Assembly: GCF_000813965.1 (NCBI RefSeq)
Contig: NZ_JWLI01000002.1
Coordinates: 62,001 to 126,000, forward strand
Source: Leisingera sp. ANG-M7
Lineage (GTDB): Bacteria; Pseudomonadota; Alphaproteobacteria; Rhodobacterales; Rhodobacteraceae
Direction of reading: 5' to 3'
DNA length: 64,000 bases
Part shown: one piece after another, positions 1 through 64,000 of the stretch
Layout: each line of letters opens with the position of its first letter
Position numbering within the stretch: the stretch's first letter is position 1
Translations under genes and position numbers: made by a program
The notes under the pieces: model-generated
Database searches by the model: none
The model's input: the letters and a program-made list of their open reading frames with translations, nothing else
Told to the model about the DNA's origin: nothing

Positions 1-341
1 GGCGACAGCCACAGCGACGCAACGGCGGAAGTGGAGCCGATGGTAACAGTATCCCCGGTCTGCCGGTCGCGGATGGTCTTGAGGCTGAGCGAGATTTTTG
101 AAAACGACGAGGCCAGGGATTCAAAAAGCGCCTCACCTTCTTCGGTCAGCTCAACGCCCCGGTGCTTGCGCTGGAACAGCGGCGCCTGCAGCTCTGCCTC
201 CAGCGCCTTGACCTGGTGGCTGACCGCGCCGGGGGTCACCGACAGTTCCTGCGCGGCATTCTTGAAGCTCAGATGCCGGGCCGCGGCCTCAAAAGCCACA
301 AGGGTGGTGAGCGGCGGCAGGTTATAGTGGCGGCGGGACAT
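1..341 (-). CDS. LysR-family transcriptional regulator, GcvA-like (3' end outside window)
   Basis: Reading back from ATG at 341 gives about 113 residues with no stop before the window edge. The start reads MSRRHYNLPPLTTLVAFEAA, followed by a LysR winged helix-turn-helix (AARHLSFKNAAQELSVTPGA, then VSHQVKALE) and RKHRGVELTEEGE. The 'VTPGAVSHQVK' recognition helix is typical of the GcvA/AmpR subgroup. The effector domain is cut off, so its ligand and target cannot be told. The choline-sulfate regulators of alphaproteobacteria belong to this subgroup, which would suit the betaine genes next door, but that is only a suggestion. It points away from the betaine importer operon and is separated from it by a block of hairpins. 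Confidence 0.85.
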   Translation of the reverse strand, partial: MSRRHYNLPPLTTLVAFEAAARHLSFKNAAQELSVTPGAVSHQVKALEAELQAPLFQRKHRGVELTEEGEALFESLASSFSKISLSLKTIRDRQTGDTVTIGSTSAVASLWLS

Positions 342-434
342 ACTGCGGCTCCTGGCAAGCGGCTCGGATGAGCGGTCTTCATTTCAATATGAGGAAAACA
401 TCTTTGAAGGCCAGACCGGAAATTTCAGGCGCCC

Positions 435-506
435 GCCGTTTTTCCACGGGAAAAACGGCCATGAAAAATCGATTTTTCATGGCCGGAAACTGCGCCGGTT
501 TCCGGC
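435..506 (-). terminator. Three back-to-back hairpins, probable terminator block of the betaine-uptake operon
   Basis: Three inverted repeats touch or overlap: arms GCCGTTTTTCC/GGAAAAACGGC (435-445 and 449-459, 3-nt loop), a perfect 30-bp palindrome at 456-485 centred on ATCGAT, and arms GCCGGAAAC/GTTTCCGGC (482-490 and 498-506). On the minus strand they begin 5 nt after the regulator's stop codon. The central stem is followed by GTTTTTCC, so termination of the reverse-strand operon is the simplest reading. The overlap means alternative structures compete. Confidence 0.6.
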
Positions 507-510
507 AGCC

Positions 511-1461
511 TCACCCAATCCGCCCGCGCTGCAGCATCGGCGTCACGTTAAAGGCCGCCTTGTATACTCTTGAGAAATGCCCCGGGCTGTCGAACCCGCA
601 GCTGAGCGCCACATCCGTGACTGACGCCTCAGTCTGAATCAGCAGGTTGCGGGCCCGCTCCAGCCGCATTTCCATCGAATACTTCTTGGGTGAGGTGTTG
701 AGGTACTTTCCGAACAGCCGCTCCAACTGGCGTGTCGAGATACCGATCTCATCTGCAATGCGGGCAGGGGAGATGGGATCGCTGATGTGGTCGTGCATCA
801 TCTGGATGGCGCGGGCCAGGTGCGCGTTGCGCATGCCGTTGCGCGATTGCAGAGAGACCTTCTGTTCAGCCGTGGCATTGCGCACTGCGTTATAGACCAT
901 CTGATCCGCCACCGCGACCGCCAGGTCATAGCCGTGCGCACGCTCGATCAGGTGCAGCATCAGATCCGCCGTGGCGGTGCCGCCGGAGGCGGTGACGTGC
1001 TTTTCGTCGGCCACAAACACACTGCGCACCAGGTTCACCTCCGGGAACGCCTCCATGAAACTGTCGTGGTACTCCCAGTGGATCGCCGCCTGCATCCCGT
1101 TCAGGAACCCGGCCTCTGCCAGCACCCAAGCACCGGAGCACAGCGCTCCCACCGCAACACCGCGCGCCTTTTCCCGCCTCAATGCGGCCAGCAGCGGTTT
1201 GGTCACATGGTTGCGCATATGGATGCCTGACAGGGCAAACAGCCGGTCGCTTTTCGGAGTCGCATCAAACCCGTAATGCACCAGCGTCACCGAACCATTA
1301 GAGCAAGTCGCAGTCTCGCCGTTTTCCGATCCGAACGACCATTCGTACAAGGCCTCGCCGCTGACAAGGTTGGCGATCCGCAGCGGCTCGACCGCGCAGG
1401 AAAACGCCAGATGCGAGAACTCCTCCACCAGGAGAAAGGCAAAATGCTGTGTCTTGGTCAT
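511..1461 (-). CDS. GATase1-like/AraC-type transcriptional regulator (GlxA family, GbdR-like)
   Basis: The 316-residue protein has an N-terminal DJ-1/PfpI-like ligand domain (about 1-190; 'GALCSGAWVLAEAGFL' and 'ATIHWE'-type segments) and a C-terminal AraC double helix-turn-helix (about 215-310; 'RIADEIGISTRQLERLFGKY' and 'SVTDVALSCGFDSPGHFSRVYK'). This architecture is shared by GbdR and CdhR, which sense glycine betaine and carnitine in Pseudomonas. It is the last gene of the proV-proW-proX reverse-strand run, so it most likely senses the imported betaine or a breakdown product. The exact ligand is not determinable. It may act on the direct repeats upstream of the mttB-hpbD operon (inference). 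Confidence 0.85.
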   Translation of the reverse strand: MTKTQHFAFLLVEEFSHLAFSCAVEPLRIANLVSGEALYEWSFGSENGETATCSNGSVTLVHYGFDATPKSDRLFALSGIHMRNHVTKPLLAALRREKARGVAVGALCSGAWVLAEAGFLNGMQAAIHWEYHDSFMEAFPEVNLVRSVFVADEKHVTASGGTATADLMLHLIERAHGYDLAVAVADQMVYNAVRNATAEQKVSLQSRNGMRNAHLARAIQMMHDHISDPISPARIADEIGISTRQLERLFGKYLNTSPKKYSMEMRLERARNLLIQTEASVTDVALSCGFDSPGHFSRVYKAAFNVTPMLQRGRIG

Positions 1462-1480
1462 GGCTTGCCTCAGATAAGAC

Positions 1481-1512
1481 GGGCTGCGCGAGGGGGTTGC
1501 CCCGCGCAGCCC
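1481..1512. other. Intergenic hairpin between proX and the regulator gene
   Basis: Perfect 10-bp arms GGGCTGCGCG / CGCGCAGCCC with a 12-nt loop lie between the proX stop and the downstream regulator start. No U-tract follows on either strand, so this is more likely an mRNA 3'-end stabiliser that raises proX levels over the regulator than a full terminator. Such hairpins are common after binding-protein genes. Confidence 0.5.
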
Positions 1513-1534
1513 GGTGGCATGGGTTTAGCTGTTA

Positions 1535-2524
1535 TTATTCCGCTGCAGCACGGGCCGCGTCCAGCCAGCTGTCGTAAGTTTCGCGATTGGCATCGATCCA
1601 TGCGTCCACGTGGCGGTCGATGTCGTCCGAGCCGTCCTCGCCATCGGCGATCAGCTTGTTCTGGGCCGAGATGTCGTTGATGTCGATCTTGGCCAGCTCG
1701 AACAGCTTAGCCGCGGCTGGGTTGGCGGCCAGAAACTCGTCCGTTGCAACGATGCGGATGCTGTCCACGGCAAAACCCAGGTCCTTTCCGTTGAAGGTGG
1801 TTTCCGCAGCGGCGCCATCGGGCAGCGAGGAGTAAGGCACGGCGAGGAATTCGACATTTTCACCTGGAACCAGCACGCCGGATACCCAGTACGGGGTCCA
1901 AGTGTAGTAGAGCACGTTCTCGCCGCCCTCGTTGCGGGCGATGGTGTCAGCGATGATGGCGTTGTACTCACCCTGGTTGTGGTTGACGGTCTCGCGAAGA
2001 CCGAATTCGTCCAGCTGATGCTCGATCACGCGCTCGCAGCCCCAGCCGGGGACGCAGCCCGCCAGATCCGCCTTGCCGTCGCCATCGGCGTCAAACATCG
2101 CGGCCTTGGCCGGGTCTTTCAGGTCACCCAGGTTCTGCACGCCCGCGTCATAGGCGACCTTGTTGACCAGATAGCCCTGCAGGGCGCCGTCGATCAGGGT
2201 GCCGACCTTCTCCAGTACCGCGTCACCACCGGATTCCTCGAAGAAGGTGTTGTGCAGGCCGTTCCAATGCACCGCGGTGAAGTCCGCGTCACCGGTGCCC
2301 AGGGCCAGGTGCAGGGTCTGGGCCTGAACCTCCTCCGGCTCGGCCACGTCATAGCCCAGATCCTGCAGCGCCCGGAACAGGATCCGGTGCTGGAAGATCT
2401 CTTCGGCAATCGGCTGGATCACCGGGCGCACCGTGACGCCTTCGCCGGGTTTGTCCGCTGCCAGGGCGGCGCCTGCCAGCATAGTCGAGGCTGCCAACGC
2501 AGCCAGAGCGGTTTTCCTGAACAT
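1535..2524 (-). CDS. proX: Glycine/proline betaine ABC transporter substrate-binding protein (ProX type)
   Basis: A 329-residue periplasmic binding protein with a clear signal peptide (MFRKTALAALAASTMLAGAA, cut after ALA at about residue 22). It follows E. coli ProX closely: 'GDADFTAVHWNGLH', 'DGDGKADLAGCVPGWGCE' and 'LYYTWTPYWVSGVL'. The three tryptophans that cage the quaternary ammonium in ProX (W65, W140, W188) match W87, W161 and W209 here once the signal peptide is subtracted. Known ProX ligands are glycine betaine and proline betaine. Given the hpbD gene nearby, hydroxyproline betaine is a likely natural substrate (inference). It is third in the reverse operon after the ATPase and permease. 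Confidence 0.93.
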   Translation of the reverse strand: MFRKTALAALAASTMLAGAALAADKPGEGVTVRPVIQPIAEEIFQHRILFRALQDLGYDVAEPEEVQAQTLHLALGTGDADFTAVHWNGLHNTFFEESGGDAVLEKVGTLIDGALQGYLVNKVAYDAGVQNLGDLKDPAKAAMFDADGDGKADLAGCVPGWGCERVIEHQLDEFGLRETVNHNQGEYNAIIADTIARNEGGENVLYYTWTPYWVSGVLVPGENVEFLAVPYSSLPDGAAAETTFNGKDLGFAVDSIRIVATDEFLAANPAAAKLFELAKIDINDISAQNKLIADGEDGSDDIDRHVDAWIDANRETYDSWLDAARAAAE

Positions 2525-2576
2525 ATGTAAGTCCTCCCTTGGGTATTCAGATGAAAGAGAAAGCCAGGTCTTGCCC

Positions 2577-3512
2577 TCAGGCCTTACCCGTCAGGCGCAG
2601 CACCGCGCCGACCGGGCCGCCCTGCCACCAGTGGCGGTGGCCGCGCTCGCGGCCGGACTGGCCCATGCCTTGGGTGATGCGGTCCAGCACAATGGCCAGA
2701 ATCACGATGCCGAGGCCGCCAACCAGCGCCTTGCCGGCATCCAAGCGGCCCATGGCGCGCAGCACCTCGTTGCCCAGCCCCTTGACCGAGATCATCGAGG
2801 CGATCACCACCATCGACAGTGACAGCATGATGGTCTGGTTGACGCCGGCCAGAATGGTCGGCGTGGCCAGCGGCAGCTCAACCTTGAACAGGATCTGGCG
2901 CGGGCTGGCGCCAAAGGCGCGCGCAGCCTCCACCACCGAGGCATTGACGCCGCGGATGCCCAGCGAAGTCAGGCGGATCAGCGGCGGCAGCGCAAAGATC
3001 ACGGTGACAATCACGCCGGAGACGTTGCCGATGCCGATCAGCATGACCACCGGCACCAGGTACACAAAAGCCGGAATGGTCTGCATGGTGTCCAGCACCG
3101 GGCGGATAGCGGCCTCGAAGCGGTCGTTCTTGCCGGCCAGCACCCCCAAGGGCAGGCCGATGATGAAACTCATGACCACAGCCGAGACCACGATGGCGAG
3201 GGTGGTCATCGCCAGCCCCCAGGCGTTTGGCGACAGAAAGCCAAGCGCAACCATGCTGACGCCGACCAGGATCGCCACCCGGCGGCCCGCGGCCTGCCAG
3301 GCGATCAGCACCAGCAGCGCCAGCATGATTAGCGGTGGCACCGCGTTGAGCGCGGTGTCGATGCCGACGATCATCTCGTTGAAGAATTTCTTCACCGGCT
3401 GGATCAGCGCGCGGTTGGCAATTGCCCACTGCTTGACCCCGTCCGCCGATTCCGCCAGCCCAAGGTCAACCGCCGAAAACGGGTCGAGGATGCTGAATTC
3501 TGTGTCTGCCAT
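2577..3512 (-). CDS. proW: Betaine ABC transporter permease (ProW type)
   Basis: A 311-residue membrane protein with several hydrophobic segments and the binding-protein-dependent permease signature around residues 200-240 ('[50 protein letters not shown]'-type region, with the EAA loop at [10 protein letters not shown]). Residues 1-60 before the first strong membrane helix resemble ProW's N-terminal extension. A strong GAGGAGG ribosome site precedes the ATG. It is 12 bp downstream of proV and upstream of proX, as in the enterobacterial proVWX order. It forms the inner-membrane channel of the importer. Confidence 0.92.
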
Positions 3513-3524
3513 GGTCGTGCCTCC

Positions 3525-4607
<1,083 letters not shown>

Positions 4608-4659
4608 CTGTTCCCCTCCTCCAGAAAACTTTCCTGGCATACAGCATATTTTTTCTCTG

Positions 4660-4672
4660 TACACAAATTGTA
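4660..4672. promoter_or_regulatory. Possible GntR operator in the proV / GntR-operon divergent promoter region
   Basis: An AT-rich stretch between the divergent proV and GntR genes contains TACACAAATTGTA, with TACA/TGTA dyad arms. FCD-type GntR regulators bind short dyads of this kind, and the adjacent gene encodes one. The match is short and could occur by chance in AT-rich DNA. Confidence 0.3.
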
Positions 4673-4768
4673 TTTTCTCATAACACAAAATGAGCAATCA
4701 GGTTGCACAGACCTGTGCCGCCGGGCCATCCTGCCGGCACAGGTTCAGATGCAACGATGGAGACTGAG

Positions 4769-5479
4769 ATGAAGGACGCGTCCAAAAACAGGAAAGCAGA
4801 GCTTTATGGCCAACTGAAAACGGCCATCATGACGCTTGCCCTGCGGCCGGGCGCCGATCTCGACGAATCGAAGCTGTCGGAGGAATTCCAGCTGTCCCGC
4901 ACCCCGCTGCGCGAGGTGTTGCGCCAGCTGGCAGGCGAGGGCTATGTCGATCTGCGGGAAAACCGCGGCGCGCGGGTCAGCGAGATGTCGCACATGACCT
5001 TGCGGGATTTCTTCCTAGCGGCGCCGATGATCTACGGCGCGGTGCTGCAGCTGGCGGCCAAGAACGCCACTGAAGTGCAGATCGCGGAGCTGAAGGCGGC
5101 GCAGGAGGATTTCAAGGCGGCGCTGCGTACGGGCTCCGGCGCTGACCGGGCAATGGCCAACAACCGCTTTCACGAGATCACCGGCGAGATGGCCGACAAC
5201 ATCTATCTCACCCCGTCCTTCCAGCGGCTGCTGATCGATCATGCCCGCATCGGCATGACCTTCTACCGCCCCCAGGACCGCCAGATGGCGGAAAACCTGG
5301 GCGAGGCCAGCGCCCAGCACGACGCCATCATCGCCGCTATCGAAGCAGGCGACGAGGCGGCGGCGGGCCAGCTGGCAATTGACCATTGGAACCTGTCGCG
5401 CGACCAGATTGAGCTGTTCGTCATGCCCGCCGGGCTTGACGTGCCGCTGGGAACGGTGGCGCGCATAACCCCTGCATGA
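4769..5479 (+). CDS. GntR-family transcriptional regulator, FCD domain
   Basis: The N-terminal winged helix has 'DESKLSEEFQLSRTPLREVL' and 'LAGEGYVDLRENRGARVS', the GntR recognition signature; an all-helical FCD ligand-binding domain follows (about 95-215, with the 'NNRFHEI' histidine region). The ATG at 4769 has GGAGA five bases upstream and is preferred to ATG 4757 or the longer reading frame. It stands eight bases before a DapA-family gene and heads that operon, and it diverges from proVWX. The likely role is substrate-responsive control of the lyase-dehydrogenase-oxidase operon and perhaps of the importer (inference). Confidence 0.88.
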   Translation: MKDASKNRKAELYGQLKTAIMTLALRPGADLDESKLSEEFQLSRTPLREVLRQLAGEGYVDLRENRGARVSEMSHMTLRDFFLAAPMIYGAVLQLAAKNATEVQIAELKAAQEDFKAALRTGSGADRAMANNRFHEITGEMADNIYLTPSFQRLLIDHARIGMTFYRPQDRQMAENLGEASAQHDAIIAAIEAGDEAAAGQLAIDHWNLSRDQIELFVMPAGLDVPLGTVARITPA

Positions 5480-5486
5480 GGATGAC

Positions 5487-6404
5487 ATGACCCCGATTTT
5501 CCGGTTTGAGGGGATATACACCCCTGTGGTGACCCCACATTTCGAAGACGGCTGCGTCAATTGGGACGCGCTGGCTGAGGTGATCGAATACCTGGTTGAG
5601 AACGGCGTGCACGGACTGATCTCCGGCGGCTCCACTGGCGAGAACTATGCCCAGACCGTGGAAGAGCGCATCGCGCTGGCCCGCTTCACCCATGAACGGC
5701 TTGGGGGCCGCCTGCCGCTGGTGGTGGGTACCGGCGCCATGCTGACCAGCGACTCCATTGCGCTGGCCGAGGGCGCCAAGGAAATCGGTGCCGATGCGAT
5801 CCTGCTGGCCTCGCCCCCCTACTCGGTGCCGACCGACCGCGAAAACGCGTTGAACGCGCTGGCCATCGACAAGGCCGCAGATCTGCCGGTGATGCTCTAC
5901 AACTACCCGCACCGCACCGGCACCATGATGGGCGAGGAGTTCCTCGACCGCGTCGGCCGTTCCCGCAACTTCTGCGGCATCAAGGAAAGCTCCGGCGATA
6001 TCAACCGGGTGCACCTGTTGGCCCGCGACTATCCGCATATCCAGCTGGGCTGCGGCATGGACGATCAGGCGCTGGAATTCTTTGCCTGGGGCGCGCCCTT
6101 CTGGGTCTGCGGCGGCTCGAACTTCCTGCCCCGCGAACACGTTGCGCTCTATAATGCCTGCGTGATCGAGGGCAATTTTGCCAAGGGCCGCCGCATCATG
6201 TCGGCAATGATGCCGCTGATGCGGGTCTTGGAGCAGGGCGGCAAGTTCATCCAGACCATCAAGCACGGCGTCACCATGAACGGCATCGAGGCCGGCGCCA
6301 TGCGCGCGCCGCTGAAGGGGCTGAACAAGGACGACAAACGCGCGCTGGAACAAGTCGTGCGGGTGCTGAAACAGAAAATCGCAGATATCGAGGCGGAGGG
6401 TTAA
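5487..6404 (+). CDS. DapA/N-acetylneuraminate lyase-superfamily enzyme (aldolase or deaminase)
   Basis: The 305 residues have the DHDPS/NAL fold markers: 'GGSTGENYAQTVEER' (substrate carboxylate loop), 'YNYPHRTG' with the catalytic tyrosine, and 'FCGIKESSGDI' with the Schiff-base lysine. Family members cleave or deaminate 2-keto or imino acids. In hydroxyproline breakdown a member of this superfamily (pyrroline-4-hydroxy-2-carboxylate deaminase) works between a FAD oxidase and an aldehyde dehydrogenase, the three classes found together here. The sequence does not closely resemble the HypD proteins I recall, so that assignment is only plausible. It is followed after 3 bp by the dehydrogenase gene. 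Confidence 0.8.
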   Translation: MTPIFRFEGIYTPVVTPHFEDGCVNWDALAEVIEYLVENGVHGLISGGSTGENYAQTVEERIALARFTHERLGGRLPLVVGTGAMLTSDSIALAEGAKEIGADAILLASPPYSVPTDRENALNALAIDKAADLPVMLYNYPHRTGTMMGEEFLDRVGRSRNFCGIKESSGDINRVHLLARDYPHIQLGCGMDDQALEFFAWGAPFWVCGGSNFLPREHVALYNACVIEGNFAKGRRIMSAMMPLMRVLEQGGKFIQTIKHGVTMNGIEAGAMRAPLKGLNKDDKRALEQVVRVLKQKIADIEAEG

Positions 6405-6407
6405 GGA

Positions 6408-7907
6408 ATGACTTTGCTTACTCAGGACGAATATAAATCCATCGCCGCCAATCTGGACCTGCCCGCGGGCGCGTTCATCGACGGCAAGTTCTGCCCGGCC
6501 GCGTCCGGCAAGACCTTCGAAACCGTCAACCCGGCCACCGGCGAGAAACTGGCCGATATCGCGGCCTGCGGTGCCGCGGACGTTGATGTCGCGGTCGAAA
6601 AAGCCCGCGAGGCGTTCGACGACGGCCGCTGGTCGAAACTGCACCCGTCGGAGCGCAAGGACGTGCTGATCCGGCTGTGCAAGCTGATGACCCGCAACGC
6701 CCATGAGCTGGCGGTGATGGAGAGCCTGGATTCCGGCAAGACCATCTATGACTGCGAAACCGTGGACGTGCCGGAGACCATCCACTGCCTGAAATGGCAC
6801 GCGGAGGCGATCGACAAAATCTATGATCAGGTCTCCCCGGCTTCGGATGATCACATCGCCATGGTGGTACGTGAGCCCATCGGTGTGGTCGGCCTGGTGC
6901 TGCCCTGGAACTTCCCGCTCTTGATGCTGGCCTGGAAGATCGGCCCGGCGCTGGCCGCAGGCTGCTCGGTGGTGGTGAAACCGGCTGCGGAAACCACCCT
7001 GACCGCGCTGCGCGTTGCCGAGCTGGCGATGGAAGCCGGCCTGCCCCGCGGCGTGCTGAATATTGTGCCAGGCGGCGGTGCCGAGGTGGGCGAGCCCATC
7101 GGCCGCCACATGGATATCGACATGGTGTCCTTCACCGGCTCCACCGTGACCGGCAAGCGCTTCCTCTCCTACTCAGCCGAGAGCAACGCCAAGGAAGTCG
7201 TGCTGGAGATGGGCGGCAAGAACCCGGCCATTGTGATGGACGACGCCGAGAACCTGGACCGCGTGGCCCAGCACATCGTCAACGGAGCGTTCTGGAACAT
7301 GGGCGAGAACTGCTCCGCCTCCTCCCGCCTGATCGTGCACAAGGACGTCAAGGCTGAGCTGCTGGAGCGCATCACCCATCACGCCAAGGCGTGGAACATC
7401 GGCGATCCGCTGGATCCAGAGGTCCGTATGGGCGCGCTGGTGTCCCAGGCGCATTTCGACAAGGTTTGCGGCTACCTGAAACAGGCTGACAACGTGGTTC
7501 TGGGCGGCAAGGCGCAGGGCGGCGCCTTTGTCGAGGCCACGGTCGTCGAGGTGCCGGGCAATGACGCCACGCTGGCGCGCGAGGAGATCTTCGGCCCCGT
7601 CCTGTCGGTGATTGAGGTCTCCGGTTTCGACGAAGCAATCCAGATCGCCAATGACACCCAGTACGGACTTTGCGCGTCGATCTTCACTGCCAACGCCAAG
7701 CGCGCCATCCGCGGCGCCCGCGCCATCCGGGCGGGCACGGTGACCGTGAACAGCTTTGGCGAGGGCGACATCACCACCCCCTTCGGCGGCTACAAACAGT
7801 CGGGCTTTGGGGGCCGCGACAACTCGGTTCACGCCCACGACCAGTACACCCAGCTGAAAACCATCTGGATCGACTTGGCCGACGACGCAGACGAGGCCGT
7901 GGATTGA
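6408..7907 (+). CDS. NAD(P)-dependent aldehyde dehydrogenase (PuuC/BetB-like)
   Basis: This full-length (499 residues) aldehyde dehydrogenase has 'PWNFPLLMLAWKIGPALAAG', the nucleotide-binding loop 'FTGSTVTGKR', the general-base glutamate in 'LEMGGKNPAIV', and the catalytic cysteine in 'NMGENCSASSRL'. Overall it resembles gamma-aminobutyraldehyde or betaine-aldehyde dehydrogenases. In this operon it probably oxidises the semialdehyde made by the DapA-family enzyme and FAD oxidase. 2-Oxoglutarate semialdehyde would be expected if the route is hydroxyproline breakdown, and a gamma-aminobutyraldehyde-type substrate if it is a polyamine route. Its TGA shares bases with the TTG start of the next gene. 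Confidence 0.9.
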   Translation: MTLLTQDEYKSIAANLDLPAGAFIDGKFCPAASGKTFETVNPATGEKLADIAACGAADVDVAVEKAREAFDDGRWSKLHPSERKDVLIRLCKLMTRNAHELAVMESLDSGKTIYDCETVDVPETIHCLKWHAEAIDKIYDQVSPASDDHIAMVVREPIGVVGLVLPWNFPLLMLAWKIGPALAAGCSVVVKPAAETTLTALRVAELAMEAGLPRGVLNIVPGGGAEVGEPIGRHMDIDMVSFTGSTVTGKRFLSYSAESNAKEVVLEMGGKNPAIVMDDAENLDRVAQHIVNGAFWNMGENCSASSRLIVHKDVKAELLERITHHAKAWNIGDPLDPEVRMGALVSQAHFDKVCGYLKQADNVVLGGKAQGGAFVEATVVEVPGNDATLAREEIFGPVLSVIEVSGFDEAIQIANDTQYGLCASIFTANAKRAIRGARAIRAGTVTVNSFGEGDITTPFGGYKQSGFGGRDNSVHAHDQYTQLKTIWIDLADDADEAVD

Positions 7908-9244
7908 GCGCCTACACTGCCAAACGCCTGCCCCGGCAGACCGGCGCGGCGGGATGGAATGCCATCCTGCCGCCGCAGGACGCGCTGCCGGTGCTGGAAA
8001 GTGATCTGACCGCCGATGTGACCATCATCGGCGGCGGATTTGCGGGCCTCTCCGCCGCCCGCCGCCTGCACCAGCTGGACCCTTCTCTGAAGGTGGCGCT
8101 GCTGGAGGCCGGGCGCTTCGCCGAAAGCTCCGCCGGGCGCAATTCCGGTTTCATGATCGACCTGCCGCATGATCTGGCCTCCGACAACTACGCCGGATCG
8201 GGGCTGGAGGCAGACAAGGCCGCGATTGCGTTTAACCGCAAGGCCATCCGGTTCGCCAAGGGCGTGGCGGAGGACTGCGCCCTGCCGCAGGAGATGTTCG
8301 ACCCCGCAGGCAAGATCAACGCCGCCGCGACCAAGGCCGGCGACCAGCACAACCGCGATTTCGCCGCCCATCTGCAGCGGCTGGACGAGCCGCATCAGCT
8401 GCTGAGCCAGCAGGACATGCAGGAGCGCACCGGCAGCCCGCACTACACCTCCGGCCTCTATGCGCCCGGAACGGTGATGATCCAGCCCGCAGCCTATATC
8501 CGCGCCCTGTCGGCGCATCTGGCAGGCCGGATCAGCGTCTTTGAAAACACGCCGGCCACCGCGTTTGAAAAACAGGCGGATGGCTGGCGCGTCAGCACCC
8601 CAATGGGGCGCATCAGCACTGGCAAAATTATCCTCGCCAACAACGGCCACCTGGAAAGCTTCGGCTTCTACCAGCGCCGCCTGATGCACATCTGCCTTTA
8701 TGCTTCGATGACTGAGCGGCTGACGCCAGAGCAGATCAAACGGCTGGGCGGCACACCGCGCTGGTCGGTCACGCCTGCGGACCCGATGGGCACCTCCGTG
8801 CGGCGGATCTCAGGCTCCTATGGCGACCGCATCCTGGTCCGCAGCTGCTCCAGCTTTCACCCCACCATTGAGACCAGCGAAATGCGCCTGCGCAACGCAG
8901 GATGGGTGCAGGACCGCAAGTTCAGAGAACGCTTCCCGCAGCTGGATGGAGTCCAGATGGAACATCGCTGGGCCGGGATGCTCTGCCTCAGCCGCAATGG
9001 TTCCGCCGCTTTCGGAGAGCTGGACCAGGGCGTCTATTCCGCCTGCTGCCAGAACGGCCTCGGCATCGCCCGCGGCACCTTGCAGGGCATGGGCATTGCC
9101 GAATTGGTTCTACAGGGGGGATCACAGATCGCCAGCCATTTCCTGGCCCAGCCGCTGCCGCCCAAACTGCCGCCGGAACCCTTTGCATCGCTTGGCGCCA
9201 ATACCTACCTGATGTGGAAGGAATGGCGGTCCGGCAAGGAATAG
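7904..9244 (+). CDS. FAD-dependent amine/amino acid oxidoreductase (DAO family, PuuB-like)
   Basis: From TTG at 7904 the protein is 446 residues and begins with a short lead, then 'VTIIGGGFAGLSAARRLHQ', the FAD Rossmann motif, and 'ESSAGRNSGFMIDLPHDL', typical of the DAO/PuuB group. A C-terminal 'GVYSACCQNGLGIARGTLQGMGIAELV' closes the FAD fold. The TTG is chosen because it overlaps the upstream stop (TTGA) and has GAGG seven bases before it; an ATG further upstream would lie deep inside the dehydrogenase gene. It probably oxidises a secondary amine, imino acid or D-amino acid, feeding the other two enzymes. The substrate is unknown. Confidence 0.85.
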   Translation: MSAYTAKRLPRQTGAAGWNAILPPQDALPVLESDLTADVTIIGGGFAGLSAARRLHQLDPSLKVALLEAGRFAESSAGRNSGFMIDLPHDLASDNYAGSGLEADKAAIAFNRKAIRFAKGVAEDCALPQEMFDPAGKINAAATKAGDQHNRDFAAHLQRLDEPHQLLSQQDMQERTGSPHYTSGLYAPGTVMIQPAAYIRALSAHLAGRISVFENTPATAFEKQADGWRVSTPMGRISTGKIILANNGHLESFGFYQRRLMHICLYASMTERLTPEQIKRLGGTPRWSVTPADPMGTSVRRISGSYGDRILVRSCSSFHPTIETSEMRLRNAGWVQDRKFRERFPQLDGVQMEHRWAGMLCLSRNGSAAFGELDQGVYSACCQNGLGIARGTLQGMGIAELVLQGGSQIASHFLAQPLPPKLPPEPFASLGANTYLMWKEWRSGKE

Positions 9245-9277
9245 CAGGTTGAGGGTGCGCGGCCCGCGGCCTGCGGC

Positions 9278-9315
9278 CTCCCCCGGGATATTTTCAGCCA
9301 GATGAAGAGGGATCC
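9278..9315 (+). repeat. Dispersed intergenic element, copy 1
   Basis: A roughly 38-bp stretch (CTCCCCCGGGATATTTT, then CAGCCAGATGAA, then AGGGATCC) recurs in nearly the same form at 30145-30184. Both copies lie just downstream of a plus-strand operon that ends in an oxidoreductase gene. Elements of this look are scattered between genes in Rhodobacteraceae genomes, to my recollection; function unknown. Confidence 0.55.
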
Positions 9316-9337
9316 GGGCCTTGGAGGCCCGTTTTTT
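9315..9337 (+). terminator. Rho-independent terminator of the GntR-DapA-ALDH-FAD operon
   Basis: Stem CGGGCCT / AGGCCCG with a 3-nt loop is followed directly by six T residues. It lies about 70 bp after the oxidoreductase stop and just before the convergent SDR stop codon. Confidence 0.85.
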
Positions 9338-9341
9338 GTGC

Positions 9342-10076
9342 TCAGGGCAGGCTCAGCTTGGCCATGCGACCGCCGTCCACGGTATAGACTTGGCCGGTGA
9401 TGAAGCCGGCATCCTCTGACGCCAGGAAGGCCACCAGCGCCGCCACTTCGTCCGGCTTGCCGGTGCGCGCCACCGGGTGAATGCCGGCAATATCGCGGCG
9501 GAAGGCCTCCGGGTCCGGCATCCCCTCAATGAAATCAATGTTCAGTTCGGTGTCGATCCAGCCCGGCGCCACCGCGTTGCAGCGGATGCCCTCGTGGCCG
9601 TGATCCACCGCCACCGCGCGGGTCAGGCCGTGCAGCCCCGCCTTTGAGGCGCAATAAGCCGCGTGGCCCGGATTGCTGCCCAGCCCTTCGATAGAGCCTG
9701 TGTTGACGATGCTGCCCTTTGTTTTCCGCAGGAAAGGCAGCGCGGCCTGGATCATCAGGAAGGGGGCGGTGAGGTTCACGGTCAGGTTGCGCTGCCAATC
9801 GGCCAGGGTCATCTCCTCAACCCGCGCCTCCTGCATCATGCCCGCGTTATTCACCAGCACATCAAGGCCCCCTGCCCTGCTGGCAATCTCTGCCACCACC
9901 TGCGCAGGGCTGTCCGGATCGGTGAAATCCGCCGGGATCGCCTCGAACTCCGCATCCGAGCCACGCTGCGCTGTGAATACACGCGCGCCCTCGTCCCGCA
10001 GCCGCCGGGCAATTGCCAGACCGATACCGCTTCGCCCGCCAGTGACCAGCGCAACCTTGCCCTGAAACCGCGTCAT
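9342..10076 (-). CDS. Short-chain dehydrogenase/reductase
   Basis: A classical SDR of 244 residues: cofactor loop 'TGGRSGIG', 'NNAG' at about residue 88, catalytic Ser in 'NTGSIEG', and the YxxxK motif as 'YCASK'. The C-terminal '[15 protein letters not shown]' is usual for the family. It is the last gene of the reverse operon mttB-hpbD-SDR-SDR, and its ATG overlaps the preceding SDR's stop (ATGA). It may oxidise the ring hydroxyl of a demethylated or epimerised hydroxyproline derivative, but the sequence alone cannot show which alcohol or ketone is used. Confidence 0.88.
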
Positions 10077-10807
10077 GACACCGGTTTCCCGCCATTGACC
10101 TCAACCAGCGCACCGCACATGTAGCGCGCCGCGTCCGAGGCCAGGAACATCACCACATCGGCGATATCCTCCGGCTCGGCAATCCGCCCCAGCGGCACGC
10201 TCCTGCCCAGTTCTGCCACCGCACTGTCCGGGTCAAAGCCGCGCTTGGCGAACCCGGTCCGCAGCATCGGCGTGTTCACCTCATTCGGGCAGACCGCATT
10301 GATGCGGATGCCCTGATGGGCGTGATCCATTCCCATGCATTGCGTCAGCGAAGCAATTGCCGCCTTGGTCATGCAGTAAAGCGCGTGGTCCGGCCCCGGC
10401 GCCTTGCCGCCCCAGCAGGAGGCTGTGTTGACGATGGCGCCACCGCCGGTTTCTGCCATCAGCGGGATTGCAGCGCGGCAGATGCGGAACGGCGCCTCGA
10501 CATTCACGCCCATCGACAGCGCCCAGTCCGCGTCCGAGGTTTCGGTCACCGGGCCGCGGGTGATGACGCCTGCGTTGTTGATCACGATATCGAGGCCGCC
10601 AAGGGCCTCTGCTGCTGCCCGCGGCAAGGCATTGGCATAATCCGCATCCAGAAGATCGCCCGGCAGATGCGCCTCGGCCTCAATTGCGCTGGTGTCGCGG
10701 TCGGCCACCGCCACCTTGGTGCCCGCGGCCCGCAGGCGCTGAACGATCGAAGCGCCGATGCCGCCCGCCGCGCCGGTGACCAGCGCGCATTTTCCTTGGA
10801 ATTCCAT
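10073..10807 (-). CDS. Short-chain dehydrogenase/reductase
   Basis: This SDR of 244 residues begins [18 protein letters not shown]; the cofactor motif is 'TGAAGGIG', then 'NNAG', 'NTASCWGG' with the catalytic serine, and 'YCMTK' as YxxxK. The ATG at 10807 is chosen because it follows AGAGAGAAGAAG and fits the family start, while the longer frame adds 18 unrelated residues running into hpbD. It lies 16 bp after the hpbD stop. Two adjacent but different SDRs suggest two successive alcohol oxidations or two substrates in the hydroxyproline-betaine route (inference). Confidence 0.88.
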
Positions 10808-10823
10808 GATCTTCTTCTCTCTC

Positions 10824-11927
10824 TTAGAAGGACGCAACCGGAGCACCGAACAGGCTGTCATCCGGCCTGATGCCCAGGCCCGGCCCTTGCGGCACGCTGA
10901 TATGGCCGCTCTCGATGCGGATGCCGTTCCCGGTGTCGTAATTTCCCTCGATATACGGCGCCGCCAGCCAGACCCCTTCCAGCAGACCCGGCTTCACAGT
11001 TGCGCCGATGTGAGCGCAGGCGGCGGCGATAATGTCGCCGCCCCAACTGTCGTCGCAGGTATGCGGCAGGTTGCGGGCCTCGCAGATGTCGCGGAAGGCG
11101 CGCATCGGATGCAGCCCGCCGATGCGGGTGACTTTCATGCCGAAACCATCGACCAGACCGGTGCCGGCCGCGGTGATCACCGTGTTCAGGCTGGTGCTGT
11201 TTTCATCCATATAAATGCCATGGCTGACCTGCGGGCGGATTTTCTGAAGATCTTCCAGCGTGTTGCAGGGCTGCTCCATGATAAAGGGAACATCCGGGCA
11301 TTCCCGGCTGACGCGCAGTGCATCCCGCGTGGTCCAGCCCCGGTTGCCATCCACCGCCAGCCGCATGCCGGAGCCGCGAACCACTTCCCAGACCTTGCGG
11401 ATGGTCTCGATGTCCAGTTCCACCGGGCGGCCGCCAACCTTGATCTGCAGGCGCCGATAGCCCTCCCCCAGTTTGTCTGCCGCGAGGCGCGCAATATCGT
11501 CCGGGGCGCCGACGCCGGTGGCGTAGTAGGACGGCACGCGGTCCGTAGCTGCGCCGCCCAAGAGGGTTGAGACGCTGACACCCAAGTGCTTGCCGAGCAG
11601 GTCATGGGCAGCGATGTCGATGGCGGCCTTGGCGTAGTTGTGGCCATTCAACAGCCCGTCCATCCGGCGGTGCAGGGTCGCGGGCGCCACGTCCGCTCCG
11701 ATCAGCCCCTCGGCCATCGCAATCAGCGCCGCCCGGGCGCCGCCGGCATGGGCTTCTGCATATGTCGGACCAACCGGACAGGTCTCGCCCCAGCCGGTCT
11801 GCCCGTTGTCCGCCACCAGTTTCACCAGGGTCGTGTCCAGCGCCCAGACCTCTGCATTGGCCATCGTGTAGGGGCCGTTCTTCACCGGCAGATCGTGCTG
11901 ATAGATGTGGATTTCCGCGATTTTCAT
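10824..11927 (-). CDS. hpbD: 4-hydroxyproline betaine 2-epimerase (enolase superfamily, HpbD)
   Basis: At 367 residues, this is a muconate-lactonizing/mandelate-racemase type enolase-superfamily protein. From memory it closely tracks HpbD of Pelagibaca bermudensis along its whole length, including the start [20 protein letters not shown]. Acid/base lysines sit at K163 ('LQIKVGG') and K265 ('[11 protein letters not shown]'); metal ligands are D193 ('AVDGNRG'), E219 ('MEQPCNT') and D241 ('YMDENST'). HpbD racemises C2 of trans-4-hydroxy-L-proline betaine (also proline betaine) to open its catabolism. The start at 11927 matches the family. The gene follows a hairpin terminator after mttB. Confidence 0.9.
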
Positions 11928-11943
11928 GTTCTGTGCCCTGTGG

Positions 11944-11977
11944 AAAAAAGGCCCGCCCATCTTCGTTGGGGCGGGCC
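11944..11977 (-). terminator. Intrinsic terminator/attenuator between mttB and hpbD
   Basis: On the minus strand, stem GGCCCGCCC / GGGCGGGCC (9 bp, 10-nt loop) is followed by six T residues. It sits in the 65-bp gap between the mttB stop and the hpbD start, so it should reduce read-through and lower hpbD-SDR-SDR expression relative to mttB unless hpbD has its own promoter. Confidence 0.8.
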
Positions 11978-11992
11978 AGTCGGGGAGGAAAC

Positions 11993-13549
11993 TTAGTAGC
12001 TCTGATTCAGCTCATCCGCCGCGGGGATTTCCCGCTCGCGCCGGGCGATATAGTCCAGCAGCTCTTCATTCTTGGCTTCATCCAGCTTCGGCTCCTGGTA
12101 TTCCGCCAGAAGCTTCTTGGCTCGGGTCAGGGCGCGTTCGGTGATTTCGACGCTGCCCTCGGCCTGCCATTGCTCGATCGAGTTGTTGTCGAACAGCTCC
12201 GGCATGAAGAACGCCTCCTGGAAGTTCTCCTGCGTATGCGGGTGGCCCAGGTAGTGGCCGCCGGGGCCGACATCCGGCACCGCGGCAATGGCCTGGTCGA
12301 AATCGTGCCACTTGGGGCCTTCTGCCATCCGGTAAGCCATCGAGCATTGCTCGGCATCGACGATGAATTTTGCAACCGAGCAATGCATCCCGGCTTCGTT
12401 CCAGCCCGCCGAGTGCCAGATATAGTTGGCGCCAGCATGCATGACCGCCGAGAGCGTCGTCGCCGATTCATATCCCGCCTGCGCATCGAACGTCTTGGCC
12501 CCGCCCAGGGTGTTGGAGGTCCGCCACGGCACATCGTAATAGCGCGCCATCTGGCCGATCATGAAGTTCATCAGCGAAATCTCTGGGGTGCCCGCCATCG
12601 GGGCGCCGGATTTCATGCTGACAGTCGACAGGTAATGGCCATAGATCGCCGGGGTGCCCGGGTTGCAGACCTGGGTATATGCCAGCGCCGACAGCGCCTC
12701 TGCGTTCAGCTGCGCCACCGAGGCCGCGACAGAAGCCGGGGTATTGGCACCGCCCAGCACAAACGGCGAGCACAGCACCGGCTGGCGGCGCGCACCGAAG
12801 GCGCGCATGGCACCCAGCATGGTTTCATCCCAGACCAGCGGCGAGTTGCCATTGCAGTTGCCGGTGGTTACGGGATTGTTCATGATGAATTCTTCCCCGA
12901 ACAGGATGGCGCACATATCCATCACGTCCTCGGCGTTCTTGGGGCTGGTGGTCATGCCCATGAACGTTTTGTCGGAGTATTTCATCGACGAATAGGTGAT
13001 GCGCAGATGCCGCTGGCTGATCGGGTGGTCATAGGGTTCCACGATGTGGTGCGCCGAGGAATGCATCGCCGGCATCATATGCGCCAGCTTGTGGAACATC
13101 GCCAGGTCTTCCAGCATCGGGTTGCGGCGCACATCGTCCAGGTCGCGCAGGAACGGCGCGCCGGTCATCGGCACAAAGATCGAATGCTTGCCGCCCAGGC
13201 GCACGTTCTTTTTCGGATCACGCGCGTGATAAGTGAAATCGCTGGGAATGGTCTTGATCCGTTCCCGCACCAGGCCGCGGTCGAGATAGACCAGCTCGCC
13301 CACGACCTTGGCGCCGGCGCGCTTCCAGTCTTCCAGCGCGATGGGGTCGCGGAACTGGACGCCGACGTTTTCCAGAATGTCCATCGACGCATTGTCGATC
13401 TTTTCGACCTGGGCGGCGTCCATCACCTCGCACAGCGGGATGTTGCGGGTGAGTCCCGGCAGCATGTCGAACTTAGGGGCGGTGCGCAGGGCGCGGCGGG
13501 CGTTGCGGCCGCCGGAGCGTGCGCGGGTGGCAGTGGCTTGCTCAGTCAT
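11993..13549 (-). CDS. Trimethylamine methyltransferase (MttB) superfamily protein, non-pyrrolysine
   Basis: The protein has 518 residues from ATG 13549, with the arginine/glycine-rich start usual in aerobic MttB homologues ('[15 protein letters not shown]') and the TIM-barrel landmarks '[17 protein letters not shown]', 'GTPAIYGHY', '[12 protein letters not shown]' and '[15 protein letters not shown]'. There is no in-frame UAG, so it does not use pyrrolysine. Non-Pyl members include glycine betaine (MtgB) and proline betaine (MtpB) corrinoid methyltransferases. First position ahead of hpbD suggests N-demethylation of a proline-type betaine. No corrinoid protein gene was seen nearby. The upstream 17-residue extension was rejected because it lacks family similarity. 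Confidence 0.88.
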
Positions 13550-13574
13550 GGGCAGAGGTCTCCTTTGACAGTGA

Positions 13575-13601
13575 GTTTCACCCAATGAATCGGGTTTCAC
13601 C
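13575..13601 (-). promoter_or_regulatory. Direct repeats upstream of mttB, possible AraC-type operator
   Basis: GTTTCACC occurs twice with starts 19 bp apart, 26-52 bp upstream of the mttB ATG. AraC-family regulators bind direct repeats about two helical turns apart, and a GATase1-AraC regulator lies at 511-1461. The closeness to the start codon would fit a repressor or a very short leader. Confidence 0.3.
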
Positions 13602-13798
13602 TGCAGGATTGCGAAATCCGGTTGCAGAAACCGACACTCTGTCCGGCGGAACCGGCCTTGGATCAGGACCCGTTAATCCCGCACAAGGCGCAGAACATGC
13701 AAATAGACCCTAAATCTGCAGTTTTTCCGGGAATCTCCCTGCCTTTGCGACTCGCGGACCGCATCGCCTTTGCGCATCATGCATACCGCAGCGAAAAT

Positions 13799-13807
13799 TT
13801 ATCCACA
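13799..13807 (+). promoter_or_regulatory. DnaA box
   Basis: TTATCCACA matches the bacterial DnaA-box consensus exactly. It lies about 215 bp upstream of repA in an AT-rich part of the control region. Whether it acts in replication or in repABC transcription cannot be read from the sequence. Confidence 0.5.
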
Positions 13808-13937
13808 GGCCGCGGATGTGCCTCTGACACAAAACGCATCTTTCAATTTCAATGGCTTACAGGAAATTTGATCGAAATACACCGTGTAAGGCAGGGAACC
13901 GGCAAGCCCCGCTGCAACCTCTAACTGAAGGAATCTA

Positions 13938-13967
13938 TTGCACAACTGCGTTCGCATTGCGTATAGA
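13938..13967 (+). promoter_or_regulatory. Candidate repABC promoter
   Basis: TTGCAC and TATAGA are separated by 18 bp, a fair sigma-70 type match, about 53 bp before the repA GTG start. A dyad lies between this promoter and the start codon. Confidence 0.4.
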
Positions 13968-14020
13968 AACGATAAATAAAGCGCTGACGCAAAACAGCGT
14001 TACTATCGAGAGGGCAGCAG

Positions 14021-15196
14021 GTGGCAGTAGCACTCCACATCAATCAGCGTATCCGCGAGAACGCGGAGAACCTCAGTGCGGCCCTCAACAGCCACATGCT
14101 GGCCAGTTTTGCGCCGGATGCAAGGAAGGAATTGCGCCTATTCAGCGCCGGCGAGGCGGCAGAGATGCTGGGGATCTCCCCCAGCTTCCTGCGCAAGCTG
14201 CATTTTGACGGCAAATTCCCCGAGGTGCACACCACCCCGGGCGGGCGCCGCCATTATTCTGCCGCCGACCTGATGGAGATGCGCAAGATCCTGGATGCCG
14301 CGGCCAAGACGCCGGGCACCTACCTGCGCGGCCGCCGCGAGGGCGACAAGGTGCAGGTGCTGTCCTTCCTGAACTTCAAAGGCGGATCGGGTAAGACCAC
14401 CTCGTCCATTCACACCGCCCAGCGGCTGGCGCTCAAGGGCTACCGCGTGCTGGCGGTGGATATCGACCCGCAGGCGTCGCTGACGACGCTTTTCGGCTAC
14501 CGGCCAGAGGTCGATTTCCTCGAAACAGGGACGATTTATGACGCAATCCGCTATGATGACCCCCTGCCCTTGCGCGACATCATCCAGCAGACCTATTTCG
14601 CCAATCTGGATCTCGCCCCCGGCGGGCTGATCCTGCAGGAGTTCGAACACGAGACCCCGCAGGCGCTGATCAACAACGTGCAGCCCGCGTTTTTCTCGCG
14701 CATGGCAGCCGCGCTGCAGGAGGTCGAGAAGGATTACGACGTGATCATCTTCGACTGCCCGCCGCAGCTTGGGTATCTGACCATGTCGGCGCTCTGCGCC
14801 TCGACGGGCGTGATCATCACCGTGGTGCCGAACATGCTGGACATCGCGTCGATGTCGCAGTTCCTGCAGATGTCAGCCGAGCTATTGGACGTGGTCTCCA
14901 ACGCGGGCGCCGCGCTGGAGTTCGATTTCCTGCGCTTCCTCATCAACCGTTACGAGCCGAACGACGGCCCGCAGCAACAGGTGGTTGCATTTCTGCGGCA
15001 ATTGTTCGGCGAGGAAGTGATGGTCGCCCCGATGTTGAAATCCACCGCGATTTCCGATGCGGGCCTGACCCAGCAAACCGTCTATGAGGTCGAAAGGTCC
15101 ATGTTTCACAGGTCAACCTACGACCGTGCGGTCGATTCACTAAATCAAGTTAACGATGAAATAGAATCGCTCCTTCAACAGGCATGGAGGCGTTGA
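14021..15196 (+). CDS. repA: RepA, ParA-type partition ATPase of a repABC module
   Basis: The 391-residue RepA has an N-terminal helix-turn-helix of MerR/ParA-leader type (about 40-65, 'FSAGEAAEMLGISPSFLRKL'), then deviant Walker A 'FLNFKGGSGKTTSS' with K125, 'VLAVDIDPQASLTTLFGY', and 'DYDVIIFDCPPQLGYLTM'. RepA with RepB segregates the replicon and represses repABC. The GTG at 14021 gives the family's usual N-terminus and lies just after GAGAGGGCAG. Its stop overlaps the repB start, as is normal for this translationally coupled module. Confidence 0.95.
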   Translation: MAVALHINQRIRENAENLSAALNSHMLASFAPDARKELRLFSAGEAAEMLGISPSFLRKLHFDGKFPEVHTTPGGRRHYSAADLMEMRKILDAAAKTPGTYLRGRREGDKVQVLSFLNFKGGSGKTTSSIHTAQRLALKGYRVLAVDIDPQASLTTLFGYRPEVDFLETGTIYDAIRYDDPLPLRDIIQQTYFANLDLAPGGLILQEFEHETPQALINNVQPAFFSRMAAALQEVEKDYDVIIFDCPPQLGYLTMSALCASTGVIITVVPNMLDIASMSQFLQMSAELLDVVSNAGAALEFDFLRFLINRYEPNDGPQQQVVAFLRQLFGEEVMVAPMLKSTAISDAGLTQQTVYEVERSMFHRSTYDRAVDSLNQVNDEIESLLQQAWRR

Positions 15197-16170
15197 TGGC
15201 ACGCAAAGGCATTCTCAGCACGGCACTCAGCAGCACGGCAGCATCCGCTGGCGGGCCGAAACCCAAGATGATGCCCCGCGGCGCGGTCGGCGCATTGCAA
15301 TCCTCGCTCAGCAAACTGCAGGAAAGCGCGGTGCAGGAAATCGACGCCGCGCTGATCGACGACGCCGGTTACGAGGACCGTCTGGGCCTGGACGGCGCCG
15401 CGCATAATCAATTGAAGGAGAGCCTGCGGACCTATGGCCAGCAGGTGCCGGTGCTGCTGCGCCCGCATCCCAAGGCGCCGGGACGGTTCGAGATCGTCTA
15501 TGGCCGCCGCCGCCTGATGGCGCTGCGGGAGCTTGGCCTGCCAGTGAAGGCGATGGTGCGGCAGCTGGACGACCACGCGCTGGTGATGGCGCAGGGACAG
15601 GAAAACACCTCGCGCCTGGACCTCAGCTTTATCGAAAAGGCGTCTTTTGCGGCGCAGCTGCAGGACGGCGGCTATGACCGGCCGACAATAGCCGCGGCGC
15701 TGTCGATCGACCTGCCGATGGTGTCGCGGATGCTGAAGGTCGGCACCGCGTTTGAGCTGCCCTTCCTGCGTGCAATCGGTTCCGCCCCCGGCATTGGCCG
15801 CGACCGCTGGATGCTGCTGGTCAAGCTGTTTGACGATCCCGCGGCGCGGGCCCGGGCCATCACCCGGACAAACCGGCCCGATTTCACCACTTTTGACTCC
15901 GACGGGCGGTTCGAGGCGGTTCTGACCCATGCCCAGGGCGTGAGCCAAGAGGTGAAAGCACCCCCTGCCCCGCCAAAATCCCGCGCCCTGCCCGGCAGCA
16001 ACGGGACTGAGGTCGCAGGCATCAAGACAACCGCCAAGGGCATCACCCTGACGATCTCCGGCAAACATGCACCCGGCTTTGACGCTTGGTTCGACGAAAA
16101 CGCGGAAGAGATCATGGCAGAGCTTCACGGCCGCTGGCAGCAAGACCAGCCCGAGCAGCCGGAAGACTGA
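15196..16170 (+). CDS. repB: RepB, ParB-type centromere-binding protein
   Basis: RepB here is a 324-residue ParB-family protein with the ParB/Srx-like domain ('QLKESLRTYGQQVPVLLRPH', '[20 protein letters not shown]', 'QGQENTSRLDLSFIEKA') and a helix-turn-helix ('GYDRPTIAAALSIDLPMVSRML'). ATG at 15196 overlaps the repA TGA (TGATG) and has GGAGG five bases upstream; the in-frame ATG at 15184 lies further into repA with no better site. RepB should bind the TTGTCAGCTGACAA palindromes found downstream of repC and within hutI (inference). Confidence 0.95.
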   Translation: MARKGILSTALSSTAASAGGPKPKMMPRGAVGALQSSLSKLQESAVQEIDAALIDDAGYEDRLGLDGAAHNQLKESLRTYGQQVPVLLRPHPKAPGRFEIVYGRRRLMALRELGLPVKAMVRQLDDHALVMAQGQENTSRLDLSFIEKASFAAQLQDGGYDRPTIAAALSIDLPMVSRMLKVGTAFELPFLRAIGSAPGIGRDRWMLLVKLFDDPAARARAITRTNRPDFTTFDSDGRFEAVLTHAQGVSQEVKAPPAPPKSRALPGSNGTEVAGIKTTAKGITLTISGKHAPGFDAWFDENAEEIMAELHGRWQQDQPEQPED

Positions 16171-16211
16171 AGAAGAGCAGAGAAAACAGGACAGGAGGCA
16201 CGTAGCAGGCA

Positions 16212-16264
16212 AAAGAAAAGCCCCCCAGGACATTACATCCCAGAAGGCCGTTCTCAGATTTAGC
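16212..16264 (-). ncRNA. Counter-transcribed antisense RNA between repB and repC (incA-like ctRNA)
   Basis: On the minus strand, TTGACA (16295-16300) and TATTCC (16271-16276) are 18 bp apart. The transcript expected from about 16264 ends at a 13-bp stem (16236-16248 with 16220-16232, several G-U pairs, 3-nt loop) followed by TTTTCTTTT. In repABC replicons of alphaproteobacteria a small antisense RNA in this position blocks repC translation and sets copy number and incompatibility. Size, place and orientation all match that model. Exact ends are estimates. Confidence 0.7.
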
Positions 16265-16351
16265 ACCTTTGGAATAGCCCTTCAGACTCCTTAGTGTCAA
16301 CTCCATGCGCTGCATGGGGGCGGGAATTCTTTGTCTTTCGTGAAAATAATC

Positions 16352-17494
16352 ATGGAACAGGCGTCCCAAATCGCATTTGGGCGGCAGGATCTGTGCGGCC
16401 GGCTGGCGGGTACTCACGACAAGTGGGACCTTCTGGCTGCGCTGACGCACGCCGCCGCGGAATTTGAACTGAGCCACCGCACCCTTGGCGTCCTGAAGGC
16501 ATTGCTGACGTTCTTCCCGGAACGCGCATTGCCAGCAGACCCGGACAGCGCCATCGTGTTTCCGTCGAACCGTAAGCTGATGGAGCGGCTGAACGGGATG
16601 CCCGAAAGCACCCTGCGCCGGCACCTGGCCGCCCTCACCCGGATCGGAATTGTCAGCCGGAAGAACAGCCCCAACCGCAAGCGTTACGCGCGCCGCAGCG
16701 GTGATGACACGACCCTCGCCTTTGGCTTCGATCTCTCCCCCCTCGCCCGCCATGCCGGTCAGATCTTCGGTGCCGCGCTGGAGGCCAAGGCCCGTACCGA
16801 GCACCTGGCAGTGCTGCGCGACCGCGTTGCCGTTCTGCGGCAGGAATTGCTGGATGTGGGTGATGAGATGGCAGAGGCGCTGCTGGACGCCGCCCGCAAG
16901 CTGCTGCGCCGCAAACCCTGCGAAACAGAGCTGAGCCGGATGGCCGAGACACTGCGCGGTGAAATTGCCAGCCGTACGACACAAGACGCACCACAGGAAA
17001 CCAGCCTAGTTGCACGCAAAATGAGCGGTCCAGACAGCCAGAATGAGCGGCACATACAGAATTCAGTAAAAAAAGATTCTGACTCTGAAGAGCTGCAGGC
17101 CAAGACGCCCTGCCTTCAGCCACAGCATTCTGATGCAAAACCCGTCAAAGCAGAGAATACCAGTGATCTCGCCACCGTCCTGCGCGCTTGCCCCGAGGTT
17201 CAAAGTTATTACCCCGGCGCGCTGCGCAGCTGGCAGGACGCCGACCGTATTGCCGAAACCCTTTCACCAATGATGGGCATCGACATGCCGGTACTAAGCG
17301 ACGCCCGTGCCGCCATGGGCCGCAAGGACGCAGCAACAGCGGTGATGTGCATGCTGGAGAAACTCAGCACCATCCGCAGCCCTGGCGCCTACCTCAGGCG
17401 GCTGGCACAGAAGGCTCGGGCGGGCCAGTTTTCCACCGCCCCGATGCTGAACGCGCTGCTGCAGGCGGGAAATCGTGCGGAGATTGTCAGCTGA
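16352..17494 (+). CDS. repC: RepC, replication initiator of the repABC module
   Basis: RepC of about 380 residues. The N-terminal winged-helix part includes 'AFGRQDLCGRLAGTHDKWDLLAALTHAAAEFELSHRTLGVLKALLTFFP' and 'IVFPSNRKLMERLNGMPESTLRRHLAALTRIGIVSRKNSPNRKRYARR', standard for RepC. The C-terminal domain (about 265-380) carries 'CPEVQSYYPGALRSWQDADRIAETLSPMMGI'. Upstream in-frame TTG 16331 and GTG 16340 are possible starts; TTG has a GGG run at a better distance, so the N-terminus is uncertain by up to seven residues. The stop codon lies inside a parS-like palindrome. Translation is probably limited by the antisense RNA just upstream. Confidence 0.93.
   Translation: MEQASQIAFGRQDLCGRLAGTHDKWDLLAALTHAAAEFELSHRTLGVLKALLTFFPERALPADPDSAIVFPSNRKLMERLNGMPESTLRRHLAALTRIGIVSRKNSPNRKRYARRSGDDTTLAFGFDLSPLARHAGQIFGAALEAKARTEHLAVLRDRVAVLRQELLDVGDEMAEALLDAARKLLRRKPCETELSRMAETLRGEIASRTTQDAPQETSLVARKMSGPDSQNERHIQNSVKKDSDSEELQAKTPCLQPQHSDAKPVKAENTSDLATVLRACPEVQSYYPGALRSWQDADRIAETLSPMMGIDMPVLSDARAAMGRKDAATAVMCMLEKLSTIRSPGAYLRRLAQKARAGQFSTAPMLNALLQAGNRAEIVS
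17030..17170. other. AT-richer interval in repC, possible origin of replication
   Basis: Base composition drops in GC between the two RepC domains, with a run of seven A residues near 17069. In studied repABC plasmids the replication origin lies within repC in an AT-rich stretch. No iterons were recognised, so this is placement by analogy only. Confidence 0.3.
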
Positions 17495-17498
17495 CAAT
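17483..17498. repeat. parS-like palindrome 1 (overlaps repC stop)
   Basis: Perfect 16-bp palindrome ATTGTCAGCTGACAAT. The repC TGA stop is part of it. It shares the core TTGTCAGCTGACAA with three other sites, all within 2 kb downstream of repC. repABC centromeres are perfect palindromes of about this length bound by RepB. Confidence 0.75.
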
Positions 17499-17614
17499 TT
17501 CGCGGAACAGTGCTGTGCGGGACGAATGGCAAAGCCGCCGGGAGCCTTCTGTTTTTGACGCAGGCACCGTTTTCAGTGTCCCCGAGCTTGCGCACCGCGG
17601 CGCCGGGATCTGAA

Positions 17615-17628
17615 TTGTCAGCTGACAA
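17615..17628. repeat. parS-like palindrome 2
   Basis: Perfect 14-bp core TTGTCAGCTGACAA, about 130 bp downstream of the first copy. Flanks do not extend the dyad. Confidence 0.75.
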
Positions 17629-17714
17629 CTCACCGCAAGACCCCGTGTCCTGTGCGGTGCGCGCTTGGGACAAATACCCAGCGTGGCACCGGCAGTTTTT
17701 GGTCTGACCTGTTA

Positions 17715-17736
17715 AAAATTGTCAGCTGACAATTTT
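17715..17736. repeat. parS-like palindrome 3 (longest)
   Basis: The same TTGTCAGCTGACAA core extended by four matching A/T pairs on each side to a perfect 22-bp palindrome, 100 bp after copy 2. It is the longest and most symmetrical of the set, so probably the strongest RepB site. Confidence 0.78.
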
Positions 17737-17835
17737 CACTTTCTCCTCGGCCCCGGGTCAAGTTGGAGCCTTGCCTTCCGCGCCAGCCAACGGCCACAGT
17801 GGCAGGATCATTCCCAGCCAGAAGGCAAGGCTTTC

Positions 17836-19161
17836 ATGCTCTCCATCCTCAAGAACCGGACCTACCGGCATCTGTTTCTGGCCCAGATCGTGGCGCTGAG
17901 CGGTACCGGGCTGGCAACCGTGGCGCTAGGCCTTCTGGCCTTTGACCTGGCCGGGGAGCGCGCGGGGGTGGTGCTGGGCACGGCACTGACGATCAAAATG
18001 GTGGCCTATGTCACAATCGCCCCCATCGCCGCCGCCTGGGCAGAACAGGTGGACCGCCGCCGGATGCTGATCGCGCTGGACATGGTGCGGATGGCGGTCG
18101 CCATGTGTCTGCCGTTCGTCACCGAGGTCTGGCAGGTCTATCTGCTGATCTTCGTGCTTCAATCGGCCTCAGCCGGGTTCACGCCCGCCTTCCAGGCCTC
18201 GATCCCCGATGTGCTGACGGAGGAGAAAGACTACACCCAGGCGCTGTCGCTGTCGCGGATGGCGTATGAACTGGAAAGCCTCATCAGTCCGATGCTGGCC
18301 GCGGCGCTCCTGGTGCTGGTCAGCTCCTCGACGCTGTTCTGGGGCACCGCAGCAGGGTTTGCGGCCTCAGCCTTGCTGCTCGTCTCCATCGTCCTGCCGT
18401 CGCCGGCGCCCAAGGCGCCCCGGCCCATCTGGCAGCGCACCACCCGCGGCATCCGCAACTATCTGCGCACCCCGCGGCTGCGCGGGTTGCTGGCTATGAA
18501 CTGGGTGGTCTCGGCAATGGCCGCGATGGTGCTGGTCAATACCGTGGTGCTGGTGCGTGCAGGATTGGGGCAGGGCGAAAGCGCGGTTGCGCTGGCGCTT
18601 GCCTGTTTCGGCGGCGGCTCAATGCTGTCGGCGATGCTGCTGCCGCGGCTGCTGGAGCGTGTACCGGACCGCAGCGTGATGCTGGCGGGCGGCGCGCTAG
18701 GGAGTGCCGCGCTGATGGTGCTGGCATTGACCGTGCTGGCACAGCCGCTGGATTTTGCACGGCTGGCAATTGCCTGGTTCGTGATCGGTCTTGGCTATTC
18801 CGCCGTGATGACGCCTTCAGGGCGGCTGCTGGCGCGCTCGGCTCATGCGGCGGACCGTCCGGCCATCTTTGCCGCGCAGTTTACCCTGTCGCATGCCTGC
18901 TGGCTGGTCTTCTATCCGCTGTCGGCCTGGCTGATGGCGGCCTGGGGGGCAGGGGCCGCAATGCTGGTGCTGGCGCTGCTGGCCGCCGCCGGGCTGATCG
19001 CGGCGCAGCACCTGTGGCCCGCGGACAGCGCCGCACCGGTTGCGCACAGCCATCCGGACCTGCCGCCCGACCATCCGCATCTGCAAGGCGGCCACCCGCA
19101 TGCGCATCCGGTCATCATTGACGATCTGCACCCGCGGATACCGCAGAAAGAGGGACACTAG
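17836..19161 (+). CDS. MFS exporter with histidine-rich C-terminal tail (NreB-like)
   Basis: The 441 residues form about 12 hydrophobic helices of the EntS/MFS_3 type: 'NRTYRHLFLAQIVALSGTGLATVALGLLAFDLAG', and the loop 'AEQVDRRRMLIALDMVRM'. The last 45 residues are cytoplasmic and rich in histidine (AHSHPDLPPDHPHLQGGHPH and more, 11 His), ending EGH. NreB nickel-resistance exporters combine an MFS body with such a tail, so efflux of Ni2+ or another soft metal is a reasonable guess; siderophore or drug export is possible. ATG 17836 follows AAGGCAAGG; the longer frame starts inside a parS-like site and was rejected. It stands alone between repC and hut. Confidence 0.8.
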   Translation: MLSILKNRTYRHLFLAQIVALSGTGLATVALGLLAFDLAGERAGVVLGTALTIKMVAYVTIAPIAAAWAEQVDRRRMLIALDMVRMAVAMCLPFVTEVWQVYLLIFVLQSASAGFTPAFQASIPDVLTEEKDYTQALSLSRMAYELESLISPMLAAALLVLVSSSTLFWGTAAGFAASALLLVSIVLPSPAPKAPRPIWQRTTRGIRNYLRTPRLRGLLAMNWVVSAMAAMVLVNTVVLVRAGLGQGESAVALALACFGGGSMLSAMLLPRLLERVPDRSVMLAGGALGSAALMVLALTVLAQPLDFARLAIAWFVIGLGYSAVMTPSGRLLARSAHAADRPAIFAAQFTLSHACWLVFYPLSAWLMAAWGAGAAMLVLALLAAAGLIAAQHLWPADSAAPVAHSHPDLPPDHPHLQGGHPHAHPVIIDDLHPRIPQKEGH

Positions 19162-19192
19162 CATCGCGAGGCAAAGGCGCAGCTTATTCATT

Positions 19193-19208
19193 TTATGACT
19201 AGACATAA
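19193..19208. promoter_or_regulatory. Dyad upstream of hutI, possible operator
   Basis: TTATG-N6-CATAA lies 59-74 bp before the hutI start, in the AT-rich gap after the MFS gene. No hut-type repressor gene is adjacent in the same orientation, so its protein partner is unknown. Confidence 0.25.
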
Positions 19209-19266
19209 TCTCCTAAATGAGTAGCTTATTGCCAAACCGGCAACCAAGCGACTCGGGGAGATTTGC

Positions 19267-20475
19267 GTGACTGGCAACTATGTTCTGACATGCGCCAAGC
19301 TGGCCACGATGGCCGGCTCAGATGCGCCTTACGGGCTGATTGAGGACGGGGCCGTTGCGGTTTCGGACGGGAAAATCGTCTGGGCCGGGCCGCGGCAGGA
19401 ATTGTCAGCTGACAATTTTCCCTGGAAGCATGTTGATCTGGACGGGCGGCTGGTGACACCGGGTCTGATCGACTGCCATACCCATATCGTCTTCGGCGGC
19501 AACCGCGCGATGGAGTTCGAGATGCGCCTGAATGGCGCTTCCTATGAGGAAGTCGCAAGGGCAGGGGGCGGCATCGTCTCCACCGTCTCCGCCACCCGCG
19601 AGGCCGCGCTGGAGGATCTGGTGCAGGGCGCGCTGCCGCGTCTGGATGCACTGATTGCCGAAGGCGCCACGGTGGTGGAGGTGAAATCCGGCTACGGGCT
19701 GGACCTGAAAACCGAGCTGAACATGCTGCGCGCTGCCCGCCGCCTCGGTGAATTGCGCCCGGTCACGGTGAAAACCACCTTCCTTGGCGCCCATGCGACG
19801 CCCGGCGAATACAAAGGCCGGGACGACGACTACATCGATCAGGTCTGCATCCCCGCCCTGCGCGCCGCCCATGCGGAGGGGCTGGTGGATGCAGTTGACG
19901 GCTTCTGCGAAAACATCGCCTTTGCCTCCGCGCAGATCGAACGGGTTTTCAAGGTAGCACGGGAGCTGGGCCTGCCGGTGAAACTGCACGCCGAGCAGCT
20001 GAGCCATCAGGGCGGCACCGCTCTGGCCGCACGTTACGGCGCGTTGTCCGTCGATCACGTGGAATACGCCACCGAAGACGACGCCAGGGCGATGGCCGCA
20101 TCGGGTTCTGCTGCGGTGATCCTGCCCGGCGCCTTCTACACTATCCGCGAAACCCAGATGCCGCCAATTGAGCACTTCCGCACCCACGGCGTGCCGATGG
20201 CGCTGGCGACCGACTGCAATCCGGGTTCCTCGCCGCTGACCTCGCTGCTCTTGACGATGAACATGGGCTGCACCCTGTTCCGCATGACACCCGAGGAAGC
20301 GCTGGCAGGCGTCACCTGCAACGCAGCCCGCGCGCTGGGACTGGCAGACCGCGGCCAGATCGCCGTCGGCATGCGCGCCGATCTGGCGGTTTGGGACGTG
20401 GAAACGCCCGGCGAGCTCGCCTACCGCATCGGCTTCAACCCGCTTTACACCCGTATCTATGAGGGAAAACGATGA
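19267..20475 (+). CDS. hutI: Imidazolonepropionase
   Basis: HutI (402 residues) hydrolyses 4-imidazolone-5-propionate to N-formimino-L-glutamate in histidine breakdown. The amidohydrolase metal site '[12 protein letters not shown]', '[17 protein letters not shown]', '[12 protein letters not shown]' and '[33 protein letters not shown]' are all HutI signatures. A GTG start follows GGGGAG. Remarkably, codons about 44-50 read through a perfect 18-bp parS-like palindrome, which encodes Leu-Ser-Ala-Asp-Asn. The ATGA overlap with hutH shows tight coupling. Confidence 0.95.
19400..19417. repeat. parS-like palindrome 4, inside the hutI coding sequence
   Basis: A perfect 18-bp palindrome with the same TTGTCAGCTGACAA core as the three sites behind repC. 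It is about 1.9 kb from repC and lies in hutI near codon 47, where it encodes residues LSADN in a variable surface-strand region before '[14 protein letters not shown]'. Confidence 0.75.
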
Positions 20476-21995
20476 TCGAGATGATCCCCGGCACGGTAAC
20501 GCTGTCCACGCTGGAAGATATCTACCGCAACCTGACTCCGGCCAGGCTGGATGCTTCGGCGCGTGAGCCGGTGGAAGCTGCGGCCCGGATGGTGGCCGAG
20601 GCGGCAGCGGGAGAGGACGCCGTCTATGGTATCAACACCGGCTTCGGAAAATTGGCCTCGACCAAGATCGCGCCGGCTGACACCGCCACCCTGCAGCGCA
20701 ACCTGATCCTCAGCCATTGCTGCGGGGTAGGGGAGGCGCTGCCGGAGGACAAGACCCGGCTGATGATGACGCTGAAACTCTTGTCGATGGGCCGCGGCGC
20801 GTCGGGCGTGCGCTGGCTGGTGATCGAACAGATCGAACAGATGCTGGAGCGCGGCGTGGTGCCGGTGATCCCGTCGCAGGGCTCCGTAGGCGCCTCTGGC
20901 GACCTGGCGCCGCTGGCGCATATGGCGGCAGCGATGATCGGGGCAGGGGAGGCCACGTTCGAAGGCACCCGCATGGCCAGTGCGGAAGCGCTGAAAAAGG
21001 CCGGGTTAGAGCCTATTGTACTGGGTCCCAAGGAAGGCCTGGGGCTGATCAACGGCACCCAGTTCTCCACCGCCTGCGCGCTGGGTGGGCTGTTCGACGC
21101 CTGGCGCCTGGCTGAGGCGTCGATGGCGATTGCCTCGCTCACCACCGACGCCATCATGGGCTCCACCGCGCCCCTGGTGGCCGACATCCACTCCCTGCGC
21201 GGCCATGCCGGGCAGATTGACGTTGCGCGGGAAATGCGCGGCATCATGGACGGATCGGAAATCCGCGAAAGCCACCGCGAGGGCGACACGCGCGTGCAGG
21301 ACCCGTACTGCATCCGCTGCCAGCCGCAGGTAGTGGGCGCGGCGCTGGACGTGCTGCGGATGGCCGCCAGGACGCTGGAGATCGAGGCCAACGCCGTTAC
21401 CGACAACCCGCTGGTGCTGGTGAATGAGGGGCGGATCGTTTCGGGCGGCAACTTCCACGCTGAATATGTGGGCTTTGCCGCTGACCAGATCGCGCTGGCG
21501 GTGGCCGAAATCGGCGCCATCGCGCAGCGCCGGGTGGCGCTGATGGTGGACCCGACCTTGAGCCACGACCTGCCGCCGTTCCTGACGCCCGATCCGGGCC
21601 TCAACTCCGGTTTCATGATTGCCGAGGTGACCACCGCCGCGCTGATGAGCGAGAACAAGCATCTGGCCAACCCTTGCGTGACCGACTCGACCCCCACGTC
21701 GGCCAACCAGGAGGACCACGTGTCGATGGCCGCCCACGGCGCGCTGCGTCTGGCGAAGATGAACGCCAACCTGTCGGTGATCCTGGGCGTTGAAATGCTC
21801 TGTGCAGCACAAGGGGTGGAGGCGCGCGCACCGCTGCAAACCTCGGCCCGCCTGCAGGACGTTCTGGCAATGCTGCGCGCCGATATCCCCTCGCTGGCAG
21901 AGGACCGCTATCTGGCGCCCGACATCGAGGCTGCCAGTGCCATGGTCCGCTCGGGCCGGGTAGCGGAGGCCGCAGGCGTAAAGGTGGCGGCATGA
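20472..21995 (+). CDS. hutH: Histidine ammonia-lyase
   Basis: HutH (507 residues) removes ammonia from L-histidine to give urocanate. The Ala-Ser-Gly triad that forms the MIO electrophile is in '[14 protein letters not shown]' near residues 140-142. Other family marks are '[14 protein letters not shown]', '[15 protein letters not shown]', '[25 protein letters not shown]' and '[10 protein letters not shown]'. It starts within the hutI stop (ATGA) and ends within the hutG start (ATGA), so the four hut genes form a tightly coupled operon. Confidence 0.96.
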
Positions 21996-22777
21996 TCGAA
22001 GTGACCCAAGGCGCCTCGCCGTTGGTGCTGGGGCTGCCCCACACCGGCACCGATGTGCCGCCGGAAATCTGGGACCGCCTCAATGAGACGGGCAGGGCGC
22101 TGGCGGATACCGACTGGCATATCCACGACCTGTATTCCGGGCTGGCAGGGGACATAACAACCGTCCGCACGCCGATCCACCGCTATGTGATCGACGTGAA
22201 CCGCGATCCGGGTGGTATCAGTCTCTATCCAGGGCAAAACACCACCACTCTGGTGCCGCTCACGGATTTTGACGGGCTGCCGATCTGGCAGGAGGGCAAG
22301 GAACCCGATGAGGCGGAGATCACCCGCCGCCGCGACGCTTATCACGCGCCCTATCACGCGGCGCTGATGGCGGAGCTGCAGCGGGTGAAGGCGATCCACG
22401 GCTTTGCCATCCTCTATGACTGCCATTCGATCCGCGGCGATATTCCCTTCCTGTTCGAAGGCCGCCTGCCGGATTTCAACGTCGGCACCAACATGGGCGA
22501 AACCTGCGACGCGTCGATCGAGGCGCTGACCGTGGCCCATTGCGAGGCGGCGGATGGCTATACCTCCACCCTCAACGGGCGTTTCAAGGGGGGCTGGACC
22601 ACCCGCCATTACGGGCGCCCAGCGGACGGGCTGCACGCGATCCAGATGGAACTGGCGCAGGCGACCTACTGCCAGGAAAGCCCGCCCTGGACCTATATGC
22701 CGGAGCGCGCGGAACAACTGCGCGCCCATCTCACCAAAATCCTGACTGATCTCAAAAACTGGAGGCCCTCGGCATGA
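21992..22777 (+). CDS. hutG: N-formylglutamate amidohydrolase (deformylase)
   Basis: The 261-residue protein belongs to the N-formylglutamate amidohydrolase family: '[18 protein letters not shown]', '[28 protein letters not shown]', '[20 protein letters not shown]', '[26 protein letters not shown]' and '[14 protein letters not shown]'. It makes glutamate and formate from N-formylglutamate. This branch needs HutF (formiminoglutamate deiminase), which was not seen in the window. The alternative, direct hydrolysis of formiminoglutamate, uses an unrelated arginase-type enzyme. Overlaps ATGA with both neighbours. Confidence 0.93.
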
Positions 22778-24456
22778 GCGATCCCCGCAAGAACACCCGC
22801 GACATCTTCCCGCCCACCGGCCCGGAAATCACCGCCAAGCATTGGGTCACCGAGGCGCCGATGCGGATGATGATGAACAACCTGCACCCCGACGTCGCGG
22901 AAAACCCGCATGAGCTGGTGGTGTACGGCGGCATCGGCCGCGCCGCGCGGACCTGGAAGGATTTCGACCTGATCGTCGAGACCCTGAAGAACCTCGACGA
23001 GGACCAGACCCTGATGGTGCAGTCCGGCAAGCCGGTTGGCGTGTTCCAGACCCACAAGGACGCGCCGCGGGTGCTGATCGCCAACTCCAACCTGGTGCCG
23101 CATTGGGCCAACTGGGACCACTTCAACGAGCTCGATAAGAAGGGGTTGATGATGTACGGCCAGATGACGGCCGGCTCCTGGATCTATATCGGCACGCAGG
23201 GCATCGTGCAGGGCACCTATGAGACCTTTGCCGAGGCCGGCCGCCAGCATTACGGCGGCGACCTCAAGGGCAAGTGGATCCTGACCGGCGGCCTCGGCGG
23301 CATGGGTGGCGCGCAGCCGCTGGCAGCCGTGTTTGCCGGTGCCTGCTGCCTGGCGGTAGAGTGCAACCCGGACAGCATCGACTTCCGCCTGCGCACCAAA
23401 TACCTGGACGAGAAGGCCGAGACCCTGGACGAGGCGCTGGAGATGATCGAACGCTGGACCGCCGCGGGCGAGGCGAAATCCGTGGGTCTCTTGGGCAACG
23501 CGGCAGAGATCTTCCCGGAGCTGGTGAAGCGCGCCGAAGCAGGCGGAATCCGCCCCGACATCGTGACCGACCAGACCTCCGCCCACGACCCTGTCAACGG
23601 CTACCTGCCGCTGGGCTGGACCATGGGTGAGTGGAAGGAGCGCCGCGAGAGTGACAAGAAAGCGGTGGAAAAGGCCGCCCGCGCCTCGATGAAAGTTCAG
23701 GTCAAGGCGATGTGCGATTTCCACGCGATGGGTGTTCCCACCGTGGATTACGGCAACAACATCCGCCAGATGGCGCTGGAAGAGGGGCTGGAGAACGCCT
23801 TTGACTTCCCCGGTTTCGTGCCCGCCTATATCCGCCCGCTGTTCTGCAAGGGCATCGGCCCGTTCCGCTGGTGCGCGCTGTCGGGCGACCCGGAGGACAT
23901 CCGCAAGACCGACGCCAAGATGAAGGAGCTGTTCCCCGAGAATGAAGGCCTGCATCGCTGGCTGGACATGGCGCAGGAGCGCATTGCGTTTCAGGGCCTG
24001 CCCGCGCGGATCTGCTGGATCGGTCTCGGCGACCGCCACAAGGCCGGCCTCGCGTTCAACGAGATGGTCCGCAACGGCGAGCTGTCGGCGCCGGTGGTGA
24101 TCGGCCGCGACCACCTGGATTCGGGCTCTGTGGCGTCCCCGAACCGCGAGACAGAGGCGATGATGGATGGCTCCGACGCTGTCTCCGACTGGCCGCTGCT
24201 GAACGCGCTTTTGAACACCGCCTCCGGTGCCACCTGGGTGTCGCTGCACCACGGCGGCGGCGTTGGCATGGGCTTCTCGCAGCATTCCGGCGTGGTGATC
24301 TGCTGTGACGGCACCGAGGACGCCGACCGCCGTATCGGCCGCGTGCTGTGGAACGACCCGGCCACCGGCGTCATGCGCCACGCAGATGCGGGGTACGATA
24401 TCGCCAAAGACCATGCCAAGGCCTGCGGCCTGAACCTGCCTGGCATTCTGGGCTGA
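22774..24456 (+). CDS. hutU: Urocanate hydratase
   Basis: HutU (560 residues) converts urocanate to imidazolonepropionate with NAD+ as a bound electrophile. The sequence follows the family from '[26 protein letters not shown]' through '[30 protein letters not shown]', the Rossmann-like '[15 protein letters not shown]', '[14 protein letters not shown]' and '[16 protein letters not shown]', to the end '[20 protein letters not shown]'. It is the last hut gene, followed by a strong hairpin terminator. Order I-H-G-U differs from the Pseudomonas hutUHIG arrangement. Confidence 0.96.
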
Positions 24457-24483
24457 TTACTCAGTCCGTCAAACAAACTTGGG

Positions 24484-24517
24484 TAGCCGGTTTCCAGTGA
24501 GGAGACCGGCTATTTTT
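24484..24517 (+). terminator. Terminator of the hut operon
   Basis: Twelve-base-pair stem (24484-24495 with 24501-24512, one G-U pair, 5-nt loop) is followed by five T residues. The stop codon of the convergent GntR gene is inside the right arm, so the element sits exactly between the convergent units. Confidence 0.88.
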
Positions 24518-25184
24518 CTTGCAACAGGCGCTCTGCGGTATGTTTGGCGTCGCTCAGATGCTGTTCGATGGCGGTGCGTGCGGCTTCTGTATTGCCTGAC
24601 ACGATGGCCTCGCAGATGTCCTGCATATGGGCAGGACCGGGCTTCTGGCGATCCGCTGTTGAGAGCGTCACCGCCCGCAGCCGGCTGATGCGTCCGTTCA
24701 GACGCTGGGCGATTTCCCAGGCGACGTTGTGGCCGGCGCCGTCGAAAATGATCCGGTAGAACTCTGTCGTGGCGCGCAGCATCGGGGTGGGCACGCCTGC
24801 CGCCACGGCCTCTTGCAGCTCAAGCAGCGCGGCCTTCAGCTGTACTGTCAGCTCCGGCGTGATGTTTTGGGTGCAGGCGGTGGCGGCTGCGGTCTCCAGC
24901 ATCTGGCGGATGTCGTAGATCTGCCGCGCGTCGGCCCAAGTGAGCTGCGCCACAATCGGGCCCTTGCCGGGCAGGATCTCCACCAGCCCCTCCGCCTCCA
25001 GGTAGCGGATCGTTTCGCGCACCACGGTGCGGCTGACGCCAAGCTGGTCGCACAGGGGCCGCTCCACCAGCCGTTCGCCGGGGGCAAACTGGCCGGAGAT
25101 GATCGCCTCGCGCATCCGTTCCTGCACGATATCGCGCAGGGTCTGCGGCTGGTGGTCGATTTTGCTCATGATGGGGCTGGTCAT
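24510..25184 (-). CDS. GntR-family transcriptional regulator, FCD domain
   Basis: The 224-residue regulator has an N-terminal winged helix ('LRDIVQERMREAIISGQFAPGERLVERPLCDQLGVSRTVVRETIRYLEAEGLVEILPGKGPIV') and FCD domain ('ARQIYDIRQMLETAAATACTQN', 'FYRIIFDGAGHNVAWEIAQRLNGRISRLR'). ATG 25184 is chosen because GGAGG lies five bases upstream; the longer frame has no such site. It converges on hutU but diverges from the AA_synth cassette, and a perfect ATGGTATACCAT dyad lies in that cassette's promoter. Its target is therefore probably the cassette and not hut. Confidence 0.9.
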   Translation of the reverse strand: MTSPIMSKIDHQPQTLRDIVQERMREAIISGQFAPGERLVERPLCDQLGVSRTVVRETIRYLEAEGLVEILPGKGPIVAQLTWADARQIYDIRQMLETAAATACTQNITPELTVQLKAALLELQEAVAAGVPTPMLRATTEFYRIIFDGAGHNVAWEIAQRLNGRISRLRAVTLSTADRQKPGPAHMQDICEAIVSGNTEAARTAIEQHLSDAKHTAERLLQEK

Positions 25185-25227
25185 AAGTCCTCCGATAGCA
25201 ACCGGGGCAGGGCGGAACAAGGCTGCA

Positions 25228-25257
25228 TTGACATACTGTATGATGGTATACCATATT
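25228..25257 (+). promoter_or_regulatory. Promoter of the AA_synth cassette with embedded GntR operator
   Basis: TTGACA (25228-25233) and CATATT (25252-25257) are 18 bp apart. The spacer and -10 are covered by the perfect 12-bp palindrome ATGGTATACCAT (25243-25254). A repressor bound there would exclude RNA polymerase. The dyad has the size and TnGTnnACnA-like form used by FCD GntR proteins, and such a gene diverges from this promoter. Confidence 0.65.
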
Positions 25258-25291
25258 ACGGCAACTGGAATCAGACAGGAAAGATCCGCCG

Positions 25292-25894
25292 ATGCCCGCC
25301 GAAATCCGCAAGACGCTGCTGCATGTCGAAGAAACCCTGATCGAGGGCGGCAAGGCAGCTGAAACGCCGCTGAAAATGATTGCCGCGGTGGCGGTGATCA
25401 AAAACCCCTGGGCCGGGCAGGGCTTTGTCGAGGACCTGCGCCCGGCGATCCAAGACTGCGCGCCGGGTCTGGGCGAGAAGCTGACGGCGATGGTGCTGGA
25501 GGCCGCAGGCGGCGGCGATAAGGTTGAGGGCTACGGCAAATCCGCCATCGTCGGGGTGAATGGCGAGGTGGAACATGCCTCTGCCCTCATCCACACGCTG
25601 CGCTTTGGCAACCACTTCCGCGAGGCGGTGGGGGCGAAATCCTATCTGGCCTTCACCAATACCCGCGGGCCCGCGAACGCCTCGCTGCAAATCCCGCTGA
25701 TGGACAAGAACGACGGCGGGCGGCGCAGCCACTACCTGACCATCCAGCTGTCGGTGGCCGATGCGCCTGGACCGGATGAGATCGTGATTGCGCTTGGCGC
25801 CTCCATCGGCGGGCGGCCGCATCACCGGATCGGCGACCGCTATCAGGACCTGAAGGAACTGGGCCATGACGTCGACAACCCTGCCGCTGTCTGA
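25292..25894 (+). CDS. AA_synth-family (DUF1185) protein
   Basis: A 200-residue soluble protein of the 'amino acid synthesis' family (Pfam PF06684), recognisable from 'EIRKTLLHVEETLIEGGKA', 'AAVAVIKNPWAGQGFVEDL', 'VEGYGKSAIVGVNGEVEHASALIH' and 'IVIALGASIGGRPHHRIGDRYQD'. Biochemical function is not established to my knowledge, in spite of the family name. From memory its fold is in the same structural class as RidA/YjgF proteins, which would make it a possible counterpart of RutC in pyrimidine ring breakdown. It leads the operon; the next gene starts 29 bp before its stop. Confidence 0.85.
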   Translation: MPAEIRKTLLHVEETLIEGGKAAETPLKMIAAVAVIKNPWAGQGFVEDLRPAIQDCAPGLGEKLTAMVLEAAGGGDKVEGYGKSAIVGVNGEVEHASALIHTLRFGNHFREAVGAKSYLAFTNTRGPANASLQIPLMDKNDGGRRSHYLTIQLSVADAPGPDEIVIALGASIGGRPHHRIGDRYQDLKELGHDVDNPAAV

Positions 25895-26669
25895 GCCTTA
25901 CGGCCCTGCTGCCTGCCTCAGGGCAGGGGAGGGGTCTCCGCTGGTGCTGATCCACGGGGTCGGCATGCAGTCGGCGGCCTGGGGGCCGCAGATCGAGGCT
26001 TTTGCGCAGACCCATGAGGTCATCGCGCTGGATATGCCCGGCCATGGCGGCAGCGCGCCGCTGCCGGAGGGTACAGAACTGCCGGACTATGTGGCCTGGC
26101 TGCATGCCGTGCTGCAGGCGCTGGATCTGGAGCCGGTCAGTCTGGCGGGCCATTCCATGGGCGCGCTGATTGCCGGCGGCTATGCTGTCAGCCATCCGGA
26201 AAACGCGGCCCGCGTGGCGCTGCTGAACGGGGTGTTCCGCCGTTCGGCTGACGCACGGGCTGCGGTTGAGGCGCGGGCTGCGGAAATCCGCGCAGGCAGT
26301 TTTGATCTGGAAACACCGCTGGCGCGGTGGTTCGGGGAGAGAGAGGCCGACCAAGCGGCGCGGGCGCAGGTGGGTGAATGGCTGTCGGGCGTGGACCTGG
26401 CGGGTTACGCCGCCGCCTATACCGCCTTTGCCTGCGGCGACAGCACCTATGCGGACGGCTTTGCGGGCATCCGCTGCCCGCTGCTTGCGCTGACCGGCGA
26501 TGGCGATCCGAACTCGACACCCGCGATGGCACAGGCCATGGCGGATGCCGCGCCGCAGGGCAGGGCGGTTGTCATCGAAGGCCACCGGCATATGGTCAAC
26601 CTGACCGCCCCCGCAGAGGTCAACGCCGCCCTGCAGGACTGGCTGGATACGGAAGGAGCAACGTCATGA
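25866..26669 (+). CDS. Alpha/beta-fold hydrolase (RutD-like role)
   Basis: The 267-residue hydrolase has the oxyanion region 'LVLIHGVGMQSAAWGPQ', 'ALDMPGHGGSAP', the nucleophile elbow 'GHSMGAL' (Ser about residue 97), the acid in 'LTGDGDPNSTP', and the catalytic histidine in 'EGHRHMVNLTAP'. A lid region spans about 120-195. In operons with a luciferase-type monooxygenase and a flavin reductase, such hydrolases usually cleave an amide, carbamate or ester made by ring opening (RutD hydrolyses aminoacrylate-type intermediates). The actual substrate is unknown. Overlaps its neighbours on both sides. Confidence 0.85.
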   Translation: MTSTTLPLSEPYGPAACLRAGEGSPLVLIHGVGMQSAAWGPQIEAFAQTHEVIALDMPGHGGSAPLPEGTELPDYVAWLHAVLQALDLEPVSLAGHSMGALIAGGYAVSHPENAARVALLNGVFRRSADARAAVEARAAEIRAGSFDLETPLARWFGEREADQAARAQVGEWLSGVDLAGYAAAYTAFACGDSTYADGFAGIRCPLLALTGDGDPNSTPAMAQAMADAAPQGRAVVIEGHRHMVNLTAPAEVNAALQDWLDTEGATS

Positions 26670-27592
26670 GCGAGATCGACCCGCGCGCCCTGCGCAATGC
26701 ATTCGGTACTTTCATGACCGGCGTCACCGTGGTGACAACGCATGACCCCGAGGGAAACCCCATCGGCTTTACCGCCAACTCCTTTACCTCCGTGTCGCTG
26801 GACCCGCCGCTGGTGCTGGTCTGCATTGCCAATTCCTCCAGCAACTACGCCGCGTTCGAGCAGGCCGAGGGCTTTGCCGTCAATGTGCTGGCGGAGGACC
26901 AGAAGGACGTCTCCAACACCTTTGCCCGCCCGGTCGAGGACCGTTTTGCCGCCGTCAGCTGGCAGAAGGGGCCTGAGGGCAGCCCGGTGTTCGAGGGCGT
27001 TTCCGCCTGGTTCGACTGTTCCATGCACAACCGGGTTGAGGCGGGCGACCACCTGATCCTGATCGGACGGGTTGAGGCGTTTGAGACCTCGCCAGCGCCG
27101 GGACTGGGATATGCCCGCGGCGCCTATGTGACGGCCGCGGCGGAGGCCGAGGCCCTGACCCAAGGCGCCAAGCTGATCGTCTCGGCATTGATCGAGCATG
27201 AGGGCAAGGTGCTGCTCATGGGCAACGACCAGGGCAAGCTGACGCTGCCGGAAATCCGGGTCGGCAAGGAGGGCGCCTCTGCCGCCCTGGCCAAGCTGAT
27301 CGCGGACACCGGTGTCGAGGCGGAGCCGGGGTTCATTTATTCCGTCTACGAAGACAAAGCGCGCGAACATCAGCACATCTCGTTTCTATGCCAATCGGCC
27401 GGCGGCACACCGGCCAAGGGTGTTTTCACGGCACTGACCCAATCCACGCTGATGGACATTGCCGACGCGGCGATGTGCACCATGCTGGAGCGGTTTGCCA
27501 GTGAGGCCCGGATGGGCAATTTCGGGGTGTATTATGGCAATCAGACCACCGGGCAGGTCCGCCCCGTGGCGACAGGGAGCAAGGGCGCATGA
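26666..27592 (+). CDS. Flavin reductase with C-terminal degenerate Nudix-like domain
   Basis: Residues 1-165 are a flavin reductase-like FMN-binding domain ('LRNAFGTFMTGVTVVTTHDPEGNPIGFTANSFTSVSLDPPLVLVCI' and 'DHLILIGRVEAF'), as in RutF and HpaC. The remaining 140 residues are extra: about 170-245 ('IVSALIEHEGKVLLMGNDQGKLTLPEIRVGKEGASAALAKLIADTGVEAEPGF') look like a Nudix fold, but the Nudix box has lost its catalytic glutamates (AKLIAD where REXXEE is expected). It should supply reduced flavin to the adjacent monooxygenase; the extra domain may bind a nucleotide or heterocycle. ATGA overlap with the hydrolase gene. Confidence 0.82.
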   Translation: MSEIDPRALRNAFGTFMTGVTVVTTHDPEGNPIGFTANSFTSVSLDPPLVLVCIANSSSNYAAFEQAEGFAVNVLAEDQKDVSNTFARPVEDRFAAVSWQKGPEGSPVFEGVSAWFDCSMHNRVEAGDHLILIGRVEAFETSPAPGLGYARGAYVTAAAEAEALTQGAKLIVSALIEHEGKVLLMGNDQGKLTLPEIRVGKEGASAALAKLIADTGVEAEPGFIYSVYEDKAREHQHISFLCQSAGGTPAKGVFTALTQSTLMDIADAAMCTMLERFASEARMGNFGVYYGNQTTGQVRPVATGSKGA

Positions 27593-28626
27593 AATTTTCC
27601 CTCTTTGCGCATATGGAGCGGATTTCCGCGGCAGACGACCAGAAGCGGCTTTATGACGAGTTCATCCAGCTGTGCAAAATCGCCGATGACGGCGGCATGC
27701 ACGCGGTCTGGACCGGCGAACACCACGGGATGAATTTCACCATCTCGCCGAACCCGTTTCTGAACCTCATTGACGTGGCGCGGCACACCAAGAACGTGCG
27801 GCTGGGGACGGGGACGGTGATTGCGCCGTTCTGGCATCCGATCCGGCTGGCGGGCGAGGCGGCGATGACCGATATTATCACCGACGGCCGCCTGGATCTG
27901 GGCATCGCGCGCGGGGCGTACTCCTATGAATACGAACGCATGATGCCGGGCATGGACGCCTGGGAGGCGGGCCAGCGGATGCGCGAGCTGATCCCGGCGG
28001 TTCAGGGACTTTGGCAAGGCGATTACGCGCAGGAAGGGGAATTTCATTCCTTCCCGAAAACCACATCCTCGCCCAAGCCGGTGCAGCAGGACGGCCCGCC
28101 GATCTGGGTGGCGGCGCGCGATCCCAACAGCCATGAATTTGCCGTGGCCAACGGCTGCAACGTGCAGGTGACGCCGCTGTGGAAGGGTGATGAGGAAATC
28201 ACCGACCTGATGGGCAAGTTCAACGATGCCTGCGCCAAGCACGCCGATGTGCCGCGGCCTAAGATCATGCTGCTGCAGCACACCTATGTCGCGGACAGCG
28301 CGGCGGACGTGAAACGCGGGGCGGAGGAACTGAACCGGTTCTACTGCTATTTCGGTGCCTGGTTCATGAACAAGCGGGACGTCAGCCAGGGCCTGATTGA
28401 TCCCCTGAGCGACGAAGAGATCGCGGCGCATCCGTTCTACAGCCCCGAGGCGATGGAACGCGATCTGGTGATCGGCGAACCCGCGGCAGTGATCGAGCGG
28501 CTGAAAAAGTATGAAGCCCTCGGCTATGATGAATACTCGTTCTGGATCGACAGCAGCATGAGTTTCGAGCGCAAGAAAGCCTCGCTTGAGCGGTTCATCA
28601 CCGAAGTCATGCCCGCGTTTCAGTAA
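27589..28626 (+). CDS. Luciferase-like (LLM-class) flavin-dependent monooxygenase
   Basis: At 345 residues this is a bacterial-luciferase-type TIM barrel: 'MKFSLFAHMERIS', 'GMHAVWTGEHHGMNFTISPNPF', 'KNVRLGTGTVIAPFWHPIRLAGEAAMTDIITDGRLDLGIARG', 'PPIWVAARDPNSHEFAVANG' and 'VIGEPAAVIERLKKYEALGYDEYSFWID'. These enzymes use free FMNH2 or FADH2 from a separate reductase, which is encoded immediately upstream with a 4-bp overlap. Relatives open N-heterocycles (RutA on uracil, PyrA on pyridine) or oxidise alkanesulfonates and other small molecules. In this cassette ring opening followed by hydrolysis and aldehyde oxidation fits best (inference). Confidence 0.88.
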   Translation: MKFSLFAHMERISAADDQKRLYDEFIQLCKIADDGGMHAVWTGEHHGMNFTISPNPFLNLIDVARHTKNVRLGTGTVIAPFWHPIRLAGEAAMTDIITDGRLDLGIARGAYSYEYERMMPGMDAWEAGQRMRELIPAVQGLWQGDYAQEGEFHSFPKTTSSPKPVQQDGPPIWVAARDPNSHEFAVANGCNVQVTPLWKGDEEITDLMGKFNDACAKHADVPRPKIMLLQHTYVADSAADVKRGAEELNRFYCYFGAWFMNKRDVSQGLIDPLSDEEIAAHPFYSPEAMERDLVIGEPAAVIERLKKYEALGYDEYSFWIDSSMSFERKKASLERFITEVMPAFQ

Positions 28627-28638
28627 GGGAGCCTGAGA

Positions 28639-30102
28639 ATGCAGACCTTCCAGCAGTACATCGGCGGTGCGTTTGAGGACGCAGGGGAAACCTTCGAGAC
28701 CCTCGATCCGGCCACCGGCAAACCCTGGGCGCAGATGCCTGCCGCGTCACCGGCGGATGTGGACCGGGCGGTGCGGGCGGCGGAGGCTGCGTTCTTCTCG
28801 CCTGAATGGGCCGGGATGACCGCCACCCAGCGCGGCAAGCTGCTCATGCGGCTGGCCGATCTGGTGGCGGAACACGCGCCTAAGCTGGCAGAGCTGGAAA
28901 CCCGCGACACCGGCAAGATCATCCGGGAGACTTCGGCCCAGATTGCTTATGTGGCGGAGTATTACCGCTATTACGCAGGCCTCGCCGACAAGATCGAGGG
29001 CGCGCATCTGCCGATCGACAAGCCCGACATGGAGGTCTGGCTGCGGCGCGAGCCGGTGGGCGTGGTGGCGGCCATCGTGCCGTGGAACTCGCAGCTGTTC
29101 CTGTCCGCTGTCAAGATCGGCCCGGCGCTGGCGGCGGGCTGTACGGTTGTGCTGAAAGCGTCGGAGGAAGGCCCGGCACCAATGCTGGAATTTGCCCGGA
29201 TCTTTGATCAGGCGGGTTTTCCGGCTGGCGTCCTGAACGTGATCACCGGCGGGCCGGAGGCGGGTGCCGCGCTGACCAGCCACGCGGGTGTTGCCCATGT
29301 GGCCTTTACCGGCGGGCCGGAGACCGCGCGTCATATCGTGCGCAATTCGGCGGAAAACCTCGCCTCCACCTCGCTGGAGCTGGGCGGCAAGTCGCCTTTC
29401 ATTGTGTTTGACGACGCCGATCTGGAAAGTGCGGTGAATGCGCAGGTCTCCGGCATATTCGCGGCCACCGGGCAAAGCTGCGTCGCAGGATCGCGGCTGG
29501 TGATCCAGAAGGGGATCAAGGATGCGTTTCTTGCGCGGCTGAAGGAGAAAGCCGAAGCGGTGGTGATCGGCGCGCCGGATGACATGGCAACCGAAGTGGG
29601 GCCGCTTTGTACCCTGAAACAGCGCGACCATGCGCTGCGGCTGATCGAGGCTTCGGCTCAGGCCGGCGCCAAAGTTGTCACCGGCGGCGCAGCTCTGGAA
29701 GGGCAGGGGTTCTTCTTCCCGCCTACGGTTCTGGATTGCTCCGATGCGCCGGAGGCTCCCTGCTTGTCGAATGAATTCTTCGGCCCGGTCTTGTCGGTGG
29801 TGGACTTCGAGACCGAGGCAGAGGCCCTGGAGATTGCCAACAACACAGCCTTCGGCCTAGCCTCGGGTGTGTTCACCCGGAACCTCACCCGCGCGCACCG
29901 GATGATCCGGGGCATCCGGGCCGGTATTGTCTGGGTCAACACCTACCGCGCGGTCAGCCCGATTGCCCCCTTTGGCGGCCACGGCCTGTCGGGCCACGGG
30001 CGCGAGGGCGGGCTGCAGGCGGCGCTGGATTACACCAAGGTGAAGGCAGTCTGGCTGCGCACCAGCGACGATCCGATCCCCGACCCCTTTGTGATGCGCT
30101 GA
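28639..30102 (+). CDS. Aldehyde dehydrogenase
   Basis: The 487-residue NAD(P)-aldehyde dehydrogenase carries 'AAIVPWNSQLFLSAVKIGPALAAG', 'FTGGPETARHIV', general base Glu in 'LELGGKSPFIV', catalytic Cys in 'ATGQSCVAGSRL', and 'NEFFGPVLSVVDF'. It closes the operon, 12 bp after the monooxygenase. By analogy with pyridine and pyrimidine ring-cleavage routes it would oxidise a semialdehyde (succinate or malonate semialdehyde type) released after hydrolysis. A dispersed intergenic repeat follows its stop. Confidence 0.9.
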   Translation: MQTFQQYIGGAFEDAGETFETLDPATGKPWAQMPAASPADVDRAVRAAEAAFFSPEWAGMTATQRGKLLMRLADLVAEHAPKLAELETRDTGKIIRETSAQIAYVAEYYRYYAGLADKIEGAHLPIDKPDMEVWLRREPVGVVAAIVPWNSQLFLSAVKIGPALAAGCTVVLKASEEGPAPMLEFARIFDQAGFPAGVLNVITGGPEAGAALTSHAGVAHVAFTGGPETARHIVRNSAENLASTSLELGGKSPFIVFDDADLESAVNAQVSGIFAATGQSCVAGSRLVIQKGIKDAFLARLKEKAEAVVIGAPDDMATEVGPLCTLKQRDHALRLIEASAQAGAKVVTGGAALEGQGFFFPPTVLDCSDAPEAPCLSNEFFGPVLSVVDFETEAEALEIANNTAFGLASGVFTRNLTRAHRMIRGIRAGIVWVNTYRAVSPIAPFGGHGLSGHGREGGLQAALDYTKVKAVWLRTSDDPIPDPFVMR

Positions 30103-30144
30103 TCTGCTGAGGACATGAACAAGGGGGCTGCCTGCCCCCTCGCG

Positions 30145-30184
30145 CTCCCCCGGGGATATTTCCAGCCAGATGAACAGGGGATCC
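30145..30184 (+). repeat. Dispersed intergenic element, copy 2
   Basis: Forty bases nearly identical to the element at 9278-9315 (CTCCCCCGGGGATATTT, CAGCCAGATGAA, AGGGGATCC). It lies about 40 bp after the aldehyde dehydrogenase stop. Differences from copy 1 are an extra G twice and three substitutions. Confidence 0.55.
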
Positions 30185-30282
30185 GCGCCGCGCGGCTGCG
30201 GAAACTCTGGACGCGGGCGCGGATCCGGTCACACTGGACCCCGTACTGCGGCCGCAAGGGCTGCAGAGTGAGGAGGTGTGTG

Positions 30283-30489
30283 ATGAGTGACGCGGTTTAC
30301 AAGACAGTGGATGTGGTCGGCAGTTCGCAGTCCAGCATCGAGGATGCCATCAGCGGGGCCATTGCCCGCGCATCCAAGACCATTGACCACATCGGCTGGT
30401 TCGAGGTTGGAGAGATCCGCGGCCATGTCGAGGACGGCAAGGTCGCCCATTTTCAGGTCGGCTTGAAGATCGGGTTCCGGCTGGATTGA
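30283..30489 (+). CDS. Dodecin, flavin-storage protein
   Basis: The 68-residue protein begins MSDAVYKTVDVVGSSQSSIE and contains 'AISGAIARASKTIDHIGWFEVGEIRGHVEDGKVAHFQVGLKIGFRLD'-type sequence, which is the dodecin family throughout, including the flavin-stacking Trp in 'GWFEV' and the Q in 'HFQVG'. Dodecins form hollow dodecamers that hold flavin dimers and buffer free flavin. AGGAGG six bases upstream fixes the start at 30283; an ATG at 30115 in the same frame is in the intergenic repeat and was rejected. Its place right after a two-component flavin monooxygenase operon is suggestive. Confidence 0.93.
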   Translation: MSDAVYKTVDVVGSSQSSIEDAISGAIARASKTIDHIGWFEVGEIRGHVEDGKVAHFQVGLKIGFRLD

Positions 30490-30570
30490 TCCGGCAGAGC
30501 CGCAGGCGGGTGGCGCGGCGGTGCGGACGCACTATTTGGAGGCGCAGATCCCCAAAGGGAGCGTTTCCGG

Positions 30571-31467
30571 ATGCAGATCAGCCCGCGCAGAGTGATCGTG
30601 CTGGGCGGCACGGGGTTTCTTGGCCGCCGGGTGGTGCGGCGTCTGCAGCAGCAGGGCTGCAGCGTCAGCGCGGGCACCCGTGCGCCCGGGGCGGCGCCGC
30701 CGCAGGAGTGGGAACCGGGGGTGGCGCAGGTGCAGACCGATCTGGCACAGCAGAGCGTCATGGCCCGTGCTCTCAGCGGTGCCGCGTGGGTGGTCAATTG
30801 CATCGGCTTTTACACGGAAACCCGGCAGCAGGATTTTCACAGCGTGCATGTGGAGGGCGCCCGCAGGATCGCCCGGCTGGTGCGCCAGACCCCGGGCCAG
30901 CGGCTGATCCATATCTCCGGCATCGGCGCCAGTCTGCATTCGCCCTCGGCCTATGTGCGGGCCAGGGCTGAGGGGGAGGCCGCGGTGCGCAGTGCCTGCC
31001 CGGATGCGGTGATCTTGCGGCCCAGCGTAATGTTCTGCCAGGGCGGTGTATTTTTCGGGGATCTGCAGCAGCTTGTTGCGCAACTGCCGGTGATCCCGCT
31101 GTTCGGCCGCGGCCAGACCCGGCTGCAGCCGGTCTGGGTGGAGGATGTGGCGGAAGCGGTGGCCCGTGTTCTGGATGGCCCGAGGGCGCAGCGCAAAGTG
31201 TTTGAGCTGGGCGGGCCGGATGTGCTGGCCTACCGTGACATCCTGCAGCGGCTGGCAGCACGCACCGGCCGCCGCCGCCTGCTGCTGCCGGTGCCGTTTG
31301 TTCTGTGGCGGGTTGCGGCAGCGCTGCTGTCGCTGCTGCCCAGGCCTCCGGTTACCCCGGCACAGATCGCGCTGATGCGGCGCGATAATACAGTGGGCGA
31401 AGGGGTTGCGGGGTTTCGCGATCTCGGGATTGAGCCGCATTCACCGGTGGCAATGGGCCTCGTCTAG
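30571..31467 (+). CDS. NAD(P)-binding epimerase/NDUFA9-like SDR-type protein
   Basis: The atypical extended SDR (298 residues) has the N-terminal 'RVIVLGGTGFLGRRVVRRLQQQG' dinucleotide motif and the pattern 'VVNCIGFYTE', 'HVEGARRIARLVRQ', 'LIHISGIGASLHSPSAYVRARAEGEAAVR', 'VILRPSVMFCQGG' and 'PVWVEDVAEAVARVL'. This is the complex-I NDUFA9 / ubiquinone-associated NAD(P)H-binding group; members bind a nucleotide but often have no known substrate. The YxxxK of active SDRs is present only as 'YVRAR', so catalysis is doubtful. It faces the carnitine regulator tail to tail. Confidence 0.8.
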   Translation: MQISPRRVIVLGGTGFLGRRVVRRLQQQGCSVSAGTRAPGAAPPQEWEPGVAQVQTDLAQQSVMARALSGAAWVVNCIGFYTETRQQDFHSVHVEGARRIARLVRQTPGQRLIHISGIGASLHSPSAYVRARAEGEAAVRSACPDAVILRPSVMFCQGGVFFGDLQQLVAQLPVIPLFGRGQTRLQPVWVEDVAEAVARVLDGPRAQRKVFELGGPDVLAYRDILQRLAARTGRRRLLLPVPFVLWRVAAALLSLLPRPPVTPAQIALMRRDNTVGEGVAGFRDLGIEPHSPVAMGLV

Positions 31468-31495
31468 AGCCGCTGCCGCCTGCCGGAAGCCGCTT

Positions 31496-32482
31496 TCAGT
31501 CGCGCCCGCTACCGCGGGTTCTCTGCACCCAGGGTTTTTCCTGTCCCCGCGCCTCGCGGATGGTCCGGCCGAAATGCCCGCTGAACGATCGCCCGAGTGA
31601 GGAGGCAGAGGAAAACCCGCAGCGCAGGGCAATCTGCTCCAGGCTCAGATGGGTTTCCTCCGACAGGTAGCGGGCGTGCTGGAGCCGCAGCATCTTGTAG
31701 TATTTCCCTGGCGTCATGCCCAGTTCACGCTGGAATGCGCGCGCCAGCGTGCGTTCGGACAGCGACACGCGCTTGGCCAGCGCCGCCGTGCTCATCGGGG
31801 TTTCGATGGTCTCTGCCATCAGGTTTGCCGCCTTCAGGATCTTGGGCGAGCCGCGCTGCTCCAGCCGCGCCGCGCCGCGGTTCAGCTCAGACTGGCGCGA
31901 GGGGTCATAAACGAACATGGTCGAGGCGCCGAAGGCGGCGGCAGAGCCGTAGAGATCCTGAATGAGGCTTAGCATCATGTCGAGGGCAGTGCTGGCGCCG
32001 CCGCAAGTGAGGAACGCGCAGGAGCGTACAAACCGCGCGGTGGAGACCTCCACTTGGGGAAAGGTCTCGGCAAAGGCATCCAGCTCCTGCCAGTGGATCG
32101 TGGCTGTATGGCCGTCCAGCACCCCGGCCGCAGCCAGCAGCCATGCGGCGGTATCCAGCGCCAGTACCGGCTTGGCAGCCCGTGTGGCGGTCCGGAGTTT
32201 GGCCAGCAGCGCTGGCGTCACTTGTTCGCGCACATGGTAGCCTGCGACCAGTACCAAGGTGCGGTTTCCCTGACGTTCGTCAAAGACGCCATCGGGAGTG
32301 ATCTGCAGCCCGCTGGAGCTGCGCACCGGCGCCCCGTCCAGCGTGGTGACACGCCATCCGGCAACATCCTGGCCCGCGCTCATCCGCACGTCGCGCAGCG
32401 GCTCCATGGCGCTGGCCAGCACCATGTTGGAAAACCCGTCGAACAGCAGGAATTCGAATAGGGGAGGCTGATTTGGCGGCAT
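31496..32482 (-). CDS. GATase1-like/AraC-type regulator of carnitine breakdown (CdhR-like)
   Basis: This 328-residue GlxA-family protein has a DJ-1/PfpI-like domain (about 1-195, 'FEFLLFDGFSNMVLASAMEPLRDVR', 'VLALDTAAWLLAAAGVLDGHTATIHWQ') and a C-terminal AraC DNA-binding domain ('STAALAKRVSLSERTLARAFQRELG', 'LEQIALRCGFSSASSLGRSFSGHFG'). Pseudomonas CdhR has this build and activates the carnitine operon; here the gene diverges from exactly such an operon. ATG 32482 fits the family N-terminus; a longer frame starts at a TTG inside the divergent control region and was rejected. It lacks a clear ribosome site. Confidence 0.87.
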   Translation of the reverse strand: MPPNQPPLFEFLLFDGFSNMVLASAMEPLRDVRMSAGQDVAGWRVTTLDGAPVRSSSGLQITPDGVFDERQGNRTLVLVAGYHVREQVTPALLAKLRTATRAAKPVLALDTAAWLLAAAGVLDGHTATIHWQELDAFAETFPQVEVSTARFVRSCAFLTCGGASTALDMMLSLIQDLYGSAAAFGASTMFVYDPSRQSELNRGAARLEQRGSPKILKAANLMAETIETPMSTAALAKRVSLSERTLARAFQRELGMTPGKYYKMLRLQHARYLSEETHLSLEQIALRCGFSSASSLGRSFSGHFGRTIREARGQEKPWVQRTRGSGRD

Positions 32483-32524
32483 TTGTCTGTTTTTTGACCG
32501 AAACTGTATAAACGCAGCGTCAAC

Positions 32525-32545
32525 TCCTGCGCTAATCACGCAGGA
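32525..32545. promoter_or_regulatory. Inverted repeat between cdhR-like gene and carnitine operon
   Basis: TCCTGCG-N7-CGCAGGA has perfect 7-bp arms and is centred in the 117-bp gap between the divergent genes. It is a good candidate for the regulator's binding site. Confidence 0.5.
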
Positions 32546-32599
32546 AGTCAAGCACCTTGACGATCCGCCGACGACCGCTCTCTAACCACTGATACCTCC

Positions 32600-34546
32600 A
32601 TGACCACCGCTCCTCTCCTCTGGCAGCCGGGCCTTTCGGCGCGCCGCAAACCTTTGCTGTCCGGTTTCATGTCGCAGGCTTCTGCGATCGTCGGAACACC
32701 GCTGGACAGCTTTGCCGGTCTGCACGCCTGGTCGGTTGCGCAGCCGCAGGACTTCTGGCCGCTGGCCTGGGACTTCTGCGGGCTGGAGGGCGATCAGGGC
32801 ACGGTTCCGCTGCTGGCCAATCGGGACCCGATGCAGGTCCGCTTCTTCCCCGAAGCGCGGCTGAACATCGCGGAGACATTCCTGAAGAACGCTGACGGGC
32901 GCGAGGCAATTGTGTTCATCGGCGAGGATGGCCGCCGCATGGCCTGGACCCGCGCCGATCTGAAGCGTGAGGTGGAAATGCTGGCCGCCGCGCTGCGGGA
33001 CGCGGGGATCGGCGCAGGCGACCACGTTGCCGGCTATGTGCCGAACATGCCGCAGACCGTGGCGGCGATGCTGGCGACCGCCTCGCTGGGGGCGGTCTGG
33101 TCATCCTGCGCGCCGGAAAGCGGGCCTGATGTGGTGGTCGACCGCTTCGGCCAGATCGAACCCAAGCTGATGTTTGCCGCCGACGGCTATTTCTACAACG
33201 GCAAGGTGTTTGAGACCCGCGCCGCCATTGCAGAGGTTGCCGCACGAGTGCCTTCGATTCAGCAGATCGTGGTCTGGCCTTACGCAGGCGATGCCGCGGA
33301 TTTGCCGGAGAGCATGACCGCCTATGACGCGTTCAAACAGGCGGACGCCCCGGCACTGGACTGCAGGCCGATGGGCTTTCGCGATCCGCTCTATGTGATG
33401 TTCTCCTCCGGCACCACCGGCAAGCCCAAGTGCATCGAGCATTCCGGCGGTGGCACCCTGCTGCGGATGCTGGTGGAGCAGCAGCTGCACTGCGACCTGC
33501 GCCCGGGCGACCGGATGTTCTATTACACCACCTGCAACTGGATGATGTGGAACTGGCAGGTGGCGGCGCTGGCCTCCGAGGCCGTGATCGTGCTGTTTGA
33601 CGGCAATCCGATGTATCCGGGCATGCGCCGCCTGTTCGACCTGGCGGAGGCGGAGAAGGTCACGCATTTTGGTATTTCCGCCAAATACATCGATGCTTCA
33701 CAAAAGCGCCGCAACCGGCCTGCGGACAGCCATGACCTGGCTGCGCTGCGGGTGGTTCTGTCCACCGGCTCGCCGCTGTCGCCCGAGGGCTTTGCCCATG
33801 TCTATGCCGACTGGAAGGCGGATGTGCAGCTGGCTTCGATCTGCGGCGGCACCGATATTCTGGGCTGTTTCATCGGCGGCTGCCCGCTGCTGCCGGTGCA
33901 CCAGGGCGAGATCCAGGCGCCGATGCTGGGGCTGGATGTGGCGACCCTGAACGATCAGGGCGAACCGGTTGAAGGTGTGGCGGGCGAGCTGGTCTGCCGC
34001 AATGCGCATCCGTCGATGCCGACGTGCTTCCTGAACGACGCGGGCGATGCCCGCTACCGCGCCAGCTATTTCGAGACCTATCCCAATATCTGGCGGCAGG
34101 GCGATTTCACCATCCGCACGGAACACGGCGGATATGTGGTGCTGGGGCGCTCGGACGCGACGCTGAACCCCGGCGGCGTGCGGATCGGCACGGCGGAGAT
34201 CTACCGGCAGCTCGACAAGATCGACGAGGTCGCGGATGCGGTGGTTGTCGGCCAAAGCTTCGACAACGACGTGCGGGTGGTTCTGTTTGTGGTTCCCGCC
34301 GAAGGTGCTGCGCTGGATGATGCGCTAACTGCCCGGATCAAAACGGAAATCCGCAAGAACGCCTCGCCGCGCCATGTGCCCGCGAAAATCATAGCCGTCG
34401 CAGACATCCCGCGCACCAAATCCGGCAAGACCGCCGAGCTGGCGGTGCGGGACGTGGTGAACAAACACCCTGTCCGCAACCTCTCCGGCATCGCCAATCC
34501 GCAGGCGCTGGCGCTGTTTGCGGATCACCCTGAATTGCAAGCTTAA
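32600..34546 (+). CDS. Acetoacetyl-CoA synthetase (acetoacetate-CoA ligase)
   Basis: The 648-residue AMP-forming ligase has 'LYVMFSSGTTGKPKCIEHSGGG', 'YYTTCNWMMWNWQVAALASEA', 'LASICGGTDILGCFIGGCP' and 'GRSDATLNPGGVRIGTAEIYRQLDKIDEVADAVVVGQ', and the C-terminal lysine region 'IPRTKSGKTAELAVRDVV'. The acetoacetate-CoA ligase subfamily is recognised by its length and the N-terminal 'FWPLAWDFCGL' part. In the carnitine route the cleavage enzyme downstream releases acetoacetate, which this enzyme re-activates for use as two acetyl-CoA. It is first in the operon and 18 bp before the cleavage enzyme gene. Confidence 0.92.
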   Translation: MTTAPLLWQPGLSARRKPLLSGFMSQASAIVGTPLDSFAGLHAWSVAQPQDFWPLAWDFCGLEGDQGTVPLLANRDPMQVRFFPEARLNIAETFLKNADGREAIVFIGEDGRRMAWTRADLKREVEMLAAALRDAGIGAGDHVAGYVPNMPQTVAAMLATASLGAVWSSCAPESGPDVVVDRFGQIEPKLMFAADGYFYNGKVFETRAAIAEVAARVPSIQQIVVWPYAGDAADLPESMTAYDAFKQADAPALDCRPMGFRDPLYVMFSSGTTGKPKCIEHSGGGTLLRMLVEQQLHCDLRPGDRMFYYTTCNWMMWNWQVAALASEAVIVLFDGNPMYPGMRRLFDLAEAEKVTHFGISAKYIDASQKRRNRPADSHDLAALRVVLSTGSPLSPEGFAHVYADWKADVQLASICGGTDILGCFIGGCPLLPVHQGEIQAPMLGLDVATLNDQGEPVEGVAGELVCRNAHPSMPTCFLNDAGDARYRASYFETYPNIWRQGDFTIRTEHGGYVVLGRSDATLNPGGVRIGTAEIYRQLDKIDEVADAVVVGQSFDNDVRVVLFVVPAEGAALDDALTARIKTEIRKNASPRHVPAKIIAVADIPRTKSGKTAELAVRDVVNKHPVRNLSGIANPQALALFADHPELQA

Positions 34547-34564
34547 CCCCAAAGGAGCGAGACC

Positions 34565-35482
34565 ATGCCCCTGACCATGAACCGAGACGTCTTCATCACT
34601 GCCGCCGTGACCGGCTCTGGCGGCACCCAGGACAAATCCCCCCATGTGCCGCGCTCACCCAAGCAGATCGCCGAGTCCGCAATCGCGGCCGCCAAGGCCG
34701 GTGCGGCGGTGGTTCACTGCCATGTGCGCGACCCTGAAACCGGCGCGCCGTCCCGGAAACTTGAGTATTACCGGGAGCTTACCGACCGCATCCGCGATTC
34801 CGAAGTTGACGTGGTGCTGAACCTGACCGCGGGCATGGGCGGCGACATCGTGTTCGGCTCGACCGAAGCGCCGCTGCCGGTCAACGAAGCCGCGACCGAC
34901 ATGATCGGCGCCACCGAGCGGATGGCCCATATCGCGGAATGCCTGCCGGAAATCTGCACCCTCGACTGCGGCACCATGAATTTTGCCGAGGCCGATTACG
35001 TGATGACCAACACGCCCGGCATGCTGCGGGCAATGGGCCAGATGATGACCGATCTGGGCGTGAAGCCGGAGATCGAGGCCTTTGACACCGGCCACCTGTG
35101 GTTTGCCAAGCAACTGGTAAAGGAGGGCATTCTGGAGCCGAACGCGCTGGTGCAGTTGTGCATGGGGGTGCCGTGGGGGGCGCCGAACGACCTCAACACC
35201 TTCATGGCGATGGTCAACAATGTGCCGTCGGACTGGACCTGGTCGGCGTTCTCCCTTGGCCGCGACCAGATGCCCTATGCGGCGCAGTCGGTGCTGGCGG
35301 GCGGCAACGTGCGGGTGGGCCTTGAGGACAACCTGTTCCTGGACAAGGGCGTGCTGGCCACCAACGCACAGCTTGTGGAGCGCGCGGTCGGCGTGATCGA
35401 GGGCATGGGCGCCCGGATCATCGGCCCGGAGGCGGTCCGTGAAAAGCTGGGCCTGACCAAGCGCGCGCCGGTGGCGAAGTAA
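34565..35482 (+). CDS. 3-dehydrocarnitine cleavage enzyme (BKACE family, CdhC-like)
   Basis: The BKACE (beta-keto acid cleavage enzyme, DUF849) protein has 305 residues: 'VFITAAVTGSGGTQDKSPHVPRSPKQIAESAIAAAKAGAAVVHCHVRDPETGAPSRKLEYYREL', with the Zn-binding HxH 'HCHVRD', 'LNLTAGMGGDIVFG', 'IEAFDTGHLWFAKQLV' and 'VRVGLEDNLFLDKGVLATNAQLVERA'. BKACE members differ by substrate; next to carnitine dehydrogenase the substrate is 3-dehydrocarnitine, which with acetyl-CoA gives betainyl-CoA and acetoacetate. AAAGGAG precedes ATG 34565. Confidence 0.9.
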   Translation: MPLTMNRDVFITAAVTGSGGTQDKSPHVPRSPKQIAESAIAAAKAGAAVVHCHVRDPETGAPSRKLEYYRELTDRIRDSEVDVVLNLTAGMGGDIVFGSTEAPLPVNEAATDMIGATERMAHIAECLPEICTLDCGTMNFAEADYVMTNTPGMLRAMGQMMTDLGVKPEIEAFDTGHLWFAKQLVKEGILEPNALVQLCMGVPWGAPNDLNTFMAMVNNVPSDWTWSAFSLGRDQMPYAAQSVLAGGNVRVGLEDNLFLDKGVLATNAQLVERAVGVIEGMGARIIGPEAVREKLGLTKRAPVAK

Positions 35483-35570
35483 GCCGAAATGCGGGGGTGC
35501 CATGCGTGCACCCCCTGTACACCCCCTGTGCACCGGCGGGCGCACGGGGAGGGCGATCAGAGGATAGATC

Positions 35571-36992
35571 ATGAAAACAGCAGCAATCATCGGCGGCGGA
35601 GTTATCGGCGGCGGCTGGGCCGCGCGGTTCCTTTTGAACGGCTGGAATGTGCGGGTGTTCGACCCGGACCCGGAAGCGGGACGCAAGATCGGCGAAGTGC
35701 TGGCCAACGCCCGCCGCTCCTTGCCGTCGCTCTATGACAAGGCGCTGCCGGCCGAAGGCGAACTGACCTTTCACGCGGACATGGCGGAAGCCGTGGGTGA
35801 GGCGAACTGGATCCAGGAAAGCGTGCCGGAGCGTCTGGAGCTGAAGCACAAGATCCACGCTCAGATTCAGGAACACGCGCCTGCAAATGCGGTGATCGGT
35901 TCCTCGACCTCCGGCTTCAAGCCCTCAGAGCTGAATGCCGAAGGCGCCCGCGCCGTGGTGGCGCATCCGTTCAACCCGGTCTACCTGTTGCCGCTGGTTG
36001 AGCTGGTGGGGGATGCGCAGACCTGCGCGCAAGCTGCAGACCTTTTGCGCGAGGTGGGGATGTATCCGCTGACCGTGCGGAAGGAGATCGACGCGCATAT
36101 TGCCGACCGCCTGCTGGAAGCGGTCTGGCGCGAGGGCCTGTGGCTGATCAAGGACGGCATCTGCACCACCGAGGAACTGGACGAGTCGATCCGCATGGGC
36201 TTTGGCCTCCGCTGGGCGCAGATGGGTCTGTTCGAGACCTATCGGATTGCCGGCGGCGAGGCGGGCATGAAGCACTTCATGGCGCAGTTCGGCCCGGCGC
36301 TGGAATGGCCCTGGACCAAGCTGATGGATGTGCCGGAGTTCACCGAGGAACTGGTCGACCTGATCGCGGGCCAGTCGGACGCGCAATCTGGCCACATGCC
36401 GATCCGCGAACTGGAGCGGCTGCGGGATGACAACCTGGTCGGCATGATGCGGGCGCTGAAGAAGTCCGGCAGCGGGGCAGGGGGCGTTATCAAAACCCAT
36501 GAAGCCACGCTGCCCGTGCCGGAGATTGTGGAGCTGCCGGTCACCGTCAGCCGCCCGGTGCCGCAGAGCTGGACCGACTACAACGGCCACATGAACGAGG
36601 CGCATTACACCGAGGCCTCGGCCCAGGCGACCGACCGGTTCATGGAGATGGTCGGAGCGGATGCAGAGTACATCGCCGCGGGCGGCAGCTATTTCACTGT
36701 CGAGAACCACGTGCGCTTCCTGGATGAGCTGCACGAGGGTGATGCGCTGACCGTGACCACCCAGGTTCTGCAGGGCGAAGGCAAGAAGATGCATCTGTTC
36801 CACCGCTTGCACGGCCCCGAGGGCAAGCTGGCGGCGACGGTGGAAACGCTGCTGTTGCACATGGACCTGAACGCGCGCGGCACTTCGCTGCCGTCGCCGG
36901 AGGTGGCGGACAAGCTGGCGTCCTTTGCCGCGGCGCACGCAAGCCTGCCGCTGCCCGAGGGCGCCGGGCGCCACGTCGGCCAGCGCGGATGA
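35571..36992 (+). CDS. Bifunctional L-carnitine dehydrogenase / betainyl-CoA thioesterase
   Basis: The protein has 473 residues in two parts. Residues 1-310 form a 3-hydroxyacyl-CoA dehydrogenase-type NAD enzyme ('AAIIGGGVIGGGWAARFLLNGWNVRVFDPDPEAG', 'QESVPERLELK', 'IGSSTSGFKPSEL', 'VVAHPFNPVYLLPLVELVGD'), the carnitine dehydrogenase class. Residues about 330-473 are a hotdog acyl-CoA thioesterase ('WTDYNGHMNEAHYTEASAQATD', 'YFTVENHVRFLDELHEGDALTV'). Rhizobial L-carnitine dehydrogenases are known to be fused this way. One polypeptide so oxidises carnitine and, after the cleavage step, frees glycine betaine from betainyl-CoA. Tandem terminators follow it. Confidence 0.93.
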   Translation: MKTAAIIGGGVIGGGWAARFLLNGWNVRVFDPDPEAGRKIGEVLANARRSLPSLYDKALPAEGELTFHADMAEAVGEANWIQESVPERLELKHKIHAQIQEHAPANAVIGSSTSGFKPSELNAEGARAVVAHPFNPVYLLPLVELVGDAQTCAQAADLLREVGMYPLTVRKEIDAHIADRLLEAVWREGLWLIKDGICTTEELDESIRMGFGLRWAQMGLFETYRIAGGEAGMKHFMAQFGPALEWPWTKLMDVPEFTEELVDLIAGQSDAQSGHMPIRELERLRDDNLVGMMRALKKSGSGAGGVIKTHEATLPVPEIVELPVTVSRPVPQSWTDYNGHMNEAHYTEASAQATDRFMEMVGADAEYIAAGGSYFTVENHVRFLDELHEGDALTVTTQVLQGEGKKMHLFHRLHGPEGKLAATVETLLLHMDLNARGTSLPSPEVADKLASFAAAHASLPLPEGAGRHVGQRG

Positions 36993-36997
36993 CTTGG

Positions 36998-37032
36998 AAA
37001 CCCGGCGGCTCGCGCGCTGCCGGGTTTCTTTT
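36998..37032 (+). terminator. Terminator 1 after the carnitine operon
   Basis: Stem AAACCCGGC / GCCGGGTTT with a 12-nt loop, then CTTTT. It starts six bases after the dehydrogenase-thioesterase stop codon. Confidence 0.82.
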
Positions 37033-37033
37033 G

Positions 37034-37069
37034 CGGGCCGGGTCTCCTCCCCGATCCGGCCCGTTTTTT
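37034..37069 (+). terminator. Terminator 2 after the carnitine operon
   Basis: Stem CGGGCCGG / CCGGCCCG with a 14-nt loop, then six T residues. It is directly behind the first terminator, so the BCCT transporter gene must rely on its own promoter in the following 150 bp. Confidence 0.85.
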
Positions 37070-37221
37070 GAAGGTGTGCTGCCTGTAACCGCGGCAGCGG
37101 GGAGGACCATGCCGGAGCGCCGGGCCATCGGGAGAGCTTTCATCCCGCCGCGCGCTCCGCTCAGCTTTCCGCGGCTGGAGGGCCCCGGCGCTGAGGCATC
37201 AGAAACAATTGGGAGGACCAA

Positions 37222-38913
37222 ATGTCTGAAGATAATTCCAACAGCCACCTGGTGGCGAAATCCGGTTTCTTTACCGGTCTTCATCCGGGGATGAGCATTG
37301 CAGCCAAGGGCATGATCGCCGCCTTTGTGATCTTTACGGTCATGAACGTCGAGTTTGCCGGAGGCCTTTACAAATCGATCCGGAGCTGGATCGAAAACGG
37401 GCTCAGCTTCTATTACATCACCCTGTTTTCCATCGGGCTTTTTGTCTGCTTCTGGCTGATGTTCTCGCGTTTCGGCAAGATCCGCCTGGGGGACGATGAC
37501 TCGCGCCCCGAGTTCAGCAACTTCAGCTGGTTCTCGATGCTGTTTTCCGCAGGCATCGGCATCGGCATCCTGTTCTTTGGCGTGGCCGAACCGATTTTCT
37601 ACTTCGACAACTCCGAAGTCTGGGGCTATCCCAACAACCCGCATGCCGAACTGGCAGGCCATTCGGCGATGGACATGCAGCGGGCAGTGGACGCGATGCG
37701 CGTGACCTTCTTCCACTGGGGGTTCCACGGCTGGGCGTTCTACGTGCTGGTTGGTCTGAGCCTGGCGTATTTCGGGTTCCGTAAGAAGCTGCCGCTGACC
37801 CTGCGGTCGGCGCTCTATCCGCTGATCGGCGAACGGATCTATGGCCCTTGGGGGCACGCGGTAGACCTTCTGGCGGTATTCGGCACGGTGTTTGGCGTCG
37901 CCACTTCGCTGGGCCTGGGAGTCAGCCAGATGGCTGCGGGCCTCAACCATCTGTTCGGCATTGATCCCGGTATCGGGACCAAGCTGGTTCTGATCGCGGT
38001 TGTTTCTGTGATCGCAACCATTTCCGCGGTGTCCGGCGTTGGCAAAGGCATCCGCATCCTGTCGGAATGGAACATCTGGCTGTCGATCGTGCTGCTGGCG
38101 GCCTTTGTGATCTTCGGGCCGTTCCAGTGGCTGATGGGCCTGTTTGTGACCACGGTCGGCGACTATGTTGCCAGCTTCGTTCCGATGGGGTTCTGGACCG
38201 CGACCGAAGGCCCGGATGTGGCCTGGCAGGGCGGCTGGACGATCTTTTACTGGGGCTGGTGGATTTCCTGGTCACCGTTTGTCGGCGTGTTCATTGCCCG
38301 CATTTCGCGCGGCCGGACCATCCGCGAATTCATGGTCGGGGTGATGTTTGTTCCCACCACGATCGCGTTCTTCTGGCTGTGCATGTTCGGCGGCAACGCG
38401 ATCTGGCAGGAAATGCACATGGGGTCCGGTGTGGCCTCGGCCGATGGGGCAGGCATCATCCAGACCGTGCGCGACTGGAACCTGCCGAGCGCGCTGTTCG
38501 GGACCATCGACAACATCGGCGCCACCAGCTGGATGGGCGACATGAGCTGGGTCAGCTGGCCGATGTCGCTGCTGGCGACGTTCCTGCTGTTCTCGTGGTT
38601 CATCACCTCGTCGGACTCCGGCACCCTGGTGATCACCACCATGCTGTCGATGGGCGATGACAACCCGCCGAAGAAGTTCCGCATCATCTGGGGCCTGGGC
38701 GAAGGCGTGGTGGCGGCGGCGCTGCTGCTGGCCGGGGGGCTTGGCGCCCTGCAAACGGCGTCGATTGCGGCGGCCTTCCCGATTTCCTTTGTGCTGATCG
38801 CAATGATCTGGGGCTTGCTGAAATCGCTGCACGACGATCCTTCGGCGTCGCCGATCTCAGTTGAGACGATGGCACCGGACGGCACGCGGATGAAGCAGGA
38901 CCTGCGCGCCTGA
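37222..38913 (+). CDS. BCCT-family betaine/carnitine/choline transporter
   Basis: This 563-residue BCCT carrier has 12 predicted helices. Helix 3 shows the glycine-rich sodium-substrate segment 'SAGIGIGILFFGVAEPIFY'; helix 8 has 'WTIFYWGWWISWSPFVGVFIARISRGRTIREF', the family signature with the aromatic betaine box; 'FITSSDSGTLVITTMLSMG' is the late sodium-site region. Short N- and C-terminal tails suggest a nutrient-uptake carrier with no osmosensing domain. It most likely imports carnitine or glycine betaine with Na+ for the enzymes upstream. GGGAGGACCAA precedes the ATG. Confidence 0.93.
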   Translation: MSEDNSNSHLVAKSGFFTGLHPGMSIAAKGMIAAFVIFTVMNVEFAGGLYKSIRSWIENGLSFYYITLFSIGLFVCFWLMFSRFGKIRLGDDDSRPEFSNFSWFSMLFSAGIGIGILFFGVAEPIFYFDNSEVWGYPNNPHAELAGHSAMDMQRAVDAMRVTFFHWGFHGWAFYVLVGLSLAYFGFRKKLPLTLRSALYPLIGERIYGPWGHAVDLLAVFGTVFGVATSLGLGVSQMAAGLNHLFGIDPGIGTKLVLIAVVSVIATISAVSGVGKGIRILSEWNIWLSIVLLAAFVIFGPFQWLMGLFVTTVGDYVASFVPMGFWTATEGPDVAWQGGWTIFYWGWWISWSPFVGVFIARISRGRTIREFMVGVMFVPTTIAFFWLCMFGGNAIWQEMHMGSGVASADGAGIIQTVRDWNLPSALFGTIDNIGATSWMGDMSWVSWPMSLLATFLLFSWFITSSDSGTLVITTMLSMGDDNPPKKFRIIWGLGEGVVAAALLLAGGLGALQTASIAAAFPISFVLIAMIWGLLKSLHDDPSASPISVETMAPDGTRMKQDLRA

Positions 38914-38940
38914 GGCACGCAAGGTTTCCGTAAAAGGAAA

Positions 38941-38970
38941 GCGCCGGGCTGTTGAGGCCCGGCGCTTTTT
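38941..38970. terminator. Bidirectional terminator between BCCT and RidA genes
   Basis: Perfect 9-bp stem GCGCCGGGC / GCCCGGCGC with a 7-nt loop, five T residues on the plus strand and TTTCCTTTT on the minus strand. It separates the convergent genes. Confidence 0.88.
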
Positions 38971-38981
38971 ACTTGTTCGCG

Positions 38982-39326
38982 TCAGTCGCAGGCGGCGGTG
39001 ACGATGATCTCCACCTTCAGGATTTCGCGGGCCAGCTTGGCCTCGCCGCAGGCACGCGCCGGGGCATGGCCTTCGGGAACCCAGGCGTTCCAGACCTCGT
39101 TCAGCTCTGCGAAATAGGACATGTCGGAGAGCCAGATCACGGTCTGCAGGAGCCGGGTTTTGTCGCTGCCGGCCTCGGCCAGCAGGGCGTCGACCTTGGC
39201 GAGGATCTCGCGGGTCTGCTCGGCGGCGGTTTCGGCCTCGGACACCTGGCCGCTGAGGTAAACGACGCCGTTGTGCTTGACGATTTTGCTGGAGCGGGCG
39301 GTGGTGCCGATGCGGGTGATGGTCAT
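38982..39326 (-). CDS. RidA family protein (YjgF/YER057c/UK114)
   Basis: The 114-residue RidA-like protein reads 'VKHNGVVYLSGQVSEAETAAEQTREILAKVDALLAEAGSDKTRLLQTVIWLSDMSYFAELNEVWNAWVPEGHAPARACGEAKLAREILKVEIIVTAAC' in outline; the arginine that hydrolyses enamines/imines in RidA (PxRxxxE context) is present as 'APARACGEA'. It probably deaminates reactive enamine intermediates. It is the last of three reverse-strand genes after the ThDP enzyme and the glutamate-synthase-domain protein, which may together handle an amino acid or keto acid; the chemistry is not clear. Confidence 0.9.
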   Translation of the reverse strand: MTITRIGTTARSSKIVKHNGVVYLSGQVSEAETAAEQTREILAKVDALLAEAGSDKTRLLQTVIWLSDMSYFAELNEVWNAWVPEGHAPARACGEAKLAREILKVEIIVTAACD

Positions 39327-39411
39327 GGGGTTTGCCTTTCCTTGCGTAAGCTGCCGCGGTCATAGCGGCCGCGGCAGCCGGGGGAAAGGGCAGGCCGTTA
39401 GATCCGGCCAA

Positions 39412-41073
39412 TCATATCAGGCAGGTCTTGGCGGCCAGCTCATCAATCAGCACCCGCTGGTTTTCGCTGTAGTCCACGGGGACGTCGATCAGATGCACGC
39501 CGCCCGCTGCAAAGGCGGCCTCGAACGTTGGGATCAGATCTTCGGCCCGTTCGATCCGGTGGCCGGTGGCGCCGTAGCTGGCGGCGTATTGCACGAAATC
39601 GGGGTTGTTGAATTCCAGCCCCCAGTCGGCAAAGCCGACATGCGCCTGTTTCCAGCGGATCATGCCATAGGAACTGTCGTTCAGCACTGTGACCACCAGA
39701 TTGAGGCCGAGCCGCACCGCGGTTTCCAGTTCCTGGCTGTTCATCATGAAGCCGCCGTCGCCGCAGATCGCCATCACCCGGCGGTCCGGGTTCAAAAGCG
39801 CCGCCATCATCGCCGAGGGCAGGCCCGCGCCCATGGTTGCCAGCGCGTTGTCCAACAGGACGGTGTTGGGGTGATAGGCCTTGTAGTTGCGGGCGTACCA
39901 GATCTTGTAGATGCCATTGTCGAGTGCGATGATATCCTTTTCGCCCATCACCTTGCGGGTGTCCGCGACCAGCCGCTGCGGGATCACCGGGTAGCGCGGA
40001 TCATCGGCGCCCTCGGCGATGTGGCTGTCAGTCTCGGCCTTCATGCGCTGGAAGAAGCTGCGGTCGACATCGAGCGGCCCGCCGAGGATGTCTCCCAGCC
40101 GGTTGATGGATCCCTCCAGATCGCCGACCACTTCCAGTTGCGGGAAATAGACCTGATCGACCTGCGCCGCCTTGTAGTTCACATGGATCACCTTGGTGCC
40201 GCCCTCGGTCATGAAGAAGGGCGGTTTTTCGACCACGTCGTGGCCCACATTGATGATCAGATCGGCGCGTTCGATGGCGCAGTGCAGGTAGTCGCCGTCC
40301 GAGAGCGCGGCGGTGCCGAGGAAGAGGTCCGAGCTTTCGTCGACAACGCCCTTGCCCATCTGGGTGTTGAAAAAGGGAATCTGCACCTTTTCGACGAAGT
40401 CGCAGAGCGCCGAGCGCGCCTTGCGGCGGTTGGCGCCGGCGCCGACCAGCACCAGCGGCATTTTTGCGGCGCGGATCATGTCAGCCGCTTCGGTCAGAAC
40501 GGCCTCGTCCGGCACGGCGTAATGGCGGGCGTGCGGGGGAATGACAGAGGCGTCTGTGTCTTCCGCCGCGATATCCTCGGGCAGTTCCAGCAGTACCGCA
40601 CCGGGGCGTTCTTCTTCGGCCACGCGGAAAGCCTCGCGGATCAGCGCGGGGATGGTGTTGCCGTGCACGATCTGGCGCGACATCTTGCAGACCGGATCAA
40701 AGAGGCCCACCACGTCGATGATCTGGAACCGGCCCTGTTTCGACTTCTTGATCGGTTTTTGCCCGGTGATCATGATCAGCGGCATCGCCCCCAGATGGGC
40801 ATAGGCCGCTGGCGTGGCCAGGTTGGTCGCGCCGGGGCCAAGGGTGGCCATGCAGACGCCGGGTTTGCCAGTGAGGCGGCCATAGGTTGCCGCCATGAAA
40901 CCGGCGCCCTGCTCATGCCGGGTCAGCACCAGTTTGATGTTTGAGGTGCGCAGGGACTCCAGCAGATCAAGGTTTTCCTCACCCGGGACGCCAAAGACGT
41001 ATTCGACGCCTTCGGCTTCCAGCGCGGCCACAAGAAGGTCGGATGCTTTGGCGGGAAGGTCAGAATCTGGCAT
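39412..41073 (-). CDS. Thiamine-diphosphate enzyme, catabolic acetolactate synthase-like
   Basis: The ThDP-dependent enzyme is full length at 553 residues: N-terminal PYR domain with the catalytic Glu in 'TRHEQGAGFMAATYGRLTGKPGV', central domain (about 190-325), and PP domain with 'GDGGFMMNSQELETAVRLGLNLVVTVLNDSSYGMI', the ThDP/Mg motif. No small regulatory subunit gene follows, unlike ilvBN, so AlsS-like catabolic acetolactate synthase is the best label; other decarboxylase/ligase activities in this family cannot be excluded. It sits between the glutamate-synthase-like gene (30 bp upstream) and ridA. Confidence 0.85.
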   Translation of the reverse strand: MPDSDLPAKASDLLVAALEAEGVEYVFGVPGEENLDLLESLRTSNIKLVLTRHEQGAGFMAATYGRLTGKPGVCMATLGPGATNLATPAAYAHLGAMPLIMITGQKPIKKSKQGRFQIIDVVGLFDPVCKMSRQIVHGNTIPALIREAFRVAEEERPGAVLLELPEDIAAEDTDASVIPPHARHYAVPDEAVLTEAADMIRAAKMPLVLVGAGANRRKARSALCDFVEKVQIPFFNTQMGKGVVDESSDLFLGTAALSDGDYLHCAIERADLIINVGHDVVEKPPFFMTEGGTKVIHVNYKAAQVDQVYFPQLEVVGDLEGSINRLGDILGGPLDVDRSFFQRMKAETDSHIAEGADDPRYPVIPQRLVADTRKVMGEKDIIALDNGIYKIWYARNYKAYHPNTVLLDNALATMGAGLPSAMMAALLNPDRRVMAICGDGGFMMNSQELETAVRLGLNLVVTVLNDSSYGMIRWKQAHVGFADWGLEFNNPDFVQYAASYGATGHRIERAEDLIPTFEAAFAAGGVHLIDVPVDYSENQRVLIDELAAKTCLI

Positions 41074-41103
41074 GGAGTCTCCTTTGGTTTTCCGGGGGGC
41101 GGG

Positions 41104-42612
41104 TTATTGCGCGGCGTGCTGCTGGGCCTGTTCCGGGTACAGCTCAGCCATGGACACGGACCGCCCGCTGTCCTGCACGATCCGCGCGTGGTAGCGGCGC
41201 AAGAGCCGCGGTTCGGTGACGCCGCAGCTGTGGGCGAGGACGGTCACCTCCTTGAGCATGTTCTTGGCGTAAGAGGCGACCCGTTCCGCCTTGTCGGCGG
41301 GATCGAGGCCGAACTGCAGCTTGGGGTTATGGGTGGTGATGCCGGTGGGGCAGGTGTTCTTGTTGCACTGCAGCGCCTGGATGCAGCCGAGCGCAAACAT
41401 GAAGCCGCGCGCGGAGTTGACGAAATCGGCGCCGGCGCAGAAGGCCCAGGCGACCTCTGACGGATTGACGAGCTTGCCGCTGGCACAGACCTTGATGCGC
41501 TGGCGCAGACCGTAGCGGGTCAGCACATCCACCGCTTTGGGCAAGCTTTCGCGCAGGGGCATGCCCATGTTGTCGATCAGGCTCATCGGGGCGGCGCCGG
41601 TGCCGCCGTCGGCGCTGTCGATGGTAATGAAATCCGGCGCGCTGGCCTCGCCGCGGGACAGGATTTCCTGGCAGAGCCCGTCGAGGAAGCCATGCGCGCC
41701 GAGCACCGCCTTGAAGCCTACCGGTTTGCCCGTGACCTCACGCACATAGGCGATCATGTCCAGAAGCTCGCCCACATTGGAGGCTTCGGGGTGGCGGTTG
41801 GGGCTGATCGCGTCCTCGCCCGGCGTCAGCCCGCGGATGGCCGCGATTTCCTCAGTCACCTTGGCGCCGGGCAGGATGCCGCCCTTGCCGGGCTTGGCAC
41901 CCTGGCTGAGCTTCAGTTCGAACATGCGGACGGTTTCATGGGCGGCGACGGCGCGCAGCTTGTCCTCGTCAAAGCCGCCTTCGGGCTTGCGCACGCCGAA
42001 TTTGCCGGTGCCGATCTGGAAGACGATGTCGCAGCCGCCCTCCAGGTGGTAGGGCGACAGCCCGCCTTCGCCGGTGTTGAGCCAGATGCCGGCCTTTTTG
42101 GCACCGCGCGACAGGGCGCGGACGGCCGGAACAGAAATGGCGCCGAAACTCATCCCGGAGATGTTGAAGATCGACGAGGTGGTGTAGGGCGTGCCGGCAT
42201 AGGGGCCGATGGTGACTTCGGCAGGCGGGGTTGTGCCGTGTTCCAGGTCCGGGAAGGGCGCGTTGGCGAAATAGACGGTTCCGGCAGGCCTGAGATCGCG
42301 GGTGGAACCGAAGGCGACTGTGGAATCCACGTTCTTGGCGGCGCGGTAGACCCAGGAGCGCTCAGCCCGGTTGAACGGCATCTCCTCTCGGTCCAGCGCA
42401 AAGAAATACTGCCGGAAGAACTCTCCCAGATGTTCGAAAAGGTAGCGGAAGCGGGCGATCACCGGGTAATTGCGGCGCAGGGTGCTGGCGGTCTGGGTCT
42501 TGTCGCGGATGTAGATCACGATCACCCACAGGATGCCGGCACCGATGGCGAAGATGAAGGCATAGGACAGGATTTCGAGCAGCGCCAGGACGGTGCTGGA
42601 TATCTGGGACAT
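41104..42612 (-). CDS. FMN-binding glutamate synthase-domain protein, membrane anchored
   Basis: From ATG 42612 (AAAGGAGCGAAGGAAACC upstream) the protein has 502 residues. A membrane helix lies at about 8-32; then the GOGAT synthase barrel: 'ISGMSFGAISVPAVRALSRGAKKAGIWLNTGEGGLSPYH', 'TIDSADGGTGAAPMSLIDNMGMPL', 'ASGKLVNPSEVAWAFCAGADFVNSARG', and the 3Fe-4S cysteines in 'CIQALQCNKNTCPTG'. It lacks the glutaminase and ammonia-channel domains of full GltB, so it is not a normal glutamate synthase. Stand-alone members are widespread and mostly uncharacterised; some accompany methylamine or gamma-glutamylmethylamide metabolism. Confidence 0.88.
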   Translation of the reverse strand: MSQISSTVLALLEILSYAFIFAIGAGILWVIVIYIRDKTQTASTLRRNYPVIARFRYLFEHLGEFFRQYFFALDREEMPFNRAERSWVYRAAKNVDSTVAFGSTRDLRPAGTVYFANAPFPDLEHGTTPPAEVTIGPYAGTPYTTSSIFNISGMSFGAISVPAVRALSRGAKKAGIWLNTGEGGLSPYHLEGGCDIVFQIGTGKFGVRKPEGGFDEDKLRAVAAHETVRMFELKLSQGAKPGKGGILPGAKVTEEIAAIRGLTPGEDAISPNRHPEASNVGELLDMIAYVREVTGKPVGFKAVLGAHGFLDGLCQEILSRGEASAPDFITIDSADGGTGAAPMSLIDNMGMPLRESLPKAVDVLTRYGLRQRIKVCASGKLVNPSEVAWAFCAGADFVNSARGFMFALGCIQALQCNKNTCPTGITTHNPKLQFGLDPADKAERVASYAKNMLKEVTVLAHSCGVTEPRLLRRYHARIVQDSGRSVSMAELYPEQAQQHAAQ

Positions 42613-42880
42613 GGTTTCCTTCGCTCCTTTGCGGCCGGGCTTGGGCCTGGCATTATTGTTGTTCAAGACTGCGCCATTGCTGCTGAAATTGCAGCCATGT
42701 GGCGGTCACATCCTCGGGAGCCGCAGAGGCGCGGTGCAGAGCGCTGTCCAAAGATGCAACGTGCCGCCGCCCGGAAATGTTCCGCGCGGCACGGGGTTTG
42801 TTTGCGGAGTGTGCGGCAGGCGTGCGGAAGTTGTCCAGCCTTGAGAGCGGATGGTGCCTGAGATCCACTAATGTCTTGCC

Positions 42881-44634
42881 ATGGCGCGTTTTTGCGGCCT
42901 ATCGACGGGAATGCGCCTGATCCCGTTCCTGATATCCCTCGTGGTGACGATTGCCGTCGCGGTCGGCGTGTTCAGGGTTTCGAGCGTTTACTTCCAGTCG
43001 GAAGAGGTTTCGCAGGCCGAAGGGCCGCTGTCGCTTTATCAAAGCTCCGTTGTCGCTGAGCTGGAGCGGTTTTCCCATCTGACGCATGTGCTGGCGCGGG
43101 ATGCCTCTGTCATAGGTGCCGCCGGCGGTGATGACACCGGCACGCTGAACCTGCGGCTGGAAGACTTCGCTGCCAAGGCGGGGCTGGATGCGATTTACCT
43201 GATGGACACGAACGGAGTTGCCATCGCGGCCTCCAATTTCCGCCAGCCCGGCAGTTTCGTCGGGCAGAACTACGCGTTCCGGCCTTATTTCCAGCAGGCC
43301 CTGCAAGGCGGGCAGGGGCGGTTTTACGCCATTGGCACCACCACCGGCCTGCCGGGGTATTTCATCGCCGATGCGGTGCGGGGCCCGGAGGGAACGCTGG
43401 CGGGCGTGATTGCGATCAAGATCGGCTTTCAGCCGCTGGAGCAGAGCTGGAGCGGATCTGGCGAGCAGGTATTGATGGCCAATGAAGACGGGGTTGTGCT
43501 GCTGGCCTCAGACCCCGCCTGGCGGTACCGGGTACTGGCGCCGCTGTCGGAAGGGCAGCGGCAGCGGATCACAACGGCCCGGCAGTTTCCGGGGCAGGCT
43601 CTGGAACCGCTGGAGTGGCGGGCAGGCGAGGGGCCGCGCGCCGTGATTGCCGGGCGGGAGCAGATACATCTGACGGTAGATATCCCGCCGCACGGCTGGA
43701 CCCTGCATTATTTTGCGAGTGACGACCGGGCAGTGGCGCGCAGCTGGCTGGTCACCTCGCTGGTTGGATTTGCTGCCGGACTGGCGCTGATCCTGTTCCA
43801 GGTTCAGCGGGCGCGCCGGATTAGCGCCGCGCTGGCGCGGGCTGAGCGGGAGGAGGCGCAGCTGCGCCGGGCCAATGAATTGCTGGCGGGCGAGATCGAG
43901 GACCGCCGCACGGCGGAACGGCGGCTGAAGCGCACCCAGGATGAACTGGAGCGCGCCAGCCGCCTGGCAGCTCTGGGCAGGCTGGCCGCCTCGGTGACGC
44001 ATGAGCTGGGACAGCCGATTGCGGCCATGCGGAACCATCTGGTTGCCGCGGAAATCGCCCCGGACAACTCCGCTGCGCTGCCAGCCAGGATCGGCGCACT
44101 GGTGGACCGGATGGAGGGGATTACCCGGCAGCTCAAGTTCTTTGCAACCCCGGACGCAGAGGTTCAGGCCGCGGTTGACCTGAACGCCGCGATGCGCGCC
44201 TCTGCCGCCCTGGTGGCCCCCAATCTGGAGGAGGCGGGGGCAGAGCTGCAGCTGGATCTGTGCCCCGGACCGGTCAGCGTGCAGGGCAGCCGCCTGCGGA
44301 TTGAGCAGGTGATGACCAACCTGCTGCGCAATGCCATTGACGCCAGCGAGGACAGCGCGGCGCCGCTGATCGTGGCGCGCACCGGCGCTGCGGAGGGCGA
44401 GGCCTGGTTTGATATCAAGGACAACGGCCATGGCCTGGGCGCCGCGACGCTGGCTGACTTGCAGGAGCCCTTTGTCACCACCCGCGAAAGCGGCCGCGGC
44501 ATGGGCTTGGGCTTGGCGATCTCTGCCGGTATCGTGCAGGATCACGGCGGCACGATGACGGCCCAGAACAGGGACGCGGGCGGGGCGGTGTTCCGGGTCG
44601 TTTTTCCGGTCCGGCCAGCAGAGGAAGAAAAGCA

Positions 44635-44638
<4 letters not shown>
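42881..44638 (+). CDS. dctB: DctB-like sensor histidine kinase
   Basis: The 585-residue membrane kinase has TM helix 1 near 10-33, a periplasmic double-PAS (Cache) sensor about 34-285 ('AIYLMDTNGVAIAASNFRQPGSFVGQNYAFRPYFQQALQGGQGRFYAIGTTTGLPGYFIA', the DctB ligand-domain signature), TM 2 near 288-310, a coiled coil to about 355, and the H box 'ASVTHELGQPIAAMRNHL' (His 374). The ATPase part ends with 'GRGMGLGLAISAGIVQDHGG'. It should sense C4-dicarboxylates or a related acid and signal to the overlapping DctD gene. ATG 42911 is an alternative start. Confidence 0.9.
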
Positions 44639-45972
<1,334 letters not shown>

Positions 45973-45978
45973 CCCGCA

Positions 45979-46002
45979 CGCCCTGCGGAAATCCGCAGGG
46001 CG
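45979..46002. promoter_or_regulatory. 24-bp inverted repeat between dctD and dctP, possible operator
   Basis: Arms CGCCCTGCGGA and TCCGCAGGGCG (11 bp each, perfect) are separated by two bases. It begins 7 bases after the dctD stop and lies about 95 bp before the TRAP binding-protein start. No U-tract follows, and such a short spacer is typical of a protein-binding dyad. A weak GG-N10-GC match lies at 46033-46046. Confidence 0.5.
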
Positions 46003-46097
46003 GCCCGCAGATGCCGCGCGGTTTCCTTCATAGGCAGGCAGCCCGCCGTCCCGGATACTCCCCCAATCATATCCGCATGCATCTGGGAGGAGCACTG

Positions 46098-47108
46098 ATG
46101 CGCACATATCTCAAGGGGGCCGCGCTGGCCGCCCTCACCGCCGCCTTTGGCACCGAAGCCCTGGCCACCGAATGGAACGTCTCGCTGTGGGGCAAGCGCC
46201 GGGCCTTTACCGAACACGTCGAGAAGCTAGCCGATCTTGTCAGCGAAAAGACCGGTGGCGAGTTCACCCTGAACATCAGCTATGGCGGGCTCAGCAAGAA
46301 CAAGGAAAACCTCGACGGCATCTCCATCGGGGCCTTTGAAATGGCGCAGTTCTGCGCCGGCTACCACCGCGACAAGAACCCGACCATTACCGTGCTGGAA
46401 CTGCCGTTCCTGGGGGTGGCATCGCTGGAGCAGGAAATCGCCGTTTCGCAAGCGGTCTATCAGCACCCTGCAGTGCAAAAGGATCTGGCCCGCTGGAACG
46501 CGACCCTGCTGATGCCCTCGCCGCTGCCGCAGTACAATCTTGTCGGCACCGGGGATGTGCCCGGAACGCTGAAGGACTTTGAAGGGCTGAGTGTGCGCGC
46601 AACCGGCGGTATCGGCAAGGCAATGGAAGCAGTGGGCGCGGTGCCCACCTCAACGTCGGCAACTGAGGTGCGCCAGGCGATGGACAGCGGCATCGTCAAG
46701 GCGGTCGCCTTTGCACCGCACGCGCATATGTCCTTTGGCACCATTGAAAACGGCACCTGGTGGACCACCAACCTGAACCCCGGCACGGTGAACTGCCCGG
46801 TGGTGGTGAACACAGATGCGCTGGACAGCCTGTCCGATGAACACCGCGAAGCGCTGCTGGGTTCGGTAGATGAGGCGCTGGCCCATTACGTTGATTTCTA
46901 CAAGTTCAACTCTCTGGACACCTGGGAACCTGCGCTGGATGCCGCCCGGATTGAGCTGGTGACCTTCCCGGATGCGGAAATCGCTGCCTTCAAGGAGGCC
47001 GCCGCGGCACCGGCGGCCCAGGCCTGGATCGAGGAAAACACGGCCCGCGGCCTGCCTGCGCAGGAACTTTATAATCTGGTGACAGGCCTGATCAACGAAG
47101 GCAGCTGA
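46098..47108 (+). CDS. dctP: TRAP transporter substrate-binding protein (DctP family)
   Basis: The 336-residue periplasmic protein has a signal peptide (MRTYLKGAALAALTAAFGTE, cleavage after ALA near residue 23). The family features are 'VEKLADLVSEKTGGEFTLNISYGGLSKNKENLDGISIGAFEMAQF', 'DFEGLSVRATGGIGKAMEAVGAVPTSTSATEVRQAMDSGIVKAVAFA' (ligand-carboxylate region with R near 165) and the C-terminal 'LYNLVTGLINEG'. TRAP systems import organic acids with a Na+ gradient. The ligand is not the classical succinate type by similarity I can judge, so 'carboxylate' is as far as the call goes. GGGAGGAGC precedes ATG. Confidence 0.88.
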   Translation: MRTYLKGAALAALTAAFGTEALATEWNVSLWGKRRAFTEHVEKLADLVSEKTGGEFTLNISYGGLSKNKENLDGISIGAFEMAQFCAGYHRDKNPTITVLELPFLGVASLEQEIAVSQAVYQHPAVQKDLARWNATLLMPSPLPQYNLVGTGDVPGTLKDFEGLSVRATGGIGKAMEAVGAVPTSTSATEVRQAMDSGIVKAVAFAPHAHMSFGTIENGTWWTTNLNPGTVNCPVVVNTDALDSLSDEHREALLGSVDEALAHYVDFYKFNSLDTWEPALDAARIELVTFPDAEIAAFKEAAAAPAAQAWIEENTARGLPAQELYNLVTGLINEGS

Positions 47109-47180
47109 CCCCGCCGCGCCCTGCAGCCGCACGCTGCGGGGCGTCTGCTTTTATCCCTGAAAAACTGATGGAGTCCCGCC

Positions 47181-47813
47181 ATGGCCGGCTCATCCCTCGT
47201 GCTGACAGACGGCAGCCGTCTCAGCGCACTTGACCAGAACCTCTACCGCTTGGAAAAGCCCCTTGCCCTGCTCAGCGGCCTGGCGGTGTTTTCCCTGATG
47301 CTGCTGGCCGTTGGCTCTGTCGGCGGGCGCAATTTGTTCAACAGCCCGCTGCCGGGCTACGTCGACTGGATCGAGCAGGCGATGCCGCTGATTGCCTTCA
47401 TGGGCATTTCGTTCACCCAGCGCGACGGCGGCCATATCCGCATGGATATGCTGGTGGGCGCCCTGAGGGGCCGGGCGCTGTATCTGGCCGAGTTCCTGAC
47501 CACCGCCGCCGTACTGATCCTGATGCTGCTGATGGTCTGGGGCAGCTGGGCGCATTTCCAGCGCAGTTTCGACTTTGCCGCGCCGTGGTGGAGCGCCGAC
47601 AGCTCGATGGATATCTCGCTGCCGCTCTGGCCTGCGAAACTGCTGGCGCCGGTAGCGTTCAGCGTGCTGTGCCTGCGGCTTTCGCTGCAGCTCTGGGCCT
47701 ACGGGCGGGCCTTTCGCAGCGGCACGGACCACCCCGTTGCCGTCCCGATGATTGCCGATGCCGCCACCCAGGCAGCGATGGAGGCGGATCACGTCTCCGG
47801 CCACGACAGCTGA
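47181..47813 (+). CDS. dctQ: TRAP transporter small permease (DctQ family)
   Basis: The 210-residue protein has four membrane helices ('LALLSGLAVFSLMLLAVGSVGGRNLF', 'WIEQAMPLIAFMGISFTQRDGGHIRMDML', 'LAEFLTTAAVLILMLLMVWGSW', 'LLAPVAFSVLCLRLSLQLW'). The motif 'RDGGHIRMD' is the DctQ hallmark. A soluble tail of about 30 residues follows. It pairs with the large permease downstream (12-bp gap) to form the membrane part of the carrier. Confidence 0.9.
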   Translation: MAGSSLVLTDGSRLSALDQNLYRLEKPLALLSGLAVFSLMLLAVGSVGGRNLFNSPLPGYVDWIEQAMPLIAFMGISFTQRDGGHIRMDMLVGALRGRALYLAEFLTTAAVLILMLLMVWGSWAHFQRSFDFAAPWWSADSSMDISLPLWPAKLLAPVAFSVLCLRLSLQLWAYGRAFRSGTDHPVAVPMIADAATQAAMEADHVSGHDS

Positions 47814-47825
47814 GGAATTTCTGAC

Positions 47826-49226
47826 ATGGAACCGATTGAAATTGGGCTGATCGTCTCAGCCGGGCTGCTGGTGATGGTGATCCTGGGCATGCGGGTGGCC
47901 TTTGCCGCCGCCGCTGCGGGCATGATCGGCCTGATCTGGATCTTCTGGGCCAAGTTCGGCTATGACCCGGCGCGTTTCGGCAAGGCGCTGACCGTCGCTG
48001 TGAAGACCGCAGGCCAGGTGCCGCACTCCAAAGTGTCCAGCCAGGCGCTGAGCCTGATCCCGACCTTCATCCTGATCGGCTACCTTGCGTATTACGCGGG
48101 CCTGACCAAGGCCTTGTTCGAGGCCGCCAAGCGCTGGATGGCCTGGGTGCCGGGCGGGCTGGCGGTGTCCACCGTCTTTGCCACCGCGGGGTTTGCTGCA
48201 GTATCCGGCGCCAGCGTGGCGACCTCAGCCGTCTTTGCCCGCATCGCCATCCCGGAGATGCTCAAGATCGGCTATGACAAGCGCTTTGCCGCGGGTGTTG
48301 TTGCTGCTGGCGGCACGCTGGCGTCGCTGATCCCGCCCTCGGCGATCCTGGTGATCTACGCCATCATCGTCGAGCAGGACGTGGGCAAGCTGCTGCTGGC
48401 AGGCTTCATTCCCGGGGCGTTCTCGGCAGTGATCTATGGCCTGCTGATTGTTGGCATGGCGATGGTGATCAAGGACTTCGGGCCGCGCGTCACCGGTTTC
48501 ACCCGGCGCCAGCGGTTTGCGGCCCTGCCGCCTGCGCTGCCGATTGTGTTTGTGGTCGTGACCATCATCTTCTTTGTCTACAACCCCTTTGGCGGCGATG
48601 CCTGGGGCACTCCGACTGAGGGCGGGGCCATCGGGGCGTTTGTGGTGTTCCTGATGGCCCTGCGCCACGGCATGCGCTGGGGGGAACTGAAGGATGCGCT
48701 GCTGGAAACCGCCAAGCTGAGTGTGATGATCTTCACCATCATCTGGGGGGTGCTGATCTATGTGCGTTTCCTGGGGTTCGCAAACCTGCCCGGCGCCTTT
48801 GCCGATTGGATCACCTCGCTGGAGATGCCGCCCATGCTGATCCTGATCTGCATTCTGCTGGCCTATGCGGTGCTGGGGATGTTCATGGACGCAATCGGCA
48901 TGCTCTTGCTGACGCTGCCGGTGGTCTACCCCGCGGTGATGGCGCTCAATGGCGGCGAGGCGGTTTCCGCCGCGGACAGCACCTTTGGCATGTCCGGCCC
49001 GATGTGCGCGATCTGGTTCGGCATCCTGGTGGTGAAGATGGCGGAGTTCTGCCTGATCACCCCGCCCATCGGCCTCAACTGCTTTGTGGTGGCCGGCGTG
49101 CGCGATGATCTGAGCGTGCAGGACGTGTTCAAAGGGGTGACACCGTTCTTCATTGCCGATGCGGTGACCATCGCTCTGCTGGTGGCCTTCCCGGCGATTG
49201 TGCTGTGGCTGCCGGGGCAGGTCTGA
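47826..49226 (+). CDS. dctM: TRAP transporter large permease (DctM family)
   Basis: The large permease, 466 residues with about 12 helices, includes 'GLAVSTVFATAGFAAVSGASVATSAVFARIAIPEMLKIGYDKRFAAGVVAAGGTLASLIPPSAILVIYAIIVEQDVGKLLLAGFIPG', the DctM signature with the SIPPS-type loop, and 'AVLGMFMDAIGMLLLTLPVVYPAV'. The C-terminal 'ITPPIGLNCFVVAGV' matches the second half-repeat. It carries substrate and Na+. A hairpin terminator follows, ending the dctBD-PQM region. Confidence 0.92.
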   Translation: MEPIEIGLIVSAGLLVMVILGMRVAFAAAAAGMIGLIWIFWAKFGYDPARFGKALTVAVKTAGQVPHSKVSSQALSLIPTFILIGYLAYYAGLTKALFEAAKRWMAWVPGGLAVSTVFATAGFAAVSGASVATSAVFARIAIPEMLKIGYDKRFAAGVVAAGGTLASLIPPSAILVIYAIIVEQDVGKLLLAGFIPGAFSAVIYGLLIVGMAMVIKDFGPRVTGFTRRQRFAALPPALPIVFVVVTIIFFVYNPFGGDAWGTPTEGGAIGAFVVFLMALRHGMRWGELKDALLETAKLSVMIFTIIWGVLIYVRFLGFANLPGAFADWITSLEMPPMLILICILLAYAVLGMFMDAIGMLLLTLPVVYPAVMALNGGEAVSAADSTFGMSGPMCAIWFGILVVKMAEFCLITPPIGLNCFVVAGVRDDLSVQDVFKGVTPFFIADAVTIALLVAFPAIVLWLPGQV

Positions 49227-49246
49227 CACGCCTTTGATGCGCTGAA

Positions 49247-49279
49247 CCGGGCCGCCTGATGCAGGGCGGCCCGGCTGTT
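49247..49279 (+). terminator. Terminator after the TRAP operon
   Basis: Stem CCGGGCCGCC / GGCGGCCCGG (10 bp, 8-nt loop) followed by CTGTTTT. It lies between convergent genes. Confidence 0.75.
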
Positions 49280-49280
49280 T

Positions 49281-50828
49281 TCAGCGGAAGGTCAGCCGGA
49301 AACAGGCGCCGCTGCTGGAGGGGATGACACTCAGGGTGCCGCCGATGGCCTCTGCCGTTGCCTTGACGATGTTGAGCCCCATGCCGGTGCCGCCGCTGTC
49401 CCGCCGGGTGGTGAAGAAGGGCTGCAGGATCTTGTCTGCGTTGCCTTCGCTGATGCCGGGGCCGTCGTCCGTGATTTGAAGACAGGTGGCCGCGCCGTCC
49501 TGGCAGGCGGACAGCACGGCCTGCTTGGCGCCGTGCTGCTGCGCGTTTTCCAGCAGATGGGTCAGGATGATCTGAAGGGTGGGTGCCGCAACCGGCAGCG
49601 GCAGGGTGCCGTTCTCCGCTGTGACGGCAAGGGCCGGGAAGGCCTGTGAGACTTGCGCATGGATTTCGTTCAGGCAGCAGCTTCCTGCCATCGCGCTCTG
49701 ATCCGCCAGGCTGAAGGCGCGCATGTTGGCCAGCAGGTCCTCCATCCGCTTGCCGCCCTTGTCCACGGTGTCCAGCAGCCGGTGTTTCTGTGCCGGGGGC
49801 AGATCGTCGTCGCGCAGCAGTTCTGCGGCGCCTTTCAAGGCGGTGAGCGGCGACTTCAGCTCATGCGTCACATGGGCGGTGTAGGTCTTCAGCGCGTCCT
49901 GCTTGCTTTGCAGGCGGCCGGTCAGCGACTGGAAGCTGCGGCTCAGCTCCTCGATCTCGCGGGTGCCAAGCTGGTCCGGCGGCTCCCATGTCTGGCTGCC
50001 GTGGCCCGCCAGATGGCTGCGCTGGATCAGCAGTTGGATCGGGCGGGTAATGAAGCGCCAGAACACATAGCCGATGAGCATGGTGGACAGGACAACAAAT
50101 CCCGCGGCCTTGGCCAGATTGAAACGCTCGCCATACAGAAACCGGAAGATGTGGTTCGGGGTGCGGCTGAGGTAGACCGCGCCGATCAGGGTCTGGTCTG
50201 CAAAGACCGGCATGGCCACAAAGACGCGCACCCGCGCGCCGCGGCTGAGAGTATAAAGCGCGGGCGGCGCATCCGCGCGCACGCGGGTGCGCGCAACTGA
50301 GACGGTTTCGCCTTTCAGCGCGCCCTGCACCTCCTCCACATGGCCCAGGAAGGTGCCGGTTTCGGCGGTGCCTGCAAAGACGTTGCCGCGGGCATCCAGG
50401 AACCGGTAGCCGGCCAGCGTCTGCGCCTGCGCGGCATTGGCGATGCGGGTCAGCCGGGTTGCGATTTTGCGGTAGGGGGCGCCTGCAGGACCGGAGAGCG
50501 GCTTGGCGTCGGGGCGCGGTGGCAGCACGGTTTCGCGGTTGACGGACAACGACGGAAACACCGCGTGTTCGCCGGAGACCGGGCGCTCGCGGGGGGGCTT
50601 TGTGCCGGCCGCGCCTGCGTAAAGTTCTGCGTAGGCCGCCGACATCACTGCGGCCTGAGTCAGCAGGCTTTCCTCGGTCTGCTGCACCAGCTGGCTGTCA
50701 TAAAAGCGGAACAGGATCAGCCCGGCGAACGGCAGGCACAGGACCAGCCCCAGCACCAGAAGCACCACCGCCCAGAGCCGGGGCCGCCATTTGCGGGTCA
50801 GCCCGTTGCGGTTCAGCCTGGCGTGCAT
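49281..50828 (-). CDS. Sensor histidine kinase (CreC/BaeS-like)
   Basis: The 515-residue kinase has TM helices near 18-40 and 240-262, flanking a periplasmic sensor (about 41-238) of unknown ligand. It continues with a HAMP-like linker, the H box 'TAHVTHELKSPLTALKGAAELL', and the ATPase with 'LTHLLENAQQHGA', 'DDGPGISEGN' and 'GGTGMGLNIVKATAEAIGG'. It overlaps the response regulator gene by 16 bp and shares its operon with a DUF4173 membrane protein. The signal is unknown; envelope or nutrient stress is a guess from the CreBC resemblance. Confidence 0.9.
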   Translation of the reverse strand: MHARLNRNGLTRKWRPRLWAVVLLVLGLVLCLPFAGLILFRFYDSQLVQQTEESLLTQAAVMSAAYAELYAGAAGTKPPRERPVSGEHAVFPSLSVNRETVLPPRPDAKPLSGPAGAPYRKIATRLTRIANAAQAQTLAGYRFLDARGNVFAGTAETGTFLGHVEEVQGALKGETVSVARTRVRADAPPALYTLSRGARVRVFVAMPVFADQTLIGAVYLSRTPNHIFRFLYGERFNLAKAAGFVVLSTMLIGYVFWRFITRPIQLLIQRSHLAGHGSQTWEPPDQLGTREIEELSRSFQSLTGRLQSKQDALKTYTAHVTHELKSPLTALKGAAELLRDDDLPPAQKHRLLDTVDKGGKRMEDLLANMRAFSLADQSAMAGSCCLNEIHAQVSQAFPALAVTAENGTLPLPVAAPTLQIILTHLLENAQQHGAKQAVLSACQDGAATCLQITDDGPGISEGNADKILQPFFTTRRDSGGTGMGLNIVKATAEAIGGTLSVIPSSSGACFRLTFR

Positions 50829-51508
50829 GCGCCCATCCTGAGGCCGACGCCGTGCACGGTCACGATCCCCTCGGCGCAGCCTGCCTGCGCGAGCTTGGCG
50901 CGGATGTTGCGGATATGGCTGTCGATGGTGCGGTCGGAGACATGGATGTTGTAGCCGTAAAGCGCATCCACCAGCTGCGCCCGCGACAGCACGCGGTCCG
51001 GGCGGGCCATCAACGTGGCCAGCAGCCGGAATTCCGACCCGGTCAGGGCCACCGGCGCGGCTGCAAAGCTGCAGAGATGGCGGTCCGGATCGAGCTGCAG
51101 GCTGCCCTGCGCCAGCACGGCTTCGGGCTGTGCCGGGACAGCAGGGGCGCTGCGTTTCAGGATCGCCTTGATCCGGGCCACCAGTTCGCGCGGAGAGAAG
51201 GGTTTGGTCAAATAGTCGTCGGCGCCCAGCTCCAGACCGACGATGCGGTCGATCTCGTCATCGCGGGCGGTGAGGAACAGGATCGGAACGTCGGAGGATT
51301 TGCGGATCTCGCGGCAGACCTCCAGCCCGTCCTTTTCCGGCAGGCCGATGTCAAGCACAATCAGGTCGGGGTTTTCCTCCCGGCCGGCATCCAGCGCGGC
51401 GAGGCCGTCGCTGGCAAAGACGGTCTCAAAGCCGGCCTTTTCCACCGCGAAGCCGGTCACCTCAAGGATATCGGGATCGTCATCGACAACAAGAATGCGG
51501 GCTGGCAT
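50813..51508 (-). CDS. OmpR/PhoB-family response regulator
   Basis: The 231-residue regulator starts MPARILVVDDDPDILEV; the phospho-acceptor Asp is in 'DLIVLDIGLPEKDG', Thr in 'LFLTARDD' and Lys in 'YLTKPFSPREL'. The C-terminal winged helix contains 'LTGSEFRLLATLMARPDRVLSRAQLVDALYGYNIHVSDRTIDSHIRNIRAKL'. ATG 51508 is selected because the protein begins exactly with the receiver domain; the longer frame adds 57 residues that overlap the DUF4173 gene. It lies 13 bp after that gene. Confidence 0.92.
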   Translation of the reverse strand: MPARILVVDDDPDILEVTGFAVEKAGFETVFASDGLAALDAGREENPDLIVLDIGLPEKDGLEVCREIRKSSDVPILFLTARDDEIDRIVGLELGADDYLTKPFSPRELVARIKAILKRSAPAVPAQPEAVLAQGSLQLDPDRHLCSFAAAPVALTGSEFRLLATLMARPDRVLSRAQLVDALYGYNIHVSDRTIDSHIRNIRAKLAQAGCAEGIVTVHGVGLRMGACTPG

Positions 51509-51521
51509 CAAATGGGGTCCT

Positions 51522-53048
51522 TCAATTCTGCTGCTGATAATAGGCTTGGATCCGCCACCTCCGAAAGCCCCATTCGCGCCAGTTGGTGATGGCGTTTTTG
51601 TAGACGTCATAGTGCATCGCGCTGCTGCAGACCTGCTGTCCGGTTTCGGTTTCAAAGGCATGGACAGCGGGATAGGCACCGGCGCCGAGGCTGCAGATAT
51701 AGTAAGTGTCCTGTTTCACCAGCGTGCTGCCGTGGGTCAGGTTGTAGCGGGCGATGACCCCGGCGAAGTTCACGAAACCGCAGATGTAGAGGGTGCCGAC
51801 AAGTGCGGCAAAGCAGCGGCGCAGCAGCCAGGCATTGCCGTGGCCGCGGCGGATCTGCATCACGGTCAGCACAAGCCCCGCCAGCACCAGCGCCATCCAG
51901 ATGAAGGCAGCCACCCGCAGGTAGGTCAGCGCGTAGGCCCCGACATAATGGTGCAGCCGGATGGCGGCGGTCAGCACCAGGAACATGTTCTGCGCCAGCC
52001 ACAGGTAGACCAGAGCACGCAGGGTTTTGTCGGCGCCGGTCATGCTGCGGGTCACCAGTGTGAACACGCCAGCCAGCAGCGCCGTCACCACCAGCGGATA
52101 GGAACCGCGGTGGGCGTAAGAGGCGTAGCTCATCCCCTCAGGCAGAGAGACGCCGCCGGTCAGGATTCCGAGGTCCATCACTGTTTGAACCAGAAACAGC
52201 ATATTGAACAGCACCAACGAATTGCGCACGGACACCGGATTGATCAGAAAGGCGGCCCTGCTGGGGCCGGCCTTTTGCACGTTGGCGGCAGGCGCGGCGC
52301 TGCCCATCCATGCCTCGCTGAGGTTGAGGCAGGGCCACAGCAGCGCCGCCATCATGGTCCAGAACAGAAGCCGCAGCCAGAACTCCAGTTCGAACAGGCG
52401 GCCCGGGTCCAGCTCTGCCAGAAACTCCTCCAGCACCGGGTTGGCAGAGGCCAGCAGCATCAGGAAAACGGCGCCCATGAGCAGCGGCAGCGCCAGCGCG
52501 GTCGCCTGGCGGCGGGCGCTTGAGCTGAGGTCCGAGGCAGGCATGGCGCGGAATGCATCGCGCAGCAGCAGCACGGCGCCAAATGTTGGCAGGCGCAGGG
52601 CGGTGCGCAGTGCCAGACGTTCGCTGGCGGCCGGACCGTAGACCGCCCAGGCTGTCAGGCAGATCAGGCCGCCGAGGCTGAACAGGACGGACAGGAACTG
52701 CAGTTCAATCACCGCAGGCAGGTTGCTGAGCAGGGCAAATCCAGCGGCGCCTGCCCATTCCCGGGCTGTTGGCCGACGGGGCTTCATCGCCATGACTGCG
52801 GCAGAGAGGATCAGCGCAAAGACGGCAACCGAAATGCCTGCCGGCTGGTCCCAGAACAGCCAGTCCGCAACGGCAACCAGCGATGCCAGAAGCGGAATTG
52901 CATGGCGCATCCGCAAAGAGGCGTAGAGCGGCCCCCCATCCTTGCGGCGGCGGGGCTGCGCCTGCGGCGGCCCGCCTGCGGCCTCCAGCCACCATGCATC
53001 CAGCCTGATGCTGTCGGGCACGCCGTGTATGACCAGTTCCTGCCTCAT
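51522..53048 (-). CDS. DUF4173/DUF4153-type polytopic membrane protein
   Basis: The 508-residue protein begins with a 45-residue hydrophilic arm, then about 11-12 hydrophobic segments, ending in a soluble tail of about 85 residues with 'YYICSLGAGAYPAVHAFE' and 'AMHYDVYKNAITNWREWGFRRWRIQAYYQQQN'. The 'RNSLVLFNMLFLVQTVMDL' and 'YASYAHRGSYPLVVTALLAGVFTL' segments are DUF4173 marks. No function is established. ATG 53048 follows GGAGACAGGAC. It is first in an operon with the two-component pair, so it may be their target or a co-sensor, as CreD is with CreBC (inference). Confidence 0.85.
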   Translation of the reverse strand: MRQELVIHGVPDSIRLDAWWLEAAGGPPQAQPRRRKDGGPLYASLRMRHAIPLLASLVAVADWLFWDQPAGISVAVFALILSAAVMAMKPRRPTAREWAGAAGFALLSNLPAVIELQFLSVLFSLGGLICLTAWAVYGPAASERLALRTALRLPTFGAVLLLRDAFRAMPASDLSSSARRQATALALPLLMGAVFLMLLASANPVLEEFLAELDPGRLFELEFWLRLLFWTMMAALLWPCLNLSEAWMGSAAPAANVQKAGPSRAAFLINPVSVRNSLVLFNMLFLVQTVMDLGILTGGVSLPEGMSYASYAHRGSYPLVVTALLAGVFTLVTRSMTGADKTLRALVYLWLAQNMFLVLTAAIRLHHYVGAYALTYLRVAAFIWMALVLAGLVLTVMQIRRGHGNAWLLRRCFAALVGTLYICGFVNFAGVIARYNLTHGSTLVKQDTYYICSLGAGAYPAVHAFETETGQQVCSSAMHYDVYKNAITNWREWGFRRWRIQAYYQQQN

Positions 53049-53170
53049 GTCCTGTCTCCTGCTTGCAATTTTGCTTGCCTGCAGTGATGCGGTCTGCGCT
53101 TGCATCTTTGGCGGGCAGTCTCCGCAGGTTTCAGGGGGTTTTTGTGCAGATTTCGTGCAGGGCTGCCGGG

Positions 53171-54082
53171 TCAGCCCGGGCCGGGTGCCGCAGGCGGGGT
53201 TTGGCAGCTGCGGCGCACATCTTCGGCGAAAAGGGAGATCGCCCGCCGGTGCATTTGGCCGCGGCGGGTGGCGAGGTGAAAAGTTGTGACCCAGCGCATT
53301 TCCGGGCCGTTCACCTCCCGCAGCCTGCCGCCGCGGACCCATGCGTCCGCAAAATGCGCGGGCAACGGGCCAAGGTACTGGCCGGTAGCGATCAGCATCG
53401 CCAGGGCTTCCATGTTGGCGGCGGAGGCCGCGGGTTCACCGGCGGCAAGACCCGCAAGCGGCAGCCGGTCATAGGACCGCTGGCAGAGGGGGTACTGCGC
53501 AATATCCTGCGGTGCGGCCTCCTGACCCTGAAGGGTGAACAACGGATGCCCGGCACCGCAATACAGCCGGTGCTCCTCCTGGCACAGGTCCTCATATTCC
53601 AGATCGGCGATCTGGTTGCGGAAGGGGGCGATGGCGACATGCAGCGCGCCGGTGATCAGCTGCTGCGTCAGCTCAGCAGGGGAGGCCACGGTAATATCAA
53701 GCTGCACGTCGTTCGGCCGCGCCCCGAAGCGCTGCAGCGCCTGTGTCAGGTTGAGGCCGGGCAGGCTGCTCACGGCGTCCGCCACACCAATGCGCAAATC
53801 GCCGGTTACGGTGCCGCGCAGCTCCATCAGCCCGGCGTCGAAGTCACGGGCGCTGCGCAGCATGCTACGGGCCCTGCGGTAGACGGTCTCGCCCCGTTCT
53901 GTCAGGCGGAAACCGCCGCGCCCGCGGTCGCACAGGCGGTAGCCCAATGATGTCTCCAGGTCGCGGATGCGGATGCTGATGGCGGATTGGGTGATGCCAA
54001 GCGCGTATTGCGCCTCGGAGAAGCCGCCGCAGTCGGCAACGGTGACAAAGGTTTCCAGCAATGCGTTGCGCAGCAGTTTCAT
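53171..54082 (-). CDS. LysR-family transcriptional regulator
   Basis: The regulator has 303 residues: helix-turn-helix at the N-terminus ('LETFVTVADCGGFSEAQYALGITQSAISIRIRDLETSLGYRLCDR', then 'RGGFRLTERGETVYRRA') and a periplasmic-binding-like effector domain. ATG 54082 is preferred to ATG 54118 because the latter would swallow the ATACAT-N11-ATGTAT operator. It diverges from the agmatinase-family gene and most likely controls it in response to a guanidino compound or an amine (inference). Confidence 0.88.
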   Translation of the reverse strand: MKLLRNALLETFVTVADCGGFSEAQYALGITQSAISIRIRDLETSLGYRLCDRGRGGFRLTERGETVYRRARSMLRSARDFDAGLMELRGTVTGDLRIGVADAVSSLPGLNLTQALQRFGARPNDVQLDITVASPAELTQQLITGALHVAIAPFRNQIADLEYEDLCQEEHRLYCGAGHPLFTLQGQEAAPQDIAQYPLCQRSYDRLPLAGLAAGEPAASAANMEALAMLIATGQYLGPLPAHFADAWVRGGRLREVNGPEMRWVTTFHLATRRGQMHRRAISLFAEDVRRSCQTPPAAPGPG

Positions 54083-54112
54083 CGGGTGCTCTGTCTTTTG
54101 CAGGTGATCGAG

Positions 54113-54135
54113 ATACATGAAATTATTTTATGTAT
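54113..54135. promoter_or_regulatory. LysR-type operator between the LysR and agmatinase genes
   Basis: ATACAT-N11-ATGTAT is a perfect dyad containing the T-N11-A core used by LysR proteins. It is 31 bp before the LysR start and 76 bp before the ureohydrolase start, the usual place for a divergent regulatory site. Confidence 0.6.
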
Positions 54136-54210
54136 GGATGAGCAGCAAGATATTTTTTCATGAGAACAGCTGTGATCAACTGCGTTGAAACCTTGCAGTA
54201 GGAGACGCAA

Positions 54211-55176
54211 ATGTCCGGACATGGATATGAGACTGGCCGCCTGAACCTGCCGTTCACTGGCATCGCGACCTTTGGCAAGAAACCCTATGTTGCGGATTGG
54301 GACTGCATTGATGCGGATGTTGCGGTCCTTGGCGCGCCCTATGATTTCGGCTGCCAGTACCGGTCCGGCGCACGGTTCGGCCCGCGGGCGGTGCGCGAGG
54401 CGTCCACCTTGTTCAGCTTTGGCCATGCCGGCGCCTATGATCACGAGGATGATGCAACCTATCTGGGGGAGGATGTGCGGATTGTCGATCTGGGGGATGC
54501 CGACATCGTCCACACCATGACCGGGGAAAGCCACGCCAATATCGAATACGGGGTGCGGAAGATCCTGCAGGCAGGCGCGTTGCCGGTGGTGATCGGCGGC
54601 GATCATTCCATCAACATCCCCTGTATACGCGCCTTTGAGGAGGACTGCGCCAGGAACGGCCCGATCCATGTGGTGCAGATCGACGCGCATCTGGACTTTG
54701 TCGATGAGCGCCATGGTGTCACCGAAGGCCACGGCAACCCGATGCGCCGCGCGATTGAGAAGGATTATGTCAGCGGCATGACCCAGCTGGGCATCCGCAA
54801 TGTCTCCTCCACGGCGCGGGAAGGCTACGAGGACGCCCGCGCGCGCGGCTCCGACATCCTGTCGGTGCGGCAGGTGCGCAAGCTGGGCACCGAGGCGGTG
54901 CTGGACCGCATCCCCAAGGGTGCGCGGTATTATGTGACGATTGATATCGACGCTTTCTGCCCTTCAATCGCGCCGGGCACAGGCACGCCGAGCCATGGCG
55001 GTTTCCTTTATTACGACGTGCTGGAAATCCTGCAGGGGCTGGCGCAGCGCGGCGATGTGGCGGGCATCGACCTGGTGGAGGTCGCCCCGGCCTATGACCC
55101 CTCCGAGAGCACCCAGATCCTGGCGGCGCAGCTGTTGCTGAATTTCCTCGGCTTCATCTTTCACAGCCGGGGCTGA
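54211..55176 (+). CDS. Agmatinase/ureohydrolase family enzyme
   Basis: The 321-residue arginase-superfamily protein has the binuclear Mn site: 'VIGGDHSI' (His), 'VQIDAHLDF' (DxHxD), and 'YVTIDIDAFCPSIAPGTGTPSHGG' (DxD). 'YRSGARFGPRAVREAS' and 'GIDLVEVAPAYDPSESTQILAA' are agmatinase-type. It removes urea from a guanidino compound; agmatine, guanidinobutyrate and guanidinopropionate enzymes look alike at this level, so the substrate is left open. It stands alone downstream of the LysR operator; its ribosome site is AGGAGACGCAA. Confidence 0.9.
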   Translation: MSGHGYETGRLNLPFTGIATFGKKPYVADWDCIDADVAVLGAPYDFGCQYRSGARFGPRAVREASTLFSFGHAGAYDHEDDATYLGEDVRIVDLGDADIVHTMTGESHANIEYGVRKILQAGALPVVIGGDHSINIPCIRAFEEDCARNGPIHVVQIDAHLDFVDERHGVTEGHGNPMRRAIEKDYVSGMTQLGIRNVSSTAREGYEDARARGSDILSVRQVRKLGTEAVLDRIPKGARYYVTIDIDAFCPSIAPGTGTPSHGGFLYYDVLEILQGLAQRGDVAGIDLVEVAPAYDPSESTQILAAQLLLNFLGFIFHSRG

Positions 55177-55224
55177 ACCAGCCTCTGCTGCATCTTTCCG
55201 GTTGCAAAGGCCCCGGGGGGCGCC

Positions 55225-55896
55225 TCAGGGGTCCATCTTGCCTTCGGCAAATATCCGGGCGGCAGCTACGGCCTCCGGGTCCGGCTCAACCCCGGTGAAG
55301 CCCAGCAGGTAGCCTTCCAGCCGGGCGGTGCGGGCCTGCATCGGCTCGCGCACTTCCAGCGCGTGATAGCCGCATTGCATGAAATAGAGGATCCGGGCGC
55401 GGGCCTCTGCCTCATAGGCGGAAAAGCCGTGGCGTTCGAACATCGCCGTCACCGCGGCGAGGCGCTGCGCATCCGCCGCGTCGATCCGGTTGCGCACCTT
55501 GCCGTCGCGGCGCGACCATTCGCGGACCGCGAAGTCGAGGCTGGCGTCGAACAGGTCCGGGTCGACGAAACAGCGGAAGAAATTGCAGACCGCCCAGCTT
55601 ATGTTGGTGGCGGGCATTTCGCAGTGGTCGAGGATGGGTGCGGTATTGCGCGCTTCCCAATCGTCCAGCAGCGCCTCCAGCAGGTGTTTGCGGCTTTTGA
55701 AGTACCAGTAGAAGCTGGAGCGCGAGACGCCGAGCCGTTCGCCGATTGCCAGCACCTTGACCCCGGCCACCCCTTCGCTGACCAGCAGGTCGCGGGCGAC
55801 GTTCAGCCAGTCCTCCGGCGTGACCTTCACATGGCCGCTGAGGGGTTCCTTGTCGGGGTTGTCCCGGTGCAGCACCGGGGCGGCGCGTCTGGCCAT
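55225..55896 (-). CDS. TetR-family transcriptional regulator
   Basis: The 223-residue TetR protein has an N-terminal helix-turn-helix ('DLLVSEGVAGVKVLAIGERLGVSRSSFYWYFKSRKHLLEALLDDW') after a 25-residue arm, and a helical ligand domain. ATG 55896 follows GGAGAGCTGAC and starts one base after the mttB-like stop codon, so it is the third gene of the DMGDH-MttB-TetR operon. It most likely represses this operon by binding the two TGGACA-N4-TGTCCA palindromes ahead of the first gene (inference). A betaine-pathway metabolite is the obvious effector candidate. Confidence 0.9.
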   Translation of the reverse strand: MARRAAPVLHRDNPDKEPLSGHVKVTPEDWLNVARDLLVSEGVAGVKVLAIGERLGVSRSSFYWYFKSRKHLLEALLDDWEARNTAPILDHCEMPATNISWAVCNFFRCFVDPDLFDASLDFAVREWSRRDGKVRNRIDAADAQRLAAVTAMFERHGFSAYEAEARARILYFMQCGYHALEVREPMQARTARLEGYLLGFTGVEPDPEAVAAARIFAEGKMDP

Positions 55897-55897
55897 G

Positions 55898-57454
55898 TCA
55901 GCTCTCCGGCGGGGCGCCGCCTTCTGCGGTGCGCTTAGCGATGAAGGCCTGCAGGGCCTCAGCGCGGGTTTCATCCGTCACCGGCCGGGTATCATGGGCG
56001 AGGATCTCCTTCCAGACCCGGGTGGCACGCTGGCTTGCATCCAGACTGCCGCGTTCGGTCCAGGTGCCGAAGTTGGCGTAGTCATGCACCACCGGCTGAT
56101 AGAACTCCGTGCTGTAGCGGTCCATGGTTTGGGGGGCGGCAAAGAAATGCCCCTGCGGCTCCACCTGTGTCAGGGCGCTGGCGTAGCCTATTTCGTCTGT
56201 CCCGGCCTCAGCGCCTGCGCAAAGTTCGGCAATCATATTCAGCACTTCAGCATCAGTGATCAGTTTTTCATAGGAGACCGACAGACCACCCTCCAGCCAG
56301 CCGGCCGAATGGATGATCACGGTGGCGCCGGCCATCAGGCAGCCCCAGAGCCCCATCTGGTTTTCATTGGCCGCCTGCACGTCGTTGCAGTTTGAGGCCG
56401 ATCCGGCGGCAGAGCGCCAGGGAAGGCCAAGGTGCCGTGCCAGCTGGCCTGCGGCCAATGACGCCTGAAAGTGCGCGGGCGTGCCAAAGGCCGGGGCGCC
56501 GGATTTCATGTCCACATTGGAGGTGAAGGTGCCGTAGCACACCGGTGCGCCGGGCTTTGTCAGCTGTGTCAGTGTCAGGGCGGCCAGCACCTCGGCATGG
56601 CTGAGGGCGATGGCGCCCGCGACGGTAATCGGCGCCATCGCCCCCATCAGGGTGAAGGGCGTGATGATCGAGACCTGGCCGTGGCGCGCAAAGTCGATGA
56701 GGCCCTGCGCCATCGGAATGTCCAGCGTGCGGGGGCTATTGGTGTTGATGATTGTGTAGCAGCGCGGCTCTGCCCGGAATTCCGCATCCGACACCCCGCG
56801 GAAGTCGCGGATCATTTCAAAGCAGTCCATCACCTGAGGCGTGCCGCGCGAGAAGATGAAGGGGAACTTGTCGGTCCGGGTCATCTGCGCCTCGGTGGTG
56901 AAGTAATGGCGCAGATGGATGGGGACGTCCTGCGGCTCCACCTGGGGGGAGATCATGTGGAAAACGTCAAAGTGATGGGTGAGCTGCAGGTATTCCAGAT
57001 AGTCCCGGGCAGATCCGGGGCGGCGCCCGCGTTCCAGATCGGTGGCGTTGGGGGCACCTGCACCCGCCTGGAACACCAGGCTGCCCAGCTCCAGCGTGAT
57101 ATCACGCTCCCGCGCCCCGGCGCGGCAAGTGATAGTGCGGGGGGCAGTGGCCAGTGCCGCCTCCACCATGTCGCGGCCGATGTAAACCATTTCGGTGCTT
57201 TCATCGACGCGGGCGCCGCCCTTGGCGTAGATCCGGCGCGCCTCCGGCAGCAGCACCTTCATGCCCAGCTCTTCCAGCATCTTCAGCGCGGTTTCATGCA
57301 TGTCCGCGATCTGATGCGCCGGGAAGACCTCCATCAGCGGGAAGGGGTTTTTCAGCTGGCGGTAGTTCGTGGTGCGCTGCGGGGCCGGGGCGGCGTCGCC
57401 CCCGCGCCCCCGCCGCCGGCGGCTGCGGGCGGCACTGTCGTTTTCGATGGTCAT
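55898..57454 (-). CDS. Trimethylamine methyltransferase (MttB) superfamily protein, non-pyrrolysine, second copy
   Basis: The 518 residues start with the typical basic arm 'SAARSRRRRGRGGDAAPAPQ'; barrel landmarks are 'YFTTEAQMTRTDKFPFIFSRGTPQVMDCFEMI', 'TIINTNSPRTLDIPMAQGLIDFA', 'SNVDMKSGAPAFGTPAHFQASL' and 'VIIHSAGWLEGGLSVSYEKLITDAEVL'. There is no in-frame UAG. Same length as the copy near hpbD but clearly diverged, so another substrate is likely; operon partners (dimethylglycine dehydrogenase-like enzyme) suggest glycine betaine or another N-methylated glycine. No corrinoid protein gene is nearby. Confidence 0.88.
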   Translation of the reverse strand: MTIENDSAARSRRRRGRGGDAAPAPQRTTNYRQLKNPFPLMEVFPAHQIADMHETALKMLEELGMKVLLPEARRIYAKGGARVDESTEMVYIGRDMVEAALATAPRTITCRAGARERDITLELGSLVFQAGAGAPNATDLERGRRPGSARDYLEYLQLTHHFDVFHMISPQVEPQDVPIHLRHYFTTEAQMTRTDKFPFIFSRGTPQVMDCFEMIRDFRGVSDAEFRAEPRCYTIINTNSPRTLDIPMAQGLIDFARHGQVSIITPFTLMGAMAPITVAGAIALSHAEVLAALTLTQLTKPGAPVCYGTFTSNVDMKSGAPAFGTPAHFQASLAAGQLARHLGLPWRSAAGSASNCNDVQAANENQMGLWGCLMAGATVIIHSAGWLEGGLSVSYEKLITDAEVLNMIAELCAGAEAGTDEIGYASALTQVEPQGHFFAAPQTMDRYSTEFYQPVVHDYANFGTWTERGSLDASQRATRVWKEILAHDTRPVTDETRAEALQAFIAKRTAEGGAPPES

Positions 57455-57458
57455 GGCC

Positions 57459-59864
57459 TTAACCTCTCATCGCTTTGCCGGAGGGGTCGTAGGGGGAAGC
57501 TGCGATTACCCGCGCGGCACGCTCCTGCCCGACAATGTGAACCGTCAGTTCCGTGCCTTCCGCAGCTGCCGCCCGGTCCACCATCGCCATGGCAAGCGAC
57601 TTGCCCGTGGTGTGGCCATAGCCGCCGGAAGTGACAAATCCGACGCGGGTTTCGCCCTGCCAGACCGGTTCGTAGCCGCTGGCGTCGGCGTCCGTTGCGT
57701 CCACCTCTAATGTCACCAGGACCTGTTCCGGGCCGCCTGCGTCACGTTCCTTCAGCGCGGCGCCGCGGCCGATGAAATCCTTGTCCCAGTCGATCCAGCG
57801 GTCCATGCCGGTTTGCGCTGCAGTGTAGCCTTGGGTGAATTCCGCGCTCCAGATGCCGAAGCTTTTCTCCAGCCGCAGTGATAGCAGCGCGTTGAAACCG
57901 TATTCGCGGATGCGGAGGTCGGCGCCAGCCTCCAGCAGGGTTTCGCGCAGGGTGATGTGTTCGGCGGCGGAGCAGTGGAGCTCATAGCCCAGCTCACCGG
58001 CGACCGAGAGGCGGCCGACCTTGAGGCGCAGCATCCCAATGTCGAGTGTGGTGCAGCCCATGAAGGGCAAGTCTGCGACAGGGCCGTCGGTCAGCTTTTC
58101 CAGCACCTTGCGGCTGTTCGGGCCAGAGAGGCTGAAGCCGGTAATCGCGTCGGTCACGTCGCGCACCTCGACGCCCTCGCCCATGTGGTCCTGGAACCAG
58201 CGCATGTGCCATTCGCGCAGGTAATAGCTGCCCATGATCCACCAGGTGCCATCCCCCCAGTTGAACACGGTTAGATCGCCCTTGAGGCGGCCTTCGGGCG
58301 ACAGCATCGGCGCCAGTTTGGCGCGGCCCGGCGCGGGGAGTTTGGAGGCCATCAGTCGGTCAAGCCAGGCCTCGGCCCCTGTGCCCGTGACCTCGAACCG
58401 CGAGAAGGCGGAGATATCCAGGAGGCCCACGGCCTCGCGCACTGCCTTGCATTCGTCTGCGACGATTTCAAAGGCGTTGGAGCGTTTCAGGGTCGGGGTT
58501 TCGGTGAAGTCTTCCGACCGGGCGAAATAGAGCGGGATTTCCAGCCCGTAGCTGGCGCCCCAGCGGCAGCCTGCAGCTGTCATGCCGTCGTAGGCGGGGG
58601 CCTTTTTCAGGGGGCGGCCTGCGGGCAGCTGCTCGTTCGGGTAGGTCATCACGAAGCGGCGGGTGTAGAACTGGCCGGTGGTTTCCTTGATGAAACGCTT
58701 GTTTTGGGCGTAGTCGCCGAAGCGGGCCACATCCATGCCGAACACATCCGCCTCCGGCTCGCCGTGGATCATCCATTCGGCCAGCGACTTGCCGACGCCG
58801 CCGCCCTGCAGGAAGCCCGCCATCACACCGCAAGCGCACCAGTAGCCGGTCTTGCCGCGCACCGGGCCAACCAGCGGATTGCCGTCGGGGGCAAAGGTGA
58901 AGGCGCCGTTGACCCAGGTCTTGACGCCGGTGGTTTGCAGGGCCGGGTAGCGTTCGAAGCCCAGCGTCAGTTCGCGCTCAATCCGGTCGGGGTCTTCCTG
59001 CTGCAGCTCGAACCCGTATTCCCAAGGCGCGCCTTCCATCATCCAGTGCTGGTGGTCGATCTCGTAAATACCCAGCAGGATGCCCTTCTGATCCTGCCGC
59101 ATATAGGTGAAGCCTTCGAGGTCGACGGTCATCGGCACCTCGAAATCGAGCTGTTCCAGCTCCGGGATGGTGTCGGAAATCAGATAGTGGTGGTTGAGCG
59201 GTGAAACCGGCAGGTCGATCCCCGCCATCCGGCCCACCTGCTTGGCCCAGAGGCCCGCGGCATTAACCACATGTTCGGCGTGGATGGTGCCCTTTTCGGT
59301 CACCACCTGCCAGCCGCCCTCCACCTGGTGCAGCTCCAGCACCCGGTTGTGCTCGATCACCTCGGCGCCGCGTTTCTTTGCCGCTCCGGCATAGGCGTGC
59401 ACGGTGCCGGTGGTGTCAACATAACCCTCGCGGTCGGCCCACATGCCGCCGAGGATGCCCTCGGTGGACATGATCGGGCAAAGCTCGCCTGCTTCCTGCG
59501 GTGTGATCAGGCGGCAGTCGTCGATGCCGATCGACTGAAACGTGCGGTAGGCCGATTGCAGCCATTCCCAGCGGTCCGGTGTGCCTGCCAGGGTCATGCC
59601 GCCGGTCATATGCATGCCGACAGACTGGCCGGATTCCTGTTCGATCTCGGACAGGAGGTCGATGGTATAGGCCTGCAAGCTGGCAATGTTGGGGTCGGCG
59701 TTCAATGCGTGAAAACCGCCTGCCGCGTGCCAGCTGGATCCTGCTGTCAGCACCGAGCGTTCGATCAGGCAGACGTCGGTCCAGCCGAATTTCGCCAGGT
59801 GGTAAAGGACGGAGGCGCCGACAACGCCGCCCCCGATGACAACGGCACGATAGTGCGACTTCAT
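57459..59864 (-). CDS. Dimethylglycine/sarcosine dehydrogenase-type flavoprotein with GcvT-like domain
   Basis: The 801-residue fusion has an N-terminal DAO-type FAD domain (about 1-380): 'AVVIGGGVVGASVLYHLAKFGWTDVCLIERS' and 'LTAGSSWHAAGGFHA', where the histidine is the covalent FAD site in this family. After a FAO-M linker comes a GcvT/aminomethyltransferase part (about 430-790; 'LLDISAFSRFEVTGTGAEAWLDRLMASKLP', 'ITGFSLSGPNSRKVLEKL', 'GFVTSGGYGHTTGKSLAMAMVD'), which takes the C1 unit to tetrahydrofolate. Length and order fit dimethylglycine or sarcosine dehydrogenase. It is first in the operon, 4 bp before the MttB-like gene. Confidence 0.88.
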   Translation of the reverse strand: MKSHYRAVVIGGGVVGASVLYHLAKFGWTDVCLIERSVLTAGSSWHAAGGFHALNADPNIASLQAYTIDLLSEIEQESGQSVGMHMTGGMTLAGTPDRWEWLQSAYRTFQSIGIDDCRLITPQEAGELCPIMSTEGILGGMWADREGYVDTTGTVHAYAGAAKKRGAEVIEHNRVLELHQVEGGWQVVTEKGTIHAEHVVNAAGLWAKQVGRMAGIDLPVSPLNHHYLISDTIPELEQLDFEVPMTVDLEGFTYMRQDQKGILLGIYEIDHQHWMMEGAPWEYGFELQQEDPDRIERELTLGFERYPALQTTGVKTWVNGAFTFAPDGNPLVGPVRGKTGYWCACGVMAGFLQGGGVGKSLAEWMIHGEPEADVFGMDVARFGDYAQNKRFIKETTGQFYTRRFVMTYPNEQLPAGRPLKKAPAYDGMTAAGCRWGASYGLEIPLYFARSEDFTETPTLKRSNAFEIVADECKAVREAVGLLDISAFSRFEVTGTGAEAWLDRLMASKLPAPGRAKLAPMLSPEGRLKGDLTVFNWGDGTWWIMGSYYLREWHMRWFQDHMGEGVEVRDVTDAITGFSLSGPNSRKVLEKLTDGPVADLPFMGCTTLDIGMLRLKVGRLSVAGELGYELHCSAAEHITLRETLLEAGADLRIREYGFNALLSLRLEKSFGIWSAEFTQGYTAAQTGMDRWIDWDKDFIGRGAALKERDAGGPEQVLVTLEVDATDADASGYEPVWQGETRVGFVTSGGYGHTTGKSLAMAMVDRAAAAEGTELTVHIVGQERAARVIAASPYDPSGKAMRG

Positions 59865-59924
59865 GGCCTTGCTCCCTGTCTGCCGCCTCGGGGCTGCTGG
59901 GGAGTCTCCCCGAATCCGCCCTTT

Positions 59925-59940
59925 TGGACATTTCTGTCCA
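59925..59940. promoter_or_regulatory. Palindromic operator 1 upstream of the DMGDH-MttB-TetR operon
   Basis: TGGACA-TTTC-TGTCCA, perfect 6-bp arms. Its centre is exactly 30 bp from that of a second site with the same arms. TetR-type repressors bind dyads of this size, and the operon ends in a TetR gene. Confidence 0.65.
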
Positions 59941-59953
59941 ATTCATCGCGACC

Positions 59954-59971
59954 CTGGACAGTCTTGTCCAG
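59954..59971. promoter_or_regulatory. Palindromic operator 2 upstream of the DMGDH-MttB-TetR operon
   Basis: CTGGACA-GTCT-TGTCCAG, perfect 7-bp arms. It shares TGGACA/TGTCCA with operator 1 about three helical turns away, so both would be on the same DNA face. Confidence 0.65.
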
Positions 59972-60002
59972 AAAAATCTGCGGGAGCTTGCCGCGGGCTG
60001 CG

Positions 60003-60989
60003 TTACGGACCTGGTGTTGCAGCGCGGGCCTCGGCTTCTGCCCAGGTGCCCGTGCGCAGGGTCTGCGGGGCAAACCCGCCGGGGCCGGTGCGCCAGGGCA
60101 GGGCGGACTCCAGCCACAAGCCCTTGTGCAGGGTGACCTGCCAGCCGCGTTGCGCGCCTTCAAAGCCTGCCAGCTCCGGGTGATCCTCCTCCAGCAGCTC
60201 CACCGTGCCGGTCAGCAGCAGAAGGCTGCCGCTTTCGAAGTCCGGGAAGGCCAGGCCCGCGCGCGGGTCCATCAGGAAATTTCCCAGCGTGTTGAAGTGG
60301 TTGTTGCCGCGGAAATCCGGGATGGTGAGGGTATTGCCCGCCACCCGGACAAAGCCGGGCCGCCCGCCGCGGTGCGAGACATCGACGCCTTCGCGTTCAG
60401 GGTCTGCGTCAGCGGGGATATGGCTGGCGACAAAGAAGGTGTCGGCCTGTGCGATCAGCGCGCTGTGTTCCGGCAGCAGCCCGGTAAAGGTCTGCGGGGC
60501 TGCAGGGGGCACGTCATTGGCCGGGGTCAGATCGCGCTCCTGGATAAACTGTGGGCAATTGCCAAAGGACTGGTCCACTCGCAGGGTGAAGCTTGCCGGG
60601 CTTACGGAAACTACGCGCCCGTTGAGCCGGTTGCGGCGGCGGCTGTGCAGTTCGATCCCCAGCAGCCCCAATGGTGCGCCTTCGCGGATGGCGGCTTGGA
60701 CCGGATCCCCGGCCGCTCCGTTTATCGCGACCTGAAGGTGTTCCGGGTCCGGCGAGACGGCAAAGCCGGGCGGGCCGCTCAGCAGGCTGGCCCAGGGCAA
60801 GCCCTCCGCGTCCACGGCACCGGCGGCGAGGAACGGCAGTTGAGCGAAAAACTCCCGGTGCTGGTCTGGCATGAAGGGGCGGATCATCCGGCGGCCCAGG
60901 GTTTCTGCCATGTCGCGCTTGCCCGCGCGGCGCTGCATTTCCTGTTCGCCAGCGTGGAAGGGCGAGGGGCTGTCTGCGTCATGGGGCAT
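60003..60989 (-). CDS. Pyridoxamine 5'-phosphate oxidase-family flavin-binding protein
   Basis: The 328-residue protein has a split-barrel flavin-binding domain of the PNPOx type: 'RMIRPFMPDQHREFFAQLPFLAAGAVDAEGLPWASLLSGPPGF' and 'LGLLGIELHSRRRNRLNGRVV', then a second related half with 'RPGFVRVAGNTLTIPDFRGNNHFNTLGNFLMDPRAGLAFPDFESGSLLLLTGTVELL'. Members of this long form are often followed by a fused ferredoxin reductase; here the fusion is lacking. Function is not known, though a redox or detoxification role is usual. AGGAGG precedes ATG. It lies 59 bp after the GST gene and probably shares its promoter. Confidence 0.85.
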   Translation of the reverse strand: MPHDADSPSPFHAGEQEMQRRAGKRDMAETLGRRMIRPFMPDQHREFFAQLPFLAAGAVDAEGLPWASLLSGPPGFAVSPDPEHLQVAINGAAGDPVQAAIREGAPLGLLGIELHSRRRNRLNGRVVSVSPASFTLRVDQSFGNCPQFIQERDLTPANDVPPAAPQTFTGLLPEHSALIAQADTFFVASHIPADADPEREGVDVSHRGGRPGFVRVAGNTLTIPDFRGNNHFNTLGNFLMDPRAGLAFPDFESGSLLLLTGTVELLEEDHPELAGFEGAQRGWQVTLHKGLWLESALPWRTGPGGFAPQTLRTGTWAEAEARAATPGP

Positions 60990-61048
60990 GGGAACCTCCT
61001 GTAGCTAAAGCGGTGCGGCGGCGGCCCGCTAGACCGCCGCCAGCGGGA

Positions 61049-61669
61049 TCAGGCGGCTAGGCCGGCCTTGGTGGCGGGCATTGGCTTGAAGCCTTTCAAG
61101 CCTTCGATATTGGCCAGTAGGGCGCGCACGTTGGGGTAAGGCTCCAGCGAGATGCCGCCCTCAGGCGCGTGGGCGATGTAGGAGTATGCGGCCACGTCGG
61201 CGATGGTGGGAGTATCCCCGACCAGGAAACTGCGGCCCTCCATATGGGCGTTGATCTTGCCCAGCACGCGGGCTGCAACGGTGGCGCAGAATTCCGCATC
61301 CAGCGGCGCATTGAAGACGTTGATCAGCCGTGCCGCGGCCGGGCCGAAGGCGATCTCGCCCGCGGCCAGGGTCAGGAATTTCTGCACCTCGGCTTCTTGC
61401 ACCGGATCGGTAGGCAGCCAGGATGGTGCATATTTGCGGGCGAGGTAGACCAGGATTGCGTTGGAATCGCTGATCACTGCTTCGCCGTCTTCGATCACCG
61501 GTACCTGGCCTGCGGGGTTCAGCGCCAGGAAAGGCGGCTGTTTGTGCTCGCCGCCGGCGAGGTCGACGTTCACCACCTCATGGGCGATGCCAGTGAGGCT
61601 GGCGAACAGCTCCACCCGGTGGGCGTGGCCGGAAAGGGGGAAGCTGTGGATGCGGATCTGATGTGTCAT
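61049..61669 (-). CDS. Glutathione S-transferase
   Basis: The 206-residue GST starts MTHQIRIHSFPLSGHAHRVE; the N-terminal thioredoxin-like domain has 'NPAGQVPVIEDGEAVISDSNAILVYLARKYAPSWLP' (glutathione-binding Pro-Val and Asp-Ser), and the helical domain has 'LEGRSFLVGDTPTIADVAAYSYIAHAPEGG'-like text. A much longer frame exists upstream to 62437, but it crosses the divergent LysR gene and its operator, so the ATG at 61669 is used. The GST-PNPOx pair with a divergent LysR gene suggests inducible detoxification of an electrophile. Confidence 0.92.
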   Translation of the reverse strand: MTHQIRIHSFPLSGHAHRVELFASLTGIAHEVVNVDLAGGEHKQPPFLALNPAGQVPVIEDGEAVISDSNAILVYLARKYAPSWLPTDPVQEAEVQKFLTLAAGEIAFGPAAARLINVFNAPLDAEFCATVAARVLGKINAHMEGRSFLVGDTPTIADVAAYSYIAHAPEGGISLEPYPNVRALLANIEGLKGFKPMPATKAGLAA

Positions 61670-61750
61670 GTCTGGGGTCCTTTGCTGCGGCAGGGGCCGC
61701 TGGTTTCTGAAGACACCCGGTAGATACACCCCGCCGTAAATGGCGATAAT

Positions 61751-61767
61751 ATTCCAATTCATGGAAT
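61751..61767. promoter_or_regulatory. LysR-type operator between the GST and LysR genes
   Basis: ATTCCA-N5-TGGAAT, a perfect dyad holding a T-N11-A core, flanked by further ATAAT/ATTAT symmetry. It is central in the 141-bp gap between the divergent genes. Confidence 0.55.
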
Positions 61768-61810
61768 GATTATGTACGCTACGTTCACAAACTAAGCAGG
61801 AGGCCCTGGG

Positions 61811-62698
61811 ATGGACAAGCTGGACTGCATGCGCGCCTTTGCCGCGGTGGCGGCGCAAAGCTCCTTCACCTCCGGCGCCCGGCAGCTGGGGATCAGCACC
61901 AAGCTGGCCAGCAAATATGTCGCCCGGCTGGAGGAACAGCTGGGGGCGCAGCTCTTGAATCGTACCACCCGCAAAGTGACGCTGACAGATACGGGCCGCG
62001 CCTATCTGGAGCGCTGCCTGCCACTGCTGGATCAGTTCGATGAGCTGGAGGACGTGGTGCAGCTGCGCCAGCAGGAATTGGCAGGACCGATCCGCATCAC
62101 CGCGCCCACTGGGTTCGGCAGCCGTGAACTGGTGGAGGCGCTGCAGACGTTCCAGCAGGCGCATCCCAAGGTTATGGTGGAGCTTGTTCTGTCCGACCGG
62201 CATCTTCCGATGCTGGAGGAGGGGGTGGATCTGGCGGTTCGGTTTGGCGCCCTGAAGGATTCGACGCTGGTTGCCCGCAAGCTGTGCAGCATGCGGCTGG
62301 TGGTGGTGGCGTCGCCGGAGTATCTGGCGGCAGAAGGCGAACCGGCAGAGCCGGAGGCGCTGGCGACCCACAACTGCCTGCTGCAGATGACATCTCCGCA
62401 ACCGGACGCCTGGGCCTTTGGCAAAGGCGCTTCGCAAAGGACCGTCACCGTTGGCGGCAGCTTCCGGGCCAATTCACCCCGGGCGGTGGCGCATATGGCT
62501 GCCAGCGGTCTCGGCATTGCCCGCTGCCCGCACTACACAGTGCTGCCGTTTCTGCACGACGGCAGGCTGCAAGTGCTTTTCGAACAACAGGAAACCGATC
62601 CCACAACGCTGTTTGCCGTCTATCCTTCCAGCCGTCATCTGACAGCGCGGATCCGGGCGCTGATTGATCATCTGGCGGGTTGTTTCGGGCCCGGTTGA
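61811..62698 (+). CDS. LysR-family transcriptional regulator (CrgA/DmlR-like)
   Basis: The 295-residue protein has 'MRAFAAVAAQSSFTSGARQLGISTKLASKYVARLEEQLGAQLLNRTTRKVTLTDTGRAYLERC' as DNA-binding domain and the effector domain 'LAGPIRITAPTGFGSRELVEALQTFQQAHPKVMVELVLSDRHLPMLEEGVDLAVRFGALKDSTLVARKL', characteristic of the DmlR/CrgA branch that commonly controls a divergent oxidoreductase or transferase gene. AGGAGG lies before the ATG. It probably controls the divergent GST-PNPOx pair through the dyad between them; the inducer is unknown. Confidence 0.92.
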   Translation: MDKLDCMRAFAAVAAQSSFTSGARQLGISTKLASKYVARLEEQLGAQLLNRTTRKVTLTDTGRAYLERCLPLLDQFDELEDVVQLRQQELAGPIRITAPTGFGSRELVEALQTFQQAHPKVMVELVLSDRHLPMLEEGVDLAVRFGALKDSTLVARKLCSMRLVVVASPEYLAAEGEPAEPEALATHNCLLQMTSPQPDAWAFGKGASQRTVTVGGSFRANSPRAVAHMAASGLGIARCPHYTVLPFLHDGRLQVLFEQQETDPTTLFAVYPSSRHLTARIRALIDHLAGCFGPG

Positions 62699-63025
62699 CC
62701 GGTGCCGCCTGCACAGGGTTTGCAGTACCGTTTCATCTTTCCCGAATTACTCCGGGGAGCGCGTGGGGGTGGCTCTTCGCTCTGGCAGCGGGGACCTTTT
62801 AAAAGCAATTGCAGCAATTGGGGCAACATTATTGCCCTATTTATTTTATGCTTGAAATATATATTCAAGCCTGCGTAGGCTGATCCCGAGGGCTGGCGCA
62901 AGATCAGCCGGGGAGATGCGCGCTGCGGCGGGTCTTGGCTTCTGCCGGGGCAGCGTTAAAGTCGCAAGCATTTGATCAAGAACCCTGGTCCAAGGGCCGG
63001 GGCATATTCTGGGAGGAAAGACGTA
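62699..63025 (+). other. Gene-free interval rich in inverted repeats
   Basis: This 327-bp stretch has no credible gene. An AT-rich core contains three symmetric elements: CAATTG-CAG-CAATTG, GGGCAA-CATTA-TTGCCC (62821-62837) with a T-rich tail that could end the LysR transcript, and GCTTGAA-N7-TTCAAGC (62850-62870). The right part leads to the GGGAGGAAAG ribosome site of the next gene. Composition differs sharply from the flanking genes. Confidence 0.55.
62850..62870. promoter_or_regulatory. Inverted repeat upstream of the ABC binding-protein gene
   Basis: Perfect 7-bp arms GCTTGAA / TTCAAGC around an ATATATA spacer, about 155 bp before the start codon. Probable binding site for an unidentified regulator; none is adjacent on the right within the window. 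Confidence 0.4.
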
Positions 63026-64000
63026 ATGAAGACCATTCGGATGCTCGCCATGGCAGCGGCGGTCCCGGCGCTGGCGGCTGCGGCCCAGGCGGATACCAAG
63101 ATCGGCATGATCACCACACTGTCCGGCGGCGGCGCAGGGCTGGGTGTGGATGTGCGCGACGGCTTCATGCTGGCGATCGAACAGGACGGCCGCGAGGGTG
63201 TCGAGGTGGTGATCGAGGACGATCAGCGCAAGCCTGATGTGGCAGTGCAGATCGCAGACCGGATGATCCAGTCCGAGAAGGTGGACATCCTGACCGGCAT
63301 CATCTGGTCGAACCTCGCAATGGCAGTGGTGCCCGCGGCAACAGCGCAGAACGTGTTTTACCTATCGCCGAACGCCGGCCCTTCGGCGCTGGCAGGCAAA
63401 CGCTGCCATCCGAATTACTTCAACGTCGCCTGGCAGAATGACAACCTGCATGAAGCCGCGGGCGCCTATGCCAATGAGGCGGGGCTGAAAAACAGCTTCA
63501 TCCTGGCACCGAACTACCCGGCGGGGCAGGACGCGCTGACCGGCTACAAGCGGATGTATCAGGGCGAGCTGGCCGGTGAGATCTACACCAAGCTGGGCCA
63601 GACCGATTATGCCGCCGAGATTGCGCAGATCCGGGCGTCCGGCGCTGACTCGGTCTATTTCTTCCTGCCCGGCGGCATGGGGATTTCCTTCCTCAAGCAA
63701 TATGCGGGCAGCGGCGTGGACCTGCCGGTGGTCGGCCCGGCGTTCTCCTTCGACCAGGGTATCCTGCAGGCGGTGGGTGACGCCGCGCTGGGGGTGAAGA
63801 ACACCTCGCAGTGGAACAAGGACATCGACAATGAGGCCAACGCCGAATTTGTTGCCTCCTTCCAGGCAAAATACGGCCGCTTGCCATCTCTTTATGCCAG
63901 CCAGGGGTTCGATACCGCCAACCTGATCCTGAGCGCGCTGGACAAGGCGGAGGTGTCTGACCAGGACAGCTTCCGCGCGGCGCTGAAAGCGGCGGAGTTC
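63026..64000 (+). CDS. Branched-chain amino acid-type ABC transporter substrate-binding protein (3' end outside window)
   Basis: The frame is open to the window edge (325 codons seen). A signal peptide MKTIRMLAMAAAVPALAAAA ends at QA near residue 22, then 'DTKIGMITTLSGGGAGLGVDVRDGFMLAIEQ', 'VIEDDQRKPDVAVQIADRMIQSEKVDILTGIIWSNLAMAVVPAATAQNVFYLSPNAGPSALAG' and 'GADSVYFFLPGGMGISFLKQYAGSGVDLPVVGP'. This is the LivJ/HAAT fold that binds amino acids or, in many alphaproteobacteria, aromatic acids. GGGAGGAAAG lies before ATG 63026. Permease and ATPase genes would be expected just beyond the window. Confidence 0.9.
   Translation, partial: MKTIRMLAMAAAVPALAAAAQADTKIGMITTLSGGGAGLGVDVRDGFMLAIEQDGREGVEVVIEDDQRKPDVAVQIADRMIQSEKVDILTGIIWSNLAMAVVPAATAQNVFYLSPNAGPSALAGKRCHPNYFNVAWQNDNLHEAAGAYANEAGLKNSFILAPNYPAGQDALTGYKRMYQGELAGEIYTKLGQTDYAAEIAQIRASGADSVYFFLPGGMGISFLKQYAGSGVDLPVVGPAFSFDQGILQAVGDAALGVKNTSQWNKDIDNEANAEFVASFQAKYGRLPSLYASQGFDTANLILSALDKAEVSDQDSFRAALKAAEF

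Follow-up and report, generated by a model that had tools for sequence, protein, structure and literature searches.

A probable tgn-type operon for trigonelline degradation, with a predicted operator, in Leisingera sp. ANG-M7

Which compound is broken down by a compact gene cassette that combines a luciferase-type oxygenase, a flavin reductase and an AA_synth protein? Such a cassette is present in the stretch of DNA from the marine bacterium Leisingera sp. ANG-M7 that was analysed here (the window, 64,000 nucleotides). In the Leisingera and Ruegeria records examined, its genes are labelled by broad family names only. The class of substrate is no mystery: all five genes match the tgn genes of Acinetobacter baylyi, in the same order. 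Region 24510–30102 is probably a tgn-type operon for the degradation of trigonelline (N-methylnicotinate), with its substrate and products predicted from sequence, and looks like a formerly unlabelled copy of the pathway known from A. baylyi. What was annotated by family names can now be read as a predicted operon for trigonelline, with an operator open to experimental test.

Layout of the cassette

The features of the region are as follows (percentages are identities to A. baylyi unless stated otherwise):

24510..25184, minus strand: GntR/FCD regulator gene, divergent, 224 amino acids (PF07729 and PF00392; 48% to the counterpart)
25228..25257, plus strand: sigma-70-like promoter match TTGACA-N18-CATATT, a consensus match only, overlapping the palindrome
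25243..25254, no strand: palindrome ATGGTATACCAT, probable operator, between the GntR and AA_synth genes
25292..25894, plus strand: AA_synth/DUF1185 protein, TgnF homologue (PF06684, 235.6 bits against a cut-off of 27; 67%)
25866..26669, plus strand: alpha/beta-hydrolase in the TgnD position (PF00561; 53%)
26666..27592, plus strand: flavin reductase, TgnA homologue (PF01613; 51%)
27589..28626, plus strand: luciferase-type flavin monooxygenase, TgnB homologue (PF00296; 73%, and likewise 73% to PK01 tgnB)
28639..30102, plus strand: aldehyde dehydrogenase, TgnC homologue (PF00171; 70%)

The five cassette genes are complete, lie on the plus strand and are joined by overlaps of 29, 4 and 4 bases and a final spacing of 12 bases. 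They look like a single, presumably co-transcribed operon. The original prediction had described five overlapping or closely spaced genes, and these are real, with their families confirmed by Pfam profiles (the scan of the flavin reductase started at its second codon). Ser97, Asp214 and His242 of the hydrolase, whose gene in the tgn cluster we take to be TgnD, are conserved in more than 97% of 110 rows with more than 45% identity, and Cys281 and Glu247 of the aldehyde dehydrogenase in more than 97% of 113 rows with more than 60% identity.

The neighbourhood survey of PF06684 and LLM monooxygenases that had been proposed bears out the association. In a sample of 101 rhodobacteral genomes, each of the 29 homologous oxygenases has an AA_synth gene on its own strand no more than 3 kb upstream. 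Among 126 fetched loci with 130 oxygenase places, the same holds for 129; in the one exception, L081, the contig starts 1.8 kb from the oxygenase. The set is therefore far from chance. The suggested link to histidine is not supported: the hut genes stop at 24456, in convergent orientation to the GntR gene, and none are annotated near the cassette in the five non-Leisingera plasmid records examined.

Dodecin was considered as a flavin partner, but it adjoins the cassette in only 1 of 127 loci (L008, Leisingera) and was for this reason left out of the unit. In one of the five non-Leisingera plasmid records (L005), however, a gene named hisD is found 34 bases downstream of the cassette on the opposite strand.

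Kinship with the Acinetobacter tgn cluster and the predicted operator

Over its full length, the oxygenase matches at 73.3% the product of a gene annotated as tgnB on a plasmid of Acinetobacter sp. PK01, in a record where the gene names stem from automatic annotation. The neighbours of this gene are GntR, AA_synth, alpha/beta-hydrolase, tgnA and tgnC genes, in the order of the window. A. baylyi DSM 14961 (L014), whose locus we infer from species and homology to be the published tgn cluster, has the same arrangement. Identities of AA_synth, hydrolase, reductase, oxygenase and dehydrogenase to this locus are 67, 53, 51, 73 and 70%, compared with 64–68, 37–43, 40–41, 68–69 and 56–58% to three loci of a sister set of rhodobacteral cassettes. 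As a counter-point, AA_synth alone cannot separate the two sets (67% versus 64–68%). In the oxygenase tree, one clade of 62 rows includes A. baylyi (SH-aLRT 100, stem 0.41), with 18 sister oxygenases outside.

The original prediction had held that this was not the known pathway, but in content, order, clade and operator, the cassette matches the Acinetobacter tgn cluster. Its broader claim, that a two-component flavin oxygenase cassette opens an N-heterocycle, is very likely right. Its comparison with pyridine ring cleavage, the presumed parallel being the PyrA/PyrE cluster of Arthrobacter, also points in the right direction.

The GntR/FCD protein is the probable regulator of the cassette, and its gene occupies the equivalent position in most tgn-type loci. 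The palindrome ATGGTATACCAT is, judging from its sequence and conservation, probably the operator. Its exact form occurs once in the genome. Of the non-sister cassettes, 111 of 112 carry at least 10 of its 12 bases in their upstream region, compared with 0 of 18 sister cassettes and 3 of 560 shuffles; 12 of 12 bases are kept in the window and in PK01, and 11 of 12 in A. baylyi. Sigma-70-like matches in the region number 4, against 1.0 expected. The GntR protein would probably control the operon at this palindrome, presumably by repression. Both the GntR gene and the palindrome were missing from the original prediction.

The proposed route and its competitors

Trigonelline is widespread in plants and algae, and A. 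baylyi is a soil bacterium. The proposed steps are transferred from trigonelline breakdown in A. baylyi, as reportedly described by Perchat et al. in 2018. By this analogy, the flavin reductase would provide reduced flavin, and the luciferase-type oxygenase would cleave the C5–C6 bond of the N-methylpyridinium ring. Oxidation of the hydroxylactone/aldehyde product by the aldehyde dehydrogenase would give (E)-2-((N-methylformamido)methylene)succinate, from which the alpha/beta-hydrolase would set free formate, methylamine, CO2 and succinate semialdehyde. The semialdehyde stage would be assisted by AA_synth (TgnF), and a succinate semialdehyde dehydrogenase encoded outside the cassette would carry out the last step.

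A passage in PMC8269262 states that TgnA/TgnB cleaves open the trigonelline ring, and one in PMC7913881 relates TgnF to the DUF1185 proteins by homology and has it stimulate TgnE. The former paper also hinted at growth of Ruegeria pomeroyi on trigonelline, but this was dropped as support because correction PMC10134881 removes it. No oxygenase match was found on the R. pomeroyi megaplasmid, the replicon searched.

A point against the trigonelline reading is that a tgnE-type succinate semialdehyde dehydrogenase and an NCS1-type permease, which come next in Acinetobacter, were not found in the window cassette. A homologue of the dehydrogenase, with 56% identity to that of the PK01 cluster, is located on another contig of the genome. 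Many relatives in the clade also lack both genes in the stretch fetched, and a cluster-borne dehydrogenase and permease are treated here as a variable trait that does not define tgn.

The main rival substrate is homarine (N-methylpicolinate), a marine N-methylpyridinium acid that might be opened instead of, or alongside, trigonelline, although this is unlikely. C5–C6 cleavage, aldehyde oxidation and deformylation would lead to a 2-oxoglutarate enamine/imine and methylamine, and from there to N-methylglutamate. The operon name homABCDER, which we take to denote five genes and a regulator, would fit the cassette. Genes of the sox/mgd type adjoin some cassettes of the window's clade: sarcosine-oxidase-like genes adjoin five Acinetobacter cassettes (L003, L012–L015), that of A. 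baylyi included, and a partial set adjoins L149. Such neighbours would also suit a route via N-methylglutamate, and a 2026 paper, as cited in PMC13390433, concerns a conserved bacterial homarine pathway involving N-methylglutamate dehydrogenase (Mgd). Four full-length sox/mgd-alpha-like genes (33–37%) are found on other contigs of the genome. Against homarine, no sox/mgd genes are among the cassette-region genes scanned. Clade and palindrome are moreover shared with the trigonelline cluster of A. baylyi, and homarine is sterically unlikely for TgnA/TgnB according to an argument in PMC8269262, by authors whose growth data were withdrawn. The literature examined on marine metabolites and methylamines names no homarine genes.

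It is less probable still that the cassette in reality acts on a different pyridine or pyridinium acid (N-methylisonicotinate, another betaine or a nicotinate derivative, for example), for which tgn enzymes were recruited. Related oxygenases do diverge (the sister set and extra copies in Caballeronia), and 45 of 89 AA_synth matches lie beside 6-hydroxynicotinate reductase homologues. However, nicotinate clusters use a molybdenum hydroxylase and the reductase without a window-type oxygenase, and operator and gene set are conserved inside the window's clade.

Very improbable, finally, is the Rut-like cassette of the original prediction, in which AA_synth would stand in for RutC and a pyrimidine or other ring would be the substrate. 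Oxygenase, flavin reductase and alpha/beta-hydrolase are shared enzyme classes, and the models for RutD and RutF do give scores, but at 63.8 and 102.8 bits these are far under the curated cut-offs of 238.5 and 254.75, on which membership is rejected, and the tgn kin are much closer. No RutA model is among the best 25 of 26 families for the oxygenase, and, as had been noted, no RutB-type amidohydrolase is among the eight proteins scanned at and beside the cassette. In favour of the RutC role, the AA_synth fold is chorismate mutase-like according to the literature; the 50 listed of its 466 structure matches include no RidA/RutC chain and no chain of cyanuric acid hydrolase or barbiturase, the other folds proposed for comparison. 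RidA presumably has the same SCOP fold as AA_synth, so that the proposed likeness to RutC may hold at a loose level.

AA_synth and comparison with known systems

At E < 0.001, the AlphaFold model of AA_synth matches only chains of two solved DUF1185 proteins, 3byq (BB2672; TM 0.82 by query length, 37% identity) and 2qtp (SPO0826; TM 0.69 by query length, 32% identity), both described beside branched-chain amino acid genes. In the 101-genome rhodobacteral sample, 29 of the 89 PF06684 matches are in oxygenase cassettes which, together with those beside a 6-hydroxynicotinate reductase homologue, account for 74. The family thereby gains a consistent setting, which opens its reaction to direct test. 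In the nicotinate clusters, AA_synth is near the reductase in 26 of 28 cases, with tandem AA_synth pairs in 19 of 28, and a molybdenum hydroxylase and the reductase take the place of the window's flavin oxygenase. The curated models assign no family to this reductase homologue; its name is taken from 9 of the 12 plasmid records listed, while a hypothetical protein is given in the remaining 3.

Tentatively, PF06684 could be a dedicated catalyst of pyridine-carboxylate catabolism rather than of amino acid synthesis, and the LysR-linked sister cassette a second N-methylpyridinium pathway, a doubtful reading as a whole. AA_synth would then act on the open-chain aldehyde-acid after enamide hydrolysis, a stage that would be common to the trigonelline and 6-hydroxynicotinate routes. 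It would either open a cyclic hydroxylactone form of the semialdehyde or decarboxylate a 2-formyl dicarboxylate (2-formylsuccinate in the former route, 2-formylglutarate in the latter). The invariant Lys83, Glu94, His101, Arg110, His147 and Arg175 are candidate working residues.

The sister cassettes (18 fetched, e.g. L125 and L126) follow the window's gene order with AA_synth, hydrolase, oxygenase and dehydrogenase, and most of them have a flavin reductase too. They lack the palindrome, and their oxygenases are 65–70% identical to the window's, outside its clade. A LysR-type gene precedes AA_synth in L125 (by Pfam) and in L120, L126 and L129 (by sequence likeness). Mean oxygenase identity to the window's set is 64% for the sister set, with 8 group-specific positions between the two, and 60% for the Caballeronia extra copies. 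The two sets occur together in none of 63 genomes (E up to 1e-100), compared with about 4 of 244 expected if independent, given their presence in 28 and 35 of 244 genomes, and they could thus do the same job. A homarine label for the sister set, suggested by sox/mgd genes opposite 1 of the 18 sister loci (L125), was dropped because such genes flank window-clade cassettes too. A plasmid location was also rejected: among the matches listed, the L125 oxygenase comes closest, at 68.7%, to Leisingera cassettes of the window's set.

The closest known system to the predicted trigonelline operon is the tgn cluster of Acinetobacter. Its cassettes carry extras that the window cassette lacks (DUF1330, a cytosine permease, a hypothetical protein, a carboxymuconolactone-decarboxylase-like protein and a succinate semialdehyde dehydrogenase), and some also have sarcosine-oxidase-like genes. 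A. baylyi and PK01 share with the window cassette the order GntR, TgnF, hydrolase, TgnA, TgnB and TgnC and an operator-like palindrome, at 51–73% identity.

The cassette and its neighbours

The five genes of the original prediction were confirmed on the forward strand at the positions assigned to them. A regulator gene runs in the opposite direction, and a sigma-70-like match lies, with a perfect palindrome, between it and the AA_synth gene.

24510-25184, opposite in direction to the five cassette genes: GntR/FCD regulator
25243-25254: perfect palindrome ATGGTATACCAT
25292-25894, +: AA_synth
25866-26669, +: alpha/beta-hydrolase
26666-27592, +: flavin reductase
27589-28626, +: luciferase-type monooxygenase
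28639-30102, +: aldehyde dehydrogenase

Since three junctions overlap and the final gap is only 12 bases, the gene layout suggests that the five genes are likely to form a single transcript. Close relatives of the cassette sit on Leisingera plasmids of 145-356 kb and, together with the repABC-like genes described next, they make the contig probably a plasmid.

RepA/ParA-, RepB/ParB- and RepC-like genes of a repABC replicon, judged from their translations, are found at 14021-17494. The histidine-use genes hutI, hutH, hutG and hutU (19267-24456), whose order matches the annotation of Leisingera sp. S132 (L008), are positional neighbours of the cassette. Directly 3' of it is a dodecin gene (flavin storage family, 30283-30486), a position shared among the fetched loci by S132 only. 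The carnitine-type catabolic block at 31496-38913 includes, by likeness to S132, a GlxA-type regulator, an acetoacetate-CoA ligase, a 3-keto-5-aminohexanoate cleavage protein and a carnitine dehydrogenase, and ends with a transporter that appears by eye to be BCCT-like.

Genomic settings of AA_synth

AA_synth is a constant component of the cassette, encoded upstream of the oxygenase in 29 of 29 cases in a 101-genome rhodobacteral sample and in 129 of 130 among the fetched loci. Of the 89 AA_synth matches in that sample, 45 are at most 5 kb from a homologue of 6-hydroxynicotinate reductase (a name given by nine of the 12 plasmid records among the matches listed), while 15, three of them partial, are in neither setting. 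Conversely, 26 of 28 reductase homologues have AA_synth nearby, and 19 have two. Because of these neighbourhood counts, we conclude that the family tracks pyridine-carboxylate catabolism within Rhodobacterales. A molybdenum hydroxylase gene adjoins both reductase clusters scanned for one (L163 and L165). The trigonelline and 6-hydroxynicotinate routes would share an enamide intermediate, followed by either a 2-formyl dicarboxylate or a semialdehyde, and this common stage leads to the tentative reading of AA_synth as a catalyst of pyridine-carboxylate catabolism.

At four loci (L163, L165, L168 and L169) one AA_synth gene or a tandem pair adjoins the reductase homologue, and L163 and L169 encode an additional UPF0280-like protein (above the cut-off of NF003322). 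A second AA_synth gene of the Leisingera sp. ANG-M7 genome (L002, 1501-2016), 37% identical, has neither a cassette-type oxygenase nor a 6-hydroxynicotinate reductase homologue nearby.

The AlphaFold model of AA_synth has a mean pLDDT of 87.9, and its sole structure matches at E <0.001 are 3byq and 2qtp. PMC2954203 presents the fold and hexameric assembly of DUF1185 proteins and suggests a role in amino acid metabolism. A case outside the rhodobacteral pattern is the Pseudomonas coumarin cluster of PMC7913881; that paper cites Perchat et al. 2018 for the stimulation of TgnE by TgnF, the DUF1185 homologue of A. baylyi ADP1, an effect not visible for the authors' own protein.

Two oxygenase sets and the upstream palindrome

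The oxygenase was found at E up to 1e-100 in 63 of 244 rhodobacteral genomes sampled, with identities split in two: at least 73% in 28 genomes (its own included) and 65-70% in 35. Cassettes were fetched from 40 of the 63 (22 from the first set, 18 from the second). The window oxygenase and a chosen subset of the 131 extracted sequences, 81 in all, were placed in a tree (quick search, no bootstrap). It contains a 62-row clade (SH-aLRT 100, stem 0.41) in which the window oxygenase groups with that of A. baylyi and with all 22 from the first set; all 18 second-set oxygenases fall outside it. A very distant outgroup leaves the root uncertain. At eight positions the two sets differ consistently.

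The sister cassette, which carries the second-set oxygenase (L118-L134, L136), occurs in 35 of the 244 genomes, and in none of the 63 together with the window type. A LysR-type gene was seen at L120, L125, L126 and L129, and sox/mgd genes opposite the cassette at L125. Four Caballeronia loci (L044, L045, L048 and L049) carry two divergent cassettes back to back. Their additional divergent oxygenase copy, about 60% identical to the others, forms a long branch of uncertain placement within the window clade, and the second cassette may represent a paralogous pathway.

The palindrome was sought at 10 or more of 12 bases in the 160 bases 5' of each AA_synth match, counting the window as well as the extra copy of each of the four Caballeronia loci and excluding two matches below 60%. 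Outside the second set it was present in 111 regions out of 112 (the exception, L030, had nine); it was present in none of the 18 second-set regions (best nine) and in three of 560 mononucleotide shuffles; related rows are not independent in these counts, and the Caballeronia pair has one common intergenic region. Its conservation across Acinetobacter, Burkholderiales, Rhizobium and Leisingera, and the single exact occurrence in the 4.58-Mb genome, are a sign that palindrome-bearing cassettes may share a single type of regulator and respond to a single kind of inducer.

Proposed pathway and the Acinetobacter cluster

The A. baylyi tgn steps of Perchat et al. 2018 are reportedly flavin-dependent C5-C6 cleavage, aldehyde oxidation, hydrolysis and semialdehyde oxidation. 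Transferred from A. baylyi, the reductase would provide reduced flavin for the oxygenase, which would cleave the trigonelline ring oxidatively at C5-C6; the dehydrogenase would oxidise the aldehyde in its hydroxylactone form; hydrolysis would yield formate, methylamine, CO2 and succinate semialdehyde; and AA_synth would assist the final oxidation. The final dehydrogenase would be encoded outside the cassette, its best homologue elsewhere in the genome being at 56%. Ser97, Asp214 and His242 of the hydrolase and Cys281 and Glu247 of the dehydrogenase, the expected catalytic residues of their families, are retained in >97% of 110 and 113 aligned rows, respectively. Substrate and products in Leisingera sp. 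ANG-M7 are those suggested by analogy.

The predicted opening of an N-heterocycle stands, and trigonelline is the likeliest substrate. The rival is homarine, whose catabolism, with involvement of Mgd, is the subject of a 2026 paper cited in PMC13390433. According to PMC8269262, TgnA/TgnB open the trigonelline ring, and its authors argue that they would be hindered on homarine; the paper's R. pomeroyi growth remark was removed by correction (PMC10134881).

Among the best 60 of 1081 records in a plasmid-collection protein search with the window oxygenase, Leisingera plasmids come first (17 records, 91.9-98.3%), followed by Ruegeria and Thioclava. The same 60 include a full-length match (73.3%) from Acinetobacter sp. 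PK01, labelled in its own record as tgnB, the flavin-dependent trigonelline monooxygenase oxygenase component. Like the window, the PK01 plasmid carries GntR, AA_synth, alpha/beta-hydrolase, tgnA, tgnB and tgnC in identical order; tgnC is followed by genes for a cytosine permease, a hypothetical protein, a succinate semialdehyde dehydrogenase and a carboxymuconolactone-decarboxylase-like protein, and sarcosine-oxidase-like genes lie upstream of the cluster. A named-genome scan with the PK01 protein (best 80 of 559 confirmed relatives kept) included A. baylyi DSM 14961 (L014), which has the PK01 arrangement and which we infer, from species and homology, to hold the published trigonelline cluster. 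Identities between the window and L014 are 67% for AA_synth, 53% for the hydrolase, 51% for the reductase, 73% for the oxygenase and 70% for the dehydrogenase. The unknown Rut-like pathway first proposed is not supported, and the cassette is an unlabelled member of the already known tgn-type set.
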